Below are positions 1 through 64,000 of a DNA stretch of 64,000 bases, piece by piece. The stretch covers positions 3,162,001-3,226,000 of the forward strand of contig NZ_CP077077.1 in assembly GCF_019139675.1 (NCBI RefSeq). Direction: 5' to 3'. The DNA is from Pseudomonas maumuensis. GTDB taxonomy: Bacteria; Pseudomonadota; Gammaproteobacteria; Pseudomonadales; Pseudomonadaceae. The translations under genes were made by a program, and so were the position numbers. The notes under the pieces are model-generated. The model did not search any database. It was not told the DNA's origin and worked only from the letters and a program-made list of their open reading frames with translations. How positions within the stretch are numbered: position 1 is the stretch's first letter; every line of letters begins with the position of its first letter.

Positions 1-465
1 TTGCAGCCGCGCCTCACGCCCGTACTGGGGGTGGCGCCACAGCGAAGTGGCATCGTCACGGTGCAGGGGTTGCAGGCCTTGGCCCGGGCCGATCTGAATG
101 GCCTGGGTGATGCTCAGCTGGATATCGGGCGCCATCTCGATGCGGTCACTGCCTACCCAGACGTGAGTAGGGGTTTGCAGGATCTGTCTGGCCACGCCGA
201 GGAACAGCGGGTTCATCGCTACTTCGACAGCCGTGTCGCTGCGCCCGATGATCCGCGCGACACGCCGGGTCTGGGTGCCCGCGAAATAGGGGTCGACGCC
301 GCAAGGGGTGACATTCAGGTAGCTGTCCAGTTCGTCGCGCAGGGCGTTCAGCGTGGCCGGCGAGACCAGGTCGGAAATGATGACCCCACCGTCACGCCGA
401 ATGATCTCCACCACCTGCTCGACCGATGCATCGCTGCCGAGCGTCGAGAGCGTTCGTGTATCCAT
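1..465 (-). CDS. Phytanoyl-CoA dioxygenase (PhyH) family protein, partial
   Basis: The minus strand reads open from an ATG at 465 to the window edge, giving the first 155 residues; the C-terminal part lies outside the window. The fragment contains LHRDD near residues 138-142, which supplies the HxD pair of a 2-oxoglutarate/Fe(II) dioxygenase of the PhyH superfamily. The downstream distal His and the Arg that binds 2-oxoglutarate would fall outside the window. Family members hydroxylate unactivated carbons of small acids, amines or acyl groups; the substrate here is unknown. The gene diverges from a TetR regulator across a 321-bp region holding a palindromic motif (621-649) that recurs upstream of the monooxygenase gene, so common control is likely. 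EctD belongs to the same superfamily, but the visible part does not single it out. Confidence 0.7.
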   Translation of the reverse strand, partial: MDTRTLSTLGSDASVEQVVEIIRRDGGVIISDLVSPATLNALRDELDSYLNVTPCGVDPYFAGTQTRRVARIIGRSDTAVEVAMNPLFLGVARQILQTPTHVWVGSDRIEMAPDIQLSITQAIQIGPGQGLQPLHRDDATSLWRHPQYGREARLQ

Positions 466-620
466 CTGCTTTGTACCTGTCTGGTTTTGTCATTGTTCTG
501 ATCCAGCAAAGCTGGGCAACGTGGCTCAACCCGCCAGTGCCGACCACGGCCTCCCCCCTCTCCTGCCGTACTTGCGCAGTGCGGTGGTGCCTGGGTGTGA
601 AAATCATCATTACCGAACAT

Positions 621-649
621 GGTCATTTGATCAAGTCGTTTGATTTAAC
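621..649. promoter_or_regulatory. Candidate TetR operator, copy 1
   Basis: The 321-bp gap between the dioxygenase and TetR genes holds GGTCA-tt-TGATCAAGTC-gttt-GAT. The same layout, GGTCA-nn-TGATCAAGTC-nnnn-GAT, occurs at 1574-1600 just before the monooxygenase gene. It includes the palindrome TTGATCAA and a TGATC/GAT inverted spacing. The two copies match at every position outside the two variable spacers. I infer that this is the binding site of the TetR protein encoded at 787. Nothing else recognisable was seen in the gap. Confidence 0.6.
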
Positions 650-786
650 TATTTTTCATGCTGTTTCATGTTCCTTTGCGCAGGCGTGCTTCGACGCATG
701 GATCGAGGCACCACCTTGCGATAGCATTCGTCACCGTCGACGCCGGACCAAAAGGCCGGCGACAACATCGAAAAGGAGAACGCTCT

Positions 787-1368
787 ATGGCTCGAATTGG
801 CGCAGAAGAGCGCAGGCAGGATTTCATCGAGGCCACCGTGAAGGTGATCGCGGAACATGGGGTGGCCAACGCCACGACGCGGCGTATCGCAGCGGCGGCA
901 GACTCTCCGCTGGCTTCGTTGCACTATGTCTTCCACACCAAGGACGAGTTGTTCTATGCCGTCTACGAGTCCTTGATCAACCTGCCGCAGCAATCGCTGC
1001 AGCACGTGCCGGCGGGTGCCACGGCAGCTGAATCGGTGGGTGAAATGTTGCGCCAGCTGGTCAACTGGTTCACCGCCCACCCGGAAATGGCCACTACGCA
1101 GTTCGAACTGTTTTGCTGGAACCTGCGCAACAACCCGGAGATGGCAGCCAAGATCTACGCCGTGTCCATCGACGCGGCCCAGCAGGCCATCGCCAAAGTC
1201 ACCGGTTCGGCGCTGGACCAAGCCGCAGTGGCCACCGTCAGCCGCTTGCTGATCAACCTGTTCGACGGCCTGATGCTGGCCTGGTCCGCCCACGGCGACC
1301 GTGCGCGCCTCGAAAGCGAAACCGAGACCGCCTGCCAGGCGGTCAAGCTGCTGGTGGCCAGCTACTGA
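787..1368 (+). CDS. TetR/AcrR family transcriptional regulator
   Basis: This 193-residue protein has the normal TetR length. Residues about 10-55 form the helix-turn-helix domain, with recognition-helix residues SPLASLHYVF and the typical following sequence KDELFYAVY. The rest is a ligand-binding domain that does not reveal the effector. The start is taken at 787 because AAAGGAG lies 7 bases upstream; a longer reading frame from 658 has no such site. It lies between a divergent dioxygenase gene and a downstream monooxygenase/hydrolase operon, and the same palindromic motif lies ahead of both flanking transcription units. It probably represses the monooxygenase operon and itself until an inducer, perhaps a ketone or acyl compound, binds. 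Specific function is unknown. Confidence 0.85.
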   Translation: MARIGAEERRQDFIEATVKVIAEHGVANATTRRIAAAADSPLASLHYVFHTKDELFYAVYESLINLPQQSLQHVPAGATAAESVGEMLRQLVNWFTAHPEMATTQFELFCWNLRNNPEMAAKIYAVSIDAAQQAIAKVTGSALDQAAVATVSRLLINLFDGLMLAWSAHGDRARLESETETACQAVKLLVASY

Positions 1369-1495
1369 AACGCCATTCGGATTGCCGGGCTGCGCCACCG
1401 CACGGTAATCCGCATTTCCCAGGTGGACGCCCCTCGCCCACTTCTCCCCGCCGCCTAAGCTTGTCCGTCAACCCGTGTACTGATCGACGGACCGA

Positions 1496-1547
1496 CAAGG
1501 TGCAAACCATCCCAAAACGATGACGATCCGGTGCATTTTGCACCTTG
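1496..1547. promoter_or_regulatory. Inverted repeat upstream of the monooxygenase operon
   Basis: CAAGGTGCAAA at 1496-1506 is repeated as its exact reverse complement, TTTGCACCTTG, at 1537-1547. The right copy is itself part of a tight palindrome GGTGCA-TTT-TGCACC (1530-1544). It lies 80-130 bp before the monooxygenase start and about 30 bp upstream of the TetR-type site, a usual location for an activator site. It has no T-run and does not look like the TetR terminator. The binding protein is unknown. Confidence 0.5.
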
Positions 1548-1573
1548 CTCCGCACAATCGGCCGCCCTATTCT

Positions 1574-1600
1574 GGTCAAATGATCAAGTCAAAAGATCAG
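1574..1600. promoter_or_regulatory. Candidate TetR operator, copy 2
   Basis: GGTCA-aa-TGATCAAGTC-aaaa-GATCA matches copy 1 at 621-649. Here the outer parts form a clear inverted repeat, TGATC-N9-GATCA. A possible -10 element TATAAC follows at 1605-1610, so the site would cover the -35 region of the monooxygenase promoter, the expected position for repression. The start codon is at 1629. Confidence 0.6.
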
Positions 1601-1628
1601 TCTCTATAACACTAAAATAGGAGGCGAC

Positions 1629-3155
1629 ATGTCCTCGCACACTGCTCTTCCGGTTGAGCCGCTCGACATTTTGATCATGGGAGCCGGTGTGTCTGGCATC
1701 GGCGCGGCGGCCTACCTGCGACGTCATCAACCCAACAAGACCTTCGCGATTCTCGAGTCCCGCGAACGCATGGGCGGCACCTGGGACCTGTTCCGTTATC
1801 CCGGCATCCGCTCCGACTCGGACCTCTACACCTTCGGTTTCGACTTCAAGCCCTGGACCAAGGCGAAATCCCTGGCGGACGCCGCGGATATTCTCGAGTA
1901 CCTGCGCGAAGCCATCGACGAGTACCAGCTCGAACCGTTCATCCAGTACCAGCAGAAAGTCGTCTCGGCCAACTGGCAAAGCGACAGGGGCCTGTGGGCA
2001 GTGCGCATCGAGGAGGGCCAGACGGCCCAGGTGCGTACGCTCGAATGCCGCTGGCTGTTCAGTGCGGGTGGCTACTATCGCTATGACCAGGGCTTCACCC
2101 CCCGCTTCGAGGGCACCGAGCAGTTCAAAGGACAGATCGTTCACCCGCAACACTGGCCGGAGAACCTCGACTATGCGGGCAAGCGCGTGGTCGTCATCGG
2201 CAGTGGCGCGACCGCGGTGACGCTGATTCCGGCCATGGCGGACAAGGTCGCCAGCATCACCATGCTGCAGCGCACGCCTTCCTACATCATCAATCAGCCG
2301 GCCAATGACGGGGTTGCCGCGTTCCTGCGCAAGGTCCTGCCGGCGCAAACCGCCTACTCCCTGACGCGCTACAAGAACGCCAAGATCACCCTGGCGTTCT
2401 GGGGCTTCTGCCAGCGCTTCCCCAAGCTTTCGAAAAAACTGCTGCTGTGGCTGACCCGCAAGGAGTTGCCGAAAGACTACCCGGTCGACGTGCACTTCAA
2501 CCCACCCTACAACCCGTGGGACCAGCGTCTGTGTTCGGTGCCCGAGGGCGACCTGTTCAAAGCCATCAGTGCCGGCAAAGCCGACATCGTCACCGACCAT
2601 ATCGAGCGCTTCACCGAGTCCGGCGTATTGCTCAAATCGGGCAGGACGCTGGAGGCCGACATCATCGTCACGGCCACCGGGCTCAACGTACAAATGTTCG
2701 GTGGCATCACTCTGCACAAGGACGGCAAGCCGGTGGTACTCAGCGAGACCCTGTCCTACAAAGGCATGATGCTCTCCGGCGTGCCCAACTTCGCTTTCGC
2801 GGTGGGCTACACCAACTCGTCCTGGACCTTGAAGGTCTGCCTGCTGTGCGACCACTTCTGCCGCCTGCTCGGTTTCATGGCGCGCGAAGGCTACAACGTC
2901 TGCGAGCCGAAGGCGCCGGCCGGGATCGAAACCCGCCCTCTGCTGGACTTCGGGGCCGGCTATGTGCAGCGCGCGCTCGACAGCATGCCGCGCCAGGGGC
3001 CGTGTGAACCCTGGGTGATGTCGATGGACTACTTCCGCGATATCAAACTGCTGCGCCGCGGCACAGTGGCGGAAAAGTGCCTCAGCTTCAGCAGCGTGCC
3101 GAACGTGCCGGTGCATGCCGGCGTCGAACTGCAGCAGCCAGGTAGCCGCCGATGA
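1629..3155 (+). CDS. Flavin-containing Baeyer-Villiger monooxygenase
   Basis: The 508-residue protein should use FAD, NADPH and oxygen to insert oxygen next to a ketone carbonyl, giving an ester or lactone. An N-terminal Rossmann motif GAGVSG (about residue 18) binds FAD, and GSGATA near residue 194 binds NADPH. Between them lies [12 protein letters not shown] (about 166-177), an exact match to the Baeyer-Villiger fingerprint FxGxxxHxxxWP. A strong TAGGAGG ribosome site lies 8 bases before the ATG. Its stop overlaps the start of a downstream alpha/beta hydrolase by 4 bases, which fits sequential ester formation and hydrolysis. It could act on cyclic, steroid-like or aliphatic ketones; the substrate cannot be read from sequence. 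Confidence 0.9.
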
Positions 3156-4027
3156 GCCGTGATCGCTTCTGCGAGCTACCGGGCAAAGGCAAGCTCTGCT
3201 ACCGCAGCTACGGTGTCGAGGGTGCCCCGGCGGTCCTGCTCATCGTCGGCCTCGGGCTGCAGCTGACCTACTGGCCGCAAGCGCTCATCGCCGGGCTGGT
3301 CGCACAAGGGTTGCGGGTCATCACGCTGGACAACCGTGACTCGGGCAGATCGTTCTTTACCGACGTGGCGCCCCCAACGACGCTGCAGCAGTTCCTGCGC
3401 AAGCGCACCCCAGGCTATGACCTGGGCGACATGGCCAACGACGTCATCGGCTTGATGGACGACTTGCAGCTGCAAGCAGCGCATGTCGTGGGAATGTCGA
3501 TGGGCGGCATGATCGCCCAGACCCTCGCCGCGCGTTACCCGCAGCGAATCAGGACCCTCACGTCGATCTTTTCCACCACGGGTTCCCTGCGCGTCGGCCA
3601 GCCGGCGCTCAAGGCCCTCCTGCAGCTGCTGCGCCGCCCGCCGCGCAGCGAGAAGGAAAGCGTTCGCGACTACGTGGACATCATGCGTCTGATCGGCTCC
3701 ACCCTCGAGTGGAACGAGCCCGTCTTGCGTGAGTATGCCCAGCTGGCTTGGCAGCGAGGCGGTGGCGAGGCCAGCAACCTCGGTACCGCCAGGCAGATCG
3801 GCGCGATCATCAACTCCGCCGACCGCACCGAGGAGCTGCAGCGGATTCGTTGCCGCACCCTGGTCATCCATGGGGAAAAAGACCTCATGGTCGCCACCAG
3901 CGGCGGCTACGCCACGGCGGCGGCGATCCGTGGTTCCAATCTGGTGTTGCTGCCCGGGATGGGGCATGACTTTCCGGCGCGCCTGTCCACCACGCTGCTG
4001 TCCCTGCTGACGGGGCACCTGCGTTAA
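3152..4027 (+). CDS. Alpha/beta hydrolase (probable esterase or lactonase)
   Basis: This is a 291-residue alpha/beta-hydrolase. The nucleophile elbow GMSMGG sits near residues 112-117, and a late GHD (about residue 272) supplies the catalytic His; an acid in the EKD region near 245 could complete the triad. [20 protein letters not shown] is the typical sequence of the 3-oxoadipate enol-lactonase/haloperoxidase-like branch. It overlaps the monooxygenase stop by ATGA, indicating translational coupling, and ends before a clear terminator. I infer that it opens the ester or lactone made by the monooxygenase. No lid domain or signal peptide is visible, so it should be cytoplasmic. Confidence 0.85.
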
Positions 4028-4041
4028 CAACAATTTTCTTT

Positions 4042-4075
4042 AGGGGCGTGCAGCTTGGCCGCCCCTCTTTTTATT
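4042..4075 (+). terminator. Rho-independent terminator after the monooxygenase/hydrolase pair
   Basis: AGGGGCG (4042-4048) pairs with CGCCCCT (4060-4066), followed by CTTTTTATT. It separates the two-gene monooxygenase operon from the amine operon that starts at 4246. Confidence 0.8.
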
Positions 4076-4245
4076 CCACTGGAGACCTTTGGCGGCACGT
4101 TGCAACACAACCCAAAACAACAACATACCGGCTTGCGCCAAAGCGCCAGGCCACACATCACACGCCTGAGCGGCCGACCGCGACCAGGCGCGGGTGCTCC
4201 TCCACTGCCCTTTCGACAATGACAACAATTGAGCAAGAGGTACGT

Positions 4246-5403
4246 ATGGAATTCAAGTTCTTACTCCCCAGCAAGATCGTGATGGAACCTGGCCTGCGCG
4301 AGCGCACCGGTGAACATCTCCAGGGCCTCGGCCTGGCACGGGTGCTGATCGTGACCGATGCCGGGGTCAAGGCCGCCGGCCTGCTGGACAGCGTCTATGC
4401 CAGCCTGGACAAGGCAGGTATCGCCTACGAGGAAGTCACGGACATCAAGGCCAACCCGCGCAGCGAAGACATCAACCGCACCGCGCAGCAGTATCGTGGC
4501 AAAGGCATCGACGGCCTGCTGGCCGTGGGCGGCGGCAGCGCGATGGACGCGGCCAAGGCCATCAGCCTGCTGCTCACCCACGAGGGGCGGATCGAGGACT
4601 ATGAAGGGTCGTTCACCCTCAAGCACGCCATACCGCCGATCGTCGCCATCCCGACCACCTCAGGCACCGGCAGCGAAGTGACCTGCTTCTCGGTGATCAC
4701 CGACACTGCCCGTCATTTCAAGATGAACGTGCTGGATTATCGCATTGGCCCGGTACTGGCACTGCTCGACTCGCACATCACCGACACGCTGCCCGCGTCA
4801 ATCGCCGCCGCCACCGGCATGGATGCCCTGACCCACGCCATCGAGGCCTACACCTGCCGCGTGGCGAACCCGATCAGCGACGGCCTGGCGCTGCATGCCA
4901 TCCGCCTGATCAGCCAGCACCTCAAGGCGGCGGTGCAGGAGCCGGACAATCAGCAGGCCCGGGAGCAGATGCTGGTGGCCAGCCTGATCGCCGGCATGGC
5001 ATTCGGCAACGCCGACGTCGGCAGCGTGCACTGCATCTCCGAAGCGATCGGCGGCATGTACGACACGCCCCATGGCGTCGGCAACGCGATCTTCCTACCC
5101 TTCGTCTTCGGCCACAACCGCGATGCCGACATCCTGCGTCACGCCCAGGTGGCCTACGCCCTGGGGATCGACCCGACGCTGGCGCCGGTGGACGCCGCCG
5201 AGGCGGCCGTGGGCCATCTGTTCCAGATGAGCAAGGACCTGGGCATTCCTTGCTTCGCCGAGGTCAAGGGCGTGCGCGAGGAAGACTTCCAGGCCATCGC
5301 CGAAAAATCCAAGCTGAACTTCTCGGACGCCAGCAATGCCAAGGCGATGTCCGTCGAGGCCTATCACGCCATCATCACCACCGCTTACCACTTCGTCGCG
5401 TAG
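4246..5403 (+). CDS. Iron-containing alcohol dehydrogenase
   Basis: At 385 residues this matches group III Fe-dependent alcohol dehydrogenases. The N-terminal NAD-binding part holds GGGSAMDAAK (about 92-101), and TTSGTGSEVT follows near 138-147. Metal ligands are supplied by GMDALTHAIEAY (about 193-204) and by the downstream GGMYDTPHGVGNA segment. The ATG at 4246 is chosen because AAGAGG lies 7 bases upstream and it matches family N-termini such as MEFKFLLP; an in-frame ATG at 4219 is less likely. It heads a closely spaced operon with an amine permease, an aminoaldehyde dehydrogenase and two aminotransferases, so its natural substrate may be an amino alcohol or the matching aldehyde. That is inference. 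Confidence 0.88.
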   Translation: MEFKFLLPSKIVMEPGLRERTGEHLQGLGLARVLIVTDAGVKAAGLLDSVYASLDKAGIAYEEVTDIKANPRSEDINRTAQQYRGKGIDGLLAVGGGSAMDAAKAISLLLTHEGRIEDYEGSFTLKHAIPPIVAIPTTSGTGSEVTCFSVITDTARHFKMNVLDYRIGPVLALLDSHITDTLPASIAAATGMDALTHAIEAYTCRVANPISDGLALHAIRLISQHLKAAVQEPDNQQAREQMLVASLIAGMAFGNADVGSVHCISEAIGGMYDTPHGVGNAIFLPFVFGHNRDADILRHAQVAYALGIDPTLAPVDAAEAAVGHLFQMSKDLGIPCFAEVKGVREEDFQAIAEKSKLNFSDASNAKAMSVEAYHAIITTAYHFVA

Positions 5404-5415
5404 GAGGGCTGCGTC

Positions 5416-6747
5416 ATGAGTGATTCAACCTCCAGCGCCTCGTTGCGGCGCACCTTGGGGCCGTTCTCGGTGCTGCTGTTCGGCCTGGCGTTCCTTGCCC
5501 CGCTGATCGTTTTCGGCACCTACGGCGTGATCACCCAGGCCAGCGGCAACACCACGGCGATGGCCTACCTGATCGCGGCGACCGGGGTGGTGTTCACCGC
5601 GTTGAGCTACGGGCGGCTGGTCAGGGTATTTCCGGTAGCCGGCTCGGCCTACACCTATACCCGCAAGATGCTCAATGCCAATCTCGGGTTCATGGTGGGC
5701 TGGGCTGCCCTGCTCGATTACTTCTTCATCCCGATGCTGATCTGGCTGCTCGGTGCCAGCTACCTCAACATGGCCTTTGCAGACGTTCCGCAGTGGGTGT
5801 GGATCAGCGGTTTCATCGTCACCACTTCAGTGCTCAATGTCCTCGGCATCCAGGTCGCCAACCGCTTCAACGTGCTGTTGATGGTCGCGCAACTGGCGAT
5901 CATCGTCGTGTTCCTTGGCCTGTGCGTGCATTACATCGTGGCAGCCAACGGCCCTGGCGGGCTGCTGTCGGCCAAGCCGTTCTTCAGTCAGGACGTGCCC
6001 TTCGCCACCAGCATGGCCGGCGCCGCCATTGCCGCCTACTCGTTCCTGGGCTTCGATGCGCTGTCCACGCTGAGCGAGGAAACCCGAGATCCGGGCCGGA
6101 CGCTGCCACGCGCCATCCTGCTGGTCGCGTTGATCGGCGGTTCGGTCTACGTGGGCTCCTCGTACTTCATGTACCTGGCACACCCCTCCCCCAGCTTCGA
6201 GCAAGTGGACGGGGCCGCCTTCGAGATCGCCCGGATGATCGGCGGCGATGTGTTCTTCGCCGTGGTGCTGGCGGGGATCATCATCGCCCACTTCGCCGCC
6301 GGCATGTCGTTCCAGGCCAGCGTGGGGCGGCTGCTCTACGCCCTCGGCCGGGACAACCAGCTGCCGCGCAAGGTGTTCGGTGTCCTGCATCCGCGCTTCA
6401 AGACCCCGGCCTTCAACATCCTGCTCTGCGGCGTTTTCGGCACGGCCGGTTTTGCCTTGACCATCGCCACCGCGACGTCGCTGGTCAACTTCGGCGCGTT
6501 TGTCGCCTTCACCGCCGTCAACCTGTGTGCATTGCGGCTCACCTTCGATGCCCGCGTCAAGGATGGCGCCGGCCTGCTGCGCGGCGTGCTGTTCCCGCTC
6601 ATCGGCCTGGTCACGGCCGGATGGATGCTGATCAGCCTGGATAAAGACGCGCTGATCATGGGCAGTTGCTGGCTCGGCCTGGGGCTGGTCTACCTCGCCT
6701 GCCGCACCAGCTTCTTCCGCAGCCCCGTCCCTGAGGCATTGGTATAG
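5416..6747 (+). CDS. APC-superfamily permease, PuuP (putrescine importer)-like
   Basis: This 443-residue inner-membrane transporter has about 12 hydrophobic segments. The N-terminal half resembles the E. coli putrescine importer PuuP as I remember it, including SYGRLVRVFPVAGSAYTY and GFMVGWAALLDYFFIPM. It begins 12 bases after the alcohol dehydrogenase stop, with TAGGAGG overlapping that stop codon. Because the next gene encodes a PatD-like 4-aminobutanal dehydrogenase, a diamine or amino acid is the likely substrate. Specificity is not proven by sequence; other APC carriers for ethanolamine or GABA look similar. Confidence 0.85.
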   Translation: MSDSTSSASLRRTLGPFSVLLFGLAFLAPLIVFGTYGVITQASGNTTAMAYLIAATGVVFTALSYGRLVRVFPVAGSAYTYTRKMLNANLGFMVGWAALLDYFFIPMLIWLLGASYLNMAFADVPQWVWISGFIVTTSVLNVLGIQVANRFNVLLMVAQLAIIVVFLGLCVHYIVAANGPGGLLSAKPFFSQDVPFATSMAGAAIAAYSFLGFDALSTLSEETRDPGRTLPRAILLVALIGGSVYVGSSYFMYLAHPSPSFEQVDGAAFEIARMIGGDVFFAVVLAGIIIAHFAAGMSFQASVGRLLYALGRDNQLPRKVFGVLHPRFKTPAFNILLCGVFGTAGFALTIATATSLVNFGAFVAFTAVNLCALRLTFDARVKDGAGLLRGVLFPLIGLVTAGWMLISLDKDALIMGSCWLGLGLVYLACRTSFFRSPVPEALV

Positions 6748-6826
6748 CGACCCCGTTTCAATCGAATGCTCTGACGACAATCACAAGGCCGGCCATTGGC
6801 CGCGCCGTTAAATGGCGAGAATCGAC

Positions 6827-8251
6827 ATGCAAAGCAAACTTCTGATCAATGGTGCCCTGGTAGCCGGCGAAGGCGACGAGCTGGCCGTGTACAACCCCTC
6901 CCTGGGCAGCGTCCTGGTGCAAACCACCGAGGCCAGCCAAGCCCAGGTCGAGGCCGCGGTGCAAGGCGCCGATGCAGCCTTCGAAGCCTGGTCGCAAACC
7001 CCGCCCAAGGACCGCGCGGCGCTGCTGCTCAAGCTCGCCGACAGCATCGATGCCCAGGCAGCGGTGTTCGCGCGCCTGGAAGCCGACAACTGCGGCAAGC
7101 CCTACACCGCCGTGCTGCAGGACGAGCTGCCGGCGGTGTCGGACGTATTCCGCTTCTTCGCCGGCGCCGTGCGCTGCCTGCAAGGCTCGGCCGGGGGCGA
7201 GTACATCCCGGGGCACACCTCGATGATTCGTCGCGATGCGGTCGGCGTGGTCGCCTCTATCGCGCCGTGGAACTACCCCTTGCTGATGGCGGCCTGGAAA
7301 CTCGGCCCGGCCTTGGCCGGCGGCAACACCGTGGTGCTGAAACCCTCGGAACACACGCCGATGACCACCCTGAAACTGGGTGAACTGCTGGCCGAGATCT
7401 TCCCTGCCGGCGTGGTCAACATCGTCCATGGTCGGGGGGCTACGGTTGGTGAGCCGCTGACCAGCCACGCCAAGGTGCGCATGGTGTCGCTGACCGGCTC
7501 CGTGCGCACCGGCAGCCGGATCATCGAGGGCACCGCCGACAGCGTCAAACGCATGCACATGGAATTGGGCGGCAAGGCCCCCGTGTTGATCTTCGACGAT
7601 GCCGATATCGACGCGGCCGTCGAAGGCATTCGTGCCTTTGGCTTCTACAACGCAGGCCAGGACTGTACCGCCGCCTGCCGTCTGTATGTGCAGCAGTCGG
7701 TCTACCCGGAGTTCGTGCGCAAGCTCGGCGAAGCCGTGGCCAGCATCAAGTGCGGGCTGCAGGATGATCCCTCGACCGAGATGGGGCCGCTGATCACCGA
7801 AGAGCACCTGGGCCGTGTCGAGGGCTTCGTCAAGCGTGCCCGCGAAGTGCCTCATATCGAAGTCATCACCGGTGGCAAGCGCGCTGCTGGTGGCGGGTTC
7901 TTCTTCGAACCGACGGTCCTGGCCGGTGCCCGCCAGGACGACGAGGTGGTCTGCCGGGAGATCTTCGGCCCGGTGGTGACGGTCTCGTCGTTCGAGGACG
8001 AGGCCCAGGCGCTGGCCTGGGCCAATGACTCCGACTACGGCCTGGCCTCTTCGGTGTGGACCGCCGATGTCGGCCGCGCCCATCGCCTGGCCGCGCGCCT
8101 GCAATACGGCTGCACCTGGGTCAATACCCATTTCATGCTGGTGAGCGAGATGCCTCATGGCGGCGTGAAGCTGTCCGGCTATGGCAAGGACCTGTCCATG
8201 TATGGCCTGGAAGACTACACCGTGGTGCGCCACGTGATGTTCAAGCACTGA
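6827..8251 (+). CDS. Aminobutyraldehyde dehydrogenase (PatD-like)
   Basis: The 474-residue NAD-dependent aldehyde dehydrogenase aligns by eye along its full length with E. coli PatD (YdcW), which oxidises 4-aminobutanal to GABA in putrescine breakdown. Shared segments include [29 protein letters not shown] with the general-base Glu, [12 protein letters not shown] with the catalytic Cys, and [12 protein letters not shown]. The start at 6827 ([11 protein letters not shown]) is preferred to an ATG at 6812 because it gives the same N-terminus and length as PatD. It lies 79 bases after the permease gene. Related betaine-aldehyde dehydrogenases are possible, but the similarity to PatD is strong. 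Confidence 0.88.
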
Positions 8252-8294
8252 TAGCGCCAAGCAAACGTTGCCCGATCACTTCAAGAGGTTATGC

Positions 8295-9548
8295 ATGAAC
8301 AACATCGAGACATTCGAACGGCTCGAGTCCAACGTGCGGATGTATTGCCGCGACCTGCCCCTGGTCTTCGATACCGCCCAGGGCAGCAAGATCCGCGGCG
8401 AGGATGGCCGCGAGTACCTGGACTTCTTCGCCGGCGCCGGTGCCCTGAACTACGGCCACAACGACCCGCGCATGCGCGATGCGCTGATCGCGTATCTGTA
8501 CGCCAACGGCGTGACCCATGCCCTGGACCTGCACACCACCACCAAGCGCCGGTTCCTCGAGGCGCTGGAACGCGACTTGCTCAAGCCGCGCGGCTGGGAC
8601 TACAAGGTGCAGTTCACCGGCCCGACCGGCGCCGATGCCGTCGAGGCGGCATTGAAGCTGGCGCGCAAAGCGACCGGGCGGAGCAAGATCGTGTCGTTCT
8701 ATGGTGCCTACCACGGCATGACGGCCGGTGCGCTGGCCGTTACCGGCAACCGCACCCGGCGTGGCCCGGGGCTGTCCACCGACGTGGTGTTCGTGCCCTA
8801 CGAAGACAGCCCTTACGGTGAGTTCGACAGCATCGGCTTCCTCGAGCGCCTGGCCAACGACCAGGGCAGCGGCTCGGAATTGCCAGCGGCGGTGATCGTC
8901 GAATCCGTGCAGATCCAGGCCGGCGTGTACGTCGCTTCCAACCAATGGTTGCAGCGCCTGCGCCAGTGGACCCGGGCGCACGGGGTATTGCTGATCTGCG
9001 ACGAGATCCAGGCTGGCTGCGGCCGCACCGGTGACTTCTTCGGTTTCGAGCGCTCCGGGGTGGTCCCTGACCTGATCACCTGCGCCAAATCGATCGGTGG
9101 CTATGGCCTGCCCATGGCCATCGTGTTGATCGGCGCCGGGCTGGATGTCTGGGAGCCGGGCGATCATATCGGCACCTTCCGCGGCAACCAACTGGCGTTC
9201 CTCACCGCCCAGATCGCCCTCGGCTATTGGCGCGACGAGCAGTTCCTGAAGTTGCTGGCCGCCAACTGCGCGGCCATGGAGCGCGCGGTCGCCGGCTACG
9301 CCGAGATTCCAGGGGTCGCCTCCGCGCGCTGCCGCGGCATGATCGCCGGCATCGATTTCGGCCGCGGCAACGTGGCCTTGGCCAAGGATGCCCAGCAGCG
9401 CGTGCTGCAGGCGGGCGTGCTGGTCGACCGCTGCGGGCCGAACGGCGAAATCATCAAGCTGATGCCACCGGTGAATACCCCGACCGAGCAGCTCGAACAG
9501 GGCCTCAAGGCGTTCGGCGAAGCGGTCGCGGCAGCGCTTGGTCAGTAA
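8295..9548 (+). CDS. Class III aminotransferase, EctB (diaminobutyrate aminotransferase)-like
   Basis: This PLP enzyme has 417 residues. The N-terminus (FERLESNVRMYCRDLPLVF), FFAGAGALNYGHN and VQFTGPTGADAVEAALKLAR follow the EctB pattern, in which 2,4-diaminobutyrate and aspartate semialdehyde interconvert. ICDEIQAGCGRTG carries the PLP-ring Asp, and TCAKSIGGYGLP the Schiff-base Lys. AAGAGG precedes the chosen ATG. There is no ectA or ectC nearby, and the neighbours are amine-degrading enzymes, so it probably deaminates a short diamine or diamino acid rather than making ectoine. Exact substrate unknown. Confidence 0.85.
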   Translation: MNNIETFERLESNVRMYCRDLPLVFDTAQGSKIRGEDGREYLDFFAGAGALNYGHNDPRMRDALIAYLYANGVTHALDLHTTTKRRFLEALERDLLKPRGWDYKVQFTGPTGADAVEAALKLARKATGRSKIVSFYGAYHGMTAGALAVTGNRTRRGPGLSTDVVFVPYEDSPYGEFDSIGFLERLANDQGSGSELPAAVIVESVQIQAGVYVASNQWLQRLRQWTRAHGVLLICDEIQAGCGRTGDFFGFERSGVVPDLITCAKSIGGYGLPMAIVLIGAGLDVWEPGDHIGTFRGNQLAFLTAQIALGYWRDEQFLKLLAANCAAMERAVAGYAEIPGVASARCRGMIAGIDFGRGNVALAKDAQQRVLQAGVLVDRCGPNGEIIKLMPPVNTPTEQLEQGLKAFGEAVAAALGQ

Positions 9549-9564
9549 CCGCAGGATCCTGCCG

Positions 9565-9592
9565 TGCGCCCCGTGGCGATCCACGGGGCGCA
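9565..9592 (+). repeat. Strong hairpin between the two aminotransferase genes
   Basis: TGCGCCCCGTGG (9565-9576) and CCACGGGGCGCA (9581-9592) form a perfect 12-bp stem with a 4-base loop. No T-run follows, so it is more likely an mRNA-stabilising or partial attenuation structure than a full terminator. The next gene starts at 9645. Confidence 0.65.
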
Positions 9593-9644
9593 GGCAACCT
9601 GCTCACTTGCGGGCGTTCGCTGCCTGCGACAGGAACATGAACCA

Positions 9645-11024
9645 ATGAACACGCTTACTGCAACCGCGCGCAACGATCTGGCAGCACTCATTCACCCCAA
9701 CACCAACCTGGCCCAACATCAGGAAATCGGGCCGTTGGTCATCAGCGCAGGCGACGGCGTGCGGGTCTTCGACGAACAGGGCAATGCCTATATCGAAGCC
9801 ATGTCGGGCCTGTGGAGCGTTGCCCTGGGCTTCAGCGAACAGCGCCTGGTCGACGCCGCCGTCGAGCAGCTCAGGCAACTGCCCTACTACCACAGCTTCA
9901 GCCACAAGACCAACGCCCCGGCCGCGGCGCTCGCCGCCAAGCTGGCGGAGCTTGCGCCCGGCGATCTGAACCATGTGTTTTTCACCAACTCAGGGTCCGA
10001 GGCCAACGACTCGGTGGTGAAGATGGTCTGGTACGTACACAACGCACTGGGCAAGCCCGCCAAGAAGAAGTTCATCTCCCGCCAGCAGGCCTATCACGGC
10101 GCTACCGTCGCCTGCGCAAGCTTGAGCGGCATCCCGTCGATGCACCGTGATTTCGACTTGCCGGCCATCCCGGTGCATCACCTGACCTGTCCGAACTTCT
10201 ATCGATTCGCCCGGCCAGGCGAGACCGAGGAAGCCTTTTCGGCGCGCCTGGCGGACGAGCTGGAGCACTACATCCTCGACGAGGGCCCGGAAACCATCGC
10301 GGCGTTCATCGGCGAACCGGTGATGGCCGCAGGCGGTGTGGTTCCTCCTCCCCAAGGCTACTGGGCGGCGATCCAGGCGGTGTGCAGACGCTACGACATC
10401 CTCGTGGTGATCGACGAGATCATCACCGGCTTCGGCAGGCTCGGGACGATGTTCGGCTCTGAGCTGTACGGGATCCAGCCCGATATCATGGTGCTGTCCA
10501 AGCAGCTCACCTCGTCCTATCAGCCCCTGGCCGCCGTGCTGGTGTCCGATGCCGTCCATGACGTCCTGCTCAGCCAGAGCCAGCGTTTGGGAGCCTTCGC
10601 CCATGGCCTGACCTGCACCGGCCATCCCGTCGCCACCGCGGTGGCGCTGGAAAATATCCGCATCATCGAGGAGCGCGACCTGGTGGGCCAGGTCCAGCGC
10701 CTGGCCCCTGAATTCCAGCGCCGTCTGCGCGCATTCGCCGACCATCCGCTGGTGGGCGATGTGCGCGGTGTCGGGCTGGTGGGCGCCATAGAACTGGTGG
10801 CGAACAAGGCCACCGGCCAACCGTTCGCCCAGCCCGGCACCTTGGGTGGCTATGTGTTCAAACAGGCACACAAGCACGGGCTGATCATTCGCGCCATCTA
10901 CGACACGATCGCCTTCTGTCCGCCGTTGATCTGCACCCAAGCCGATATCGAGGCGATCTTCAGCGCCTTCGAACGCACGCTGGCCGACGCGACTGAATGG
11001 GCCCGCGCACAGAACCTGTTGTAG
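9645..11024 (+). CDS. Class III omega-aminotransferase
   Basis: The 459-residue PLP-dependent protein belongs to the omega-amino-acid:pyruvate/putrescine transaminase branch. It shows MSGLWSVALGFSEQRL, FFTNSGSEANDS, YHGATVACASLSG, VVIDEIITGFGRLG (PLP-binding Asp) and VLSKQLTSSYQPL (catalytic Lys). The ATG at 9645 is chosen by alignment to the family start; a longer frame from 9564 overlaps the intergenic hairpin and is unlikely. A second aminotransferase in the same operon suggests that both amino groups of a diamine are handled, or two related substrates. Relatives in P. putida act on putrescine, cadaverine, beta-alanine or aromatic amines; the actual donor here is not known. Confidence 0.87.
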   Translation: MNTLTATARNDLAALIHPNTNLAQHQEIGPLVISAGDGVRVFDEQGNAYIEAMSGLWSVALGFSEQRLVDAAVEQLRQLPYYHSFSHKTNAPAAALAAKLAELAPGDLNHVFFTNSGSEANDSVVKMVWYVHNALGKPAKKKFISRQQAYHGATVACASLSGIPSMHRDFDLPAIPVHHLTCPNFYRFARPGETEEAFSARLADELEHYILDEGPETIAAFIGEPVMAAGGVVPPPQGYWAAIQAVCRRYDILVVIDEIITGFGRLGTMFGSELYGIQPDIMVLSKQLTSSYQPLAAVLVSDAVHDVLLSQSQRLGAFAHGLTCTGHPVATAVALENIRIIEERDLVGQVQRLAPEFQRRLRAFADHPLVGDVRGVGLVGAIELVANKATGQPFAQPGTLGGYVFKQAHKHGLIIRAIYDTIAFCPPLICTQADIEAIFSAFERTLADATEWARAQNLL

Positions 11025-11073
11025 ACGACGCACCACACTAGACACCTAAAACAAAAATCATGAGGGTTGCAAT

Positions 11074-12000
11074 GTGAGCACACAAAATGACCAGCGCTTC
11101 GACTTCGATGTATCGGTAGTCGGGCTCGGCGCCATGGGCACGATCATGGCCCATGCATTTCTCAAGCAAGGCAAGCGCGTGGCTGTGTGGAACCGATCAC
11201 CTGGCAAAGCGGCGGCGCTGGTCGCCGCTGGTGCTCAGCTGTGCGACTCGGCTCACGCCGCGCTCAGCGCAAGCCCGGTCACGGTCTTCGTGCTGCTGGA
11301 CGACCAGGCGACCCATGGCGTGCTCGGCATGCCGGGGGTGATGGCGGCGCTCGCAGGTCGCACAGTGGTCGATTACACCACCAACGGCCGCGACGAGGGC
11401 CTGGCGCTCCAGGCGCTGGTCAACGCCGCTGGCGGCCTGTACGTCAAAGGGATGATCGTGGCCTACCCGCGCAACGTCGGTCATCGCCAGAGCCACACCC
11501 TGCATACCGGCGATCGTGAGGGTTTCGAGCAGCATCGGACGCTGCTCGAAGCGCTGGCCGGGCAAACGATGTTCCTGCCATGGGACGAAGCACTGGCCTT
11601 TGCCACCGTGCTCCACGCCCAGGCATTCGCCACGATGGTGGCGTTCTTCGAGGCCGTGGGCGCGAGCGAGCGCTTCGGCCTGCCGGTGGCGGAGACGGCC
11701 CGGCTGCTGCTCGACACGTCACGGTTTTTCATCAGCGATGCGCTCGAGGAAGCGGTACGCCGACTCGAAGCGCAGGACTTCGCAGGCGATCAGGCCAGGC
11801 TCGATGTGCATGCCGGCGCCTTCGCCCACATCGCCCAGGCGCTGCACGCACAAGGGGCCTGGACGCCGGTCTTCGACGCCGTATGCGGGGTCGTGCAACG
11901 GGCTGAATCCATGGGCTACGGCGATCAGGACATCGTGGCGGCCACCCAGGTGTTCGCAGCGACCAACCCTCCCGAAACGGCCGCACAAAGGACCATTTAA
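11074..12000 (+). CDS. Imine-reductase-like NAD(P)-dependent oxidoreductase
   Basis: This is a 308-residue two-domain dehydrogenase. The Rossmann part starts with GLGAMG and continues to VWNRSPGK; the spacing fits the imine-reductase cofactor motif GLGxMGx5[ATS]x4Gx4[VIL]WNR[ST]xxK as I recall it. The segment after residue 165 (WDEALAFATVLHAQ) lacks the catalytic Lys that defines the related beta-hydroxyacid dehydrogenases. The C-terminal helical domain would form the dimer. The start is a GTG at 11074 with GAGGG upstream. It is the last enzyme of an operon for diamine and aminoaldehyde conversion, whose products such as 4-aminobutanal cyclise to imines, so imine reduction is a sensible role. 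A 3-hydroxyisobutyrate-dehydrogenase-like function is the main alternative. Confidence 0.75.
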   Translation: MSTQNDQRFDFDVSVVGLGAMGTIMAHAFLKQGKRVAVWNRSPGKAAALVAAGAQLCDSAHAALSASPVTVFVLLDDQATHGVLGMPGVMAALAGRTVVDYTTNGRDEGLALQALVNAAGGLYVKGMIVAYPRNVGHRQSHTLHTGDREGFEQHRTLLEALAGQTMFLPWDEALAFATVLHAQAFATMVAFFEAVGASERFGLPVAETARLLLDTSRFFISDALEEAVRRLEAQDFAGDQARLDVHAGAFAHIAQALHAQGAWTPVFDAVCGVVQRAESMGYGDQDIVAATQVFAATNPPETAAQRTI

Positions 12001-12078
12001 TGGCGCGCTTTATCAGGCTTTAGCCAACGCCACGGACCAGACTCGACGGTAATTACAAAAACAAAGCTGGAGGTTCCC

Positions 12079-12228
12079 ATGCGTCTTTTTGCCTTACTAG
12101 TTGCCAGCGTGACACTTGCCCTGTTCCTGACGGCGGTCTACACCCCACGGTCTGCCATGGCCAATCGATCGGGAGCGCACGCGGCGCACCCGATCGCGAG
12201 CATTGGCGATATCTTCCGGGGTTACTAG
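12079..12228 (+). CDS. Small exported or membrane-anchored peptide, 49 aa
   Basis: A 49-codon frame starts at 12079 with GGAGG 7 bases upstream, an unusually good ribosome site for a chance frame. Residues 1-28 form a hydrophobic signal or anchor (RLFALLVASVTLALFLTAVY then AMA, a possible cleavage site). The remaining 20 or so residues are rich in Ala, His, Ile and Gly, with no Cys. It lies 78 bases after the imine-reductase-like gene on the same strand and just before a long palindrome. No family is recognised. It could be a secreted peptide or a small membrane protein tied to the amine operon. Confidence 0.5.
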   Translation: MRLFALLVASVTLALFLTAVYTPRSAMANRSGAHAAHPIASIGDIFRGY

Positions 12229-12268
12229 GGCCATCCCTTTCAAGGTCTTTGAGTGCGAGGGCTATTAA

Positions 12269-12581
12269 GTGCCCGCCGCATCTCTTGCAGCGCCTATGAG
12301 ATCGAGCGCCGCCCGCGCGGCGCATCGCTGGCAAGCCAGCTCCCACATCTGTTTCGGGCCAGTTATGCCTGCGCCGCCGCGGCTGTACGCCTTGTGGGTA
12401 CGACACGGTCTCAGCGTGGGCACCACTGGCGTCCCACTTGTCTCAAGACATGCACCAAGGCGGACAGCGACAACTTCACAGGACAGACTGGCCCGAAACA
12501 GATGTGGGAGCTGGCTTGCCAGCGATGCGCCGCGCGGGCGGCGCTCGATCTGCCAGGCGCTGCAGAACTTGCGGCGGACAC
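12269..12581. repeat. 313-bp imperfect palindrome containing two inverted REPs
   Basis: The 408-bp gap between the small peptide gene and lvaE is mostly one inverted repeat. A perfect 65-bp segment (12299-12363) recurs as its reverse complement at 12487-12551. The similarity continues outward for about 30 bp (CCGCCGCA and TGCAGCGCCT shared) and inward with decay (GCTGT-CGCCTTG shared). Each arm contains CATCGCTGGCAAGCCAGCTCCCACA, the REP core seen elsewhere in this window. It encodes no transposase and no credible protein. RNA from it would fold into a long hairpin between the convergent amine and lva operons. Confidence 0.85.
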
Positions 12582-12636
12582 CTGGTGGCCCTATCACACA
12601 GGGCTGCGCAAGCAGCGATGACTCGAATACCAGGGC

Positions 12637-14292
12637 TCACCCTTCCGGTCGATCGCTGGCTGCAGCGGCCGCTTGCCGAGCCCATTCGCGCAGGACGAAT
12701 TTCTGGATCTTGCCGGTGGCCGTCTTGGGCAACGCCACCAACGACACATGCCGCGGCGCCTTGAAGTGCGCCAGGCGCTCGCGACACCAGCGGATCAGCT
12801 CTTCGCCGGTGATACCCGCCTGTGCCTCGGCACACAGGGTGACGAAGGCATGCGGGGTTTCGCCCCAGCGCGAATCGGGCCGCGCCACCACGGCGGCCTC
12901 GAGCACCTCGGGATGCTGGTAGAGCACCTCCTCGATCTCCAGCGAACTGATGTTCTCGCCGCCCGAAATGATGATGTCCTTGGCCCGGTCCTTGATCTCC
13001 ACATAGCCATCGGGATGCAGCACGGCGAGGTCGCCCGTGTGCAGCCAGCCGCCAGCCAGGGCGCTGCGGGTGGCTTCGGGGTTGTGCAGGTAGCCTTTCA
13101 TCACCGTGTTGCCGCGCACCACCAGCTCGCCCAGGGTCGCGCCGTCGGCGGGCACCGGCTGGCCGGTTTCGCTATCCAGCACCGTGGCTTCCTCGAGCAT
13201 CGGATGGGCCACGCCCTGGCGGCTCATGAACCGCGCGCGAGCCTCCAGCGGCAGCTCATCGACGCCTGGCTGCCACAGGCACAAGGTACTGGGGCCATAG
13301 CTTTCGGTCATGCCATAGGCGTGGGTGATGCTGAAACCGCGCGCCTCCATGGCGGCGATCACCGCGCTGGGCGGTGCGGCGCCGCCGGTGATCACCGACA
13401 CCGCCTGGGACGGCGCGGCGCCTGCCGGAGCATGGATCAGCATCGACATCACCACCGGCGCGGCGCTCAGGTGGGTCACGCCATGCGCGGCGATGGCGGC
13501 GTGAATCGCCTCGGGCTGCACCTTGCGCAGGCACACATGGCAGCCGCCCGACAGGGTCACTGCCCAGGTATGGCTCCAGCCGTTGCAGTGGAACATCGGC
13601 AGAGTCCACAGGTAGACGCTGCGCGGGCCGAGCTGGAAGATCAGCGCTCCGGCGCAGGCATTGAGGTAGGCGCCGCGGTGATGCAGCACCACGCCCTTGG
13701 GATCGCCGGTGGTGCCGGAGGTGTAGTTGATGGCGATCGACTGCCATTCGTTGTGCGGCGCGCTCAACGGCCGGTTGCCATCGCCCTGGGCCAGGAAACT
13801 TTCGTAGTCCAGGTTCGGCGCCAGGTCGGTGCCCTCGGCCTGGGCATCATCGATGCCAACCAGCAGCGGCGGCGTGTCCAGCATCGCCAGCGCCTGGTGG
13901 ACCACCGCGCCGAATTCGCGATCGCACAACAGTACCCTGGCCGCGCAATGGCGCAGGATGAACGCGATGCTGCGCGCCTCCAGGCGGATATTGATGCACA
14001 CCAGCACGGCACCCGCGCCGGGCACGCCATAGTGCGCCTCGAGCATCTCGGGGATGTTCGGCGCCAGGATCGCCACGCGCTCGCCCGGCTGCACGCCAAC
14101 CCGCTCCAGGGCGCTGGCCAGGGCCCGGCTGCGCTGGTGCAACTGCTGGTAGGTGTAGCGACGGTTGCCGTACACCACTGCGTCGCGCTGCGGATAGACC
14201 TGCGCGGCGCGCTTGAGGAACGACAGTGGCGACAGCGGCACGTGGTTGGCCGCATTCGGGGCCAGTTCGTGTTCCAGGGTCGGGTTCATCAT
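12637..14292 (-). CDS. lvaE: Acyl-CoA synthetase, levulinate-CoA ligase (LvaE)
   Basis: The 551-residue AMP-forming ligase activates a carboxylic acid to its CoA thioester through an acyl-adenylate. It carries the P-loop YTSGTTGDPKG (about residue 190), YGMTES near 300, GWLHTGDLAVLHPDGY and the C-terminal hinge/lysine segment KTATGKIQK. The start at 14292 is chosen because GAGGGA lies 7 bases upstream; the frame extends further but without a ribosome site. It ends the lvaABCDE block. In P. putida LvaE makes levulinyl-CoA from levulinate. The name rests mainly on gene order, since medium-chain fatty acid ligases look alike. The stop lies 55 bp from the end of the long palindrome. Confidence 0.8.
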   Translation of the reverse strand: MMNPTLEHELAPNAANHVPLSPLSFLKRAAQVYPQRDAVVYGNRRYTYQQLHQRSRALASALERVGVQPGERVAILAPNIPEMLEAHYGVPGAGAVLVCINIRLEARSIAFILRHCAARVLLCDREFGAVVHQALAMLDTPPLLVGIDDAQAEGTDLAPNLDYESFLAQGDGNRPLSAPHNEWQSIAINYTSGTTGDPKGVVLHHRGAYLNACAGALIFQLGPRSVYLWTLPMFHCNGWSHTWAVTLSGGCHVCLRKVQPEAIHAAIAAHGVTHLSAAPVVMSMLIHAPAGAAPSQAVSVITGGAAPPSAVIAAMEARGFSITHAYGMTESYGPSTLCLWQPGVDELPLEARARFMSRQGVAHPMLEEATVLDSETGQPVPADGATLGELVVRGNTVMKGYLHNPEATRSALAGGWLHTGDLAVLHPDGYVEIKDRAKDIIISGGENISSLEIEEVLYQHPEVLEAAVVARPDSRWGETPHAFVTLCAEAQAGITGEELIRWCRERLAHFKAPRHVSLVALPKTATGKIQKFVLREWARQAAAAASDRPEG

Positions 14293-14416
14293 GACGGGTC
14301 CCTCGTCCATGGGCAGTTCAACGGTTGCACGCACATAACTACCTCTGTTTCTTGTTGTTCTTGACCGGCACAGCCGGTGCCATTCATCGCGGGATTTGCA
14401 AGGCTGGGCGGTGTGT

Positions 14417-15184
14417 CTACAGGCTGCTGCACAGGTGGCCGCCATCGACCACGATCTCGCTGCCGCTCATGCCGCGGCCGGCGTCACTGGCGAGCAGCAG
14501 CAAGGCGCCGTCCAGATCCGCCGGCTGGCTGAAGCGCCGGCTCGGAATACGCGCGCGCAATTTCTGCCCCGCGTCGCTGGCCAGGAACGCCTCGTTCAGG
14601 TCGGTCATCACGTATCCCGGCGCCAGGGCGTTCACGCGGATGCCATGGCGCGCCAGCTCCAGGGCCATGGCGCGGGTCAGGTGCGCCAGGCCGGCCTTGG
14701 CCGCCAGATAAGGGCCGACGGCGCCGGCCACCCGGCTGGCGAGGATCGAGGTGACGTTGATCAGGCTACCGCCCTGCCCTGCGGCGACCATGCGCCGCGC
14801 ACTTTCCTGGGCCACCGTCCAGGCGCCCTTGAGGTTGGTGTCGAGCACGCGGTCCCAACTGCCATCGTCGCAGTCGAGCAGCGCCTGGCTGTCGCTCACC
14901 CCGGCATTGTTGACCAGTACATCCAGCGGGCCGGCGGCATCGAGCACCCGGCAGACATCGTCGCGGCTGGTCACATCGAGGGCAAAGGCGCGGGCACGGC
15001 CGCCGCTGGCCTGGATGGTCTCGACCAGGGCCAGCAACGGCGCCTCGCGCCGGGCGGTGACCAGCACCTCGGCGCCGGCGGCCGCCAGGGTCTGGGCAAA
15101 GTGCCGGCCCAGGCCACTGGAGGCCCCGGTCACCAGGGCGCGACGGCCATCGAGAGAGAACAGTCGAGCAAGCTGCGGCTGCAT
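14417..15184 (-). CDS. lvaD: SDR oxidoreductase, levulinyl-CoA reductase (LvaD)
   Basis: This 255-residue classical short-chain dehydrogenase has the NAD(P)-binding motif TGASSGLG (about 19-26), NNAG (about 91-94), a catalytic Ser in NVTSILA and YLAAK with the Tyr/Lys pair (about 159-163). In the levulinate pathway LvaD reduces the 4-keto group of levulinyl-CoA to give 4-hydroxyvaleryl-CoA. It overlaps the start of the upstream lvaC stop by one base, so the two are translated together. Cofactor preference cannot be settled, although TARRE after the second strand suggests NADP(H). Assignment depends on the operon as well as the fold. Confidence 0.8.
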   Translation of the reverse strand: MQPQLARLFSLDGRRALVTGASSGLGRHFAQTLAAAGAEVLVTARREAPLLALVETIQASGGRARAFALDVTSRDDVCRVLDAAGPLDVLVNNAGVSDSQALLDCDDGSWDRVLDTNLKGAWTVAQESARRMVAAGQGGSLINVTSILASRVAGAVGPYLAAKAGLAHLTRAMALELARHGIRVNALAPGYVMTDLNEAFLASDAGQKLRARIPSRRFSQPADLDGALLLLASDAGRGMSGSEIVVDGGHLCSSL

Positions 15185-16356
15185 CAGTGACCTCCCGGGC
15201 GCTGGTCGAGAAGTTTTTTCGCCAGGCTCATGCGGTGCACTTCGCTCGGACCGTCATAGATGCGGAACGGCCGGATATCGCGGAAGATCCGCTCCACCAC
15301 CGTGTCCCCGGTCACACCGCGCCCGCCCAGCACCTGCATCGAGCGATCGACCACCCGCCACAGCGCCTCGGAGCTGATCACCTTGGCCATGCTCGAGTCG
15401 ACATTGCCCCGCTCGCCCTGGTCGAGTACCCAGGCGCAGTGCCATACCGCCAGGCGCACCACATGCAGGTCCATCTGGTTGTCGGCGAGCATGAAACCGA
15501 CACCCTGGTGCTCGCCCAGCGATTTGCCGAAGGCGTCGCGGGTGCGCGCATGGTCGCAGGCAATGTCGTGGGCGCGACGCGCGGCGCCGAGCCAGCGCAT
15601 GCAGTGGGTCAGCCGTGCCGGTGCCAGACGCACCTGGGCATAGCGGAAGCCCTTGCCGATCTCGCCGAGCACATCGCTCGCCGGGATGCGCAGGTTGTCG
15701 AAACGCAGTTGCCCGTGGCCACCGGTGAAGCAGCTGTCCAGCGAGTCCAGCTGCCGTTCGTGGACGATGCCCTCACGCCGCATGTCGCTCAGGAACATGG
15801 TCGCCGTGCCGTCTTCCATGCGCGCCATGATGATCGCGAAATCGGCGCCGTCAGCGCCGGTTATCAACCACTTGCGGCCGTTGATCAGGTAATCGTCGCC
15901 ATCGCGGGTGGCGGTGGTGCGCAGCATCGACGGATCCGAGCCCGAGCCCGGCGCAGGCTCGGTCATGGCGAAGCACGAGCGCGCCCGGCCCTGGACCAGC
16001 GGGCGCAGCCAGCGGTCCTTCTGCGCCTCGGTGGCGACCACGTCCATCAGGTGGATATTGCCTTCGTCGGGTGCGTGGATGTTCAGCGCCACCGGCCCCA
16101 AGGGCGAATAGCCGGCCTCTTCGAAGACGATCGCCTTGGCCACATGGCTCAGGCCCATGCCGCCCATCTCGGGGCTGGCATGCGGGGTCAGCAGCCCGGC
16201 GATGCGGGCTTTTTCCAGCAGGTCCTGACGCAAGTCGTCGCTGGGGCCGTGGCGGTCCTGGCGCGGGTCTTTCTCGAACGGAATCACGTAGTTGGCGATG
16301 AAGTCTCGCGTTTTCGCCTGCAAGGCCAGCAGGTCGTCCGACAGGGTGAAGTTCAT
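15184..16356 (-). CDS. lvaC: Acyl-CoA dehydrogenase family protein (LvaC)
   Basis: The 390-residue flavoprotein belongs to the ACAD10/ACAD11-like branch. It shows FAMTEPAPGSGSDP and WLITGADGADFAI in the FAD/substrate region, RDAFGKSLGEHQGV in the C-terminal helical domain, and QVLGGRGVTGDT near the end. Where most acyl-CoA dehydrogenases read YEG at the catalytic base, this protein reads IYDGPSEVHR. In the lva pathway LvaC works after phosphorylation by LvaAB, carrying 4-phosphovaleryl-CoA on to pentenoyl-CoA and 3-hydroxyvaleryl-CoA. It sits between lvaB and lvaD on the same strand, as expected. Confidence 0.82.
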   Translation of the reverse strand: MNFTLSDDLLALQAKTRDFIANYVIPFEKDPRQDRHGPSDDLRQDLLEKARIAGLLTPHASPEMGGMGLSHVAKAIVFEEAGYSPLGPVALNIHAPDEGNIHLMDVVATEAQKDRWLRPLVQGRARSCFAMTEPAPGSGSDPSMLRTTATRDGDDYLINGRKWLITGADGADFAIIMARMEDGTATMFLSDMRREGIVHERQLDSLDSCFTGGHGQLRFDNLRIPASDVLGEIGKGFRYAQVRLAPARLTHCMRWLGAARRAHDIACDHARTRDAFGKSLGEHQGVGFMLADNQMDLHVVRLAVWHCAWVLDQGERGNVDSSMAKVISSEALWRVVDRSMQVLGGRGVTGDTVVERIFRDIRPFRIYDGPSEVHRMSLAKKLLDQRPGGH

Positions 16357-16410
16357 GGTTGTCCTTCTATGCGTTTTCAGTCTTGAAAATCGGGCAGTGG
16401 CTACCGGCGT

Positions 16411-16767
16411 TCAAGGCATGGCCTTGGGGTTGCTGATAGACAGGCGGGCAAGCGTCGTCTGGCGCAGCGCCTCGACCAGGGTGCGACGGGCCTGCGGCGC
16501 GTCGTAGCTACCTTCGCGGATGGCCTGGGCCAGCTGCTGTCGCGTGCCGGCCAGGGTCGCTGGCGGCGCCTCGAGCAAGGCGCCCAGACGGGCGTGCTCC
16601 TGGGCGTCCAGCTCGCCTTGCAGGCGGCTTTCACGCGCGGCGACGGCCATGGCGTTGGCGATCATCAGCGCCGGGTAGCGCAGCTCGCCGGACAGCGCGG
16701 GCAACACCTGCTCCAGCAAGGTCTGGCGGGCGATGTCGAGCAGTTGCGCGGCATTGGGTTGGGTCAT
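16411..16767 (-). CDS. lvaB: DUF6285 protein, LvaB partner of the kinase LvaA
   Basis: The 118-residue protein is mostly alpha-helical and has no signal peptide or known catalytic motif. Its sequence (TQPNAAQLLDIARQTLLEQV at the start) is typical of the DUF6285 proteins found beside APH-fold phosphotransferases and acyl-CoA dehydrogenases. In P. putida LvaB forms a complex with LvaA and is needed for phosphorylation of 4-hydroxyvaleryl-CoA. The ATG at 16767 overlaps the lvaA stop by 4 bases, which fits balanced production of both subunits. A longer frame reading through the lvaA region is out of context and was ignored. Confidence 0.82.
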   Translation of the reverse strand: MTQPNAAQLLDIARQTLLEQVLPALSGELRYPALMIANAMAVAARESRLQGELDAQEHARLGALLEAPPATLAGTRQQLAQAIREGSYDAPQARRTLVEALRQTTLARLSISNPKAMP

Positions 16768-17822
16768 GGCGCCTCGGCTCCGGTCATGTTCAGGATGTCG
16801 AGCTCCAGCTCCGGCAGCAGGCGCGCGGTCAGAGCCAGTTCGAGGGAGGGTTCTTCGCCGGACAGGTGGCGTTGCCCTTGTTGCAGGGCGATCACCGCCC
16901 AGCGCAGGGTGGCCATGACCTGCCAGTAGTGCAGTTGGCTGGGTTCGATGGCCAGGGTGGACACTTCGTGATAACCGCGCAGAAAGTCCGCGAGCAGGCC
17001 GATGCCGCCCGCTTCCAGGTCGGGGCGGGTGAAGCGCCAGCAACGGGCGCTGAACCAGCCGAGGTCCTCGCAGGGGTCGCCCCAGCCACTGAATTCCCAG
17101 TCGAGCACCGCCTCCAGCCCCTGTTCGCTGGCCAGGTAGTTGCCGGTGCGGTAGTCGCGGTGCAGCAGGCACAGGGCCTGACTGCGCGGCGCATGCAGCT
17201 CGCACCAGCGCAGGCCCCACTCCAGGGCCGGGTAGGCCTGGTCGAGGGTGTCGAGGTAGCGCCGGTAGGCCCTGAGGGTGGCCAGGGCGGGTGAGCCCTG
17301 GGGTATCGGCAAAAAATCCAGCGCCGCGCACGGGGGGCGCACCTGATGCAGGCGCGCCAGGTTGGCGCCCAACTGCGCCGCCAGCCCGCCCTGCCCTTGC
17401 GCACCAGCCTGGGCGCTGAGCAGGCGCCCGGCGGCGATGCCCGGCACGTACTCCATGAGGAAGAACACCCGCCCATGCACCCGCGTGTCACGGCATAGCC
17501 AGAGCGGTCGCGGTACCTTGACCCCGGCCTGGTAGACCACCTGCAGCACGGCGAACTCCTGTTCGCGACCGAGGCTGGCCGGCAGCGCCGACAGTGCGTC
17601 ACTGCGCAGGACCCAGCGCCGGTTACCGGCCCAGGGACCACCCTCGATCAACAGGTCGAGCCGCCAGTTTTCCTGGATGGCGCCACCGCTCAAGCGCTTG
17701 CGCGCGGTGATGTGTACCCGCTCGGCGGCGGCGCGTTCGCGGATGAAGTCGACCAGCTGCTGGTCGTTGCCGCTGGCCGCGATCGGATCGCTGGCCAGGG
17801 ACGTCGTGGAGGAGCTGCTCAT
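16764..17822 (-). CDS. lvaA: APH-family phosphotransferase, 4-hydroxyacyl-CoA kinase (LvaA)
   Basis: This 352-residue kinase has the aminoglycoside-phosphotransferase fold. LLHRDYRTGNY (about 233-243) is the Brenner motif with catalytic Asp and Asn, and VLDWEFSGWGDPCEDLGWF supplies the metal-binding Asp. With LvaB it phosphorylates the 4-hydroxy group of 4-hydroxyvaleryl-CoA, using ATP, so that the group can leave later. It is the first gene of the minus-strand lva operon, 47 bp downstream of a sigma-54 promoter. The start at 17822 is chosen over an upstream in-frame start at 17957, because that start lies upstream of the promoter. It is not an antibiotic resistance enzyme. Confidence 0.85.
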   Translation of the reverse strand: MSSSSTTSLASDPIAASGNDQQLVDFIRERAAAERVHITARKRLSGGAIQENWRLDLLIEGGPWAGNRRWVLRSDALSALPASLGREQEFAVLQVVYQAGVKVPRPLWLCRDTRVHGRVFFLMEYVPGIAAGRLLSAQAGAQGQGGLAAQLGANLARLHQVRPPCAALDFLPIPQGSPALATLRAYRRYLDTLDQAYPALEWGLRWCELHAPRSQALCLLHRDYRTGNYLASEQGLEAVLDWEFSGWGDPCEDLGWFSARCWRFTRPDLEAGGIGLLADFLRGYHEVSTLAIEPSQLHYWQVMATLRWAVIALQQGQRHLSGEEPSLELALTARLLPELELDILNMTGAEAP

Positions 17823-17868
17823 GGGTCGATGGGCCCTGCCTTCGCTGTTGAATTGGCAACAGGGCCAG

Positions 17869-17885
17869 AGCAAAGCCTGGGCCAA
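17869..17885 (-). promoter_or_regulatory. Sigma-54 promoter of the lvaABCDE operon
   Basis: On the minus strand the sequence reads TTGGCCCAGGCTTTGCT. It has the -24 GG and -12 GC exactly 10 bases apart and TTGC at -12, as in the RpoN consensus TGGCACG-N4-TTGCW. The predicted transcript starts about 35 bases before the lvaA ATG. The divergent gene encodes a sigma-54 activator (LvaR), which supports the call. Confidence 0.8.
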
Positions 17886-17972
17886 GTGTCGACCATCCAC
17901 CTGCGAGCCCCATGACGCCTGGGTTTGGGCATGTCCTGGCAGTGTCCGGTTGGACAATCTTCATTTCACTTG

Positions 17973-18005
17973 TGCAATGCGTTCATTCACTATTGAAACA
18001 TTGCA
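17973..18005. promoter_or_regulatory. Candidate upstream activator site for LvaR
   Basis: TGCAATG (17973-17979) and CATTGCA (17999-18005) form an inverted repeat, with a weaker inner pair TTCA/TGAA. It lies about 100-140 bases upstream of the predicted sigma-54 start site, the usual distance for an enhancer-binding activator, and next to the lvaR start codon at 18025, so it could also mediate autoregulation. Confidence 0.5.
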
Positions 18006-18024
18006 ACCATGAACAGGGTCCGCC

Positions 18025-19977
18025 ATGCATTCCTCCGACTCCAAGGTCGTCGTGCTGATCAGCCACCTGCAACGCCCTCGGCAGCGCAGCCGTCTCGCCC
18101 AGGTCGTGAGCGGACTCACGGCGGATTACCCCGACACCCGTATCGAGGTGCTCGACACCTCGGTAGCCGAAGCGCTGCAGACCGCCCGCGAGCTGGAGCA
18201 GCGCGGCGAAGTCGATGTGTTCGTCTGCGCAGGGGCCACCGCCGCCTACCTGCGCAAGCACCTGGCCCGGCCGGTACTGGCAATGCGCGTCGGCGGCGGC
18301 GACTTGCTGCGCGCCCTGGGGCAGGCCAAGGCCCACGGCCGGCAAGTGGCCGTGCTCAGCTATGACCATATCAACCAGGACCTGCAGGCATTGGCAGCGC
18401 TGTTCACCGTGCAGATGCACCAGGCCGCCTACACCTCGCTGGAGCAAGCCCGCCAGGCCGTCGATCACGCCGCCCGGCTGGGCTGTGGCAGCATCATCGG
18501 CTCGTCTACCGTGGTGGAGCTGGCCGAACAGGCCGGGCTGCAGGGCGTGCTGTCGCTGAGCGAGGACACCGTGCGCAAGGCACTCGAAGAGGCCCTGGGC
18601 ATCCTCGACAGCCAGCGCATCGAAATTGCCAAGCGCCGCCACCTCGATGCCGTGCTGCAACATATCCCCACCGGGGTCGCGGCCGTCGACAACCAAGGCC
18701 TGGTGCAGTCGCTCAACCCGGCCCTGGCACAGTTGCTGGGGTTGCCGGCCAGCGCGGCGCTCGGCCGCCCGTTGCAGGCCCTGTGCCCCGAGCTGGACCT
18801 GCAGCAGGCCTTGCAGGACGGCACGGGCGAGGACAACCGCGTCATCCGCCTGGGCGCGCAAGCCGTGGTCAGCAACCTGCTGCCGATCCTGGAGAGCGGC
18901 GAGCGCACCGGCCTGGTGCTGACCTGCCAGGACATCAGCGCCGTGCAGCGGGCCGACCAGCGCATCCGCGTCAGCCGTCGCCCCGGCGCCTTCACCGCGC
19001 GCTACCGACTGGAACAACTGAGCGGCAACAGCAGGGCCAACCGCGAGATGCTGCAGCTGGCCGAGCGCTTCGCCGCCAGCCACTCGACCATCCTGATCAC
19101 CGGCGAGAGCGGTACCGGCAAGGAACTGCTGGCCCAGGGCATCCACAATGCAAGCCCGCGCCGGCAAGGCCCTTTCGTCGCCATCAACTGCGCGGCATTT
19201 CCCGAAACACTGCTGGAGAGTGAACTGTTCGGCTACGAGGAAGGCGCCTTCAGCGGTTCGCGCAAGGGCGGCAAGCCCGGTCTGTTCGAGGCCGCGCACC
19301 GCGGCACGCTGTTCCTCGATGAGATCGGTGACATGCCGGTGTCGTTGCAGACCCGCCTGCTGCGGGTGCTGCAGGAGCGCGAAGTGCTGCGCCTGGGCAG
19401 CACCGAACCGATCGCCATCGACGTGCGGATCATCGCCGCGACCCACCAGGACCTGGGCACGGCCATCGACCAAGGCAGGTTCCGCACCGACTTGTACTAC
19501 CGGCTGAACATCCTCCGGCTGCAGACCACGCCCCTGCGCGAACGCCCCGAGGACATCGCCCTGATCTGCCGGAGCATCGGCCAGCGTCTGCTGGTCCAGG
19601 GGCAGCCACCAGGCGCCGCACAGGTGGTGACGGCGCTGCTGCCCTACCTGGTGCGCCATGCCTGGCCGGGCAATGTTCGTGAACTGGAGAACGTGATCGA
19701 GCGGGCGATGCTGTCGGCCCGCGAACTGCTGCGCGACGAGGGGCTGGACGAGCAGTACCTGGCGCGGGTGCTGCCCGAGCTGTGCCAGGAGGGCCAGTTG
19801 CCATCCCGGCGCGCCAAGGCGCCGCAAGCGTCCGACCTGCAAACGGTGGGCAAGGCCGCGCAACTGCGCCACGTGCGGGAAACCCTGGACAGTTGCCAGG
19901 GCGACCTCGACGAAGCCGCGCGCCGCCTCGGCATCAGCCGCACCACCTTGTGGCGGCGCCTGCGGGCTGCGCGTTGA
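18025..19977 (+). CDS. lvaR: Sigma-54-dependent activator LvaR (PrpR-type)
   Basis: The 650-residue regulator has three parts. Residues 1-190 form a PrpR-N-type ligand-sensing domain, about 205-310 a PAS-like region, and about 330-560 the AAA+ domain. A C-terminal Fis-type HTH ends in LGISRTTLWRRLRAA. The AAA+ domain contains Walker A GESGTGKE (about 360-367), Walker B GTLFLDEIGD and the sigma-54 contact loop, which here reads GAFSGS (407-412) instead of the usual GAFTGA. It is divergent from lvaABCDE, whose promoter is of sigma-54 type. LvaR activates this operon in P. putida in response to levulinate or its CoA derivatives. The T-to-S change in the loop is conservative and may be natural in this branch. 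Confidence 0.82.
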   Translation: MHSSDSKVVVLISHLQRPRQRSRLAQVVSGLTADYPDTRIEVLDTSVAEALQTARELEQRGEVDVFVCAGATAAYLRKHLARPVLAMRVGGGDLLRALGQAKAHGRQVAVLSYDHINQDLQALAALFTVQMHQAAYTSLEQARQAVDHAARLGCGSIIGSSTVVELAEQAGLQGVLSLSEDTVRKALEEALGILDSQRIEIAKRRHLDAVLQHIPTGVAAVDNQGLVQSLNPALAQLLGLPASAALGRPLQALCPELDLQQALQDGTGEDNRVIRLGAQAVVSNLLPILESGERTGLVLTCQDISAVQRADQRIRVSRRPGAFTARYRLEQLSGNSRANREMLQLAERFAASHSTILITGESGTGKELLAQGIHNASPRRQGPFVAINCAAFPETLLESELFGYEEGAFSGSRKGGKPGLFEAAHRGTLFLDEIGDMPVSLQTRLLRVLQEREVLRLGSTEPIAIDVRIIAATHQDLGTAIDQGRFRTDLYYRLNILRLQTTPLRERPEDIALICRSIGQRLLVQGQPPGAAQVVTALLPYLVRHAWPGNVRELENVIERAMLSARELLRDEGLDEQYLARVLPELCQEGQLPSRRAKAPQASDLQTVGKAAQLRHVRETLDSCQGDLDEAARRLGISRTTLWRRLRAAR

Positions 19978-19985
19978 GCCTCGCC

Positions 19986-20018
19986 ATCCGCCACCGGCCA
20001 GCGCTGGCCGGGGCGGAT
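19986..20018. terminator. Bidirectional hairpin between lvaR and tamB
   Basis: The 33-bp segment is almost fully self-complementary, with a perfect CCGGCCAGCGCTGGCCGG core (19994-20011) and outer arms ATCCGCC/GGCGGAT. It lies in the 51-bp gap between the convergent lvaR and tamB genes, so it can stop transcription from both sides. No long T-run is present. Confidence 0.65.
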
Positions 20019-20028
20019 AAGGGACAGA

Positions 20029-23000
20029 TCAGAAATCGCGCTTGTAGAAGATATCCAGCGAACTGGCCAGGCCGCTGGCGGCCTCCAGGTAGACCTTCTT
20101 GCTGAGCTTGTAGCGCAAGGCGATGGTGTTGGCCGGCTCGAACACGCCCACGCCATAGCGCAGGCTCAGGCGCTCGGTGAGGTTGCCGCTGGCCACCACG
20201 CTGGTCTTGTTGCCCGTGCCCTGGGTGTCGAGCTGGAAATCGTCGATGCCCAGGTTCGAGGCCAGGCCGCCAGTCAGGCCGGCGCTGCCCATCAAGCCCA
20301 GCCCCAGCGCCGCCTCGGCGAGCATGTTGTTGTCCTCGCCGGAGCTATTCAGCGGCCGGCCCAGCACCAGGTAGGACAGAGCCTGCTCCTGGCTCATCGC
20401 CGGCTCCGAGAACACCTTGGTGGTCGGCTGTTCGGCGCTGCCGCTCAGGCGGATGCCGGCGATCACGTCGTCGACCTTGCGGATCGCCTCGATGTCCAGG
20501 TACGGCTGGTCGATGGGCCCGGCGAACAGCAGCCGCGCGCGGCGAATGGTCAGATTCTGCCCATACTGCCGATAGCGTCCGTCGGCCAGGCTGAGCTCGC
20601 CACGGGTGTCGAGGTTGTTGCCGATATGCACGTGGCCTAACAGGTTGGCGGTCAGGCCGAAGCCCTTGAACGACAGTTTTTCGCTGCCGACATCGACATC
20701 GATGTCCATCGCCACGGCCATCGGCGGCTTGCCCTGCTCGGTCTGGTGGCCGACGATCACCGTGTCGTCCGAGACCTTGACCGTCGACGGCGGCAGCTCG
20801 CGCACGGTGATCTTGCCCTTGGGCACCTGCACCTTGCCGGTCACCGCCAGTTTATCGTCCAGCAGGCGAATGCTCAGGTCGGGCGCCACTTCCAGCGCCG
20901 CGTAGGGCTCGACGTTGACCGGCAACTGCTGGCCTTGCAGGCGCAGGTCCATGCCCAGCGCCTGGCCCCAGGTCATGTGCCCGCTCAGTTGCCCACGCCC
21001 TGCCGCGCCACTGCGCCAGTTGCCGTTCAGTTGCACCTGTTCACCGGCGATCAGCGCCTGCAGCGACAGGTCCTCCAGGCTCACCGGCAACTCCGCGCCG
21101 CTGACCTCGCCACCGCTCAAGGCCAGGCTGCCATTGACCTGGGGCGCAATCAGGCTGCCGGACAGACGCCCGCTGCCGTTGAGCTGGCCAGCCAGGCGCT
21201 CGACCATCGGCAGGAACGGCCGGATGACCGAAAGCTCAAGCCCGGCCAGGCGGAAATCACCGGACAACGGCTTGTTGCGGCCCAGCGGATCAAGGCGGGT
21301 GTTCACATTCAACTCGCCCAGGCGCTCGCCCCGGAAGTCCAGGCGGGTATCGACCCGACGTGGCGCCAGGGTGCTGTCCAGGCGCAGCACCTGATAGGGA
21401 AAGTCGACCCAGCGGTCCTTGTCGCGTACCCGCAAGGTGCCGCCGCCGGCATCGACGCGGATGCTGCCCTTGGGGCCGCTGGCCGGGATGTCGAGGTTGA
21501 TGTCGGCGTTGAGCAGGCCCTGCCAGGCGAAGTCCTTGGGCAACCACTGCGCCAGGCTGTCCAGCGGGAACTGCTTGAGGTGGTAGCGCAGACGCGGCTC
21601 TGGTGCCAAGCGCTGGTCCTCGCCGCACAGGCTGGCCTGGCCGGAACGCCAGCAATGGGCGCCGAAATCCAGCTGGCCGCTGGCCAGGCGCTGCAGGCGC
21701 GCCGGCGCCTGCAACTGCCAGTCCTGCCCGCCGGCCTGGATACGCCCGCTGGCCAGGCGACCGCGCCAGTCGCCCTTGGCCAAGGCGCCATCCAGCGCCA
21801 GGTCGAGCTTGAGTTGCGGGCCATCGAGGGCCAGGGTGGCAGCCTGCTGGCGAAGATCGCCCTTGCCTTGCACATCAAGGCTGCCCAGGGCGGTATCACC
21901 GACACGGATACCGCCGGCCTTGAGCGTCACCTGGCCGCGCTGGGCATTGTCCAGCCGGGCATCCAGGTCCAGCCGCTGCACGCGGTTGTCGGCCTGGCCC
22001 AGCTGTTGCCCCTGCAGGGTCAGGGTGCCTTGCGGCGCGGCCAGGGTGCCGGCCAGGTCCAAGCGCCCCTTGACCTGCCCTTGCAACTGCGGCCAGAGCT
22101 GGCCCAGGCGCGGCAGGTCGAGGTCGACACGCCCGGCCAGGCGCTGCTGCACGCTGGCGCTGCCATTGATGCGGTTGTCGCCCAGCTGCACCGCCAGGCT
22201 GCCCAGGGTCCAACGCTCGCCCGCGCCTTCGGCGTCGACCTTGACCAGCGCCGGCTGGCCGCGCAGGCGCCCTTTGAGGTCCAACTGAGCCTTGAGCGTC
22301 AGCTGCTCGTGCTTCAATTCGCCCTGGCTGCGCAGCGGGCCGGCCAGGGTGCCGGGCAGCTCCGCCAGCCAGTAGGCCGGGTCCAGGGCCGACAGTTGCA
22401 GGTCGACATCCCAGGCCAGGGTGTCGGCAAAACGCAGGGCGACACTACCGGCGGCCTTGCCCTGCCCGGCGTTGAGCACCAGCTGCGGCAGGCGTACCTG
22501 GCCGAGGTCGCCGTCGAACGGGCTGGCCAGGCTGAAGGCGCCGGCCGGGCCGTCCAGATCGCCGTTGAACACCCCTTTGTAGCTGCCGTCGCGGTACTGC
22601 ACCTGGGCGTTGAAGCGCTTGAGCGTGACCTGCGGTGCCGTCTCCAGCGGGTACAGACGCAACCAGGGGAAGTCCAGCCAGTCGAGGCTGGCATCGGCGC
22701 TCAGACCCTGCTGCCAGTCGGCGTTGGCCTGCAGCTTGAGGCGCTGCTGGTCGCTGGCGTTCAGGTCCAGGGCGTCGAGCCGGGCGCCCTTGGCATCGAC
22801 CTTGCCGGCCAGCACCAGGCCGATCGGCCCTTGTTCGGCGGGCAGCGTGGCCGAGCCGGACAGTTGATAACCCTTGAGCAAGTCACCCTGGGCATCGAGC
22901 CGCAGCTGGTCGAGTTGCAGGGTGTCGGGCAGCTCGGCGGCGGGTTTGAAGCTGTCCGCGCGAATGCTCAGATGGGCCGGCAGGTGCTCGGCCAGGGCCT

Positions 23001-23703
23001 GCAGCTCGCCGCTCAGGCGTGCGTCCAGGTAGCCACTGCTGGTGGCGTCGATGGCAAGCGACTTCTGTAACTCGCCCTTGGCGCTCAAGGCCAGCTGCCA
23101 GGGCTTGCCATCGACCGCGGGCAGTTGCAGCGTGCCTTGCAGCTGCAGCGGCCAGTCGCCCTGGGGCGTCAGGTCGCCCTGCACGTCCAGGTGCAGGTCG
23201 TCACGGCGCAGTTGCAGGCTGTCCACGCGCAGGCCGCTCGCGGTCCAGTGCGCGGCCAAGCTAAGGTCGCCCAGCAGGTCGCTGCCATCCAGGCGCAGTT
23301 GACCCAGCTTGACCTCGCCCAGCTCGATGGCCAACGGCAGATTCAGCGCCGGCAGTTGCAGCGGGCCGCTATCGGGCTTGTCCTCGCCCGGGGCGAAGGC
23401 CATGTCGATACGCTCGGCCTGCAGACGCTCGACGCACAAGGTGGCGCGCAGCAGGCAGGTTGGCGACCAGTCCAGTTGCGGGGCCTGCACCTCGACACGG
23501 TCTTCGCCCGCCGTCCAGCGCAGTTGACTGGCCTGCCAACTGCCGCCAAGTCGCCCGCTGAAATCGCTGACTTGCAGCCCCGGCACCAGGCCTAGCACCC
23601 AGCGGCTGCCGCCCTGGGTACCCAGCACCAGGCCCAGCGCCAGGACGATCAGCAACAGCAGGCCCAGCAGTGCCAGCAGGATGGGTTTGACTACACGCGT
23701 CAC
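20029..23703 (-). CDS. tamB: Translocation and assembly module protein TamB
   Basis: This 1224-residue protein has one N-terminal membrane segment (PILLALLGLLLLIVLALGLV), then a very long beta-rich body of repeated amphipathic strands. The C-terminal DUF490/TamB domain includes LSYLVLGRPLN and ends in YKRDF, with a terminal aromatic as in outer-membrane-directed strands. TamB bridges the periplasm and works with TamA in outer-membrane protein assembly and lipid transport. It starts with GTG, whose G overlaps the tamA stop (GTGA), so the two are coupled. Length is near that of E. coli TamB (1259 residues). Confidence 0.92.
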   Translation of the reverse strand: MTRVVKPILLALLGLLLLIVLALGLVLGTQGGSRWVLGLVPGLQVSDFSGRLGGSWQASQLRWTAGEDRVEVQAPQLDWSPTCLLRATLCVERLQAERIDMAFAPGEDKPDSGPLQLPALNLPLAIELGEVKLGQLRLDGSDLLGDLSLAAHWTASGLRVDSLQLRRDDLHLDVQGDLTPQGDWPLQLQGTLQLPAVDGKPWQLALSAKGELQKSLAIDATSSGYLDARLSGELQALAEHLPAHLSIRADSFKPAAELPDTLQLDQLRLDAQGDLLKGYQLSGSATLPAEQGPIGLVLAGKVDAKGARLDALDLNASDQQRLKLQANADWQQGLSADASLDWLDFPWLRLYPLETAPQVTLKRFNAQVQYRDGSYKGVFNGDLDGPAGAFSLASPFDGDLGQVRLPQLVLNAGQGKAAGSVALRFADTLAWDVDLQLSALDPAYWLAELPGTLAGPLRSQGELKHEQLTLKAQLDLKGRLRGQPALVKVDAEGAGERWTLGSLAVQLGDNRINGSASVQQRLAGRVDLDLPRLGQLWPQLQGQVKGRLDLAGTLAAPQGTLTLQGQQLGQADNRVQRLDLDARLDNAQRGQVTLKAGGIRVGDTALGSLDVQGKGDLRQQAATLALDGPQLKLDLALDGALAKGDWRGRLASGRIQAGGQDWQLQAPARLQRLASGQLDFGAHCWRSGQASLCGEDQRLAPEPRLRYHLKQFPLDSLAQWLPKDFAWQGLLNADINLDIPASGPKGSIRVDAGGGTLRVRDKDRWVDFPYQVLRLDSTLAPRRVDTRLDFRGERLGELNVNTRLDPLGRNKPLSGDFRLAGLELSVIRPFLPMVERLAGQLNGSGRLSGSLIAPQVNGSLALSGGEVSGAELPVSLEDLSLQALIAGEQVQLNGNWRSGAAGRGQLSGHMTWGQALGMDLRLQGQQLPVNVEPYAALEVAPDLSIRLLDDKLAVTGKVQVPKGKITVRELPPSTVKVSDDTVIVGHQTEQGKPPMAVAMDIDVDVGSEKLSFKGFGLTANLLGHVHIGNNLDTRGELSLADGRYRQYGQNLTIRRARLLFAGPIDQPYLDIEAIRKVDDVIAGIRLSGSAEQPTTKVFSEPAMSQEQALSYLVLGRPLNSSGEDNNMLAEAALGLGLMGSAGLTGGLASNLGIDDFQLDTQGTGNKTSVVASGNLTERLSLRYGVGVFEPANTIALRYKLSKKVYLEAASGLASSLDIFYKRDF

Positions 23704-25451
23704 AGCTCAGGCCCCATGGAGAAGTGCAAACGAAAACCACCGTCGTCATCCAGGGCGCGGGCCAGGTCCAGGCGCAGCGGCCCCACCGGCGACACCCAGC
23801 GCACGCCGATGCCGACGCCGGTCTTGAGGCTAGGCAGTTCCAGCGAGTTGAACGAATTGCCCTGGTCGATAAAGGTCGCCAGGCGCCATTTTTCGGCAAC
23901 CGAGTACTGGTACTCGGCGCTGCCGGCCACCAGGTAACGCCCACCGATGCGGTCGCCCTGGTTGTTCTTCGGCGACAGCGACTGGTAGTCGTAGCCGCGC
24001 ACGCTCTGGTCGCCACCGGCAAAGAAGCGCAGTGACGGTGGGATGTTCTGCTGGTAGCCATTGGTGGCACTGCCGCCGAACTGCACGCGGCCAAGGAAGC
24101 GATGGTTCTGGCCCAGGGTGGTCAGGCCCTTGAGCAGCACGTTGCCGTGGATCAGGTTGGTGTCCGAGCCCAGGCCTTCCTTGGCCGCCTGCAGGTCGAA
24201 CTGCAGACGGTAGCCATTGTGCGGGTCGATGCGGTTGTCGCTGCGCAGGTAGGAGAAGCTGACGCCCGGCATCAGCAGGTTGCTCAGCCCCGAGTCATCA
24301 CCCAGGCGATACTCCTCGCGCTGGTACTTGAGCGAGATCACCCGCTGCCAGCCGCTGGGCAGCTTGCTGTGCCACTCCGGGCCGACGGTGAGCAGCTTAC
24401 TCAAGGTATCGGTGCCGGAAATCTCCTCGTTCTGGTAGCCACCGGCGAAGCGCAGCTTATCGGTGAGCGGCGGATCCAGCGGGATGTCATACCACAAGCC
24501 GACGTTCTGCCGGGGTGCCGACAGCTCGGTTTCCCAGCCGTAGCTGTGCCCTTGCGGGTTGACCCAGTGGCGGGTCCAGTTGGCCTTGCCGCGCGCGCCG
24601 ACGTCGGTGGAGAAACCCAGACCCAGGCCAAGGGTACGTGGCTTGCGGGTGTCGAGGTGGACGTCCACCGGGATGTCCTCGCCCACTGCGGCGGTGGGCG
24701 CGGCGTCCACGCGCACGCTGTCGAAGTAGCCGCTGGACTGCAGGTCGTTGTTAAGTTCGGCGATCAGTTCCGAGTCGTACGGGGTGCCGGGCTTGAACCC
24801 CACCATGCGCTGCAGCAGGTCGTTGTCCAGCGGCGCATCGCCACCGAAGCTCACCGCGCCAAGGCGGTAGCGCGGGCCACTCTGGTAGACCAGTTCGATG
24901 TCGGCCACACCGGCCTGCGGATCGACCGCCAGGCGCTGGCGCTCGAAGCGCCCGGCGAAGAAGCCGTAGCGCGAGGCCTGGTTCTGGATCAGCCGCTTGG
25001 CATCCTCGTAGGTGCCATGGTTGAGCTGCTCGCCCGGGCGCAGGGCCTTGCTGTCGGGAATGCGAAACAACCTGAGCTCGCTGGCCGGCCCCTCGATACG
25101 CACGGTCACGTTGCGCAGCCGCACCGGCTCGCCGGGCTCGACCTGGATGATCAGTTGCGGTGGTTTGTCTTTATCGGCCGGCGCCTTGACCTCGGTCTCG
25201 ACCCGCGCCTGGTAATAGCCCAGGGCCTGGGCCGCCTTGCGCGCCTGCTCCTCGGCGCCCCGGCTGAAGCGCAGCAAGGCCTCTTCGTCGCGATCGCCCA
25301 GGCTGCCGATATACCCTTCGATATTGGACTTGAGCGCCTTGTTGGCGGGTTTGACCCGCACCAGCAATTCGCTCTGCGCCCATGCCATGGAGCTGGCGGC
25401 CAGCAACAGCAGGCCCCAGCCAAGTCTTCCTGAATACGTCATGGGCGGCAT
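23700..25451 (-). CDS. tamA: Outer membrane assembly protein TamA (Omp85 family)
   Basis: The protein has about 583 residues. A signal peptide (GWGLLLLAASSMAWA) is followed by three POTRA-like domains to about residue 260 and a 16-strand Omp85 barrel. The barrel includes the conserved RFFAGGDQSVRGYDY motif near residue 475 and ends with a C-terminal strand RLHFSMGPEL. It inserts in the outer membrane and couples to TamB, encoded by the overlapping next gene. The start is uncertain: ATG at 25451 or 25442 are both plausible, neither having a strong ribosome site; a TTG at 25466 is less likely. An acetyltransferase gene ends 45 bp upstream on the same strand. Confidence 0.9.
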   Translation of the reverse strand: MPPMTYSGRLGWGLLLLAASSMAWAQSELLVRVKPANKALKSNIEGYIGSLGDRDEEALLRFSRGAEEQARKAAQALGYYQARVETEVKAPADKDKPPQLIIQVEPGEPVRLRNVTVRIEGPASELRLFRIPDSKALRPGEQLNHGTYEDAKRLIQNQASRYGFFAGRFERQRLAVDPQAGVADIELVYQSGPRYRLGAVSFGGDAPLDNDLLQRMVGFKPGTPYDSELIAELNNDLQSSGYFDSVRVDAAPTAAVGEDIPVDVHLDTRKPRTLGLGLGFSTDVGARGKANWTRHWVNPQGHSYGWETELSAPRQNVGLWYDIPLDPPLTDKLRFAGGYQNEEISGTDTLSKLLTVGPEWHSKLPSGWQRVISLKYQREEYRLGDDSGLSNLLMPGVSFSYLRSDNRIDPHNGYRLQFDLQAAKEGLGSDTNLIHGNVLLKGLTTLGQNHRFLGRVQFGGSATNGYQQNIPPSLRFFAGGDQSVRGYDYQSLSPKNNQGDRIGGRYLVAGSAEYQYSVAEKWRLATFIDQGNSFNSLELPSLKTGVGIGVRWVSPVGPLRLDLARALDDDGGFRLHFSMGPEL

Positions 25452-25495
25452 GCTACCAGAGCGCAAAGGTCAAGAGTGCTGCGAGTGAACACCTG

Positions 25496-26146
25496 TCACA
25501 GGTTCGCTACCCTCGACGAGCGCGGGTTGGGGTGGAAGAACACCCGCTCACGGATCGGCCCCACGGCGATCTCACCGATCTCTTCATAACCCTGGCGCTG
25601 GTAGAACGCCAGGTAGTGCGCATTACCGGTGTCCAGCACGACGCCCTCGGTGCCGGCGTCCTCGGCGCACCAGTCATGCACGGCCTGCAGCAATTGCTCG
25701 CCGTAGTGCTGCCCCTGGAACTGCGGATGCACACCCAACAGCGGCAGCACATGCACCTTGTCCCCCGGCAGGCACCCGGCCAGCGCGGCCTGGTAATCCA
25801 GGTAGCGGCGGGTGCAGCGCAGGCCGGTACCGAGGATCATGCGCAGACGCCAGGCCCAGCTGTCGGCCACGCCAAGCCGGCGCAACGGCGGCACGATCAG
25901 CGCCAGGCCGATCAGGCGATCCTCCAGCAACAGGCCGATCGCCGGCAGTTGCAGGTAGAAGTGCTGGCGTACCCACTCACGCACCATCACTCGCAGGCGG
26001 CGCTCATAGCCCGGGCGCTGGGCCTCGAACAGCCAGGCGAAGGTAGGCTCGTGGCGGTAGGCATGGTAGAGCAGCGAACGCGCCTCGCGGGCGTAGCCGG
26101 CGTCGAGCAGGCAGATCCGGGCCGGGGCGATGATGTCATCGGGCAT
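25496..26146 (-). CDS. GNAT family N-acetyltransferase
   Basis: This 216-residue protein has the GNAT acetyl-CoA-binding region near residues 133-160, with [20 protein letters not shown] corresponding to motif A (QxxGxG/A-like). [22 protein letters not shown] follows as motif B. The N-terminal 100 residues are less typical. It is the first gene of a probable operon with tamA and tamB. The acceptor substrate is unknown; an amino group on a small molecule or protein is usual for the family. No membrane segment or signal peptide was seen. Confidence 0.82.
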
Positions 26147-26309
26147 TGCGGGCAGTCCTCCTGGAATGGGCGTACAGGGCCTTGGAACCAGATTCCGGCG
26201 CTGGGTTCACCTCCTCCAGCACGTTAGCAGCGCCCGTCACGCGGCGCCATGCTGGCCGTGGCCGGCGATGTCGGCTAGCATCCGTGGCTTTTACCAGGAT
26301 CGTCTTTCC

Positions 26310-27122
26310 ATGAAGATCGTCTCGTTCAACATCAACGGCCTGCGCGCCCGCCCGCACCAGCTGGCGGCGCTGATCGACAAACACCAGCCGGACGTGATCG
26401 GCCTGCAGGAAACCAAGGTCAGCGACGATCAGTTCCCGTTGGCCGACGTCGAGGCACTCGGCTACCACGTGCACTACCACGGCCAGAAGGGCCACTATGG
26501 CGTCGCCCTGCTCTCGCGACAAAAACCGCTGTCGCTGTCCAAGGGCTTCGCCAGTGACGAGGAAGACGCCCAGCGCCGCTTCATCTGGGGCACCTTCGCC
26601 GATGCCGACGGCACGCCGATCACCATCATGAACGGCTACTTCCCCCAAGGCGAAAGCCGCGACCACCCCACCAAGTTCCCGGCCAAGCAGCGCTTCTACA
26701 GCGACCTGCAGACCCTGCTCGAAGGGCAGTTCAAGAACGACCAGCCTGTGGTGGTGATGGGCGACCTGAACATCTCGCCCCAGGACTGCGATATCGGCAT
26801 CGGCCCGGACAACGCCAAGCGCTGGCTGAAGACCGGCAAGTGCAGCTTCCTGCCCGAAGAGCGCGAGTGGATGGAGCGTCTCAAGGGCTGGGGCCTGGTC
26901 GACAGCTTCCGCCACCTGTACCCGGACGTGGCCGACCGCTTCAGCTGGTTCGACTACCGCAGCCGCGGTTTCGAGGACGAGCCCAAGCGCGGCCTGCGCA
27001 TCGACCTGATTATGGCCTCCCATGGGCTGCTGCCGCGAGTCAAGGCTGCCGGGGTCGACTATGACCTGCGCGGGATGGAAAAGCCTTCGGATCATGCGCC
27101 GATCTGGCTTGAGTTGAGCTGA
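26310..27122 (+). CDS. xthA: Exodeoxyribonuclease III
   Basis: The 270-residue enzyme is the XthA-type AP endonuclease and 3'-5' exonuclease of base excision repair. It begins [14 protein letters not shown] and has LQETKV (metal-binding Glu), [18 protein letters not shown] (Asp/Asn pair), RIDLIM and the final KPSDHAPIW with catalytic Asp and His, all in family order. The start at 26310 gives the standard N-terminus and the length of E. coli XthA (268). It is monocistronic, divergent from the acetyltransferase/tam operon and closed by a hairpin at 27131. Confidence 0.95.
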
Positions 27123-27130
27123 TTGCGGGC

Positions 27131-27158
27131 GGGCTGCGCGATCACAGGCGCAGCCCTT
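27131..27158 (+). terminator. Terminator hairpin after xthA
   Basis: GGGCTGCGC (27131-27139) pairs with GCGCAGCCC (27148-27156) across an 8-base loop, starting 9 bases after the xthA stop. Only two T follow, so termination strength is uncertain. Confidence 0.65.
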
Positions 27159-27184
27159 GCCACACCCGGACACAAATCCCCTCT

Positions 27185-27208
27185 TAAACATCGCCTCGTT
27201 CAGTTCGT
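27185..27208 (+). promoter_or_regulatory. PvdS-type (iron starvation sigma) promoter of pvdO
   Basis: TAAAC, then 16 bases, then CGT. It differs by one base from the pyoverdine sigma factor consensus TAAAT-N16-CGT, and lies 54 bases before the pvdO start. The two next boxes in this locus are exact matches, which supports this weaker one. Confidence 0.5.
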
Positions 27209-27261
27209 TCAACAGCACGAACTCCCGCTGTCTGCCCAGCAACCCTGAACAAGGCTTCCCC

Positions 27262-28140
27262 ATGACCGCACCCCTGAATCGCCTCACCCTGGCCGCCCTG
27301 CTGGTCGCCTGCAGCCTGCCGGCCCTGGCCGCGGCGCCCGCGCACAAACCTGGCAGCGTGTTCCGCGACTGCGCCAAGACCTGCCCGGAAATGGTGGTGC
27401 TGCCCGCCGGCAGCTTCATGATGGGCACCCCGGAGGACGAAAAGGGCCGCCAGGACGATGAAGGCCCGCTGCACCAGGTCACCTTCAAAAATGCCTTTGC
27501 CGTCAGCCAATACCAGATCACCAATGGGGAGTGGAAGGCCTACCTCAAGGCCACCGGCTACAAGGTTCCCAACGGCGATACCCGCCCGGGCCGTGAGTGC
27601 ATCGCTGGCGTGCCGCGCTACCAGCAAGGCGACCGCCAGCCCGCCGTGTGCCTGAACTTCCACGAAGCCGAGGCCTATGCCGGCTGGCTGTCGAAGAAGA
27701 CCGGCAAGGTCTACAAGGTGCTCAGCGAATCCCAGCGCGAGTACGCCGTACGCGGCGGCAGCACCGGACCGTTCCCCTTCCCGCTCGATGACAACGACGA
27801 GCAGAAGTACCAGATCTCCAAGCACGCCAATACCTACGGTCCTACCGACGGTTTCTCCTTCACCTCGCCGGTCGGCAGCTTCCCGCCCAACGCCTTCGGC
27901 GTCTACGACGGCCACGGCAACGTCTACGAATGGACCCGCGACTGCTACGTCGACAGCTACGCCACCGCCCCAACCGACGGCAGCCCGCAGACCAACAGCA
28001 GCGAATGCGAGGATCGCCGGGTGATTCGCGGCAACGACTACACCGAGGCGCCGATCTTCTCGCGCTCGGGCAACCGCAACGAGCGCAGCTCCACCCTGCG
28101 CGGCGACTGGATCGGTTTCCGCGTCGCCCGCGAGCTGTAA
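27262..28140 (+). CDS. pvdO: Pyoverdine maturation protein PvdO (FGE-like fold)
   Basis: This 292-residue exported protein has a signal peptide ending near residue 25 (LVACSLPALAAA) and a formylglycine-generating-enzyme (SUMF1) fold with MVVLPAGSFMMGTP, QYQITNGEWKAY, GHGNVYEWTRDC and WIGFRVAREL. PvdO acts in the periplasm in the step that oxidises dihydropyoverdine to the fluorescent chromophore of pyoverdine. The region aligned to the copper-binding Cys pair of true FGEs reads IFSRSGNRNE, without Cys, so it is not a sulfatase-activating enzyme. The ATG at 27262 is chosen for its signal peptide. It precedes pvdE and fpvA. Confidence 0.8.
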   Translation: MTAPLNRLTLAALLVACSLPALAAAPAHKPGSVFRDCAKTCPEMVVLPAGSFMMGTPEDEKGRQDDEGPLHQVTFKNAFAVSQYQITNGEWKAYLKATGYKVPNGDTRPGRECIAGVPRYQQGDRQPAVCLNFHEAEAYAGWLSKKTGKVYKVLSESQREYAVRGGSTGPFPFPLDDNDEQKYQISKHANTYGPTDGFSFTSPVGSFPPNAFGVYDGHGNVYEWTRDCYVDSYATAPTDGSPQTNSSECEDRRVIRGNDYTEAPIFSRSGNRNERSSTLRGDWIGFRVAREL

Positions 28141-28152
28141 GCCCTGCCCCGC

Positions 28153-28173
28153 CCCGGCGCCCTCGGCGCCGGG
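28153..28173 (+). terminator. Hairpin between pvdO and pvdE
   Basis: CCCGGCGCC-CTC-GGCGCCGGG is a perfect 9-bp stem with a 3-base loop, 12 bases after the pvdO stop and 4 bases before the pvdE promoter box. It has no T-run, but its position between a stop codon and a new promoter fits a terminator. Confidence 0.55.
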
Positions 28174-28177
28174 CGAC

Positions 28178-28201
28178 TAAATCCGCGCAAAACCCTCTCG
28201 T
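28178..28201 (+). promoter_or_regulatory. PvdS-type promoter of pvdE
   Basis: TAAAT (28178-28182), 16 bases, CGT (28199-28201): an exact match to the iron-starvation sigma factor box. It lies about 60 bases before the pvdE ATG. The extended form CTAAATCC is also typical. Confidence 0.75.
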
Positions 28202-28259
28202 CTACCAAGATCAGGACCTGCTCCTGCCCGGCGCCAACGAATACTCACGAGATGCCCCC

Positions 28260-29924
28260 ATGACGCTCAAGACACCCAGCCTCGCCCAGGAAACCCTGCG
28301 CATACTCAAGCCGTTCTGGATGCTGGTCGCGCTTTCGGCGGCCCTTGGCGTGGTCAGCGGCCTGAGCGTCACCGCCCTGCTGGCCACCATCAACAGTGCG
28401 ATGAATGCCGCCGGCGGGCCGGACACCCATACCGCCCTGCTTTTCGGCGGCCTATGCGTGCTGACCCTGGCCTGCTCCACCGGCTCGAACCTGCTGACCA
28501 ACTACGTGGGCCAGAAGGTGGTGGCGCGGCTGCGCCGCGAATTGTCCGCCAAAGTGCTGGTGGCACCGATCGCGCAACTTGAGCGCTACCGTGCCCACCG
28601 CCTGATCCCGGTGCTGCTCAACGATGTCAGCACCATCAGCGCCTTCGCCCTGTCCGTGGCGCCGATGGTCATCGCCTTTACCGTCACCTTGGGCTGCCTC
28701 GCCTACCTGGCGCTGCTGTCCTGGCAGATCCTGCTGATTACCGCCCTGACCGTGGTGATCGGCACTGGCGCGCAGTTCCTCGCCCACCGCTTCGGCATGA
28801 AGAACATCCTCACCGCCCGCAACGGCGAAGACGAGTTGCAGAAGCACTACCAGGCCCTCTCCGGCGGCGCCAAGGAGCTGCGTATCCAGCGCAAGCGCCG
28901 CCAGCACATGCATGACCAGCTGATCCACGGTGCCACCGAGCGCATCTGCAAGGCCAACATCCGCGCGGCGAACATCTTTGTCAGCGCCGAGACCTTCGGT
29001 TCGATGCTGTTCTTCGCCGTCATCGGCGTGGCCATCGCCTTCCAGGCGCTGTGGCCGAGCACCGACCGCACCGTGCTCGGTGGTTTCGTGCTGGTGATGC
29101 TGTACATGAAGGGGCCGCTGGAGCAGTTGATCACCAACCTGCCGAGCATCAGCCGCGCGCAGATCGCCCTGCGCCGCATCGCCGAGCTGTCGGCGCGCTT
29201 CTCGTCGCCCGAGCCGCACCTGCTGGTGAGCGACCGCGCCCCGGCCGTGTCCAGCGTCGAGTCCATCGAGCTGCGCCAGCTGCGCTATGACTACCCGCAG
29301 GTCGAGGGCAGCCAGCCGTTCCACCTGGGGCCGGTGAACCTGAGCATCCGCCAGGGCGACATCGTCTTCATCGTCGGCGAGAACGGCTGCGGCAAGACCA
29401 CCCTGATCAAGCTGCTGCTGGGCCTGTACAGCCCGCAACAGGGCGAAGTGCGGCTCAATGGCGAAACGGTCACCCCAGAGCGCCTGGACGACTACCGCCA
29501 GCTGTTCACCACCATCTTCGCCGACTACTACCTGTTCGACGAGCCGCTGCCCGGCCAGGCCGAACTGCCGCCCGAGGCCGGCAAGTACCTCGAACGCCTG
29601 GACATCGCCCACAAAGTGAGCATCCGCGACGGCAGCTTCACCACCACCGACCTGTCCACCGGCCAGCGCAAGCGCCTGGCGCTGATCAATGCCTGGCTCG
29701 ACCAGCGCCCGGTGCTGGTGTTCGACGAGTGGGCCGCCGACCAGGACCCGGCCTTCCGCCGCGTGTTCTACACCGAACTGCTGCCGGAGCTGAAACAGCA
29801 GGGCAAGACCATCATCGTCATATCCCACGACGACCGCTACTTCCCGGTGGCCGACCAACTGGTGCGCATGCACGGCGGCCAGATCGTCGTCGAGCGCAAC
29901 CAGGAACCCGCCCTGCCCGCCTGA
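28260..29924 (+). CDS. pvdE: Pyoverdine precursor ABC exporter PvdE
   Basis: The 554-residue half-transporter is of the SyrD/PvdE cyclic-peptide exporter family. Six membrane segments fill residues 15-320, and the ATPase domain holds GENGCGKTT (Walker A), LSTGQRKRLA (signature), VLVFDEWA (Walker B) and ISHDD (H-loop). As a homodimer it moves the acylated pyoverdine precursor from cytoplasm to periplasm. The start at 28260 matches the family; a frame opening at 27930 only shadows pvdO. A PvdS-type box is just upstream and fpvA follows. Confidence 0.87.
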   Translation: MTLKTPSLAQETLRILKPFWMLVALSAALGVVSGLSVTALLATINSAMNAAGGPDTHTALLFGGLCVLTLACSTGSNLLTNYVGQKVVARLRRELSAKVLVAPIAQLERYRAHRLIPVLLNDVSTISAFALSVAPMVIAFTVTLGCLAYLALLSWQILLITALTVVIGTGAQFLAHRFGMKNILTARNGEDELQKHYQALSGGAKELRIQRKRRQHMHDQLIHGATERICKANIRAANIFVSAETFGSMLFFAVIGVAIAFQALWPSTDRTVLGGFVLVMLYMKGPLEQLITNLPSISRAQIALRRIAELSARFSSPEPHLLVSDRAPAVSSVESIELRQLRYDYPQVEGSQPFHLGPVNLSIRQGDIVFIVGENGCGKTTLIKLLLGLYSPQQGEVRLNGETVTPERLDDYRQLFTTIFADYYLFDEPLPGQAELPPEAGKYLERLDIAHKVSIRDGSFTTTDLSTGQRKRLALINAWLDQRPVLVFDEWAADQDPAFRRVFYTELLPELKQQGKTIIVISHDDRYFPVADQLVRMHGGQIVVERNQEPALPA

Positions 29925-29935
29925 CCCCGCCTCAC

Positions 29936-29960
29936 GGGCGGTGGCTCCGCGCCACCGCCC
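29936..29960 (+). terminator. Terminator hairpin after pvdE
   Basis: GGGCGGTGGC (29936-29945) and GCCACCGCCC (29951-29960) form a 10-bp perfect stem with a 5-base loop, 12 bases after the pvdE stop. No T-run; fpvA has its own promoter 9 bases on. Confidence 0.65.
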
Positions 29961-29968
29961 GCACTTGG

Positions 29969-29992
29969 TAAATTCCCCGCCGCATCGCTCGT
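29969..29992 (+). promoter_or_regulatory. PvdS-type promoter of fpvA
   Basis: TAAAT (29969-29973), 16 bases, CGT (29990-29992), an exact match to the iron-starvation sigma factor box. The leader to the chosen fpvA start is about 150 bases. It includes an imperfect hairpin at 30053-30082 (GCCAACCG against CGGTTTTGGC) of unknown role. Confidence 0.75.
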
Positions 29993-30105
29993 TCCCCTAT
30001 TGCCGCACGCTGAATCAACCCTGCCCACAGGGAAGTCGCAGGTCAGGCCTCTGCCAACCGAAAATATTTTTCCGGTTTTGGCATGCGCATGCGTCCTACT
30101 CGCAA

Positions 30106-30124
30106 CGGAATAATTTTCATTTAC
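30106..30124. promoter_or_regulatory. Weak Fur-box-like sequence before fpvA
   Basis: The 19-mer CGGAATAATTTTCATTTAC agrees with the Fur consensus GATAATGATAATCATTATC at 11 positions. It is 28 bases before the fpvA start. The match is marginal, and Fur control of pyoverdine genes is normally indirect through the sigma factor, so this is only a candidate. Confidence 0.25.
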
Positions 30125-30152
30125 TTTGCGTACCTTGAGCCAGAGCATAAAA

Positions 30153-32615
30153 ATGCCAATACCAGCCAACACACTGACCCCTTTGAGCAAGGCGCTGATG
30201 CTGCGCCGGATGCTGCGTTCCTCGCCGGCCATGGCCACCCTCGGCTTCGCCCTGTCCCTGCCGCTCGCCGCCCAAGTGCAAGCCCAGGAGCAGGATTTCG
30301 ACATCCCGGCACAATCGCTGAGCAGCGCGCTGCAAGAGCTGGGTCGCCAGGGCAACCTGCAGGTGCTGTTCAGCCCCGAGACCGTACAGGGCCTGCGCAG
30401 CAGCCCGGTCAAGGGTCGCTTCTCGCCAAGCCAGGCAGCTGGGGAGCTGCTGAAGAACAGCGGGATTCGCTACAGCGTGCAGGACAACACCCTGATCATC
30501 AGCGGCGCGGCTGAATCCGGCTCAGCCATGACCCTGGACGCCACCACCATCAATGGCCAGGTACTGGGTGCCACCACCGAGGGCAGCAACTCCTACACCA
30601 CTGGCGCGGTGACCATCGGCAAGACCGCGCAATCGCTGCGTGAGACCCCACAGTCGGTCACCGTGGTCACCCGCAAGCTGATGGACGACAAGAACCTGGT
30701 CTCGCTGGACCAGGTGATGGCCCAGACCACCGGTATCACCCGCGCCAACCGCGGCTACGGCAACCACCACTTCAGCTCCCGTGGCTTCGACCTCACCGAC
30801 GAAAGCTACATGGTCGACGGCGTGCCCGGTCAAGCCTACGCCTACACCGGCTGGATGACCCCGGACATGGCGATCTTCGACCGCGTCGAAGTGCTGCGCG
30901 GCGCCTCCGGCCTGCTGGTGGGCGCGGGCAACCCGGGCGGCGCGGTGAACCTGGTGCGCAAGCGCCCGACCGCCGACCCGCGTTTCTCCGTCATCACCCG
31001 CGCCGGCTCCTGGGACAACTACCGCCTGGACCTGGATGCCAGCGGCCGCCTCAACCCCCAGGGCACCCTGCGCGGACGCATGGTCGCCTCCTATGAAGAC
31101 CGTGGCTACTTCACCGACGTCACCAAGTCCAAGCGGCCGCTGCTGTACGGCATCGTCGAAGCCGACCTCAACGATGCCACCACCGTCGCTGTCGGCCTGC
31201 GCCGCCAGACCTCGCGCATCGACGGCTACAGCGTGCTGGGTATCCCCAACAACCCCGACGGCAGCAACCCGCACCTGAAGCGCTCGACCTACCTCGGGCA
31301 GGACTGGACCAAGCTGCAGACCAACATGGACGAGGTGTTCGCCGACCTCACCCACCGCTTCAACGACAACTGGACCGGCAAGCTGGCGCTGTCTCACTCC
31401 GAAGGCGGCTACAACCGTAGCGCCATCGAGTGGGGCGTGGATTTCAGAAATAATCCCACGCTGGAATACGGCGCCCCAGGTGGCCCCAGAGTCAACACTG
31501 TCAGCTATCACAAGTTTGACGTTACCTCCGACGCCGTCGACGGCCACTTGGACGGCACCTTCGAGGCATTCGGCCTGACCCATCAGGTCACGCTCGGTGC
31601 CAACTGGTCCAAGCGCAAAATGAACGACAAGGACAACACCATAGATCTACCTAAATCTATTCCGCTTAATGTATTTGATCCCAACCATAGCAATATCCCT
31701 GAGTTGCAGCGTGACGGCTGGAAGTCCATGGATGACACCATCGACACCCGATATGGCACCTACGTGAGCACACGTCTGCACGCAACCGAAGACCTGAGCT
31801 TCGTCCTCGGTGGTCGCCTGAGCTGGTACAAGAACGAAGCCTGGAACGGCCCGAAGGTGACGACCAGCCGGCAGGACGAGGAATTCACACCCTTCGTCGG
31901 TGCGATCTACGACCTGAACGACCAGTGGTCCTGGTACGCCAGCTATGCCGACATCTTCCTACCGCAGTCCAACTACCGCACCGTCAGCGGCAGCGTGCTG
32001 GATCCATCAGTCGGTTCGAACTACGAAACCGGTATAAAGGGTGAGCTTTTCGACAAACGTCTAAACGTGTCCTTCGCAGTGTTCTACATCGAGCAGGAGG
32101 ACGTAGCCAAGCAAGATCCTGATCCCGCAAACCGTGGCAAGTGCCCAACGGACTCTGCCGGCCGCTGCTGGGTCAACGGCGACGGCATCAACCGCAGCAA
32201 GGGCTTCGAAGCCGAGGCCACCGGCGAACTGCTGCCGGGCCTGCAAGTGGCGGCTGGCTACACCTACAACACCACAAGCTCCTCCGAAGGTGGCCCGATC
32301 TCGGCGCAGACCCCGAAACACATGGTGCGCGTGAACACCAACTACACCTTCCCGGGCGAGTGGAACCGTCTGAGCGTCGGTGGTGGCGTTTCGGCGCAGA
32401 ACTCCTACGTCGATGCCTACAACGAGGCGTACAACAGCGGCCGGGCGATCTTCGACGCGCGTGCCGCCTACAAGCTCGACGAGCACTGGACCGTGGGCGT
32501 GGACGTCGAGAACCTGTTCGACCGCAAGTACTTCGACTCGATGGGCTACTGGACCCGCGGCACCACCTACGGTACTCCGCGTAGCTACATGTTCACCCTG
32601 CGCGGCGACTTCTAA
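30153..32615 (+). CDS. fpvA: Ferripyoverdine TonB-dependent receptor FpvA
   Basis: This outer-membrane receptor of about 820 residues has an N-terminal signal sequence to about residue 44 and a STN signalling domain (FDIPAQSLSSALQELGRQGN). It then has a TonB-box/plug region (SLRETPQSVTVVTRKLMDD, LRGASGLLVGAGNPGGAVNL) and a 22-strand barrel ending in YMFTLRGDF. The STN domain implies signalling to an anti-sigma factor, which is not in this window. It follows pvdE behind its own PvdS-type promoter. The ATG at 30153 is preferred to a TTG at 30126; an ATG at 30198 is possible. Parts of the barrel, such as 31622-31707, use AT-rich codons (ATA, CTA, AAT, TTT) unlike the flanks, which suggests recombination in the surface loops. 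Confidence 0.85.
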   Translation: MPIPANTLTPLSKALMLRRMLRSSPAMATLGFALSLPLAAQVQAQEQDFDIPAQSLSSALQELGRQGNLQVLFSPETVQGLRSSPVKGRFSPSQAAGELLKNSGIRYSVQDNTLIISGAAESGSAMTLDATTINGQVLGATTEGSNSYTTGAVTIGKTAQSLRETPQSVTVVTRKLMDDKNLVSLDQVMAQTTGITRANRGYGNHHFSSRGFDLTDESYMVDGVPGQAYAYTGWMTPDMAIFDRVEVLRGASGLLVGAGNPGGAVNLVRKRPTADPRFSVITRAGSWDNYRLDLDASGRLNPQGTLRGRMVASYEDRGYFTDVTKSKRPLLYGIVEADLNDATTVAVGLRRQTSRIDGYSVLGIPNNPDGSNPHLKRSTYLGQDWTKLQTNMDEVFADLTHRFNDNWTGKLALSHSEGGYNRSAIEWGVDFRNNPTLEYGAPGGPRVNTVSYHKFDVTSDAVDGHLDGTFEAFGLTHQVTLGANWSKRKMNDKDNTIDLPKSIPLNVFDPNHSNIPELQRDGWKSMDDTIDTRYGTYVSTRLHATEDLSFVLGGRLSWYKNEAWNGPKVTTSRQDEEFTPFVGAIYDLNDQWSWYASYADIFLPQSNYRTVSGSVLDPSVGSNYETGIKGELFDKRLNVSFAVFYIEQEDVAKQDPDPANRGKCPTDSAGRCWVNGDGINRSKGFEAEATGELLPGLQVAAGYTYNTTSSSEGGPISAQTPKHMVRVNTNYTFPGEWNRLSVGGGVSAQNSYVDAYNEAYNSGRAIFDARAAYKLDEHWTVGVDVENLFDRKYFDSMGYWTRGTTYGTPRSYMFTLRGDF

Positions 32616-32635
32616 GTCCCGCCTGGCAACAACCG

Positions 32636-32665
32636 GCGCCCCCTCTCGAGGGGGCGCTGTGTTTT
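32636..32665 (+). terminator. Rho-independent terminator after fpvA
   Basis: GCGCCCCCT (32636-32644) and AGGGGGCGC (32649-32657) form a 9-bp stem with a 4-base loop, followed by TGTGTTTT. Confidence 0.75.
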
Positions 32666-32745
32666 CAGCGACATCCAACGCCCTGTTGTCTTTCCCCCCG
32701 CCCCACCGCACACTCGACCCCGCCAGCCAGGAAGCGGAGTCCGCA

Positions 32746-33753
32746 GTGCCCACGCCACGTCAGTTCAGCAAAAAGACCAGCACCAGCAACATGCTGCGGC
32801 TCAAGTCCGGCGACGCCGGCAACCAGCGCCCCTATCGCGTCGACTTCGTCCTGCTCGAGCACTTCTCCATGGCCAGCTTCACCGTGGCGATGGACGTGCT
32901 GGTCACCGCCAACCTGCTGCGCGCCGACAGCTTCACCTCCACCCCGCTGTCGCTGGGCGGCGATCGCGTGCTCAGCGACCTGGGCCTGGAACTGATCGCC
33001 AGCCCGCTCGATCCCCGCAGCCTGCAAGACCTCGACCTGCTGGTGGTGTGCGGCGGCCTGCGCACGCCATTGAAATACCCCGACCTCGACCGCCTGCTGG
33101 GCGACTGCGCCAACCACGGCATGACCCTCGGCGGGCTGTGGAACGGCGCCTGGTTCCTCGGCCGCGCCGGGGTGCTCGACGACTACGGCTGCAGCGTACA
33201 TCCCGAGCAGCGCGCCAGCCTGGCCGAGATCAGCCCGCAGACGCGCATCACCCCAGCCAGCTTCACCCTCGACCGTGACCGTCTGAGCGCCGCCAGCCCC
33301 AATGGCGCCATGGAGCTGATGCTTGGGCTGGTGCGGCGCCTGTACGGCGATGCCCTGGCCGAAGGCGTCGAGGAGATTTTGTCGTTCTCCGGCGCGCGCT
33401 ATCGCCAGGTCGGGCCTGGGGCGAAGAAGTCCATGAGCCTGCACCTGCGCACCATCGTCGAGCTGATGGAAAACAACCTCGAGGAAACCCTCAGCCTCGA
33501 CCAGCTGGCCGCCTACTCCGGGCGCTCGCGCCGGCAGATAGATCGCTTGTTCCAGGCCCAGTTGGGCACCTCGCCCAGGCGCTACTACATGGAGCTGCGC
33601 ATCACCAAGAGCCGGCGGCTATTGCAGTATTCAGACCTGTCGGTGATGGAGGTAGCGGTGGCCTGCGGCTTCGTTTCGGTATCGCATTTCAGCAAGTGCT
33701 ATGCGGCGTACTTCGGCTATCCGCCGTCGCGGGAGCAGCGGCTAGGCGAATGA
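32746..33753 (+). CDS. GlxA-type AraC family transcriptional regulator
   Basis: The protein has 335 residues. The N-terminal domain has the DJ-1/PfpI-like fold of GlxA regulators (VDFVLLEHFSMASFTVAMDV, LDLLVVCGGL), and an AraC-type DNA-binding domain spans about residues 225-325 (LDQLAAYSGRSRRQIDRLF and VACGFVSVSHFSKCYAAYFG). The N-terminal Cys used by true amidases is not evident. A GTG at 32746 is chosen because GCGGAG lies 6 bases upstream; an ATG 15 codons later is an alternative. Relatives regulate use of amino acids or quaternary amines such as arginine and carnitine. No target operon is adjacent, so the regulated genes are unknown. Confidence 0.82.
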   Translation: MPTPRQFSKKTSTSNMLRLKSGDAGNQRPYRVDFVLLEHFSMASFTVAMDVLVTANLLRADSFTSTPLSLGGDRVLSDLGLELIASPLDPRSLQDLDLLVVCGGLRTPLKYPDLDRLLGDCANHGMTLGGLWNGAWFLGRAGVLDDYGCSVHPEQRASLAEISPQTRITPASFTLDRDRLSAASPNGAMELMLGLVRRLYGDALAEGVEEILSFSGARYRQVGPGAKKSMSLHLRTIVELMENNLEETLSLDQLAAYSGRSRRQIDRLFQAQLGTSPRRYYMELRITKSRRLLQYSDLSVMEVAVACGFVSVSHFSKCYAAYFGYPPSREQRLGE

Positions 33754-33762
33754 TGCTGCCTG

Positions 33763-33780
33763 GGCTTGCCCCGCGATAGG
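33763..33780 (+). repeat. Half REP element
   Basis: GGGCTTGCCCCGCGATAG matches the right half of the REP core found at 43229-43253 (GCGGGCTTGCCCCGCGATG). It stands alone in the 45-bp gap between convergent genes. Confidence 0.5.
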
Positions 33781-33798
33781 GCCGGAGCGGTCAACGGG

Positions 33799-34344
33799 TC
33801 AGCCCTGCTCATCGAGCAATGCCTGGATCACCCGCTCCTGCCCTGCATAATCGCCTTCGCCAAAGTGCACATGGCGCACCTGCCCCTTGCGGTCGACGAA
33901 GTAGTGCGCCGGCCAGAACTGGTTGCCCCAGGCGTTCCAGATCCGGTAGCCGTTATCGACCGCCACCGGATAGGCAATGCCCAACTGCTGCACCTGCGCC
34001 CGCACACTGCCGATGTCATGCTCGTAGTCGTACTCCGGCGTATGCACCCCGACCACCACCAACCCCTGCTCGCCGTAGCGCCGCGCCCAGTCGTTGACAT
34101 GCGGCAGGCTGCGCCGGCAGTTGATGCAGTCGTAGGTCCAGAAATCCACCAGCACCACCTTGCCCTTGAGGGCCGGGCCGTCCAGCGGCGGCGAGTTGAG
34201 CCACTGCTCGGCGCCGGCCAGCGAAGGCATGGGGCCATAGCTGTCACGGGCCAGCAGGTGGCCGGCCAGGCCCAGCCCGAGCAGGGCCAGGGCCACGCCG
34301 CCGGCCTTGAGCAGGCGGCGCTTGCCGCGCGCCTCAGTTGTCAT
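33799..34344 (-). CDS. TlpA-like thioredoxin-fold membrane-anchored protein
   Basis: This 181-residue protein has an N-terminal membrane anchor (AGGVALALLGLGLAGHLLA) and a periplasmic thioredoxin-fold domain. In the active-site region DFWTYDCINCRRSLP carries the CxxC pair, and PAHYFVDRKGQVRHVHFGEG follows as the typical cis-Pro region and final strands. It probably reduces disulfides or peroxides in the periplasm. The start overlaps the end of a DUF2790 gene by 11 bases, so they form an operon, divergent from a two-component system that may regulate them. Confidence 0.83.
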   Translation of the reverse strand: MTTEARGKRRLLKAGGVALALLGLGLAGHLLARDSYGPMPSLAGAEQWLNSPPLDGPALKGKVVLVDFWTYDCINCRRSLPHVNDWARRYGEQGLVVVGVHTPEYDYEHDIGSVRAQVQQLGIAYPVAVDNGYRIWNAWGNQFWPAHYFVDRKGQVRHVHFGEGDYAGQERVIQALLDEQG

Positions 34345-34609
34345 GGCAGCCACTGGTGGCGTAGGAACGGTACTCGACGCTCTGCGGCTTGCCCTGGGAG
34401 TCGAGGTAGTCCATGCGGGTGTTGACCACGCCACAGGTGTTGCTGCGGTCATCCTTCACCGACAACACCTTCTTTACATCCAGCTTGTCGCCGTAGCGGT
34501 ACTGCATCACGCTGGCGTCGTTGAGCGAGGTGCTGCTGGCCTGGGCGGTGATGGCGCCGAGGCCGAGAGCGGCGAACAGGGCGGCGCTGGCGAGGGTCTT
34601 GAAAGTCAT
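34334..34609 (-). CDS. DUF2790 family exported protein
   Basis: The 91-residue protein has a signal peptide (FKTLASAALFAALGLGAITAQA) and a mature part with LDVKKVLSVKD, CGVVNTRMDYLDSQGKPQSVEY and a final Cys near residue 88. This is the short Pseudomonas DUF2790 family, several of whose members sit next to metal- or stress-responsive two-component systems. The Cys pair could form a disulfide, in line with the thioredoxin-like protein encoded next. AGGAGA lies 6 bases before the ATG. The function is unknown. Confidence 0.8.
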   Translation of the reverse strand: MTFKTLASAALFAALGLGAITAQASSTSLNDASVMQYRYGDKLDVKKVLSVKDDRSNTCGVVNTRMDYLDSQGKPQSVEYRSYATSGCHDN

Positions 34610-34829
34610 GATGGTTCTCCTGATGCGAGGTCTTGGCTTGGGGAGACGTTGCTCCCCGGTCGAGAGCCATTTCACCCCTGCCAGGTATCGCGCTTGTGTC
34701 CACCCAGGCTGTGACGTGCTTCCTCCTGTATCCACGGCGGTGCCAGATACACTGCAATACAAAGCGTGGCAGGCAAGCCCGGATTCGCTCGGTACACTGC
34801 GCCCAACCCTCACCTACAAGGACACCCCG

Positions 34830-35566
<737 letters not shown>

Positions 35567-35570
<4 letters not shown>

Positions 35571-36853
35571 AGTGGCCGCGCACCCTGGCTTCACGCCTGG
35601 CGCTGATCTTCTTCACGGGATTGGTGCTGGCCTACGGCCTGTCGTTCAGCCTGCAGGCGTACGAGCGCTATGTCAGCAGCCGCTCGATGATGCTCAGCAA
35701 CCTGGAGCTGGACGTGTCGACCTCTGTCGCCATCCTCGACCGCCTGCCCGCCGCCGAGCGCCCGGCCTGGCTGTCGCGCCTGGAGCGGCGCACCTACCGC
35801 TACCGGCTGGACGAGGGGCTGTCCGGCGAAGCCATGCCGAGCGAGAACCCGCCGATGGCCGCCGACTCGATCGTCAAGGCTATCGGCGACCGCTACCGTC
35901 TGACCTTCCAGGAAATTCCCGGCCCTAACGCGCATTTCCAGGCCCACCTGCGCCTCGCTGACGGCGCGCCGCTGACCATCGACGTCACCCCGGCCTCTAT
36001 GCCTGTGGCTACCTGGCTGCCAGTGGTGCTGCTGATCCAATTGGCGGTGCTGCTGGCCTGCACCTGGCTCGCCGTGCGCCTGGCCATCGGCCCGCTGACC
36101 CGGCTGGTCCAGGCCGTGGACGACCTTGACCCGAACAGCCCCGGCCCGCTGCTCGACGAAAGCGGCCCACGCGAGGTGCGCTACGCCGCCGTGGCCTTCA
36201 ATGCGCTGCAGGCGCGCATCGCTGCCTACCTCAAGGAACGCATGCAGTTGCTGGCCGCCATCTCCCACGACCTGCAAACGCCGATCACACGCATGAAGCT
36301 GCGCGTCGAGCAGATGGACGACGGGCTGGAGAAGGACAAGCTGTGGCACGACCTCGACGCCATGGAGCACCTGGTGCGCGAGGGCGTGGCCTATGCCCGC
36401 AGCATGGACAGCGGCACCGAGGCGCCGTGCCGGGTCAACCTCGACGCCTTCCTCGACAGCCTGGTGTTCGACTACCAGGACAGCGGCGCGCAGGTGAATC
36501 GCAGCGGCAGCGCCCAGACCACCTTGGAAACCCGCCCCCACGCCTTGCGCCGGGTGCTGGTGAACCTGGTGGACAATGCGCTGAAGTTCTCCGGTGCCGC
36601 GCAGCTGGAGGTCGGCTGCGAGCACGGCGTGACGCTGATCCGCGTGCTCGACGATGGCCCCGGGATCCCCGAGGCGGAGCTCGACGACGTGCTCAAGCCG
36701 TTCTACCGGGTCGAAAGCTCGCGCAACCGCAGCACCGGCGGCACCGGGCTGGGGCTGGCTATCGCCCAGCAGCTGACCCAGGCCATGGGCGGCAGTCTGA
36801 CCTTGCACAACCGCGCCGAAGGCGGACTGTGCGCGCAGGTCGAGTTGCGTTGA
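35567..36853 (+). CDS. Sensor histidine kinase
   Basis: This is a 428-residue membrane kinase. The first membrane segment (LALIFFTGLVLAYGLSFSLQAY) is at about 11-32 and the second (WLPVVLLIQLAVLLACTWLAV) near 146-168, with a periplasmic sensor domain of about 110 residues between them. A HAMP linker leads to the HisKA domain with the phospho-accepting His in AAISHDLQTPITRM. The HATPase domain has NLVDNALKF (N box), DDGPGIP (G1) and GGTGLGLAIA (G2). It is translated with the response regulator. The periplasmic domain shows no obvious metal ligands, so the stimulus is unclear. Confidence 0.9.
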
Positions 36854-36867
36854 ATCGACAACCGCCG

Positions 36868-36886
36868 GGGCTGCCGTGCAGCCCTT
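36868..36886 (+). terminator. Terminator hairpin after the histidine kinase gene
   Basis: GGGCTGC-CGT-GCAGCCC followed by TTT, 14 bases after the stop codon. It is a short perfect 7-bp stem. Confidence 0.6.
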
Positions 36887-36981
36887 TCGCCGGCACGGGC
36901 GGCAACGAAAGCAAGATCGTTCAAGCCACCTTCTGACCTGTCTGGCATGCTTGTCTGCCCTGTCGATTCGTTGCCGCTTCC

Positions 36982-37680
36982 ATGCCCAGCCCACCCCTCG
37001 CCCGCCAAGCGTTCCTCCACGGCGCCATCGCCATCCTGCCGCTGTCCGTGGCCGTTGCCCCCTGGGGCCTGCTCGCAGGCAGCATGGCCATCGAGGCCAA
37101 CCTCAGCGCCTGGCAAGGCCAGGGCCTGTCGGCCATCGTCTTCGCCGGCGCCGCGCAACTGGTGGCCATCGGCATGCTCAAGGGCGGTGCCAACCTGTTC
37201 TCGATCCTGCTCACCACCCTGCTGCTGACCTCACAGCACCTGCTCTACGGGCTGTCGATGCGCCCGGTGCTGTCGGGGCTGCCGACCCGCTGGCGGTTGG
37301 GCCTGGGCTTCCTGCTCACCGACGAGTTCTTCGCCCTCACCAGCCATCACGACCAGCAGCAGTTCAACCGCTGGTACGCCTTGGGCGTGGGCCTGACCTT
37401 CTACGTGGCGTGGAACCTGTTCACCCTGGCCGGCATCGTTCTCGGCCAGAACATCCCGCACCTGGACCAACTGGGCCTGGACTTCTCCATCGTCGCCACC
37501 TTCGTCGCACTGATCGCGCCGCTGGTGCGCAACCTGCCGACCGTGGTGTGCGTGGCGGTATCGCTGTTCTGCTCGGTGCTGTTCAGCTACTGGCACTGGG
37601 AAACCGCCTTGGTGGCTGCGGGCCTGCTGGGCATGGCCGCCGGCTTTATCTGCCAGAAATTCTCCGGGAGTCGCTCATGA
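36982..37680 (+). CDS. azlC: AzlC family branched-chain amino acid exporter subunit
   Basis: This 232-residue inner-membrane protein has about six or seven hydrophobic segments and the AzlC pattern: a short N-terminus, GAIAILPLSVAVAPWGLLAG, FAGAAQLVAIGML, LLTSQHLLYGLSMRP and FFALTSHH. With AzlD it forms a two-part exporter for branched-chain amino acids and related compounds (azaleucine resistance). The azlD start overlaps its stop by ATGA. The AraC regulator that follows in the same operon may sense the exported compound. Confidence 0.87.
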   Translation: MPSPPLARQAFLHGAIAILPLSVAVAPWGLLAGSMAIEANLSAWQGQGLSAIVFAGAAQLVAIGMLKGGANLFSILLTTLLLTSQHLLYGLSMRPVLSGLPTRWRLGLGFLLTDEFFALTSHHDQQQFNRWYALGVGLTFYVAWNLFTLAGIVLGQNIPHLDQLGLDFSIVATFVALIAPLVRNLPTVVCVAVSLFCSVLFSYWHWETALVAAGLLGMAAGFICQKFSGSRS

Positions 37681-37991
37681 TCTGGCTGCTGATCTTCGCC
37701 ATGGGCGCGGTGGTGTTCCTCAACCGCTACGCCTTCCTCGAACCGCGCCTGCCCCTGCGCCTTAGCTCCAACGCGCGACAGTTCCTCGGCTTTGCCGTGC
37801 CCGGCATGCTCACGGCGATCTGCGGGCCGATCATCTTCCTGCCCGAGCACCAGCTCGACCTAAGCCCGCTGAACCCCTACCTGCTCGGTTCGCTGGTGGC
37901 CATCGCCCTGGTGCTGTTGACCCGCAGCGTATTGCTGAGCATGCTGGCGAGCATGCTGATCTTCTTCCTCCTGCGCAGCTGGCTGGCATGA
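37677..37991 (+). CDS. azlD: AzlD family exporter subunit
   Basis: The 104-residue protein has three hydrophobic segments and the AzlD features LNRYAFLEPRLPLRLS and RQFLGFAVPGMLTAI. It is the small partner of AzlC, coupled by ATGA overlaps to azlC before it and to the AraC gene after it. A longer frame covering this region starts inside azlC and is not real. Confidence 0.87.
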   Translation: MIWLLIFAMGAVVFLNRYAFLEPRLPLRLSSNARQFLGFAVPGMLTAICGPIIFLPEHQLDLSPLNPYLLGSLVAIALVLLTRSVLLSMLASMLIFFLLRSWLA

Positions 37992-38824
37992 CCACGCCCC
38001 TGCGCGAACAGGCCCACCTGTGGCAGGCGCCCGCCCTGGGCGACGTCGAGATGCTGCACGCCCGCTATATCCAGCAGCGCTTCGCCCCGCACGTTCACGA
38101 AGGCTATGTGTTCACCGTGATCGAGTCCGGCGCCCAGCGCTTCTGGCACCGAGGCAGCGAGCACCTGGCGCCGGTGGGCAGCATGGTGCTGATCAACCCC
38201 GACGAGCTGCACACCGGCGCCACCGCCCACGAGGCCGGCTGGCGCTACCGCGGCTTCTACCCTGAGCATGAACGGGTCACCGGCGTGCTCGACGAGCTGG
38301 AACTGGGCCGCCATGGCCTGCCCCGGTTCAAGGACAGCGTGATCCAAGACCCGGCCCTGGCCGCCTCGTTCAGCCACCTGCACCGGCTTTCGGAGTCCTG
38401 CGCCAGCGCCCTTGAGCAACAGACCGCCTGGCGCCAGGCGGTGCTGGCCCTGGTGCAGCGCCATGGTCATTGCGCCGAGCCCGTCGCCCCCGGCAACGAA
38501 CCGCTGGCCGTGGCCCGCGCCCGCGAGCTGCTGGAGAGCCAGCTGGCCGATCCGCCATCGCTGGAGGCCTTGGCGGCTGCAGTAAACCTTTCGCCGTTCC
38601 ATTTCGCCCGGGTCTTTCGCCAGGCCACCGGCCTGCCGCCCCATGCCTGGCTCAAGCAGCGCCGCCTGGCCCGCGCCCGGGAACTGCTCAAACGCGGTCA
38701 ATCCGTCCTCGAAGTCGCCTTTACCCTGGGTTTTGCCGACCAGAGCCATCTGAGCCGGCAGTTCAAGCAGGCCTATGGTGTGCCCCCGGGCGCCTACCGC
38801 CAGGCCTGTCTCAACCTGGCGTAG
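37988..38824 (+). CDS. AraC family regulator with cupin sensor domain
   Basis: The protein has 278 residues: an N-terminal AraC-type cupin domain (RFAPHVHEGYVFTVIESGAQRF, MVLINPDELHTG) and a C-terminal double HTH (PSLEALAAAVNLSPFHFARV, LEVAFTLGFADQSHLSRQFK). It is the third gene of a translation-coupled azlC-azlD operon and probably activates it in response to an amino acid. Its end overlaps the convergent AraC gene by 14 bases. Confidence 0.87.
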   Translation: MTTPLREQAHLWQAPALGDVEMLHARYIQQRFAPHVHEGYVFTVIESGAQRFWHRGSEHLAPVGSMVLINPDELHTGATAHEAGWRYRGFYPEHERVTGVLDELELGRHGLPRFKDSVIQDPALAASFSHLHRLSESCASALEQQTAWRQAVLALVQRHGHCAEPVAPGNEPLAVARARELLESQLADPPSLEALAAAVNLSPFHFARVFRQATGLPPHAWLKQRRLARARELLKRGQSVLEVAFTLGFADQSHLSRQFKQAYGVPPGAYRQACLNLA

Positions 38825-39590
38825 CGGCGCGACTCCAGGCGCCCGGCGTCAGACCGGTCATGCCACGGAAAAACGCGATGAAGGCGCTGTCGCTGGCAAA
38901 GCCCAGCTCATCGGCTATCTCGCCCAGCGGCACGTTCAGCGCCAGGCGCTCGACCGCCCGCAGCAATCGCCACTGCTGGCGCCATTGCTGGTAGCTCATC
39001 CCGGTGTCGCGACGCAGCAGGCGGCCAATGGTCTTTTCACTGGCCCCGGCTTGTCGTGCCAATTCGCCCAGTACTGGCGGCAAGCGATCGAGGCCGTCCA
39101 CCAGACGCGCCAGGCGTCGGTCGCGCGGCAGTGGGAGCAGCATCGGCTGGCGCTGCGCGCTTTGCAGTTCGGCGCGACACAAGCCCAGCAAATGATGATT
39201 GGCTCCATGTCGCCAGTCGCTGTCGAACGGTGCCTGGGCAATCCGCTCGAGCAGTTCGCGCAGCAATGGGTTGACGTCGAGGATGGTCACCTGCTCCGGC
39301 AGCCCCGCCGCCACCGTCGCATCCAGGTACACCGAGCGGTAATCCACCGTCTCGCGCATCCGCGCACGGTGCGCCAGGCCGCCCGGTATCCAGGCCGCGC
39401 GGCTCGGCGGCAACAGGCACAGCACACCGGGCGAGTCGATGCGCACACAGCCCTGGCGGGTGAACAGCACCTGGCCTCGGATATGCCAGTGGTTGCCGGA
39501 GTCATGGTCGCCCAGGGCCGAGCAGATGCCGATCACCGGTGCAGGGTAGGCGTCCGGGTCAAACGCGCTATCGGGTGCGAGCCATGCCAT
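38811..39590 (-). CDS. AraC family regulator, divergent from an MFS exporter
   Basis: This 259-residue regulator has an N-terminal cupin-like part (HWHIRGQVLFTRQGCVRI, CLLPPSRAAWIPGGLAHRA) and a C-terminal HTH pair (PLGEIADELGFASDSAFIAF, TPGAWSR). The layout matches regulators such as NimR that control a divergent drug exporter. The start at 39590 is chosen by this pattern, because the extra upstream frame would include promoter DNA of the MFS gene. It probably controls the MFS gene at 39694. Confidence 0.83.
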   Translation of the reverse strand: MAWLAPDSAFDPDAYPAPVIGICSALGDHDSGNHWHIRGQVLFTRQGCVRIDSPGVLCLLPPSRAAWIPGGLAHRARMRETVDYRSVYLDATVAAGLPEQVTILDVNPLLRELLERIAQAPFDSDWRHGANHHLLGLCRAELQSAQRQPMLLPLPRDRRLARLVDGLDRLPPVLGELARQAGASEKTIGRLLRRDTGMSYQQWRQQWRLLRAVERLALNVPLGEIADELGFASDSAFIAFFRGMTGLTPGAWSRAATPG

Positions 39591-39693
39591 TGCAGCTTGT
39601 CCTGTTTCATTGGTTTTCTGGCCTGATCGCGATAATGGATCACGGCTGGCCAACCCTACCATGGGCCTCCAATAAACTGCAGAGGACAAGCCC

Positions 39694-40827
39694 ATGCAAA
39701 ATCGTTATTGGCTGGCTTTCGCCACTGCCATGCTCATGTTCCCGCAGATAGCCGAAACCCTGTACAGCCCGGCTCTGGTATCGCTGGCCGAAGGCTTCGC
39801 GGTTTCCGCTGCGCACGCTTCGTTGACCCTGTCGTTGTACTTCGTCGCATTCGCGGTCGGCGTGCTGTTCTGGGGTCGGTTGTGCGATATCAAAGGCCGG
39901 CGACCGACCATGCTCTTGGGCCTTGCCCTGTATACGCTAGCGGCACTGGCAGCACTACTGGCCAGCGACTTCAGCCAGTTGCTGGCGGCTCGGATGCTCG
40001 CCGCCTTCGCCGCCGCGGTCGGTTCGGTGGTGACCCAGACCGCATTGCGCGACCGCTACACCGGCGCGGAACTGGCCCGGGTGTTCTCGCTGATCGGCGC
40101 CTGCCTGGCCATCAGCCCCGCACTGGGCATGCTCGGTGGCGGCTGGCTGGACCAGGCATTCGGTTATCGCGGCGTGCTGGCCGCACAGCTGATCCTGGCC
40201 TCGATACTGCTGGCCTGGGGCTGGCAGGCGATGCCCGAGACCCAGGCCGCCGCGCCCACACTGACACCGTTGTGGCGGGTGCTGGCGCGCCTGCTGGCGG
40301 ACCGCCGGGTGCTGCTGGCCAGTGCGCTGGTGGCCTTGTTCAATATCGCCGTGTTCGCCTGGTACGGCCTGGCACCGTTCGTCTTCGAACGCCTGGGGCA
40401 GGCACAGTGGATGGGCTATTCGGGTGTGGCACTGGCCTTCGGCTCGCTGGCTGGCGCCAGGCTCAACGCCCTGCTGCTCGGGCGCGCAGTCGCGGCCTCC
40501 ACCCTGATGAAGGTTGCCACGCTGCTGCTCGTGCTCGGCGCGCTGGGCATGATGGCAATCGGTGAATCACCGTGGTTCGTCGCGCCAATGGCCTTGGTGA
40601 TGGTCGCGTTCGCCATGGCCATCCCCTTGCTGCTCGGCTCGGCACTGGTGGCATACGCCGATTGCCGGGGTACGGCAGCAGCCTTGTTCGGCCTGTTGTA
40701 TTACCTGCAGATCGGCGTGGGGCTGCTGCTGGTCGGCATGCTGCAGATGCTGGCGCCAGCGTTGCTGCTGATCGCGCTCGCCATCTGCGTGCTGAGCCTG
40801 GGCTATTTGCGCTATCTGCGCGGCTGA
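39694..40827 (+). CDS. MFS transporter, Bcr/CflA-like exporter
   Basis: The 377-residue transporter has about 12 hydrophobic segments. The loop after segment 2 reads GRLCDIKGRRPTML, the MFS motif A, and the segment-4/5 region is of the drug:H+ antiporter type (TQTALRDRYTGAELARVFSLIG). AGAGGA lies 8 bases before the ATG. It is divergent from an AraC regulator (104-bp gap), which suggests inducible export of a small molecule; the substrate cannot be told. Confidence 0.85.
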   Translation: MQNRYWLAFATAMLMFPQIAETLYSPALVSLAEGFAVSAAHASLTLSLYFVAFAVGVLFWGRLCDIKGRRPTMLLGLALYTLAALAALLASDFSQLLAARMLAAFAAAVGSVVTQTALRDRYTGAELARVFSLIGACLAISPALGMLGGGWLDQAFGYRGVLAAQLILASILLAWGWQAMPETQAAAPTLTPLWRVLARLLADRRVLLASALVALFNIAVFAWYGLAPFVFERLGQAQWMGYSGVALAFGSLAGARLNALLLGRAVAASTLMKVATLLLVLGALGMMAIGESPWFVAPMALVMVAFAMAIPLLLGSALVAYADCRGTAAALFGLLYYLQIGVGLLLVGMLQMLAPALLLIALAICVLSLGYLRYLRG

Positions 40828-40881
40828 CACCGTCGGGTGCAGGCGCTGCTACACTCACAAGGCTGAACGGAGGAACCCGCC

Positions 40882-41109
40882 ATGTCCGAACGAGAAATCA
40901 CCACGCTCCTGTCGCTGATGAGCCAGCGTCAGGCCTGCCTGAGCAGCGCCTGCAAGGAGATCGCCGACTGGATCGATCGCCAGGGCGACGTGCCCGCCGC
41001 CGGCAAGATCCGCGCCAGCCTCAAGGCACTCGAGGCCGAAGACGCCCAGGTGCGCAAGACGCTGACCTCGCTGAACATCGAACGGCCACTGCCACGTTTT
41101 CGTAGCTGA
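40882..41109 (+). CDS. Small hypothetical protein, 75 aa
   Basis: A helical, charged 75-residue cytoplasmic protein with GGAGG 7 bases before the ATG. It contains CLSSACKEIADWIDRQGDVP and LKALEAEDAQVRKTL, which look like a two-helix coiled structure. It has no signal peptide or known motif. It lies 54 bases downstream of the MFS gene on the same strand but need not be functionally linked. I do not recognise the family. Confidence 0.7.
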   Translation: MSEREITTLLSLMSQRQACLSSACKEIADWIDRQGDVPAAGKIRASLKALEAEDAQVRKTLTSLNIERPLPRFRS

Positions 41110-41153
41110 TCGCCGAAAACCATCGCGGGCTTGCACCCGCGATGGGTGCTGTA

Positions 41154-41636
41154 TCAGTGATTCATGTGCATGTGATCGTGGCCTGCGCCGGCCTCGGCAT
41201 TGAGCGCACGCACCGGTGCCTGCACCTGCAGGGTTTCCTTGGCGCCCTTGGCATCCTCGATGGTCAGGGTCAGCGGTACCTGCTCACCCTCCTTCACCTG
41301 CTGGTTCAGACCCATCAGCATCACGTGGAAGCCGTTCGGGTCCAGCTTCACCGCCTTGCCGGCCGGCAACTCGACCGCCTTCACTTCGCGCATGCCCATC
41401 ACGTCGCCGTTCATGGTCATCTCATGTACCTGCACGGTCTTGGCCACGGGCGAGGCGACGCTGACCAGCTTGCTGTCGCTGCTGGCGGTCAGGGTCATGA
41501 AGGCGCCGGTAGCGTGCTGTTGTGGCACGCTGGCGCGTACCCAAGCATCGCTTACGGTGGTCTGGGCCAGGGCTGGCAGGGCCAGGCTCATCAGCGCCAG
41601 GGCGGCCAGGCCGCGCTTGATCGGTTGCATCGACAT
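41154..41636 (-). CDS. Periplasmic copper chaperone PCu(A)C
   Basis: The 160-residue exported protein has a signal peptide cut after about residue 24 (LPALAQ). The PCuAC copper site is complete: His71, ten residues, Met82, 21 residues, His104-x-Met106, exactly the H-X10-M-X21-H-x-M pattern. A His/Met-rich tail (HDHMHMNH) adds further copper ligands. It delivers Cu(I) to the CuA or CuB site of cytochrome oxidase, often with an SCO protein, whose gene directly abuts upstream (stop TGA followed at once by the ATG). Confidence 0.9.
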   Translation of the reverse strand: MSMQPIKRGLAALALMSLALPALAQTTVSDAWVRASVPQQHATGAFMTLTASSDSKLVSVASPVAKTVQVHEMTMNGDVMGMREVKAVELPAGKAVKLDPNGFHVMLMGLNQQVKEGEQVPLTLTIEDAKGAKETLQVQAPVRALNAEAGAGHDHMHMNH

Positions 41637-42245
41637 TCAGCAAATCTCCATCAGGGTGACCAGGTCTTCGGCGCATTCCTGGGCGTTCAAGGAATGGCCC
41701 AGGCTCAGGCGCAGGGTGCCACGGGTATCGTAGACGTAGCTGGTGGACGAGTGAGAGATGGTGTAGGTATCGCCGGCCGGGACCTTCTCGTAGAACACCT
41801 TGAATTCACGGGCCACCGCGTCGATTTCCTCGGGGGTGCCGGTAAGGGCGACGATCGACGGGTCGAAGGCCTTGACGTAGGCGTCGAGCACCTCGGGGGT
41901 GTCGCGCTCCGGGTCCAGGGTGATGAACACCGGCTGGAACAGGTCGCGGTCACGGCCACGCAGGATCTTGCGGATCTGCGCCACACGCGCCATGGCAGTC
42001 GGACAGACAGCCGGGCACTGGGTAAAGCCGAAGAAGATCATCGGCATCGAGCCGTAGAAGCTCGACAAGGTGCGCTCGTTGCCTTGCGGATCCTTGAGCT
42101 TGAATTTGCGCCCGAGGATCTCGTTGCTCATGTTCTTGCCGTACTTGAAGTCCAGGCCCCGGGCCGGGCTGCAGCCCGCCAGCAGGCCAAGCCCCAGTAC
42201 GCCCATCCCGGCGACAACCGCGCGCCGGGTCAACAGATCATTCAT
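41637..42245 (-). CDS. SCO1/SenC family copper-binding lipoprotein
   Basis: This 202-residue protein has a lipoprotein signal (VLGLGLLAGC, Cys25) and the SCO thioredoxin fold. CPAVCP gives Cys77 and Cys81, and a conserved His in TISHSSTSY near residue 166 completes the copper site. It helps load CuA of cytochrome c oxidase or keeps its cysteines reduced. Its gene is upstream of and contiguous with the PCuAC gene. An upstream extension to 42332 is less likely, since it would hide the lipobox. The oxidase subunits are not in the window. Confidence 0.88.
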   Translation of the reverse strand: MNDLLTRRAVVAGMGVLGLGLLAGCSPARGLDFKYGKNMSNEILGRKFKLKDPQGNERTLSSFYGSMPMIFFGFTQCPAVCPTAMARVAQIRKILRGRDRDLFQPVFITLDPERDTPEVLDAYVKAFDPSIVALTGTPEEIDAVAREFKVFYEKVPAGDTYTISHSSTSYVYDTRGTLRLSLGHSLNAQECAEDLVTLMEIC

Positions 42246-42433
42246 GGAACCGTCCTTTACAGGGAAGGTGCCGACCCCTGGGATGGGCCGGCCAGAAAAC
42301 CGGGGCATTCTGTCACGCCACCCCCACCCCATCCACCCGACATCCGGCTGATCGGGCTGCAGCCCTTTGTTTACGGGGCGCGACCTGTTGTCGCAGGGGT
42401 TGAATTGGTAACAGTTTATTGCTACACGCCGAT

Positions 42434-43138
42434 TCAGTTCTGCACTCTGTCCATGCGCCTGGCAATCGTGGGGCAGCCGTTGATGTCGACGGCCTTCTGC
42501 CAGAACTCCCGACGCAGCGGGCTGCGGCGATCAGCGGCAAAACCAAGCAGCCGGTAGAGTTCGGCCTGGTAGGACTGCGCGTCCCCCCGTTGCAACTGGA
42601 TATCTTTGGGGTCCTGCTTTACACACTCCAGGGTCACCGACGGCTGCGGATAGTAGCCAGTGAACTGGGAAAAATCGGCAAGCGCCTTGCTCAACGCTGG
42701 CGCGTAGGCAGGCCCATCGACATAGCCAATGCATTGGTTGGCGATACGCAAAGCGGCTGGCGCGAAGCCTTGCTCCAGGCTCTTGACCAACAGCGTGCAT
42801 TGGTCCGGGTCGTCGAGCACAGGCGCATCCGGCTGATAGGCGAACCGGTAGAGCGCCATTCGATACTGGGCCACGGCATGGCCTGCATCGACTGCGCGCT
42901 GCAACTGTTGCAGCGCCGGGCTCCATTCACCGCGCAATTGGCTCAGGCGGGGCTCCAGGTCCTGGGCGGCGGTGCCTTCGGCCAACTGTTGGATCATCCG
43001 CATCAGCTGTGGCTCGACCGCATCGAGACTGGCCACGGCCTGGCGGTAGTCGGCCTCGCTGTTGCCTGGGGGCTGGTAGGCCCCCAGGACGTGGGTCGAG
43101 AGCATCAGGGCAAACAGCGTGATACAGGAGCGGTTCAT
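42434..43138 (-). CDS. Exported hypothetical protein, Sel1/TPR-like helices
   Basis: The 234-residue protein has a signal peptide (ITLFALMLSTHVLGA). The mature part is helical, with short alpha-alpha stretches such as LQRAVDAGHAVAQYRMALYRF and LEQGFAPAALRIANQC that recall Sel1 or TPR repeats. Four Cys in the mature part could form disulfides. The family is not recognised. It stands alone between the SCO gene and a REP pair. Confidence 0.7.
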   Translation of the reverse strand: MNRSCITLFALMLSTHVLGAYQPPGNSEADYRQAVASLDAVEPQLMRMIQQLAEGTAAQDLEPRLSQLRGEWSPALQQLQRAVDAGHAVAQYRMALYRFAYQPDAPVLDDPDQCTLLVKSLEQGFAPAALRIANQCIGYVDGPAYAPALSKALADFSQFTGYYPQPSVTLECVKQDPKDIQLQRGDAQSYQAELYRLLGFAADRRSPLRREFWQKAVDINGCPTIARRMDRVQN

Positions 43139-43178
43139 ACCGAGCGTCCTTGTTCAGTCGAATGAAAGTAACCCAACG

Positions 43179-43253
43179 CATCGCGGGGCAAGCCCGCTCC
43201 CACATCTGGGCAGCAGCTGCATCCAGGCGTGGGAGCGGGCTTGCCCCGCGATG
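43179..43253. repeat. Inverted REP pair
   Basis: A 25-bp arm (43179-43203) CATCGCGGGGCAAGCCCGCT... is repeated as its exact reverse complement at 43229-43253. It lies between a hypothetical gene and nfuA and could form a transcript-end hairpin. It is the GGGGCAAGCCCC variant of the REP core. Confidence 0.85.
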
Positions 43254-43269
43254 GCGTCACCACTGGCGA

Positions 43270-43863
<594 letters not shown>

Positions 43864-43911
43864 TCACAGACTTGCCGGCAGTGTACGCCAACCCGGCCGG
43901 GTAACAAAGTC

Positions 43912-44946
43912 CTAGCATTTGACTCGGGATAGCGCCAACGCCGGTTCCCGCGCCGCACCGGCGGCCAACCAGCCCTTGAGCCGCCAATACAGGCCACGTT
44001 CCAGCCATTGAAAGCTGAGCCACGACATTAGTCCGATTGACGGCACGCACAAGGCGAACACCAGGTAAGGGTTCAGGCGCAACCGTTCGCTGATGAACAG
44101 GCCGGCGTACAGCACCAGCACGTGTACCAGGTACACCGAATAGGAGCAGTCACCGAGTGCCTTGAGCACCTGGTTGCCCTTGAAGTACGGCTCCAGGGCA
44201 ATGAACGCCAGCACCACCAGCGCGCTCGGCAGGCCCCAGTGCAACAGGCGCTGCGATGCGTCGAGGTGATAGAGCGCAAACCCTGCCAGGACGAGCAACC
44301 CCAGCGGCAACCACAGGCCTTCGCGGATCAGCCCGCGACGATAGAGCACGCCCAGGCCGATGCCCAGCAGGAACTCGTAGACGATGTCGTTGTTGTAGAA
44401 GCGGCTGAGCACACCCAGGCGCCCCAGCACTTCGCTCACCAGCAGCAATGCCGCCGTCACCAGCAACAGGTGATGTCGCTGGCGCACCAGGAAGGCCAGG
44501 CCGAACAGCAGGTAGAAGAACATCTCGAAATTCAGCGTCCAGCCGACGTTGAGCGTTGGATACAGCCCATAGCCACCGGGGTTTTCCGCCGGGATGAACA
44601 ACAGCGACAGCAGCAGGTGCTGCCATTCGAACACCTGGTGCGGCATCCAGCGGCTGGCCGCCAGCATCAGCACTGCCATCAGCAGGGTGTAGAACCAATA
44701 GGCGGGCACGATGCGCAAGGCACGGTTGAGCAGGAACTGCCCTGGGGCGATGGTCTTGTCGCGGGTCGACAGGTAGATCACCAGGCCACTGATGACGAAG
44801 AAGATGTCCACCCCCACCGCGCCGCGATCAGCGAGCAGTTGGCCGATGGGGCCGGTGGCGTGGAAGTCGAAGAAGATCTGCCGGAAGTGGTGGCAGACCA
44901 CCAGCCAGGCGGCGAATGCCCGGAGAGCCTGAAGCGAATACAGCAT
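43912..44946 (-). CDS. Acyltransferase 3 (OafA/WecH-like) family membrane protein
   Basis: This 344-residue integral membrane protein has about ten hydrophobic segments. The N-terminus LQALRAFAAWLVVCHHF contains the conserved His of acyltransferase-3 proteins, and GVDIFFVISGLVIYLSTR with RIVPAYWFYT follows in family order. Such enzymes O-acetylate or acylate sugars of LPS, peptidoglycan or exopolysaccharide. The ATG at 44946 is chosen because the further upstream frame passes into the REP element. No glycan genes are near, so the substrate is unknown. Confidence 0.85.
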   Translation of the reverse strand: MLYSLQALRAFAAWLVVCHHFRQIFFDFHATGPIGQLLADRGAVGVDIFFVISGLVIYLSTRDKTIAPGQFLLNRALRIVPAYWFYTLLMAVLMLAASRWMPHQVFEWQHLLLSLLFIPAENPGGYGLYPTLNVGWTLNFEMFFYLLFGLAFLVRQRHHLLLVTAALLLVSEVLGRLGVLSRFYNNDIVYEFLLGIGLGVLYRRGLIREGLWLPLGLLVLAGFALYHLDASQRLLHWGLPSALVVLAFIALEPYFKGNQVLKALGDCSYSVYLVHVLVLYAGLFISERLRLNPYLVFALCVPSIGLMSWLSFQWLERGLYWRLKGWLAAGAAREPALALSRVKC

Positions 44947-44980
44947 GAAATACCCTGTGATCGGCGGTGCATTGAGGCCC

Positions 44981-45031
44981 GGCGAGCCGGCTCCCACAGG
45001 GTTCGCGCACTTCTGTGGGAGCCGGCTTGCC
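44981..45031. repeat. Inverted REP pair
   Basis: GGCGAGCCGGCTCCCACAG (44981-44999) pairs with CTGTGGGAGCCGGCTTGCC (45013-45031) with one mismatch. The right copy continues as GGCGATGG. It lies between the acyltransferase gene and cti. Confidence 0.8.
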
Positions 45032-45109
45032 GGCGATGGGCTGCAGAGCAGCCCAGGGCCTACCTACCGATTCCGACCGCAGGATGGCGGGAAAGTCCCA
45101 GCCAACCGA

Positions 45110-47410
45110 TCAGAGGTTCTCGTAGCGGTTCATGTCCAGCACCCCGGCCTCCACCGGCTGGGTCTCCTTGATGTAGCTGTTCAGGTCATGGAAGTAGCGC
45201 CAGAACTCAGGATGGCTGCGGCGCACGCCCCAGCGCATGACGATGCGCTCGAACTTGTCGGTGTCGTCACGCGCCGCCTCCATGTCCTCGACGAACTCCG
45301 GCACATCGGCCGTCGGGATATTGAAGATGAAGTTGGGGTAGCTGCTGAGCACGCCCGGATACAAGGTCAGGGTGTCCAGCCCCGGCTGGTAGCGGTAGGC
45401 CTCGCCAAGCAGGAACGCCACGTTGCTGTGCGCACGGTTGCGCAGCAGGCTGTAGACCTGGCGCTGGCCGCCCTGCCCTTCGATGCGCAGCATGCTCGCC
45501 TCGGGCAGTTGGCCGATCACCTTAAGCCCCGCCGCCGGGCGCGACACCAGGCGGCTCAGCGACTGCTCGGCATCACGGAACTCTGCGGACAGGCCGGGCC
45601 GCGAGCAATAGGCGCCCTGGCAGCGGTTGATCGGGTCCGGCGCGGCGTTCAGGCTGCCGGTGCGTTGCAGCAGCTTGAGGCCGAAGTCACGCTTGGGGTC
45701 GTGCTTGTCCAGTTTCAGCGCGCTCGGAGTGCTGGTGTCGATGTCCTCGTAGTCCATCCACATCTTCACCTTGCCGCTGTTCTGGTACCAGTCGCCGAGG
45801 ATCTCGCCACGCTTGCCCGCAGGCATCAGGCGCAGGAAGTTGACCTCGGCGCCATTGCGGATCAGGTCGAAGTACAGGCGCGTCTGCAACTGGTGCGAGA
45901 CGTTGCCGAACACGTCGAAGTTCACCGCCAGCTGGTAGTAGGTGCGCTCGAACAGCGGGTAGTCGAACAGCCACATGGTCAGCGGCACGTCGCCAATCAG
46001 GCCCTTGGTTACCGAAGCGCTGTCGAAGTGGCGGAAGATGCTCAGCAACGCGTTGTCGTTGCCCGCCCACAGCGTCGACCAGCTCGGCGCCGGCTGTTCG
46101 GCATAGGCTTCACGGCGCAGCGCTTCGTACTCGTTGCGCTTGTCGCGGTAGGCGTGCCACAGGCTCAGCACGCTGCCCACGTCGTCGATCTGCCCCGGCA
46201 TGGCCAGCAGCGGCGTGGCCTCACCCCGGTACTGGACATCGGTGATGTACAGGTCGTGAGCCGGCTCCTGGAACAGCGCCCAGAAGTTATCGCGGATCAC
46301 GTCGGTGGCGATCTGCCCGCGGCACACCGGGCCACGGATGAAGGTACGGACGAAGTACTCGGCGTTGTCCAGCATGAACTGGTAGCGGGCCACCGCAGGG
46401 ATCGCCTCGAAGGTCTCGAACGGGTTGGACCGGTGCCGCGGCCCATAGCCCGGCAATGCGCTGGCGTGCCAGTCGCCGCTGTAGAACAGCTGCTTGACCC
46501 GCTTGAGCTTCTGCGGCCCCATCGGGTAGGTGATGTGGGTCTTGTGCACGATCACGCCCTGCACCGGGATCAACCGATAGTAGAAGTCGGTGCCCGGCGG
46601 GTCGTTGGGGCGGCGGGTGGCGATCAGGTCCACCGGCTGGCCACTCGGGGTGCGCGAGCGCACCCACTGGAAGAAGTGGCCCTGCTCGCCGCCGACGAAA
46701 TGGATGTGCGCCAGGAACAGGTGCTCGTACAGCCAACGGCCAACCAGTGCCTCGGTCGAACCGGGGCGATTGAGCAGTTCTTCCCAGTCGCCGATCTGCT
46801 TCACCTCTGCCGCGCTGGGCTGGATCGGGGTCTTCTCCACCGGCGCGCCAGCGGCCAGCCAGCGCTGCAGGGTCTGGTACTCCTGGTCGGTCAGCCCGGT
46901 GACCGCCAGCGGCATGCCCTCCTTGGGATGGGCGCCGGCATAGGCGTCGAATTCGTGCGGCAACGGGCACATGTTGTTGCGGTTGAGCCCCAGCACGATC
47001 TCTTCGGGCAGCTTGGCATTGGGCGTGAGCGGAGTCTTGTGGCCCAGCTCAAGCATGCGCGCCATCAGCGCCGCCTGGCTGCCCTGCTTGTCCAGCACCG
47101 AATAGAAGCCCTGCTTGCGCCAGCCCGCTTCGTCGCGGGCATCGTAGAACAGCCGTGTGGTGGGCACCGCCTGGCTGCGTTCGCCCTGGTAGACCGGCAC
47201 CTTCGAGGCGCCGCGCTCGGCGCCCTCGGCGCTGCCCAGGTTGAGCTGGCAGGCAGCGTCGTTGCAGGCGTGGCAGGCCACGCACTTCTCGGTGAAGATC
47301 GGTTGGATATCCCGGGTGTATGAGATCGTCGGGCTCGATTGGGGGGCCTGCCCGAACGCCGCGCCACTGATGAGCAAGGCGAAGGCGCTGGCAAGTATGC
47401 GATGCAGCAT
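45110..47410 (-). CDS. cti: Periplasmic fatty acid cis/trans isomerase
   Basis: The 766-residue protein has the length known for P. putida Cti. A signal peptide covers about residues 1-22, and a haem c site CVACH (Cys43-Cys46-His47) lies near the mature N-terminus. Cti converts cis-unsaturated membrane fatty acids to trans in the periplasm, without ATP, to stiffen membranes under solvent or heat stress. Key landmarks are HIHFVGGEQGHFFQWVRSRTP and HRSNPFETFEAIPAVARYQF. The ATG at 47410 is chosen for its signal peptide. It is divergent from metH (174-bp gap), as known in P. putida. Expression is normally constitutive. Confidence 0.93.
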   Translation of the reverse strand: MLHRILASAFALLISGAAFGQAPQSSPTISYTRDIQPIFTEKCVACHACNDAACQLNLGSAEGAERGASKVPVYQGERSQAVPTTRLFYDARDEAGWRKQGFYSVLDKQGSQAALMARMLELGHKTPLTPNAKLPEEIVLGLNRNNMCPLPHEFDAYAGAHPKEGMPLAVTGLTDQEYQTLQRWLAAGAPVEKTPIQPSAAEVKQIGDWEELLNRPGSTEALVGRWLYEHLFLAHIHFVGGEQGHFFQWVRSRTPSGQPVDLIATRRPNDPPGTDFYYRLIPVQGVIVHKTHITYPMGPQKLKRVKQLFYSGDWHASALPGYGPRHRSNPFETFEAIPAVARYQFMLDNAEYFVRTFIRGPVCRGQIATDVIRDNFWALFQEPAHDLYITDVQYRGEATPLLAMPGQIDDVGSVLSLWHAYRDKRNEYEALRREAYAEQPAPSWSTLWAGNDNALLSIFRHFDSASVTKGLIGDVPLTMWLFDYPLFERTYYQLAVNFDVFGNVSHQLQTRLYFDLIRNGAEVNFLRLMPAGKRGEILGDWYQNSGKVKMWMDYEDIDTSTPSALKLDKHDPKRDFGLKLLQRTGSLNAAPDPINRCQGAYCSRPGLSAEFRDAEQSLSRLVSRPAAGLKVIGQLPEASMLRIEGQGGQRQVYSLLRNRAHSNVAFLLGEAYRYQPGLDTLTLYPGVLSSYPNFIFNIPTADVPEFVEDMEAARDDTDKFERIVMRWGVRRSHPEFWRYFHDLNSYIKETQPVEAGVLDMNRYENL

Positions 47411-47584
47411 GTGCCGAATGTCCTGGTTACTTGAAGCCATCACGATGTGCCTGGCGGGTCCTGAGGTGTTGGGGGCGCCGCACCAACATGAGGGAAATTC
47501 ATGCAAATGGGCAGTACGCCTAAAATCCATGCAGCTTTGTTATTATTCGGCACCTTCTGATATTTGCCCGACCAGGTAGTTCCT

Positions 47585-51292
<3,708 letters not shown>

Positions 51293-51300
51293 CCCCACCG

Positions 51301-51317
51301 GGGCTGCCTTGCAGCCC
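51301..51317 (+). terminator. Hairpin after metH
   Basis: GGGCTGC-CTT-GCAGCCC, a 7-bp perfect stem 9 bases after the metH stop. It is followed by ATCGCC rather than a T-run and leads into the REP pair. Confidence 0.55.
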
Positions 51318-51340
51318 ATCGCCGCGGTTCGTCGCCACGA

Positions 51341-51393
51341 CAAGCCGGCTCCCACAGGGTGACGACTGCACAGCACCTGTGGGAGCCGGCTTG
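51341..51393. repeat. Inverted REP pair
   Basis: CAAGCCGGCTCCCACAGG (51341-51358) and its exact reverse complement CCTGTGGGAGCCGGCTTG (51376-51393). The right copy extends as CCGGCGATGG. It lies downstream of metH. Confidence 0.85.
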
Positions 51394-51452
51394 CCGGCGA
51401 TGGGCCGCAGAGCGGCCCCGCGTTCCCCCGACACATGCACAAGGACCCCAGC

Positions 51453-52565
51453 ATGTCTCCCCGAATCCTGGTGATCGGCGCCTACGGCAACTTCGGCCGT
51501 ATCATCTGCCGTCACCTGAGCCAGATGCCCGCCGTGCAACTGGTAATCGCCGGCCGCAATGCCGACAGCCTCGCGCAACTGGCCACCCAATTGAGCGGCA
51601 GCGAAAGCTGGTGCGGCGATGCGCTGGCCACAGGCTTTGCCGATGCCCTGCGTGCGCTGCGCATCGACTGGGTGATCCACACCGGCGGCCCGTTCCAGGG
51701 CCAGCCCTACCGCGTGGCCGAGGCCTGCATCGAAGCCGGCGTACACTACTGCGACCTGTCCGACTGCCGGCTGTTCGTCAATGGCATCGCCCAACTCGAC
51801 GAGCGCGCCCGCCAGGCCCAGGTCACCCTGCTCAGTGGCTGCAGTTCGGTGCCGAGCCTGTCGTCGGCGATTCTCGACGAGCAGCGCCATCACTTCGGCC
51901 GTATCGACCGCATCGAGCACGGCATTTCTTCCTCGGCGAAGATGCCCGGCCTGTCCACCATCGAAGGCGTGCTGGCCTATGCCGGCAGGCCGATCCGTCA
52001 GTGGCGCGACGGCCGTCCGTACAGCGTGGACGGCTGGCTCGGCCTGCAGCTGCGCCATCTGCCCGGGCTCGGCTGGCGCTTGCTGAACAACGTCGACGTG
52101 CCGGACATGGACATCTTCGCCGAGCGCTACGGCGCCCGTGACCTGGCGTTCAAGGCCGGCTCCGGGCTGATGCTCGGCGGCCTGGCCAATGCGGCACTGG
52201 CGCGGTTGGTCAAGTTGGGCCTGGTGCGCGACCCGCTGCCCTGGGCGCGACGCCTGCATCGGCTGGGCAGCCGTTGCGAACGCTGGGGCGATGGCAAGAG
52301 CGCGATGTACCTCGACGTTCGCGGCCTGGACCCGCAAGGCCAGCCACTGCGCCTGCAGGCCCTGGTCAGCGCCAGCGACGACAAGGGCCCGGAGATCCCC
52401 AGCTGCGCGGCGGTGGCGCTGATGGCCAGGGTTGTCGAAGGTTACCGCCCTGCCCCGGGCGCCCGCCCCTGCGTCGGCGAGATCAGCGTCGAACAGTACC
52501 TGGCGGCCATCGGCGAGCCGGACAAGGTGAACTACAGCGTCGATTTAAGGTACGGGCGAGGCTGA
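51453..52565 (+). CDS. Saccharopine dehydrogenase-like NAD(P)-binding protein
   Basis: This 370-residue protein starts with a Rossmann strand and loop (ILVIGAYGNFGRIICRHL) and then VVIHTGGPFQGQPYRVAEACIEAG, VHYCDLS and LLSGCSSVPSLSSAI, the pattern of the saccharopine dehydrogenase NADP-binding family. Enzymes of this group reduce or oxidise amino acid derivatives, or act as trans-acting enoyl reductases; the substrate here is unknown. AAGGA precedes the ATG at 51453; an in-frame ATG at 51435 has no ribosome site. It is coupled to a DUF2269 membrane protein one base downstream. Confidence 0.82.
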   Translation: MSPRILVIGAYGNFGRIICRHLSQMPAVQLVIAGRNADSLAQLATQLSGSESWCGDALATGFADALRALRIDWVIHTGGPFQGQPYRVAEACIEAGVHYCDLSDCRLFVNGIAQLDERARQAQVTLLSGCSSVPSLSSAILDEQRHHFGRIDRIEHGISSSAKMPGLSTIEGVLAYAGRPIRQWRDGRPYSVDGWLGLQLRHLPGLGWRLLNNVDVPDMDIFAERYGARDLAFKAGSGLMLGGLANAALARLVKLGLVRDPLPWARRLHRLGSRCERWGDGKSAMYLDVRGLDPQGQPLRLQALVSASDDKGPEIPSCAAVALMARVVEGYRPAPGARPCVGEISVEQYLAAIGEPDKVNYSVDLRYGRG

Positions 52566-52566
52566 G

Positions 52567-53046
52567 ATGAGCTACCTGCTGCTCAAGTACCTGCACATCA
52601 TCGCCGCGGTGTTTCTCTTCGGCTTCGGCATGGGCTCGTACCTGTACCTGATTGCCGCCAATCGCAGCCGCGACCCACGGGTAATCGCCGCGGTGGCGCG
52701 GATGGTGGTGCGCTTCGACGCCTGGATCACCACGCCGGCGGGGGTGCTGCAGCTGCTGACCGGCTACGCCATGGTCAGCATGGCCGGCATGCCGTGGTCC
52801 GCCGACTGGCTACGTGCCGCGCTGCTGATCTTTGTCGCGGTCGGCGCCTTGTGGCTGCCAGTGCTGCTGTTGCAAAAACGCCTGCACAGCCTCGCCGCCC
52901 ACGCAGCCGAGAGCGGCACGGCGCTGGGGCAGGCCTACCAGCGGCTGTATCGCCCATGGTTGTGGATGGGAGTGGCGGGGTTCGCCGGGATGTTCCTGAT
53001 CGTGCTGGTGATGGTCACCAAGCAGGCGCCGTGGCAGTGGTTCTGA
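52567..53046 (+). CDS. DUF2269 family integral membrane protein
   Basis: A 159-residue membrane protein with four hydrophobic segments (LLKYLHIIAAVFLFGFGMG, VLQLLTGYAMVSMAG, ALLIFVAVGALWLPVLLLQ, MGVAGFAGMFLIVLVMV). His10 near the start and the overall pattern fit DUF2269, a family of predicted redox-type membrane proteins. The start is one base after the preceding stop, so the two genes form a coupled pair and likely work together. Function unknown. Confidence 0.83.
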   Translation: MSYLLLKYLHIIAAVFLFGFGMGSYLYLIAANRSRDPRVIAAVARMVVRFDAWITTPAGVLQLLTGYAMVSMAGMPWSADWLRAALLIFVAVGALWLPVLLLQKRLHSLAAHAAESGTALGQAYQRLYRPWLWMGVAGFAGMFLIVLVMVTKQAPWQWF

Positions 53047-53070
53047 TCCATCGGGAAAATATTTCTACCT

Positions 53071-53098
53071 CTACGCACTTTATGCGTAGGATTTTTTT
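53071..53098 (+). terminator. Rho-independent terminator after the DUF2269 gene
   Basis: CTACGCA (53071-53077) and TGCGTAG (53083-53089) with loop CTTTA, followed by GATTTTTTT. It is nested inside a second inverted repeat, TCGGGAA (53051-53057) and TTCCCGA (53104-53110). Confidence 0.85.
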
Positions 53099-53209
53099 CC
53101 GCATTCCCGACAGATCGCGAAAAAGGGAAAACATTCATGTCGGCAGTTCCCTAGGATGATCTCCATGGATGCCGACAGGCGGCATCCACGCACGGACCCG
53201 CCCTCGATC

Positions 53210-54364
53210 ATGCCCAGCACCCCGCTCTACTTCGACTACGCCGCCACTACCCCGGTCGATGACCAGGTCATCGCCGCCATGCTCACCTGCCTGGGCCGCG
53301 AGGCGAACTTCGGCAACCCGGCCTCCAGCGGCCATGCCCACGGCCAGGCGGCCCGCGAAGCCGTCGAGCAGGCCCGTTGCCAGGTGGCCGAACAAGTCGG
53401 CGCGCAGCCCGGCGACCTGGTCTGGACCTCCGGCGCCACCGAATCCAACAACCTCGCGCTCAAGGGCATCGCCCAAGGCTGCGCGCAGCCGGGGCATGTG
53501 ATTACCAGTCAGCTCGAGCACAAGGCCATCCTCGACACCGCCACCGAACTGGAGCGCCTGGGCTGGGCGGTGACCCGCCTGGCCCCGGATGCCCAAGGGT
53601 TGATCCAGCCCGAAGCGGTCAGGGCCGCACTGCGCCCCGATACGCGCCTGGTGTCGCTGATGGCGGTGAACAACGAACTGGGCACGGTGACCGACTTTGC
53701 CGCTATCGGTGACATCGTCCGCGAGCACGGTGCGCTTCTGCACGTGGACGCGGCGCAGGCAGTGGGCAAGGTTCGGATCGACCTGGCGCAGCAGGCGGTC
53801 GACCTGATGTCGTTCTCGGCGCACAAGGTCTACGGCCCCAAGGGTATCGGTGCCCTCTACGTCGGTTCGCGCGCGCGCCCGGCGATGCGTGCGCAGATGC
53901 ACGGCGGCGGCCATGAGCGCGGCCTGCGCTCTGGCACCCTGGCCACCCACCAGATCGTCGGCATGGGCAGCGCCTTCGCCCTGGCCGGCCAGCCCGGCGC
54001 GGCGGAGTATCAACGCCTGGAGCAACTCGCCTGGCGCTTGCGCGACGGCCTGCTGGCAATGCCCGGGGTCACGCTCAACGGCTGTGCGGTGCAGCGCATT
54101 CCTCACACCCTCAACCTGTGTATCGACGCCAAGGGCTTCAACAGCCTGGCCTTGGCCGGCGAGCTGGCGTTGTCCACCACTTCGGCATGCAACTCGGCGA
54201 GCAACGCCGCGTCCCACGTGCTGCTGGCCCTCGGCCTCGACGAGCGCCAGGCGCGCAACAGCGTGCGCCTGAGCATCGGGCGCTACACCAGCGAAGCGGA
54301 CGTGGATACGGCGCTGGCGGTGTTTGGTCGGGTGATCGGCGCGGCGGCAGTAGCGCTCTGGTAG
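53210..54364 (+). CDS. Cysteine desulfurase family protein (IscS/NifS-like)
   Basis: The 384-residue PLP enzyme has YFDYAATTPVD at the start, SGATESNNLALKG, HVDAAQAVGKV (PLP-ring Asp and Gln), SFSAHKVYGPKGIG with the Schiff-base Lys, and STTSACNSAS with the catalytic Cys near residue 324. It should release sulfur from cysteine as a persulfide. No isc, suf or nif genes and no acceptor protein are nearby, so it is an orphan desulfurase. The start is unclear: 53210 matches the family, but an in-frame ATG at 53165 has a better AGGA ribosome site and would add 15 residues. Confidence 0.85.
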   Translation: MPSTPLYFDYAATTPVDDQVIAAMLTCLGREANFGNPASSGHAHGQAAREAVEQARCQVAEQVGAQPGDLVWTSGATESNNLALKGIAQGCAQPGHVITSQLEHKAILDTATELERLGWAVTRLAPDAQGLIQPEAVRAALRPDTRLVSLMAVNNELGTVTDFAAIGDIVREHGALLHVDAAQAVGKVRIDLAQQAVDLMSFSAHKVYGPKGIGALYVGSRARPAMRAQMHGGGHERGLRSGTLATHQIVGMGSAFALAGQPGAAEYQRLEQLAWRLRDGLLAMPGVTLNGCAVQRIPHTLNLCIDAKGFNSLALAGELALSTTSACNSASNAASHVLLALGLDERQARNSVRLSIGRYTSEADVDTALAVFGRVIGAAAVALW

Positions 54365-54406
54365 GGCAGCACTTTCGCAGGCGGGAACGGCGCCGCTGAC
54401 GCGCCG

Positions 54407-54472
54407 CATCGCCGGCAAGCCGGCTCCCACAGATCTATGCATTCCCCTGTGGGAGCCGGCTTGCCGGCGATG
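54407..54472. repeat. Inverted REP pair
   Basis: A 26-bp arm beginning CATCGCCGGCAAGCCGGCTC (54407-54432) is repeated as its exact reverse complement (54447-54472), with a 14-base spacer. It separates the convergent cysteine desulfurase and TonB-receptor genes. Confidence 0.9.
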
Positions 54473-54507
54473 AGGCCCGCACAGCCGACACACGTACCGT
54501 CTAGACC

Positions 54508-56676
54508 TCAGAAATCAATGCTCCCCGAGAACTTCACCAGCCTCGGGTCGCCTTGGGTCAAATACCCCCCATTGGCCGACGCCCAGTAGTTCTTGTCCGT
54601 CAGGTTCTCCACATTGACCCGCAGGGTCACCGCCTTTTCCTGCACCTTGAAGCGATAGCGCGCACCAACGTCGAAACGGTTCCAGGTCGGCAGGCTCAGG
54701 GTATTGGCCGGGTTGGCGTACTGCCCGCCGGTGCGCAGCATGCGCGCATTGAGCGCCACGCCTTCCAGCCCCGGCACATCCCAGTCGACACTGGCATTGA
54801 GCTGGAAGGTCGGCACGCCTACCGCGTGGTTGCCATCGGCCGTGCCGCCCTGGGTGTTCTTCAGCTCGGTGTCCATGCGCGTGCCACCGGCCATCAACCG
54901 CAGCCCCGGCAGCGGCTCGCCGAACACACTGAGCTCAAGCCCCTTGTTGACCTGCTCGCCATCCTGGACGAACACATTGCCGTCGACGAAGCCATCGGTA
55001 GGCCGTTCGATACGGAACACCGCCAGGTTGGCGCCGAAGGTCTGGTAATCGAGCTTGACCCCCGCCTCCACCTGCTTGGTCTTGGCCGGCGGGAACACTT
55101 CGCCGACGTTGATCACCTGCCCCGACGCCGTGGCGCCCTGGGCCAGGCCTTCGATACGGTTGGCATACAACGAGACCGATGGGTTTAGCTTGTAGACGAT
55201 GCCGTACACCGGTGTGGTGACCGCTTCGTCATAGAAAGCGTTGCGCCCCAGGTCCGGGCCCGGCCCGTCGTAGGCATAGCCTTCCACCCGCAGTTGCTGG
55301 CGCCGCACACCCACGGTGAGTAGCAGGGTGTCATCGAACAGGCCCACGGTGTCGGACAGCGCGATGCTGCGGTTGCGAGTCTTGCCGGTCACGCCGGGGT
55401 CGTCCAGCTTGCCGCCGACGAAGGTCGGCGTGGTCGGCTTGGGCAACGGGTCGGTGCGGTAGATATTGGTGGCCTGCGAGTTGTAGAAGACGAAGGCGTT
55501 TTCCTGCTGGGTCCAGATGCTCGCCGCGCCGATGTTCAGCTGATGGCTGACCGGCCCGGTCTGGAAGCGGCCATTGATGCCGCCCATGAAGGTGGTGTTG
55601 TCTTCGTTGTGGGGGATTTTCGAGCCGCCGATGGTGGCGTCGCCGCTGGCCGCGTCGGTGAGGATCGGCGTGCCGTAGAAGCCGTTCTCGTGGGTGTGCT
55701 TGACGCCCCCGGCCAGGTAGCCGCTCCAGTTGTCGTTGAAGTCGTAGTCGCCGCGGAGCATGCCGAAGGTATCCTCGGTCTCGGTCCAGGCCCAGTCCTG
55801 GCCGTAGTTGTGGTCGGCGTCCGGCGCATGAGGGATATCGGTCAGGCCGGCACCCAGGCGCACTGAGTTGCGCATATGGTTGACCCTCTGCTTCTGGTAG
55901 CCAAAATCGCCCGACACCCGGAAGTTGTCGCCACGGTAGTCGAGCCCGGCGACGAACAGCTTGCTGCGCTGGTCCTGGTCGTCGACCGCCGTCTCGCCCT
56001 CGCGCTGCGAGAGGTTCAGGCGCACGCCGAAGCGATTGTCCGCGCCGAAGCGCTGGCCAATGTCCAGGTGCTCGCCAATGCGCCCGTCACTGCTGATGTC
56101 CTGGGTGTAGCGGCGGGTAGGTGTGTCGCCAGCGCGCTTGGGTTGCAGGTTGACGTTGCCGCCCAGGCCGGTGCCGGTCGGGCTGGCGCCGTTGAGAAAG
56201 GCATTGGGCCCCTTGAACACCTCGACCCGCTCCACCGCATCGGTGGAAATCATCTGCCGCGGCAGCACGCCGTACAGGCCATTGAACGCCACGTCGTCGC
56301 CATTGAGCGGCAGGCCACGGATGACGAAGACCTGGGACTGGTTGCCAAAACCGAACGACTGGCGCACCGACGGGTCATTGAGCAGCACATCGCCGATGTC
56401 CTCGGCCTGCTGCTCCTCGATCAGCTGCGCGGTATAGCTGGTCATGGTGAACGGCACGTCCATCATGTCCTGGTTGCCCAGCACGCCCATCTGCCCGCCA
56501 CGGGCCACCTGGCCGCCGGCATAGGGTTCGGGCAGTTCGCCGGCAGGCGCCTTGAGCGCCTCGGCATTGATGGCGGTGGCATCCAACTCGATGGCGCCAT
56601 CTGCGCCATGGGCGCTGACGGCAACGGAACAGCACAGCGCAAGGAGGGTCGATTGATACGGGCAGGCACGTGTCAT
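54508..56676 (-). CDS. TonB-dependent siderophore receptor
   Basis: This outer-membrane receptor has about 722 residues. A signal peptide covers about residues 1-26, then the plug domain (MMDVPFTMTSYTAQLIEEQQ, VFVIRGLPLNGDDVAFNGLYG, VEVFKGPNAFLNGASPTGTGLGG), and a barrel ends in VKFSGSIDF. It lacks a STN domain, so it does not signal through its N-terminus like FpvA. The sequence resembles ferrichrome/hydroxamate-type receptors. A Fur box (56751-56769) upstream implies repression by iron. GGGAG precedes the ATG at 56676. No siderophore synthesis genes lie nearby, so it may take up a foreign siderophore. Confidence 0.87.
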   Translation of the reverse strand: MTRACPYQSTLLALCCSVAVSAHGADGAIELDATAINAEALKAPAGELPEPYAGGQVARGGQMGVLGNQDMMDVPFTMTSYTAQLIEEQQAEDIGDVLLNDPSVRQSFGFGNQSQVFVIRGLPLNGDDVAFNGLYGVLPRQMISTDAVERVEVFKGPNAFLNGASPTGTGLGGNVNLQPKRAGDTPTRRYTQDISSDGRIGEHLDIGQRFGADNRFGVRLNLSQREGETAVDDQDQRSKLFVAGLDYRGDNFRVSGDFGYQKQRVNHMRNSVRLGAGLTDIPHAPDADHNYGQDWAWTETEDTFGMLRGDYDFNDNWSGYLAGGVKHTHENGFYGTPILTDAASGDATIGGSKIPHNEDNTTFMGGINGRFQTGPVSHQLNIGAASIWTQQENAFVFYNSQATNIYRTDPLPKPTTPTFVGGKLDDPGVTGKTRNRSIALSDTVGLFDDTLLLTVGVRRQQLRVEGYAYDGPGPDLGRNAFYDEAVTTPVYGIVYKLNPSVSLYANRIEGLAQGATASGQVINVGEVFPPAKTKQVEAGVKLDYQTFGANLAVFRIERPTDGFVDGNVFVQDGEQVNKGLELSVFGEPLPGLRLMAGGTRMDTELKNTQGGTADGNHAVGVPTFQLNASVDWDVPGLEGVALNARMLRTGGQYANPANTLSLPTWNRFDVGARYRFKVQEKAVTLRVNVENLTDKNYWASANGGYLTQGDPRLVKFSGSIDF

Positions 56677-56750
56677 GGAGGGCTCCCGGGGAGGATCAGG
56701 GCCGTCCTGGCGGATGAGAAACTTGAGGTGACTGAGTAGTGTTTCTAGCC

Positions 56751-56769
56751 GATAGTGCGAATTATTACC
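56751..56769. promoter_or_regulatory. Fur box upstream of the TonB receptor
   Basis: GATAGTGCGAATTATTACC matches the 19-base Fur consensus GATAATGATAATCATTATC at 14 positions. It is about 75 bases before the receptor start, in the usual promoter area. Iron-dependent repression is inferred. Confidence 0.75.
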
Positions 56770-56935
56770 AAACAACCGCACTTTTTTACCGACCAGCGGT
56801 CTACCTCCTCTTTTGCCGACTGCAAGCGATTGCCAAGGCTTGGTTTTCATAGCGCACAGGGCCGGGCCAAAAGCCTTGCGCTTGTGTAGGATGGGCAGCG
56901 CAGATCCAGACGCTGCCAGTTACAGGGAGATCCAC

Positions 56936-57790
56936 ATGCGCGTCCCATCCGTTGCCTGCCTCGGCCTGACGCTGGGCCTGCTTGCCGCCACCGGCAGCCA
57001 GGCGTATGCCGGCGAAGAAGCGCAACTGATCGATACGATCAACGTCTACCGCAGCCAGGCCCAGCGCTGCGGTGGCGAGGCTTCGCTGGAGCTGCCGCCG
57101 CTCAACAGCGACACCCGCCTGGCGCTGTCGCCGGAGGGCACCCGCGATCTGCAGCAGGCCATGACCCGCGCGGCCTACCCGATGGTCAACGTGCAGGCCA
57201 TCAGCCTGTCCGGCCCACGGGATGCCAAGTCGGCGATGAAAGCCATCGAAGAGAGCTTCTGCCAGGTGGTGCTCGACCCGCAGTTCGTCGATATCGGTGT
57301 CAGCCAGGAGGGTCGCGACTGGCGCATCGTCCTGGCCCGCCCGCTGCTCAGCGGGCGCCTGGGCGACTGGCAGGCCGAAGGGCAGAAGCTGTTGCAGGAG
57401 ATCAACGCCGCGCGCAACCTGCCGCGCCAGTGCGGCGGCCAGCCCTACCCCGCCGCACCGGCGCTGGCCTGGAGCGCGACCCTGGCCGGCGTCGCCGCCA
57501 ACCACACCCGGGCCATGGCCAACCAGAACTTCTTCGACCATATCGACCGCGATGGCCGCACCCCAGGCGACCGTGCGGAGCTGGCCGGCTACCTGTATCG
57601 GCAGATCGGCGAGAACATCGCCGCCGGGCGCGACACCGCGCGCAAGGTGGTCGATGGCTGGCTGGCCAGCCCTGGACACTGCGCCACACTGATGAACGCG
57701 GATTTCCGCGAGCTGGGGGCGGCGTATGCGGTGGACCCGAAGAGCGACGCGGGGATCTACTGGACGGGGTTGTTCGGTACGCCACAGTAG
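56936..57790 (+). CDS. CAP (SCP/PR-1) domain exported protein
   Basis: The 284-residue protein has a signal peptide (LGLTLGLLAATGSQAYA). The C-terminal CAP domain (about 150-284) shows LLQEINAARNLP, WSATLAGVAANHTRAMANQNFF, GENIAAGRDTARKVVDGWLASPGHCATLMN and YWTGLFG, with the His/Glu/His cavity residues. The N-terminal half (about 30-135) looks like a degenerate copy: LIDTINVYRSQAQRCGGE parallels LLQEINAARNLPRQCGGQ but lacks the cavity residues. Bacterial CAP proteins are secreted and of unclear function. GGGAGA precedes the ATG. It is divergent from the TonB receptor gene, sharing the Fur-box gap, so iron control is possible. Confidence 0.83.
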   Translation: MRVPSVACLGLTLGLLAATGSQAYAGEEAQLIDTINVYRSQAQRCGGEASLELPPLNSDTRLALSPEGTRDLQQAMTRAAYPMVNVQAISLSGPRDAKSAMKAIEESFCQVVLDPQFVDIGVSQEGRDWRIVLARPLLSGRLGDWQAEGQKLLQEINAARNLPRQCGGQPYPAAPALAWSATLAGVAANHTRAMANQNFFDHIDRDGRTPGDRAELAGYLYRQIGENIAAGRDTARKVVDGWLASPGHCATLMNADFRELGAAYAVDPKSDAGIYWTGLFGTPQ

Positions 57791-57854
57791 AGCGCTTCAG
57801 GCGGGCTACTGCCCTGCAGGAACAACTTACTTGTATTGGGGCCGCGCTGCGGCC

Positions 57855-57880
57855 CATCGCTGGCAAGCCAGCTCCCACAG
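57855..57880. repeat. Single REP element
   Basis: The segment begins CATCGCTGGCAAGCCAGCTC, the same form as in the 313-bp palindrome at 12269. A GC hairpin GGGCCGC-GCT-GCGGCCC directly precedes it. It lies between convergent genes. Confidence 0.75.
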
Positions 57881-57919
57881 GTACAGCGCAAGGCTTGAGG
57901 TCTGCGCGGCCCCGCGATC

Positions 57920-58882
57920 TCACGATCTGCGCAGCGCCAGCGCCGTGCAGCCAAACCGCCGCCGCACCCACTTGCCCAGGTAACTGGCATCGCCCATGCC
58001 CACTTCATCGGCGATCTGCGCCAGGCTGTGGCTGGAGTTGAGCAGCCGCCAACGCGCCTGCTGCAGGCGCAGCTCCTGCCACCAGGCCTTGGCGCTCATG
58101 CCATGGCAGGCCTGGAACTGACGGTCGAGCTGGCGCCGGCTGATCCCCAGCTCCGCTGCCAGCGCCTCCACCGGCAGCCGCGCCGCCAGGTGATGGCGCA
58201 TCAGCGCCGTGGCCCGTTGCACCTGGCGCCCCTCCCCGGCGCCGGCCTCCAGCGAACGCAAGGCGTGGCGACTGTCGCGACTTTCGTCCACCAGCATGTC
58301 GGCCAGGCCCTTGAGCGCCCGGGCGCGGCCGCTGGCGCGGGCGATCAGCTCCACCGCCAGGTCGATGGCCGCCGTGCCACCGGCGCAGGTCACCCGGCTG
58401 CCGTCGAAGCAATACAACTGGCCGGTCAGCAGCCGCACACGGGGAAACGCCACACGAAACTCGGCCTCATGGCGCCAGTGCACCACCACCTGATGACCGT
58501 CCAGCAGGCCACAGGCCGCCAGCAGGAAGGCCGCATTGTCGACACAGACCAGCTTCACCCCCGCCTTGGCCGCCTGTTTCAGCAAGGCCCGGTAGCGCGG
58601 CGCCAAGGCCGCCGTGGCGCTGGCATTGCGCCCGCCGAACAGCACCAGATGGTCGTAGGCGCTCCAGTCGACCTGCGCGGGCGTCGCCTCCACCTGCACC
58701 ATGGCCCCGCTGCTCGACGGCACAGGCGCCAGGTCCAGGCCGATCACGGTCCAGCGGCAGTAGCGCTGGCGACTGTAGTCCTCGTCGTCGGCGGAAAAGC
58801 GCAACTTGTCGAGGAAGGCGCCGAAGGGCAGCAAGGCGAATTCCGGCAGCGGCAGGATCAGCAGGCGCAGGTCGGGTGTCAT
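57920..58882 (-). CDS. GlxA-type AraC family regulator
   Basis: This 320-residue regulator has an N-terminal DJ-1/PfpI-like domain (LLILPLPEFALLPFGAFLD, HLVLFGGRNAS, VCVDNAAFLLAACGLLDGH, CAGGTAAIDLAVELIAR) and a C-terminal AraC HTH pair (LPVEALAAELGISRRQLDRQF, LAQIADEVGMGDASYLGKW). The domain resembles regulators of arginine, glycine betaine or carnitine use. It is divergent from a LysE-type exporter gene with a 98-bp gap and probably controls it, so it may sense an amino acid or quaternary amine. Confidence 0.85.
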   Translation of the reverse strand: MTPDLRLLILPLPEFALLPFGAFLDKLRFSADDEDYSRQRYCRWTVIGLDLAPVPSSSGAMVQVEATPAQVDWSAYDHLVLFGGRNASATAALAPRYRALLKQAAKAGVKLVCVDNAAFLLAACGLLDGHQVVVHWRHEAEFRVAFPRVRLLTGQLYCFDGSRVTCAGGTAAIDLAVELIARASGRARALKGLADMLVDESRDSRHALRSLEAGAGEGRQVQRATALMRHHLAARLPVEALAAELGISRRQLDRQFQACHGMSAKAWWQELRLQQARWRLLNSSHSLAQIADEVGMGDASYLGKWVRRRFGCTALALRRS

Positions 58883-58980
58883 GGCAATGTCCGGATATGA
58901 CCATCGTTTGTCCGAATACTACCCTGTATTCCCACCACCCTGCCCTACACTGGCGCCCTCACCACCGACAAGGCACTTCC

Positions 58981-59592
58981 ATGGCACTCGACACCTGGCT
59001 CATCTACCTGCTCGCGAGCATCGGCCTGTCGCTGACCCCAGGCCCCAACAGCCTGCTGGCCCTGACCCATGGCGCGCTGTACGGCGCCCGGCGCACGCTG
59101 TTCACCATTTGCGGCGGGGTGTTCGGTTTCTGCGCCCTGATCGCCCTGACCATGTTCGGCCTGAGCGCCCTGCTGCAGGCCTCGGCCTCGGTGCTGACGG
59201 TGCTCAAGTGGGTCGGCGGGGCCTATCTGGTCTGGCTGGGGATCCAGCTGTGGCGCACCCCGGCGCTGCATCTCGAGTTGCCCCGCGGCAGTACCGCGCT
59301 GAGCAATGCCGGGCTGTTCCGCCAGGGCTGCCTGTCGGCGCTGGCCAACCCTAAGGTGCTGTTGTTCTATGGCGCGTTCCTGCCGCAATTCATCGACCCA
59401 CAGCGCGGCCTGCTGCTGCAGTTCGTGGTGATGGCGGCGACCTTCGCCAGTGTCGAGTGCCTGGTGGAATACCTGCTGGCGCGCCTGGCATTTCGCATAC
59501 GGCCATGGCTGGCCAAGGGTGGCCGGGGGTTCAACCGCGCCTGTGGCGGCCTGTTCGCGCTGATCGGCGTGGCCCTGCCGTGGGGGCGATAA
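58981..59592 (+). CDS. LysE family amino acid exporter
   Basis: The 203-residue membrane protein has six hydrophobic segments and the LysE/RhtB signature IGLSLTPGPNSLLALTHGALYG near the start, with GCLSALANPKVLLFYGAFLPQF in the second half. It exports amino acids such as homoserine, threonine or lysine. The ATG at 58981 is set by an AAGG upstream; a longer frame is not supported. It is divergent from the GlxA-type regulator. Confidence 0.88.
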   Translation: MALDTWLIYLLASIGLSLTPGPNSLLALTHGALYGARRTLFTICGGVFGFCALIALTMFGLSALLQASASVLTVLKWVGGAYLVWLGIQLWRTPALHLELPRGSTALSNAGLFRQGCLSALANPKVLLFYGAFLPQFIDPQRGLLLQFVVMAATFASVECLVEYLLARLAFRIRPWLAKGGRGFNRACGGLFALIGVALPWGR

Positions 59593-59728
59593 GCGAATCC
59601 ACGGCAGCGGCCTTGCACCAGGCGCCAACACCTCGATCGCCGCAGCTTGTCGATCGCAGGTTCGCCTGGGGCAAGGCCGGGCACCTGCCTACAATGTCTC
59701 TGTGCAACCATCTGCCTGCGAGAACCTC

Positions 59729-60079
59729 ATGCTCGACAACCTGTTCTCCGCCCTGCCCGCCTTGAACCCTCAAGCCGACGAGCAATTCGACGACCTGTTG
59801 CGCCGCCCCGGCCTGCGAATCGAGCGCATCGTCTCCAGCGGCCAGGCCAGTGCTCCAGGTTTCTGGTACGACCAGGCCGAAGGCGAATGGATAGTGCTGC
59901 TGGCCGGCAGCGCCGACGTGCGTCTGGAGCACGAGGCCCAGGCGCGTCGGCTCGCCGCCGGCGATTGCCTCGACATTGCGCCGCACTGCCGACACCGCGT
60001 CGAATGGACCGCCGCCGACGAGCCAACCATCTGGCTTGCCGTGTTCTATGACGCCGGGGCAACTACGACGCGCGACTGA
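59729..60079 (+). CDS. Cupin domain protein
   Basis: A 116-residue single-domain cupin. GFWYDQAEGEWIVLLAGSADVRLE and LAAGDCLDIAPHCRHRVEW correspond to cupin motifs 1 and 2, the latter with two His that could bind a metal. Motif 1 has only E in place of the usual HxH, so metal binding may be weak. It is a cytoplasmic protein of unknown role, 137 bp after the LysE gene. The start at 59729 is chosen because the upstream GTG frame has no ribosome site. Confidence 0.78.
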   Translation: MLDNLFSALPALNPQADEQFDDLLRRPGLRIERIVSSGQASAPGFWYDQAEGEWIVLLAGSADVRLEHEAQARRLAAGDCLDIAPHCRHRVEWTAADEPTIWLAVFYDAGATTTRD

Positions 60080-60188
60080 AGCGAACGCACCGACACAACC
60101 ATGGACCTGGCAATTCTGCCAGTTGCCCAGGCCTGCGCCGTTCGTCGAGAGTGCTGGTCAGCCTCCGAACAGCTACGGACAGCCCCAG

Positions 60189-61571
60189 ATGAACCTTGTT
60201 CGCCATAGCCCACTCATCATCGCCGCGGTCGCGCTGGCAGGCTGCGCGACCGACAACGCCGATCATTCCGCCGCCGCCAGTACGCCACCGGCACAATTGA
60301 ACATCGTCCAGCAACGCCTCGGGCCCTCGACGCTGCCCGCTAACCTGGGCACCCGCGGCCCTGAAGCCGCGCGCCAGCTCAAGGCCTGGTACGACGCCAC
60401 CCCCAGCGACTGCGGCGGCGCCGACAAACCTTCACATATGTGCAGCGGCATCATGCTGCGCGGCACCGCGAGCAGGCCGGACTATCCCTCCTGGGATCCC
60501 AGCGAAAGTGCCATCGAACTGGGCGGCGTGTCGTTCTCGTGGTTGCGCCGCGACCACACCTTCGACAGCATCTGGGAGAATCGCAACGGACTGATCTTCT
60601 ACCCCCACCAGCAGATTCCCGCCGGCAAGCTGCGCAACGTCCAGGTGCTGTGCTCGTTCCCGAGCAACGCCGACAGCTGGCGCCGTCCCACCCAGCAAGG
60701 GTGCGGGCCGATCGAGCACGACAGCCCGCTGACCGATCCCTGCGAGACTCAGGGTATCGTCAGCGCCGATGCCTGGCTGGACAAGTACACCGACCTGGTC
60801 ACCACCAACCGCATCTGTGGCTGGAACCAACGCCCAGGCAGCGGCGCCGTCGCCGACTGGTTCGCTACGTCTGTCGATGCGCACCAACGGCTGCCCACCG
60901 TACGCTGGAGGATCTTCGACGAGCTGCTGCTGTCCGCCTGGCAACGTGGCCAGGGCGCCATCCTGCCAATCCAGTCGTTCTTCTATCCCGCCGACCAGCT
61001 GGAGTCGCGAGCCAAGGCTCAGCGCGACCAGACGACCTACTACGCGCAATACGGCCAGCTTCTGCCGCTGATTCGCCTGGCGTTGCCGAAAAGCAAGGAT
61101 CATCCAGCGGTGATCAGTTACCTGGAGGGCGATCAGGCGGTAGGCCCTGGGGTGCCCAACTACCACGTCGGCTTCGAAGACCTGCCAACCGGGCCGCTGA
61201 TCGATCTGGTTTCCGCTGGCCTGGGCTTCAATGTGCGCCATTCCACGCTCAAGGAAATCCGCGACAAGCCTGACAGCGATCACTTCACCGGCCGCTACCT
61301 GGCGGTGAACCTGCAGGCGGAGTTCCCGGTGGACGTCGCCGCCAATGCCCGACAGCCCCGCCGCGTGACATTGTCCTGGGGCTGCAATACCTATTGCATG
61401 GTTCGCCAGGCCAACAGCGGCGAGGTGATCGAGCTGGTCAGCGACGATGGCATCGGCCCGATGCGCCACGGGCGGTTGACACTCCAGGTACAGGCCCCGG
61501 AGGTGATCCAGCTGAATACAACGGGCGAAGACGGCTCACTGCTGTTGCTGGACAACCTGGACATCGACTGA
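60189..61571 (+). CDS. Exported halovibrin (HvnA)/DUF2599-like lipoprotein
   Basis: The 460-residue protein starts with a lipoprotein signal (LIIAAVALAGC, Cys17). The mature sequence has LKAWYDATPSDCGG, HMCSGIMLRGT, LGGVSFSWLRRDHTF and NGLIFYPHQQI, then GCGP, CETQGIVSADAW, ICGW and DQTTYYAQYGQLLPLIRLAL. I recall this order from proteins annotated as halovibrin HvnA in Pseudomonas, related to Vibrio secreted NAD-glycohydrolase/ADP-ribosyltransferase proteins. The assignment is from memory and uncertain. The last 36 bp overlap the end of the convergent MATE gene. Paired Cys suggest an oxidising compartment. A catalytic Glu cannot be placed. Confidence 0.55.
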   Translation: MNLVRHSPLIIAAVALAGCATDNADHSAAASTPPAQLNIVQQRLGPSTLPANLGTRGPEAARQLKAWYDATPSDCGGADKPSHMCSGIMLRGTASRPDYPSWDPSESAIELGGVSFSWLRRDHTFDSIWENRNGLIFYPHQQIPAGKLRNVQVLCSFPSNADSWRRPTQQGCGPIEHDSPLTDPCETQGIVSADAWLDKYTDLVTTNRICGWNQRPGSGAVADWFATSVDAHQRLPTVRWRIFDELLLSAWQRGQGAILPIQSFFYPADQLESRAKAQRDQTTYYAQYGQLLPLIRLALPKSKDHPAVISYLEGDQAVGPGVPNYHVGFEDLPTGPLIDLVSAGLGFNVRHSTLKEIRDKPDSDHFTGRYLAVNLQAEFPVDVAANARQPRRVTLSWGCNTYCMVRQANSGEVIELVSDDGIGPMRHGRLTLQVQAPEVIQLNTTGEDGSLLLLDNLDID

Positions 61572-62933
61572 GCACGCCCCTGGCGCAACGCGCTGCGGAC
61601 GCTGCAGCCGGTAGAAGCGCCAGGGCAGCAACACCGCCGCCACCGCCAGGCCGCTGGCAAAGCCGACCCATACCCCCACCGCGCCCAGTGGCGAGTGGAA
61701 GGCCAGCCAGTAGCTCAGCGGCAAAGCCAGCAGCCAATAGCTGACCAAGGTCACCCCAACCGGCCAGCGGTAGTCCTGCAGACCACGCAAGGCGCCCAGC
61801 GCGGTGGACTGCAGGCCGTCGGCCACCTGCATCGCCGCGACCACCACGAACATCGGCACGGCGATGGCGATCACCTGCGGGTCGTCGCTCATGGCTTCGG
61901 CTATGCGCTGCCCGAACAGCGCCAGCAGCACGGTGGCCACCAGCATCCAGGCGGTAACGCTGGCGAAGGTGGCGCTACCGATGGCGCGGATGCGCGCCGT
62001 CTCGCCGCGGCCCTGGGCCTGGCTGATGCGAATGCTCACCGCCGCGGCCATGCCCAGCGGCAGCATGTACAGCAGCGCGCCGATCGACTGCACCACCTGG
62101 TTGGCCGCCAATGCGGCGTTGCCCAGCCAGCCGAGCATCCACGCCGCGACTACCACCGCGCCGGCCTCGGCCAGGTAGCCAAGACCCAGCGGCCACCCCT
62201 CGCCCAGCAGCGTGCGCCACCCCAACCGCCGCCCCTGTGGCGCCTGGCGATAGCGCGCCAAGGACGGCGCCATCCGCCAATAGGCCAGGGCCAGCACCAC
62301 CGCCAGCGACTCGGCGATCACCCCAGCAACGCCCGCCCCCAGCAGGCCCAGCGCCGGCAAGCCGAAATGCCCATGGATCAGGCCGTAGGTCAGCGGCAGG
62401 TTGAACAGCACCGCGCTCATCACCAGCAGCACGGCCACCCAGGGCCGGCCGATGGCCTCCAGCACGTCCTTGAACACCACCGCCAGGCAGTACGGAATCA
62501 GAAACACCGCCATGGTCTGCCAGTACGGCGTCAACAGGGCCACGTCCGGCAGCGGCACGCCCAGCCATTGCACCAGCGGCAGCGTGGCAAGCATGGCCAG
62601 ACAGCCGAGGATACCGACCAGCAGCCCATAGCCCAGGCCACCACGCAGCGTGCGCGCCACTTCGCCCGGATCGTCGGCGCCGAAGGCATGGCCGACGCGC
62701 ACGCTGAGGGTGGCGAGCATGCCGTACAGCCCGGCATGGAAAATCAGCCCGGCGCTGCTGGTCAGCGCGACACAGGCCAGCACCAGCGTCCCCAACGATG
62801 CCAGCAGCATGGTGTCGGTCAGGCTGATCAGCCCGGCCGCCGACAGGCCCAACACCAGCGGCAGCGCCAGGCGCAGCAAGCCCGGCAGCTCGCCCAGCCA
62901 GGCAGTGGGTTTACGCGAAACGAGGGCAGACAC
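61536..62933 (-). CDS. MATE family efflux transporter
   Basis: This 465-residue membrane protein has 12 hydrophobic segments in two similar halves, with the MATE features LGLSAAGLISLTDTMLLASLG near the start and AANQVVQSIGALLYMLPLGMA around residue 270. It exports cationic drugs or toxins using Na+ or H+. The GTG at 62933 is chosen because GGAG lies 9 bases upstream; an ATG further upstream (62993) would place the operators inside the gene. It is divergent from a TetR repressor gene, and two tandem palindromic operators lie between them. Confidence 0.87.
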   Translation of the reverse strand: MSALVSRKPTAWLGELPGLLRLALPLVLGLSAAGLISLTDTMLLASLGTLVLACVALTSSAGLIFHAGLYGMLATLSVRVGHAFGADDPGEVARTLRGGLGYGLLVGILGCLAMLATLPLVQWLGVPLPDVALLTPYWQTMAVFLIPYCLAVVFKDVLEAIGRPWVAVLLVMSAVLFNLPLTYGLIHGHFGLPALGLLGAGVAGVIAESLAVVLALAYWRMAPSLARYRQAPQGRRLGWRTLLGEGWPLGLGYLAEAGAVVVAAWMLGWLGNAALAANQVVQSIGALLYMLPLGMAAAVSIRISQAQGRGETARIRAIGSATFASVTAWMLVATVLLALFGQRIAEAMSDDPQVIAIAVPMFVVVAAMQVADGLQSTALGALRGLQDYRWPVGVTLVSYWLLALPLSYWLAFHSPLGAVGVWVGFASGLAVAAVLLPWRFYRLQRPQRVAPGACSVDVQVVQQQQ

Positions 62934-62948
62934 GGTGACAATCTCCAA

Positions 62949-62972
62949 TTGACATACGCTGCGTATGCTAAT
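62949..62972. promoter_or_regulatory. TetR operator 1 (MATE/TetR gap)
   Basis: TTGACATACGCTGCGTATGCTAAT. Its core CATACGC-T-GCGTATG (62953-62967) is a perfect 15-bp palindrome. A near-identical copy lies exactly 32 bp downstream. Confidence 0.8.
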
Positions 62973-62980
62973 GCCATTTA

Positions 62981-63004
62981 TTGACATACGCAACGTATGC
63001 TAAT
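62981..63004. promoter_or_regulatory. TetR operator 2 (MATE/TetR gap)
   Basis: TTGACATACGCAACGTATGCTAAT, 22 of 24 bases identical to operator 1; core CATACG-CAA-CGTATG (62985-62999). The 32-bp phase (about three helical turns) puts both on the same face. They probably bind the TetR protein encoded at 63038, repressing both the pump and its own gene. Confidence 0.8.
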
Positions 63005-63037
63005 TTGCGCCCATCGTCTTTTTTCATCGGAGCCTCA

Positions 63038-63631
63038 ATGCCCACCCCTCGCCGCAGCCGCGCCGCCATGAGCGCGGACACCACCGAACGGCTCATCGCT
63101 GTCGCCCGCCGCCAATTCGCCGAAAAAGGTTTTGCCGCCGTGGTGATGGACGAATTGTGCGCCGCAGCCGACCTCACCCGCGGTGCCCTGCACCACCACT
63201 TCGGCGGCAAGGCCGGGTTGTTCACTGCCGTGGTGCAACACCTGCTCGACGAGATCAACCAGGCCATCGACGCCCGCTACGCCACCCACACCGATCCGTG
63301 GGAGGGCTATATCGACACCTGCCTGCACTACTACGACCTGCTGCATGAACCGGCGCTGCGGCGCATCCTGCTGCAGGACGCCCCCGCGGTGCTCGGCCCG
63401 CGCCTGCGCGAGCTGGAAGAGGCCAGCTACATCGGTCCCATGGCCCAGGGCCTGGTCGAGCTGCAGCAGGCCGGCAGGTTGCGCGCGTTCGATGCCGTGG
63501 CCATGGCCCACCTGCTCAACGGCGCGATGGGCGACAGCGGGATCTGGGTGATTGCCCAGGACGATCCGCAGGCGGCCGCCGAGCGCGTGAAGGGTGCGTT
63601 GCGCTGCCTGTTGGAGGGGTTGCAGGCCTGA
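63038..63631 (+). CDS. TetR family repressor of the divergent MATE pump
   Basis: The 197-residue regulator has a TetR N-terminal domain (FAEKGFAAVVMDELCAAADLTRGALHHHFGGKAGLF, about residues 26-61) with a His-rich recognition helix. A helical ligand domain follows, with LHYYDLLHEPALRRILLQDAP and AHLLNGAMGDSGIWV. The ATG at 63038 has CGGAG 6 bases upstream; a frame from 62981 would overlap the operators. It likely represses the divergent MATE gene until a substrate of the pump binds. Confidence 0.87.
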   Translation: MPTPRRSRAAMSADTTERLIAVARRQFAEKGFAAVVMDELCAAADLTRGALHHHFGGKAGLFTAVVQHLLDEINQAIDARYATHTDPWEGYIDTCLHYYDLLHEPALRRILLQDAPAVLGPRLRELEEASYIGPMAQGLVELQQAGRLRAFDAVAMAHLLNGAMGDSGIWVIAQDDPQAAAERVKGALRCLLEGLQA

Positions 63632-63770
63632 GTCCATTTTGTCGCGTGGCTGCGGATGGTTAATCACTTTCTGGACCTGCGACAGTCGGTCCCGATTTAA
63701 AATGTACTAACTTGTTAATTAGCTTGCTAAGGGACTAAACTGCCGGCATTCCACCTGCGAGATCCCTGGC

Positions 63771-64000
63771 ATGAAAGACTCACCCCGCGCCTCTGGCGCC
63801 TCAACCTTCATCCTGGTCGGCCTGGGCGTTGTCATCGCCCTGCTCGGTCTGCTCCTGGCCGCCGGCGGCCTCAAGCTGGCCGGCCTGGGCGGTTCCTGGT
63901 ACTTCCTGACCGGCGGCCTGGCCATGGCCCTCGCCGGCGTGCTCATCGCCCGAGGCAAACCCCTCGGCGCCTGGCTGTACGCCCTGTTCCTCGCCGGCAC
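63771..64000 (+). CDS. Membrane-bound PQQ-dependent dehydrogenase (Gcd-like), N-terminal fragment
   Basis: Only the first 76 codons are in the window. After a short polar stretch there are hydrophobic segments at residues 13-35 (IALLGLLLAAGGLKLAGLGG), 37-52 and around 60-76 (LGAWLYALFLAG). The pattern AAGGLKLAGLGGSWYFLTGG is typical of the membrane anchor of glucose/quinate PQQ dehydrogenases (Gcd/QuiA). These oxidise the sugar or cyclitol in the periplasm and pass electrons to ubiquinone. The catalytic propeller is outside the window, so the substrate and completeness are open. An AT-rich promoter region lies at 63690-63750. Confidence 0.5.
   Translation, partial: MKDSPRASGASTFILVGLGVVIALLGLLLAAGGLKLAGLGGSWYFLTGGLAMALAGVLIARGKPLGAWLYALFLAG

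Follow-up and report, generated by a model that had tools for sequence, protein, structure and literature searches.

The closest known relative of the protein described here is a 'putative oxidoreductase' of Pseudomonas putida KT2440 with a solved structure (PDB 3L6D), which is probably the assayed P. putida imine reductase (IRED) of Gand et al. (2014). An Asp, Glu or Tyr at the proton-donor position is described as usual in IREDs and not as defining, and functional IREDs can carry non-acidic residues there (PMC6120462). A wild-type P. putida IRED with Ala at this position is described in PMC7465668, citing Gand et al. (2014), and the same study is cited in PMC7540600 for an IRED with a neighbouring His. 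RedE from reductasporine biosynthesis shares the IRED fold and is described as having an interdomain cleft similar to that of 3L6D (PMC10851217), but it keeps an Asp (Asp168) and is biosynthetic. Two further systems resemble the genes around the IRED. The polyamine transamination pathway (SpuC, KauB/PatD, GabT) has aldehyde dehydrogenase (ALDH) and class III aminotransferase types in common with the cluster; a Baeyer-Villiger-type monooxygenase (BVMO), a hydrolase, an iron-containing alcohol dehydrogenase (FeADH), a PhyH-family dioxygenase and an IRED are not known to be part of that pathway. The swainsonine cluster, which is fungal and biosynthetic, contains SwnH1 and SwnH2, the closest solved structures to the PhyH protein; its dioxygenases have been proposed to act on a cyclic amine in concert with iminium-reducing enzymes, SwnN being called NmrA-like and SwnR being another Rossmann-fold reductase (PMC5473758). 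No paper giving a natural role or substrate for the cluster was recognized in the literature searched, in which most subscription papers were beyond reach, and the main text of PMC10949508, on RB-TnSeq modules, makes no mention of PP_28 or PP_279 loci.

The window (the whole 64,000-nucleotide stretch of the genome of the soil bacterium Pseudomonas maumuensis that was analysed) encodes an IRED-family protein of 308 amino acids from a GTG start. The open reading frame is real and conserved, with dN/dS values of 0.11–0.20 against six relatives indicating purifying selection. The IRED cofactor pattern is GLGxMG...[VIL]WNR[TS]xx[KR], and the protein matches it over residues 17–45, both halves noted in the first-pass annotation being present (GLGAMG, residues 17–22; VWNRSPGK, residues 38–45). 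Pfam detected the C-terminal RedAm-like domain PF21761 with 37.1 bits (cut-off 27). The predicted structure (pLDDT 91.7) displayed the IRED fold, consisting of a Rossmann domain, a long interdomain helix and a helical domain. In a fold search with this model 3L6D was the top row, followed by rows of which 40 of 49 were titled IRED or reductive aminase; two rows were titled 3-hydroxyisobutyrate dehydrogenase, and the lack of established rows of beta-hydroxyacid dehydrogenases (beta-HADs) was not counted as evidence. The window protein has 80% identity to 3L6D over 293 aligned residues, with the same LPWDEALAFATVLHA stretch and Ala at the donor position in both. Sequence, fold and tree support placing it among the IREDs, beside 3L6D, and the family named in the first-pass annotation is also borne out second-hand by the cited P. 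putida IRED in which Ala occupies that position. NADPH-dependent imine reduction by such a P. putida enzyme is probably already known, since it is cited as described in 2014.

The absence of the catalytic Lys of beta-HADs, also claimed earlier, was right but incomplete, as the usual IRED donor is gone too. In a 145-sequence alignment the Lys of nine rows taken as beta-HADs, which were picked for carrying it and were afterwards set apart by the tree, aligned with Ala177 of the window protein. The donor column of the 62 other IRED-side rows held Glu (38), Asp (15), Tyr (6), Ser (2) or Asn (1), whereas all 74 sampled rows of the window clade, including the window protein, held Ala (55), Ser (14) or Gly (5), with no Asp, Glu or Tyr. 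A two-residue deletion just before the donor column was common to the same 74 rows; several placements of this gap are possible, and by eye none brings Lys, Asp, Glu or Tyr into the column. The window protein shares cofactor motif, fold and C-terminal domain with other IREDs and differs from them in the deletion and in the donor residue. His181, four positions past Ala177, was His in 57 of the 74 rows. In a 111-row tree (all 74 clade rows, all rows that did not come from the protein searches and every third remaining P row) the clade was separated from the other rows by a branch supported at 100/100, as were the nine beta-HAD rows; the tree was midpoint-rooted and has several long branches, so its deeper joins are unsure. 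Of 130 fetched proteins 11 were dropped before alignment, nine by length and two (P0046 and P0061) by hand. The 74 rows are a sample only, because they were drawn from 120 of 1583 matches listed and from 7998 candidates scored, with many near-copies. The absent donor residue does not argue against activity, because functional IREDs with non-acidic residues have been reported (PMC6120462).

Table 1. Features of the P. maumuensis window (positions counted from its first letter).
Feature	Position	Strand	Basis or remark
PhyH-family Fe(II)/2OG dioxygenase gene, N-terminal part	1..465	-	ATG at 465; runs left to genome position 3161578; PF05721 140.7 bits
TetR-family regulator	787..1368	+	ORF from 658, likely start 787; PF00440
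Palindrome GGTGCATTTTGCACC, candidate operator	1530..1544	.	upstream of BVMO; speculative
Baeyer-Villiger-type flavin monooxygenase (BVMO)	1629..3155	+	PF00743, fingerprint
Alpha/beta hydrolase	3152..4027	+	ORF list, domain search
Iron-containing alcohol dehydrogenase (FeADH)	4246..5403	+	ORF from 4048; start 4246 assumed
APC-family permease	5416..6747	+	Pfam, NCBIfam
Aminobutyraldehyde-dehydrogenase-type ALDH	6827..8251	+	ORF from 6812
EctB-type class III aminotransferase, PP_2800-like	8295..9548	+	ORF from 8268; NCBIfam
Omega-transaminase, very close to KT2440 TA_2799 (PDB 9J2K)	9645..11024	+	ORF from 9564
Member of the imine reductase family, closely related to PDB 3L6D	11074..12000	+	motifs, PDB matches, model, alignment, tree
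Ala177 codon, proton-donor column	11602..11604	+	alignment, tree
His181 codon	11614..11616	+	alignment
Levulinate operon lvaE, lvaD, lvaC, lvaB, lvaA, convergent with IRED	12637..17957	-	gene order as L084
lvaR-type sigma54 regulator	18025..19977	+	gene order as L084

Judging from strand and spacing, the genes upstream of the IRED gene probably form an operon with it (Table 1), with a gap of about 218 bp between the hydrolase and FeADH genes. BVMOs carry the fingerprint FxGxxxHxxxWP, and this was present in the monooxygenase of the run. The first-pass annotation had described a diamine operon with a PuuP-like importer, a 4-aminobutanal dehydrogenase and two diamine-type aminotransferases. An importer of the APC family is encoded, but its PuuP-like character was not confirmed, as no PuuP model was among the 19 NCBIfam families matched (the library may hold none). 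The ALDH passed the aminobutyraldehyde-dehydrogenase subfamily model NF010000 (802.9 bits, cut-off 615) but missed the equivalog TIGR03374 (831.5 bits, cut-off 909.3). Both aminotransferases are class III enzymes, their types being EctB/diaminobutyrate and omega-transaminase. The omega-transaminase scored 935.4 bits over 460 residues against TA_2799, an enzyme for which an assay on (S)-methylbenzylamine and pyruvate has been described (PMC12226076). From type and numbering, the EctB-type gene appears equivalent to PP_2800, annotated as a diaminobutyrate transaminase (PMC11999294). The gene for 3L6D is presumably the neighbour of PP_2799. More than a diamine operon surrounds the IRED gene. The TetR regulator, BVMO, hydrolase, FeADH, divergent PhyH gene and adjacent lva operon all go beyond the earlier description, as does the absence of the usual IRED proton donor.

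The divergent PhyH protein has the HxD...H...R residues, and its closest solved chains were SwnH1 (123.6 bits) and SwnH2 (120.3 bits), the next scoring 95.9 bits. Past it, left of the window, lie genes for a DAO flavoprotein, a membrane protein without a Pfam match, and DUF1329, DUF1302, MMPL and YCF48-like proteins; the last four look like envelope transport for the substrate. These genes lie in 2445–9000 of L087, the part of the genome to the left of the window, and a PucR-type regulator is found farther on. Upstream of the BVMO gene, copies of the speculative operator GGTGCATTTTGCACC with 0–1 mismatch were found in the four other TetR–BVMO gaps compared, against five or more mismatches in the PhyH–TetR gaps, and the exact sequence occurs only once in the window and twice in the genome. 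When 2 mismatches were allowed, the window gave 3 matches to the pattern against 7.9 expected, which is no enrichment, and the palindrome comparison gave no operator common to the PhyH and BVMO promoters. Palindromes of the window's PhyH–TetR gap were rejected as operators, since nothing closely similar was found in either the BVMO gap or operon B (see below). Promoter and terminator scans gave no excess over shuffles, and a tRNA scan found none.

On the other side of the IRED gene, a full lvaABCDE set with LvaR is present in the order of L084 (plasmid p12939-PER), where lvaB is annotated; roles of the lva genes are given in PMC6692424. The gap between the IRED gene and lvaE (12001–12637) is without the acetate symporter and DUF485 genes seen there in p12939-PER and several relatives. 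It contains a signal-peptide-like ORF of 49 residues (12079–12228); in p12939-PER a hypothetical protein of 50 residues is encoded at the corresponding position. On p12939-PER, a 496-kb P. aeruginosa megaplasmid, the cluster and lva genes span 307–22499 of L084, and a 517-kb plasmid gave the same IRED and PhyH matches.

Two operon types were tabulated in Pseudomonas, operon A, as in the window (22 loci, 21 from genomes and one from a plasmid), and operon B, with a second IRED branch (four loci: G194, G970, G851 and the plasmid of strain H15), and G970 carries both. Fourteen operon-A loci were found through the EctB-type gene in a search of 398 genus genomes; the other eight were found only through IRED searches and are therefore biased for IRED presence. 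An IRED was encoded in 12 of the 14 EctB-found loci (absent in G045 and G318), as was the omega-transaminase (absent in G045, and matched over just 17% in G345); counting all 22 loci, the IRED was present in 19 and the omega-transaminase in 17. The cluster can thus occur without an IRED, as G045 and G318 have none and the match in L040 is short and lies in the C-terminal part of the protein. PhyH was found in 19 of 19 operon-A loci where that side was fetched, lvaE in 20 of 20 covered loci, and DAO in 14 of 18 (in one only partly, at an edge; missing in four). The operon-B IRED was 67–68% identical to that of the window and the TetR beside it 68–76%; operon B has PhyH and TetR in all four loci, a fold-IV aminotransferase in all four (one cut by Tn3), DAO in three and MAO in two. 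Among the best-scoring solved relatives of the fold-IV enzyme are several that bear the name of an amine transaminase or an (R)-selective one. Across the phylum an IRED search at E<=1e-30 matched 4 of 398 genomes, two of them operon-A carriers; co-occurrence could not be counted at this scale, because the PhyH search at E<=1e-50 matched its own genome only (299 genomes).

Some copies are rearranged or were initially taken as broken. In G318 (L065/L104) a TetR-BVMO-hydrolase group faces an FeADH-APC-ALDH-EctB-omega-transaminase group with an AraC-like regulator between them, suggesting two separable modules. One stretch of G389 (L066) gave matches over 56% of the BVMO and 81% of the EctB-type protein, possibly broken copies. 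A suspected break in the IRED of G1029 (one TGA) was dropped, as a tblastn match in the same contig (L039) covers more than 90% with no stop, and the single stops within the tblastn matches of G345 and G370 were taken as natural ends, the IRED frame being open in both (L037, L038). The record of L037 is titled Pantoea sp. Cy-639, yet its cluster is 93% identical to that of the window, and the label looks wrong.

Distant IRED relatives were mostly without an amine-catabolic setting. Eight plasmid records had an IRED relative, and PhyH was found in three of the six contexts fetched, two of them from Pseudomonas. On a Rhodococcus qingshengii plasmid a BVMO-like gene (fingerprint incomplete), an IRED-like gene (30% identity) and PhyH are consecutive, with genes for GS-family, ALDH, ADH and amidase proteins next to them. 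The BVMO of R. gordoniae, which shares 43% identity with that of the window, is encoded next to PhyH and to genes for GS-family, ADH and ALDH proteins, and the stretch that was fetched shows no IRED. Seven contexts were fetched from 22 plasmid records with a PhyH relative, and only two had an IRED-like gene: the R. qingshengii gene already mentioned, which the match covers incompletely, and a Caballeronia gene with MAO and ALDH genes nearby. L068–L070 (IRED type) and L071 (beta-HAD) showed neither PhyH nor BVMO within 20 kb, and the fetched stretches of L091, L092 and L093 showed neither as well. In L092, from a Dietzia lutea plasmid (527–10592), two IRED-like genes accompany two MAO-like genes and DAO-like, ALDH and P450 genes in what may be a further IRED-containing cluster for amine breakdown. 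The amine-catabolic setting seen in the first-pass annotation is supported by two Pseudomonas operon types and, among distant homologues, by a plasmid each of Rhodococcus and Caballeronia. That TetR, PhyH, DAO/MAO flavoproteins, amine transaminases and BVMO recur as partners points to a function of this IRED branch in amine catabolism.

We give roughly even odds (about 0.5) to the window protein being an NAD(P)H-dependent imine reductase of the acid-less clade that acts, most likely reductively, on a cyclic imine formed from an amino-ketone or amino-aldehyde of an amine-catabolic pathway. The BVMO, hydrolase and FeADH genes suggest a ketone (amino-ketone) intermediate, and we infer the following order of steps. 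The APC permease would import an amine, which the SwnH-like dioxygenase, the DAO flavoprotein and the omega-transaminase would oxidize to an amino-ketone or amino-aldehyde. From the ketone, BVMO, hydrolase and FeADH would lead on to an aminoaldehyde, whose breakdown the ALDH and EctB-type transaminase would complete, the cluster presumably standing under its own TetR. Amino-ketones and amino-aldehydes cyclise spontaneously to cyclic imines; the IRED may interconvert cyclic imine and cyclic amine, most likely reducing the imine and so preventing the build-up of a reactive off-path compound. Cyclic ketimines, with which amino-ketones are in equilibrium, are of the type on which IREDs are tested, methylpyrroline being used in PMC6120462.

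The main rival is the opposite direction, in which an imported cyclic secondary amine (a 2-alkyl pyrrolidine or piperidine) is oxidized to an imine that opens to an amino-ketone feeding the BVMO. We consider this possible, if doubtful: the gene set is accounted for with no dead-end product, an amino-ketone would call for just such enzymes as BVMO, hydrolase and FeADH, and a PhyH relative lies inside the ndp nicotine-degradation cluster of Sphingobium plasmid pSH1 (L113, 5995–6870), but IREDs have mainly been assayed as reductases. Recovery or disposal of 1-pyrroline or 1-piperideine from putrescine or cadaverine seems rather unlikely as the specific role. The aminobutyraldehyde-type ALDH and the two class III aminotransferases adjoin the IRED gene, PP_2800 is reported to convert 6-aminohexanoate and 2-oxoglutarate to glutamate, and a quadruple disruption including PP_2800 abolished growth on hexamethylenediamine; activity with diamine and pyruvate, however, was reported for SpuC-I and SpuC-II (PMC11879879). 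As the run also encodes BVMO, hydrolase and FeADH, which with PhyH would be left unexplained, the diamine-imine role is perhaps too narrow and diamines are one option; the earlier interpretation is partly supported, right in kind and too narrow in substrate. It is improbable that the enzyme is a reductive aminase joining an aldehyde or ketone to an amine for detoxification or modification, since despite the RedAm-like_C domain, which is general in IREDs, and the reductive aminases among its structural neighbours, the catabolic genes around it offer no reason for N-alkyl amine synthesis. A beta-HAD, or a related protein whose active site has been lost, is very improbable, the NCBIfam matches to 2-hydroxy-3-oxopropionate reductase and related models being weak (50 bits, cut-off 340.75) and the missing Lys, the tree, fold and C-terminal Pfam domain of an IRED and the purifying selection all standing against it.

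Beyond the preferred reading of a reductive role on a cyclic pathway imine, chemistry and adjacency allow the speculation that transamination of the terminal amine of 5-amino-2-pentanone gives 4-oxopentanal and then levulinate for the lva operon. A broader proposal, which we hold only tentatively, is that the acid-less clade is dedicated to the catabolism of 2-alkyl cyclic or alkaloid-like amines via cyclic ketimines in a dioxygenase and BVMO pathway, with 4-oxo acids such as levulinate exiting through lva and the proton coming from water or His181.

The protein itself is closely related to one of known structure and probably to an assayed enzyme, and the merit of following it up lies in the conserved catabolic setting and the clade-wide donor loss. 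That loss bears on the open question, raised in PMC7465668, of whether IREDs need such a residue. The P. putida-group cluster, with a solved structure and a probably assayed KT2440 enzyme, offers candidate substrates in a genetically tractable host, and its amine-catabolic gene setting makes the natural job of industrially used IREDs testable. If true, a catabolic acid-less clade would be the first physiological role of an IRED in catabolism.
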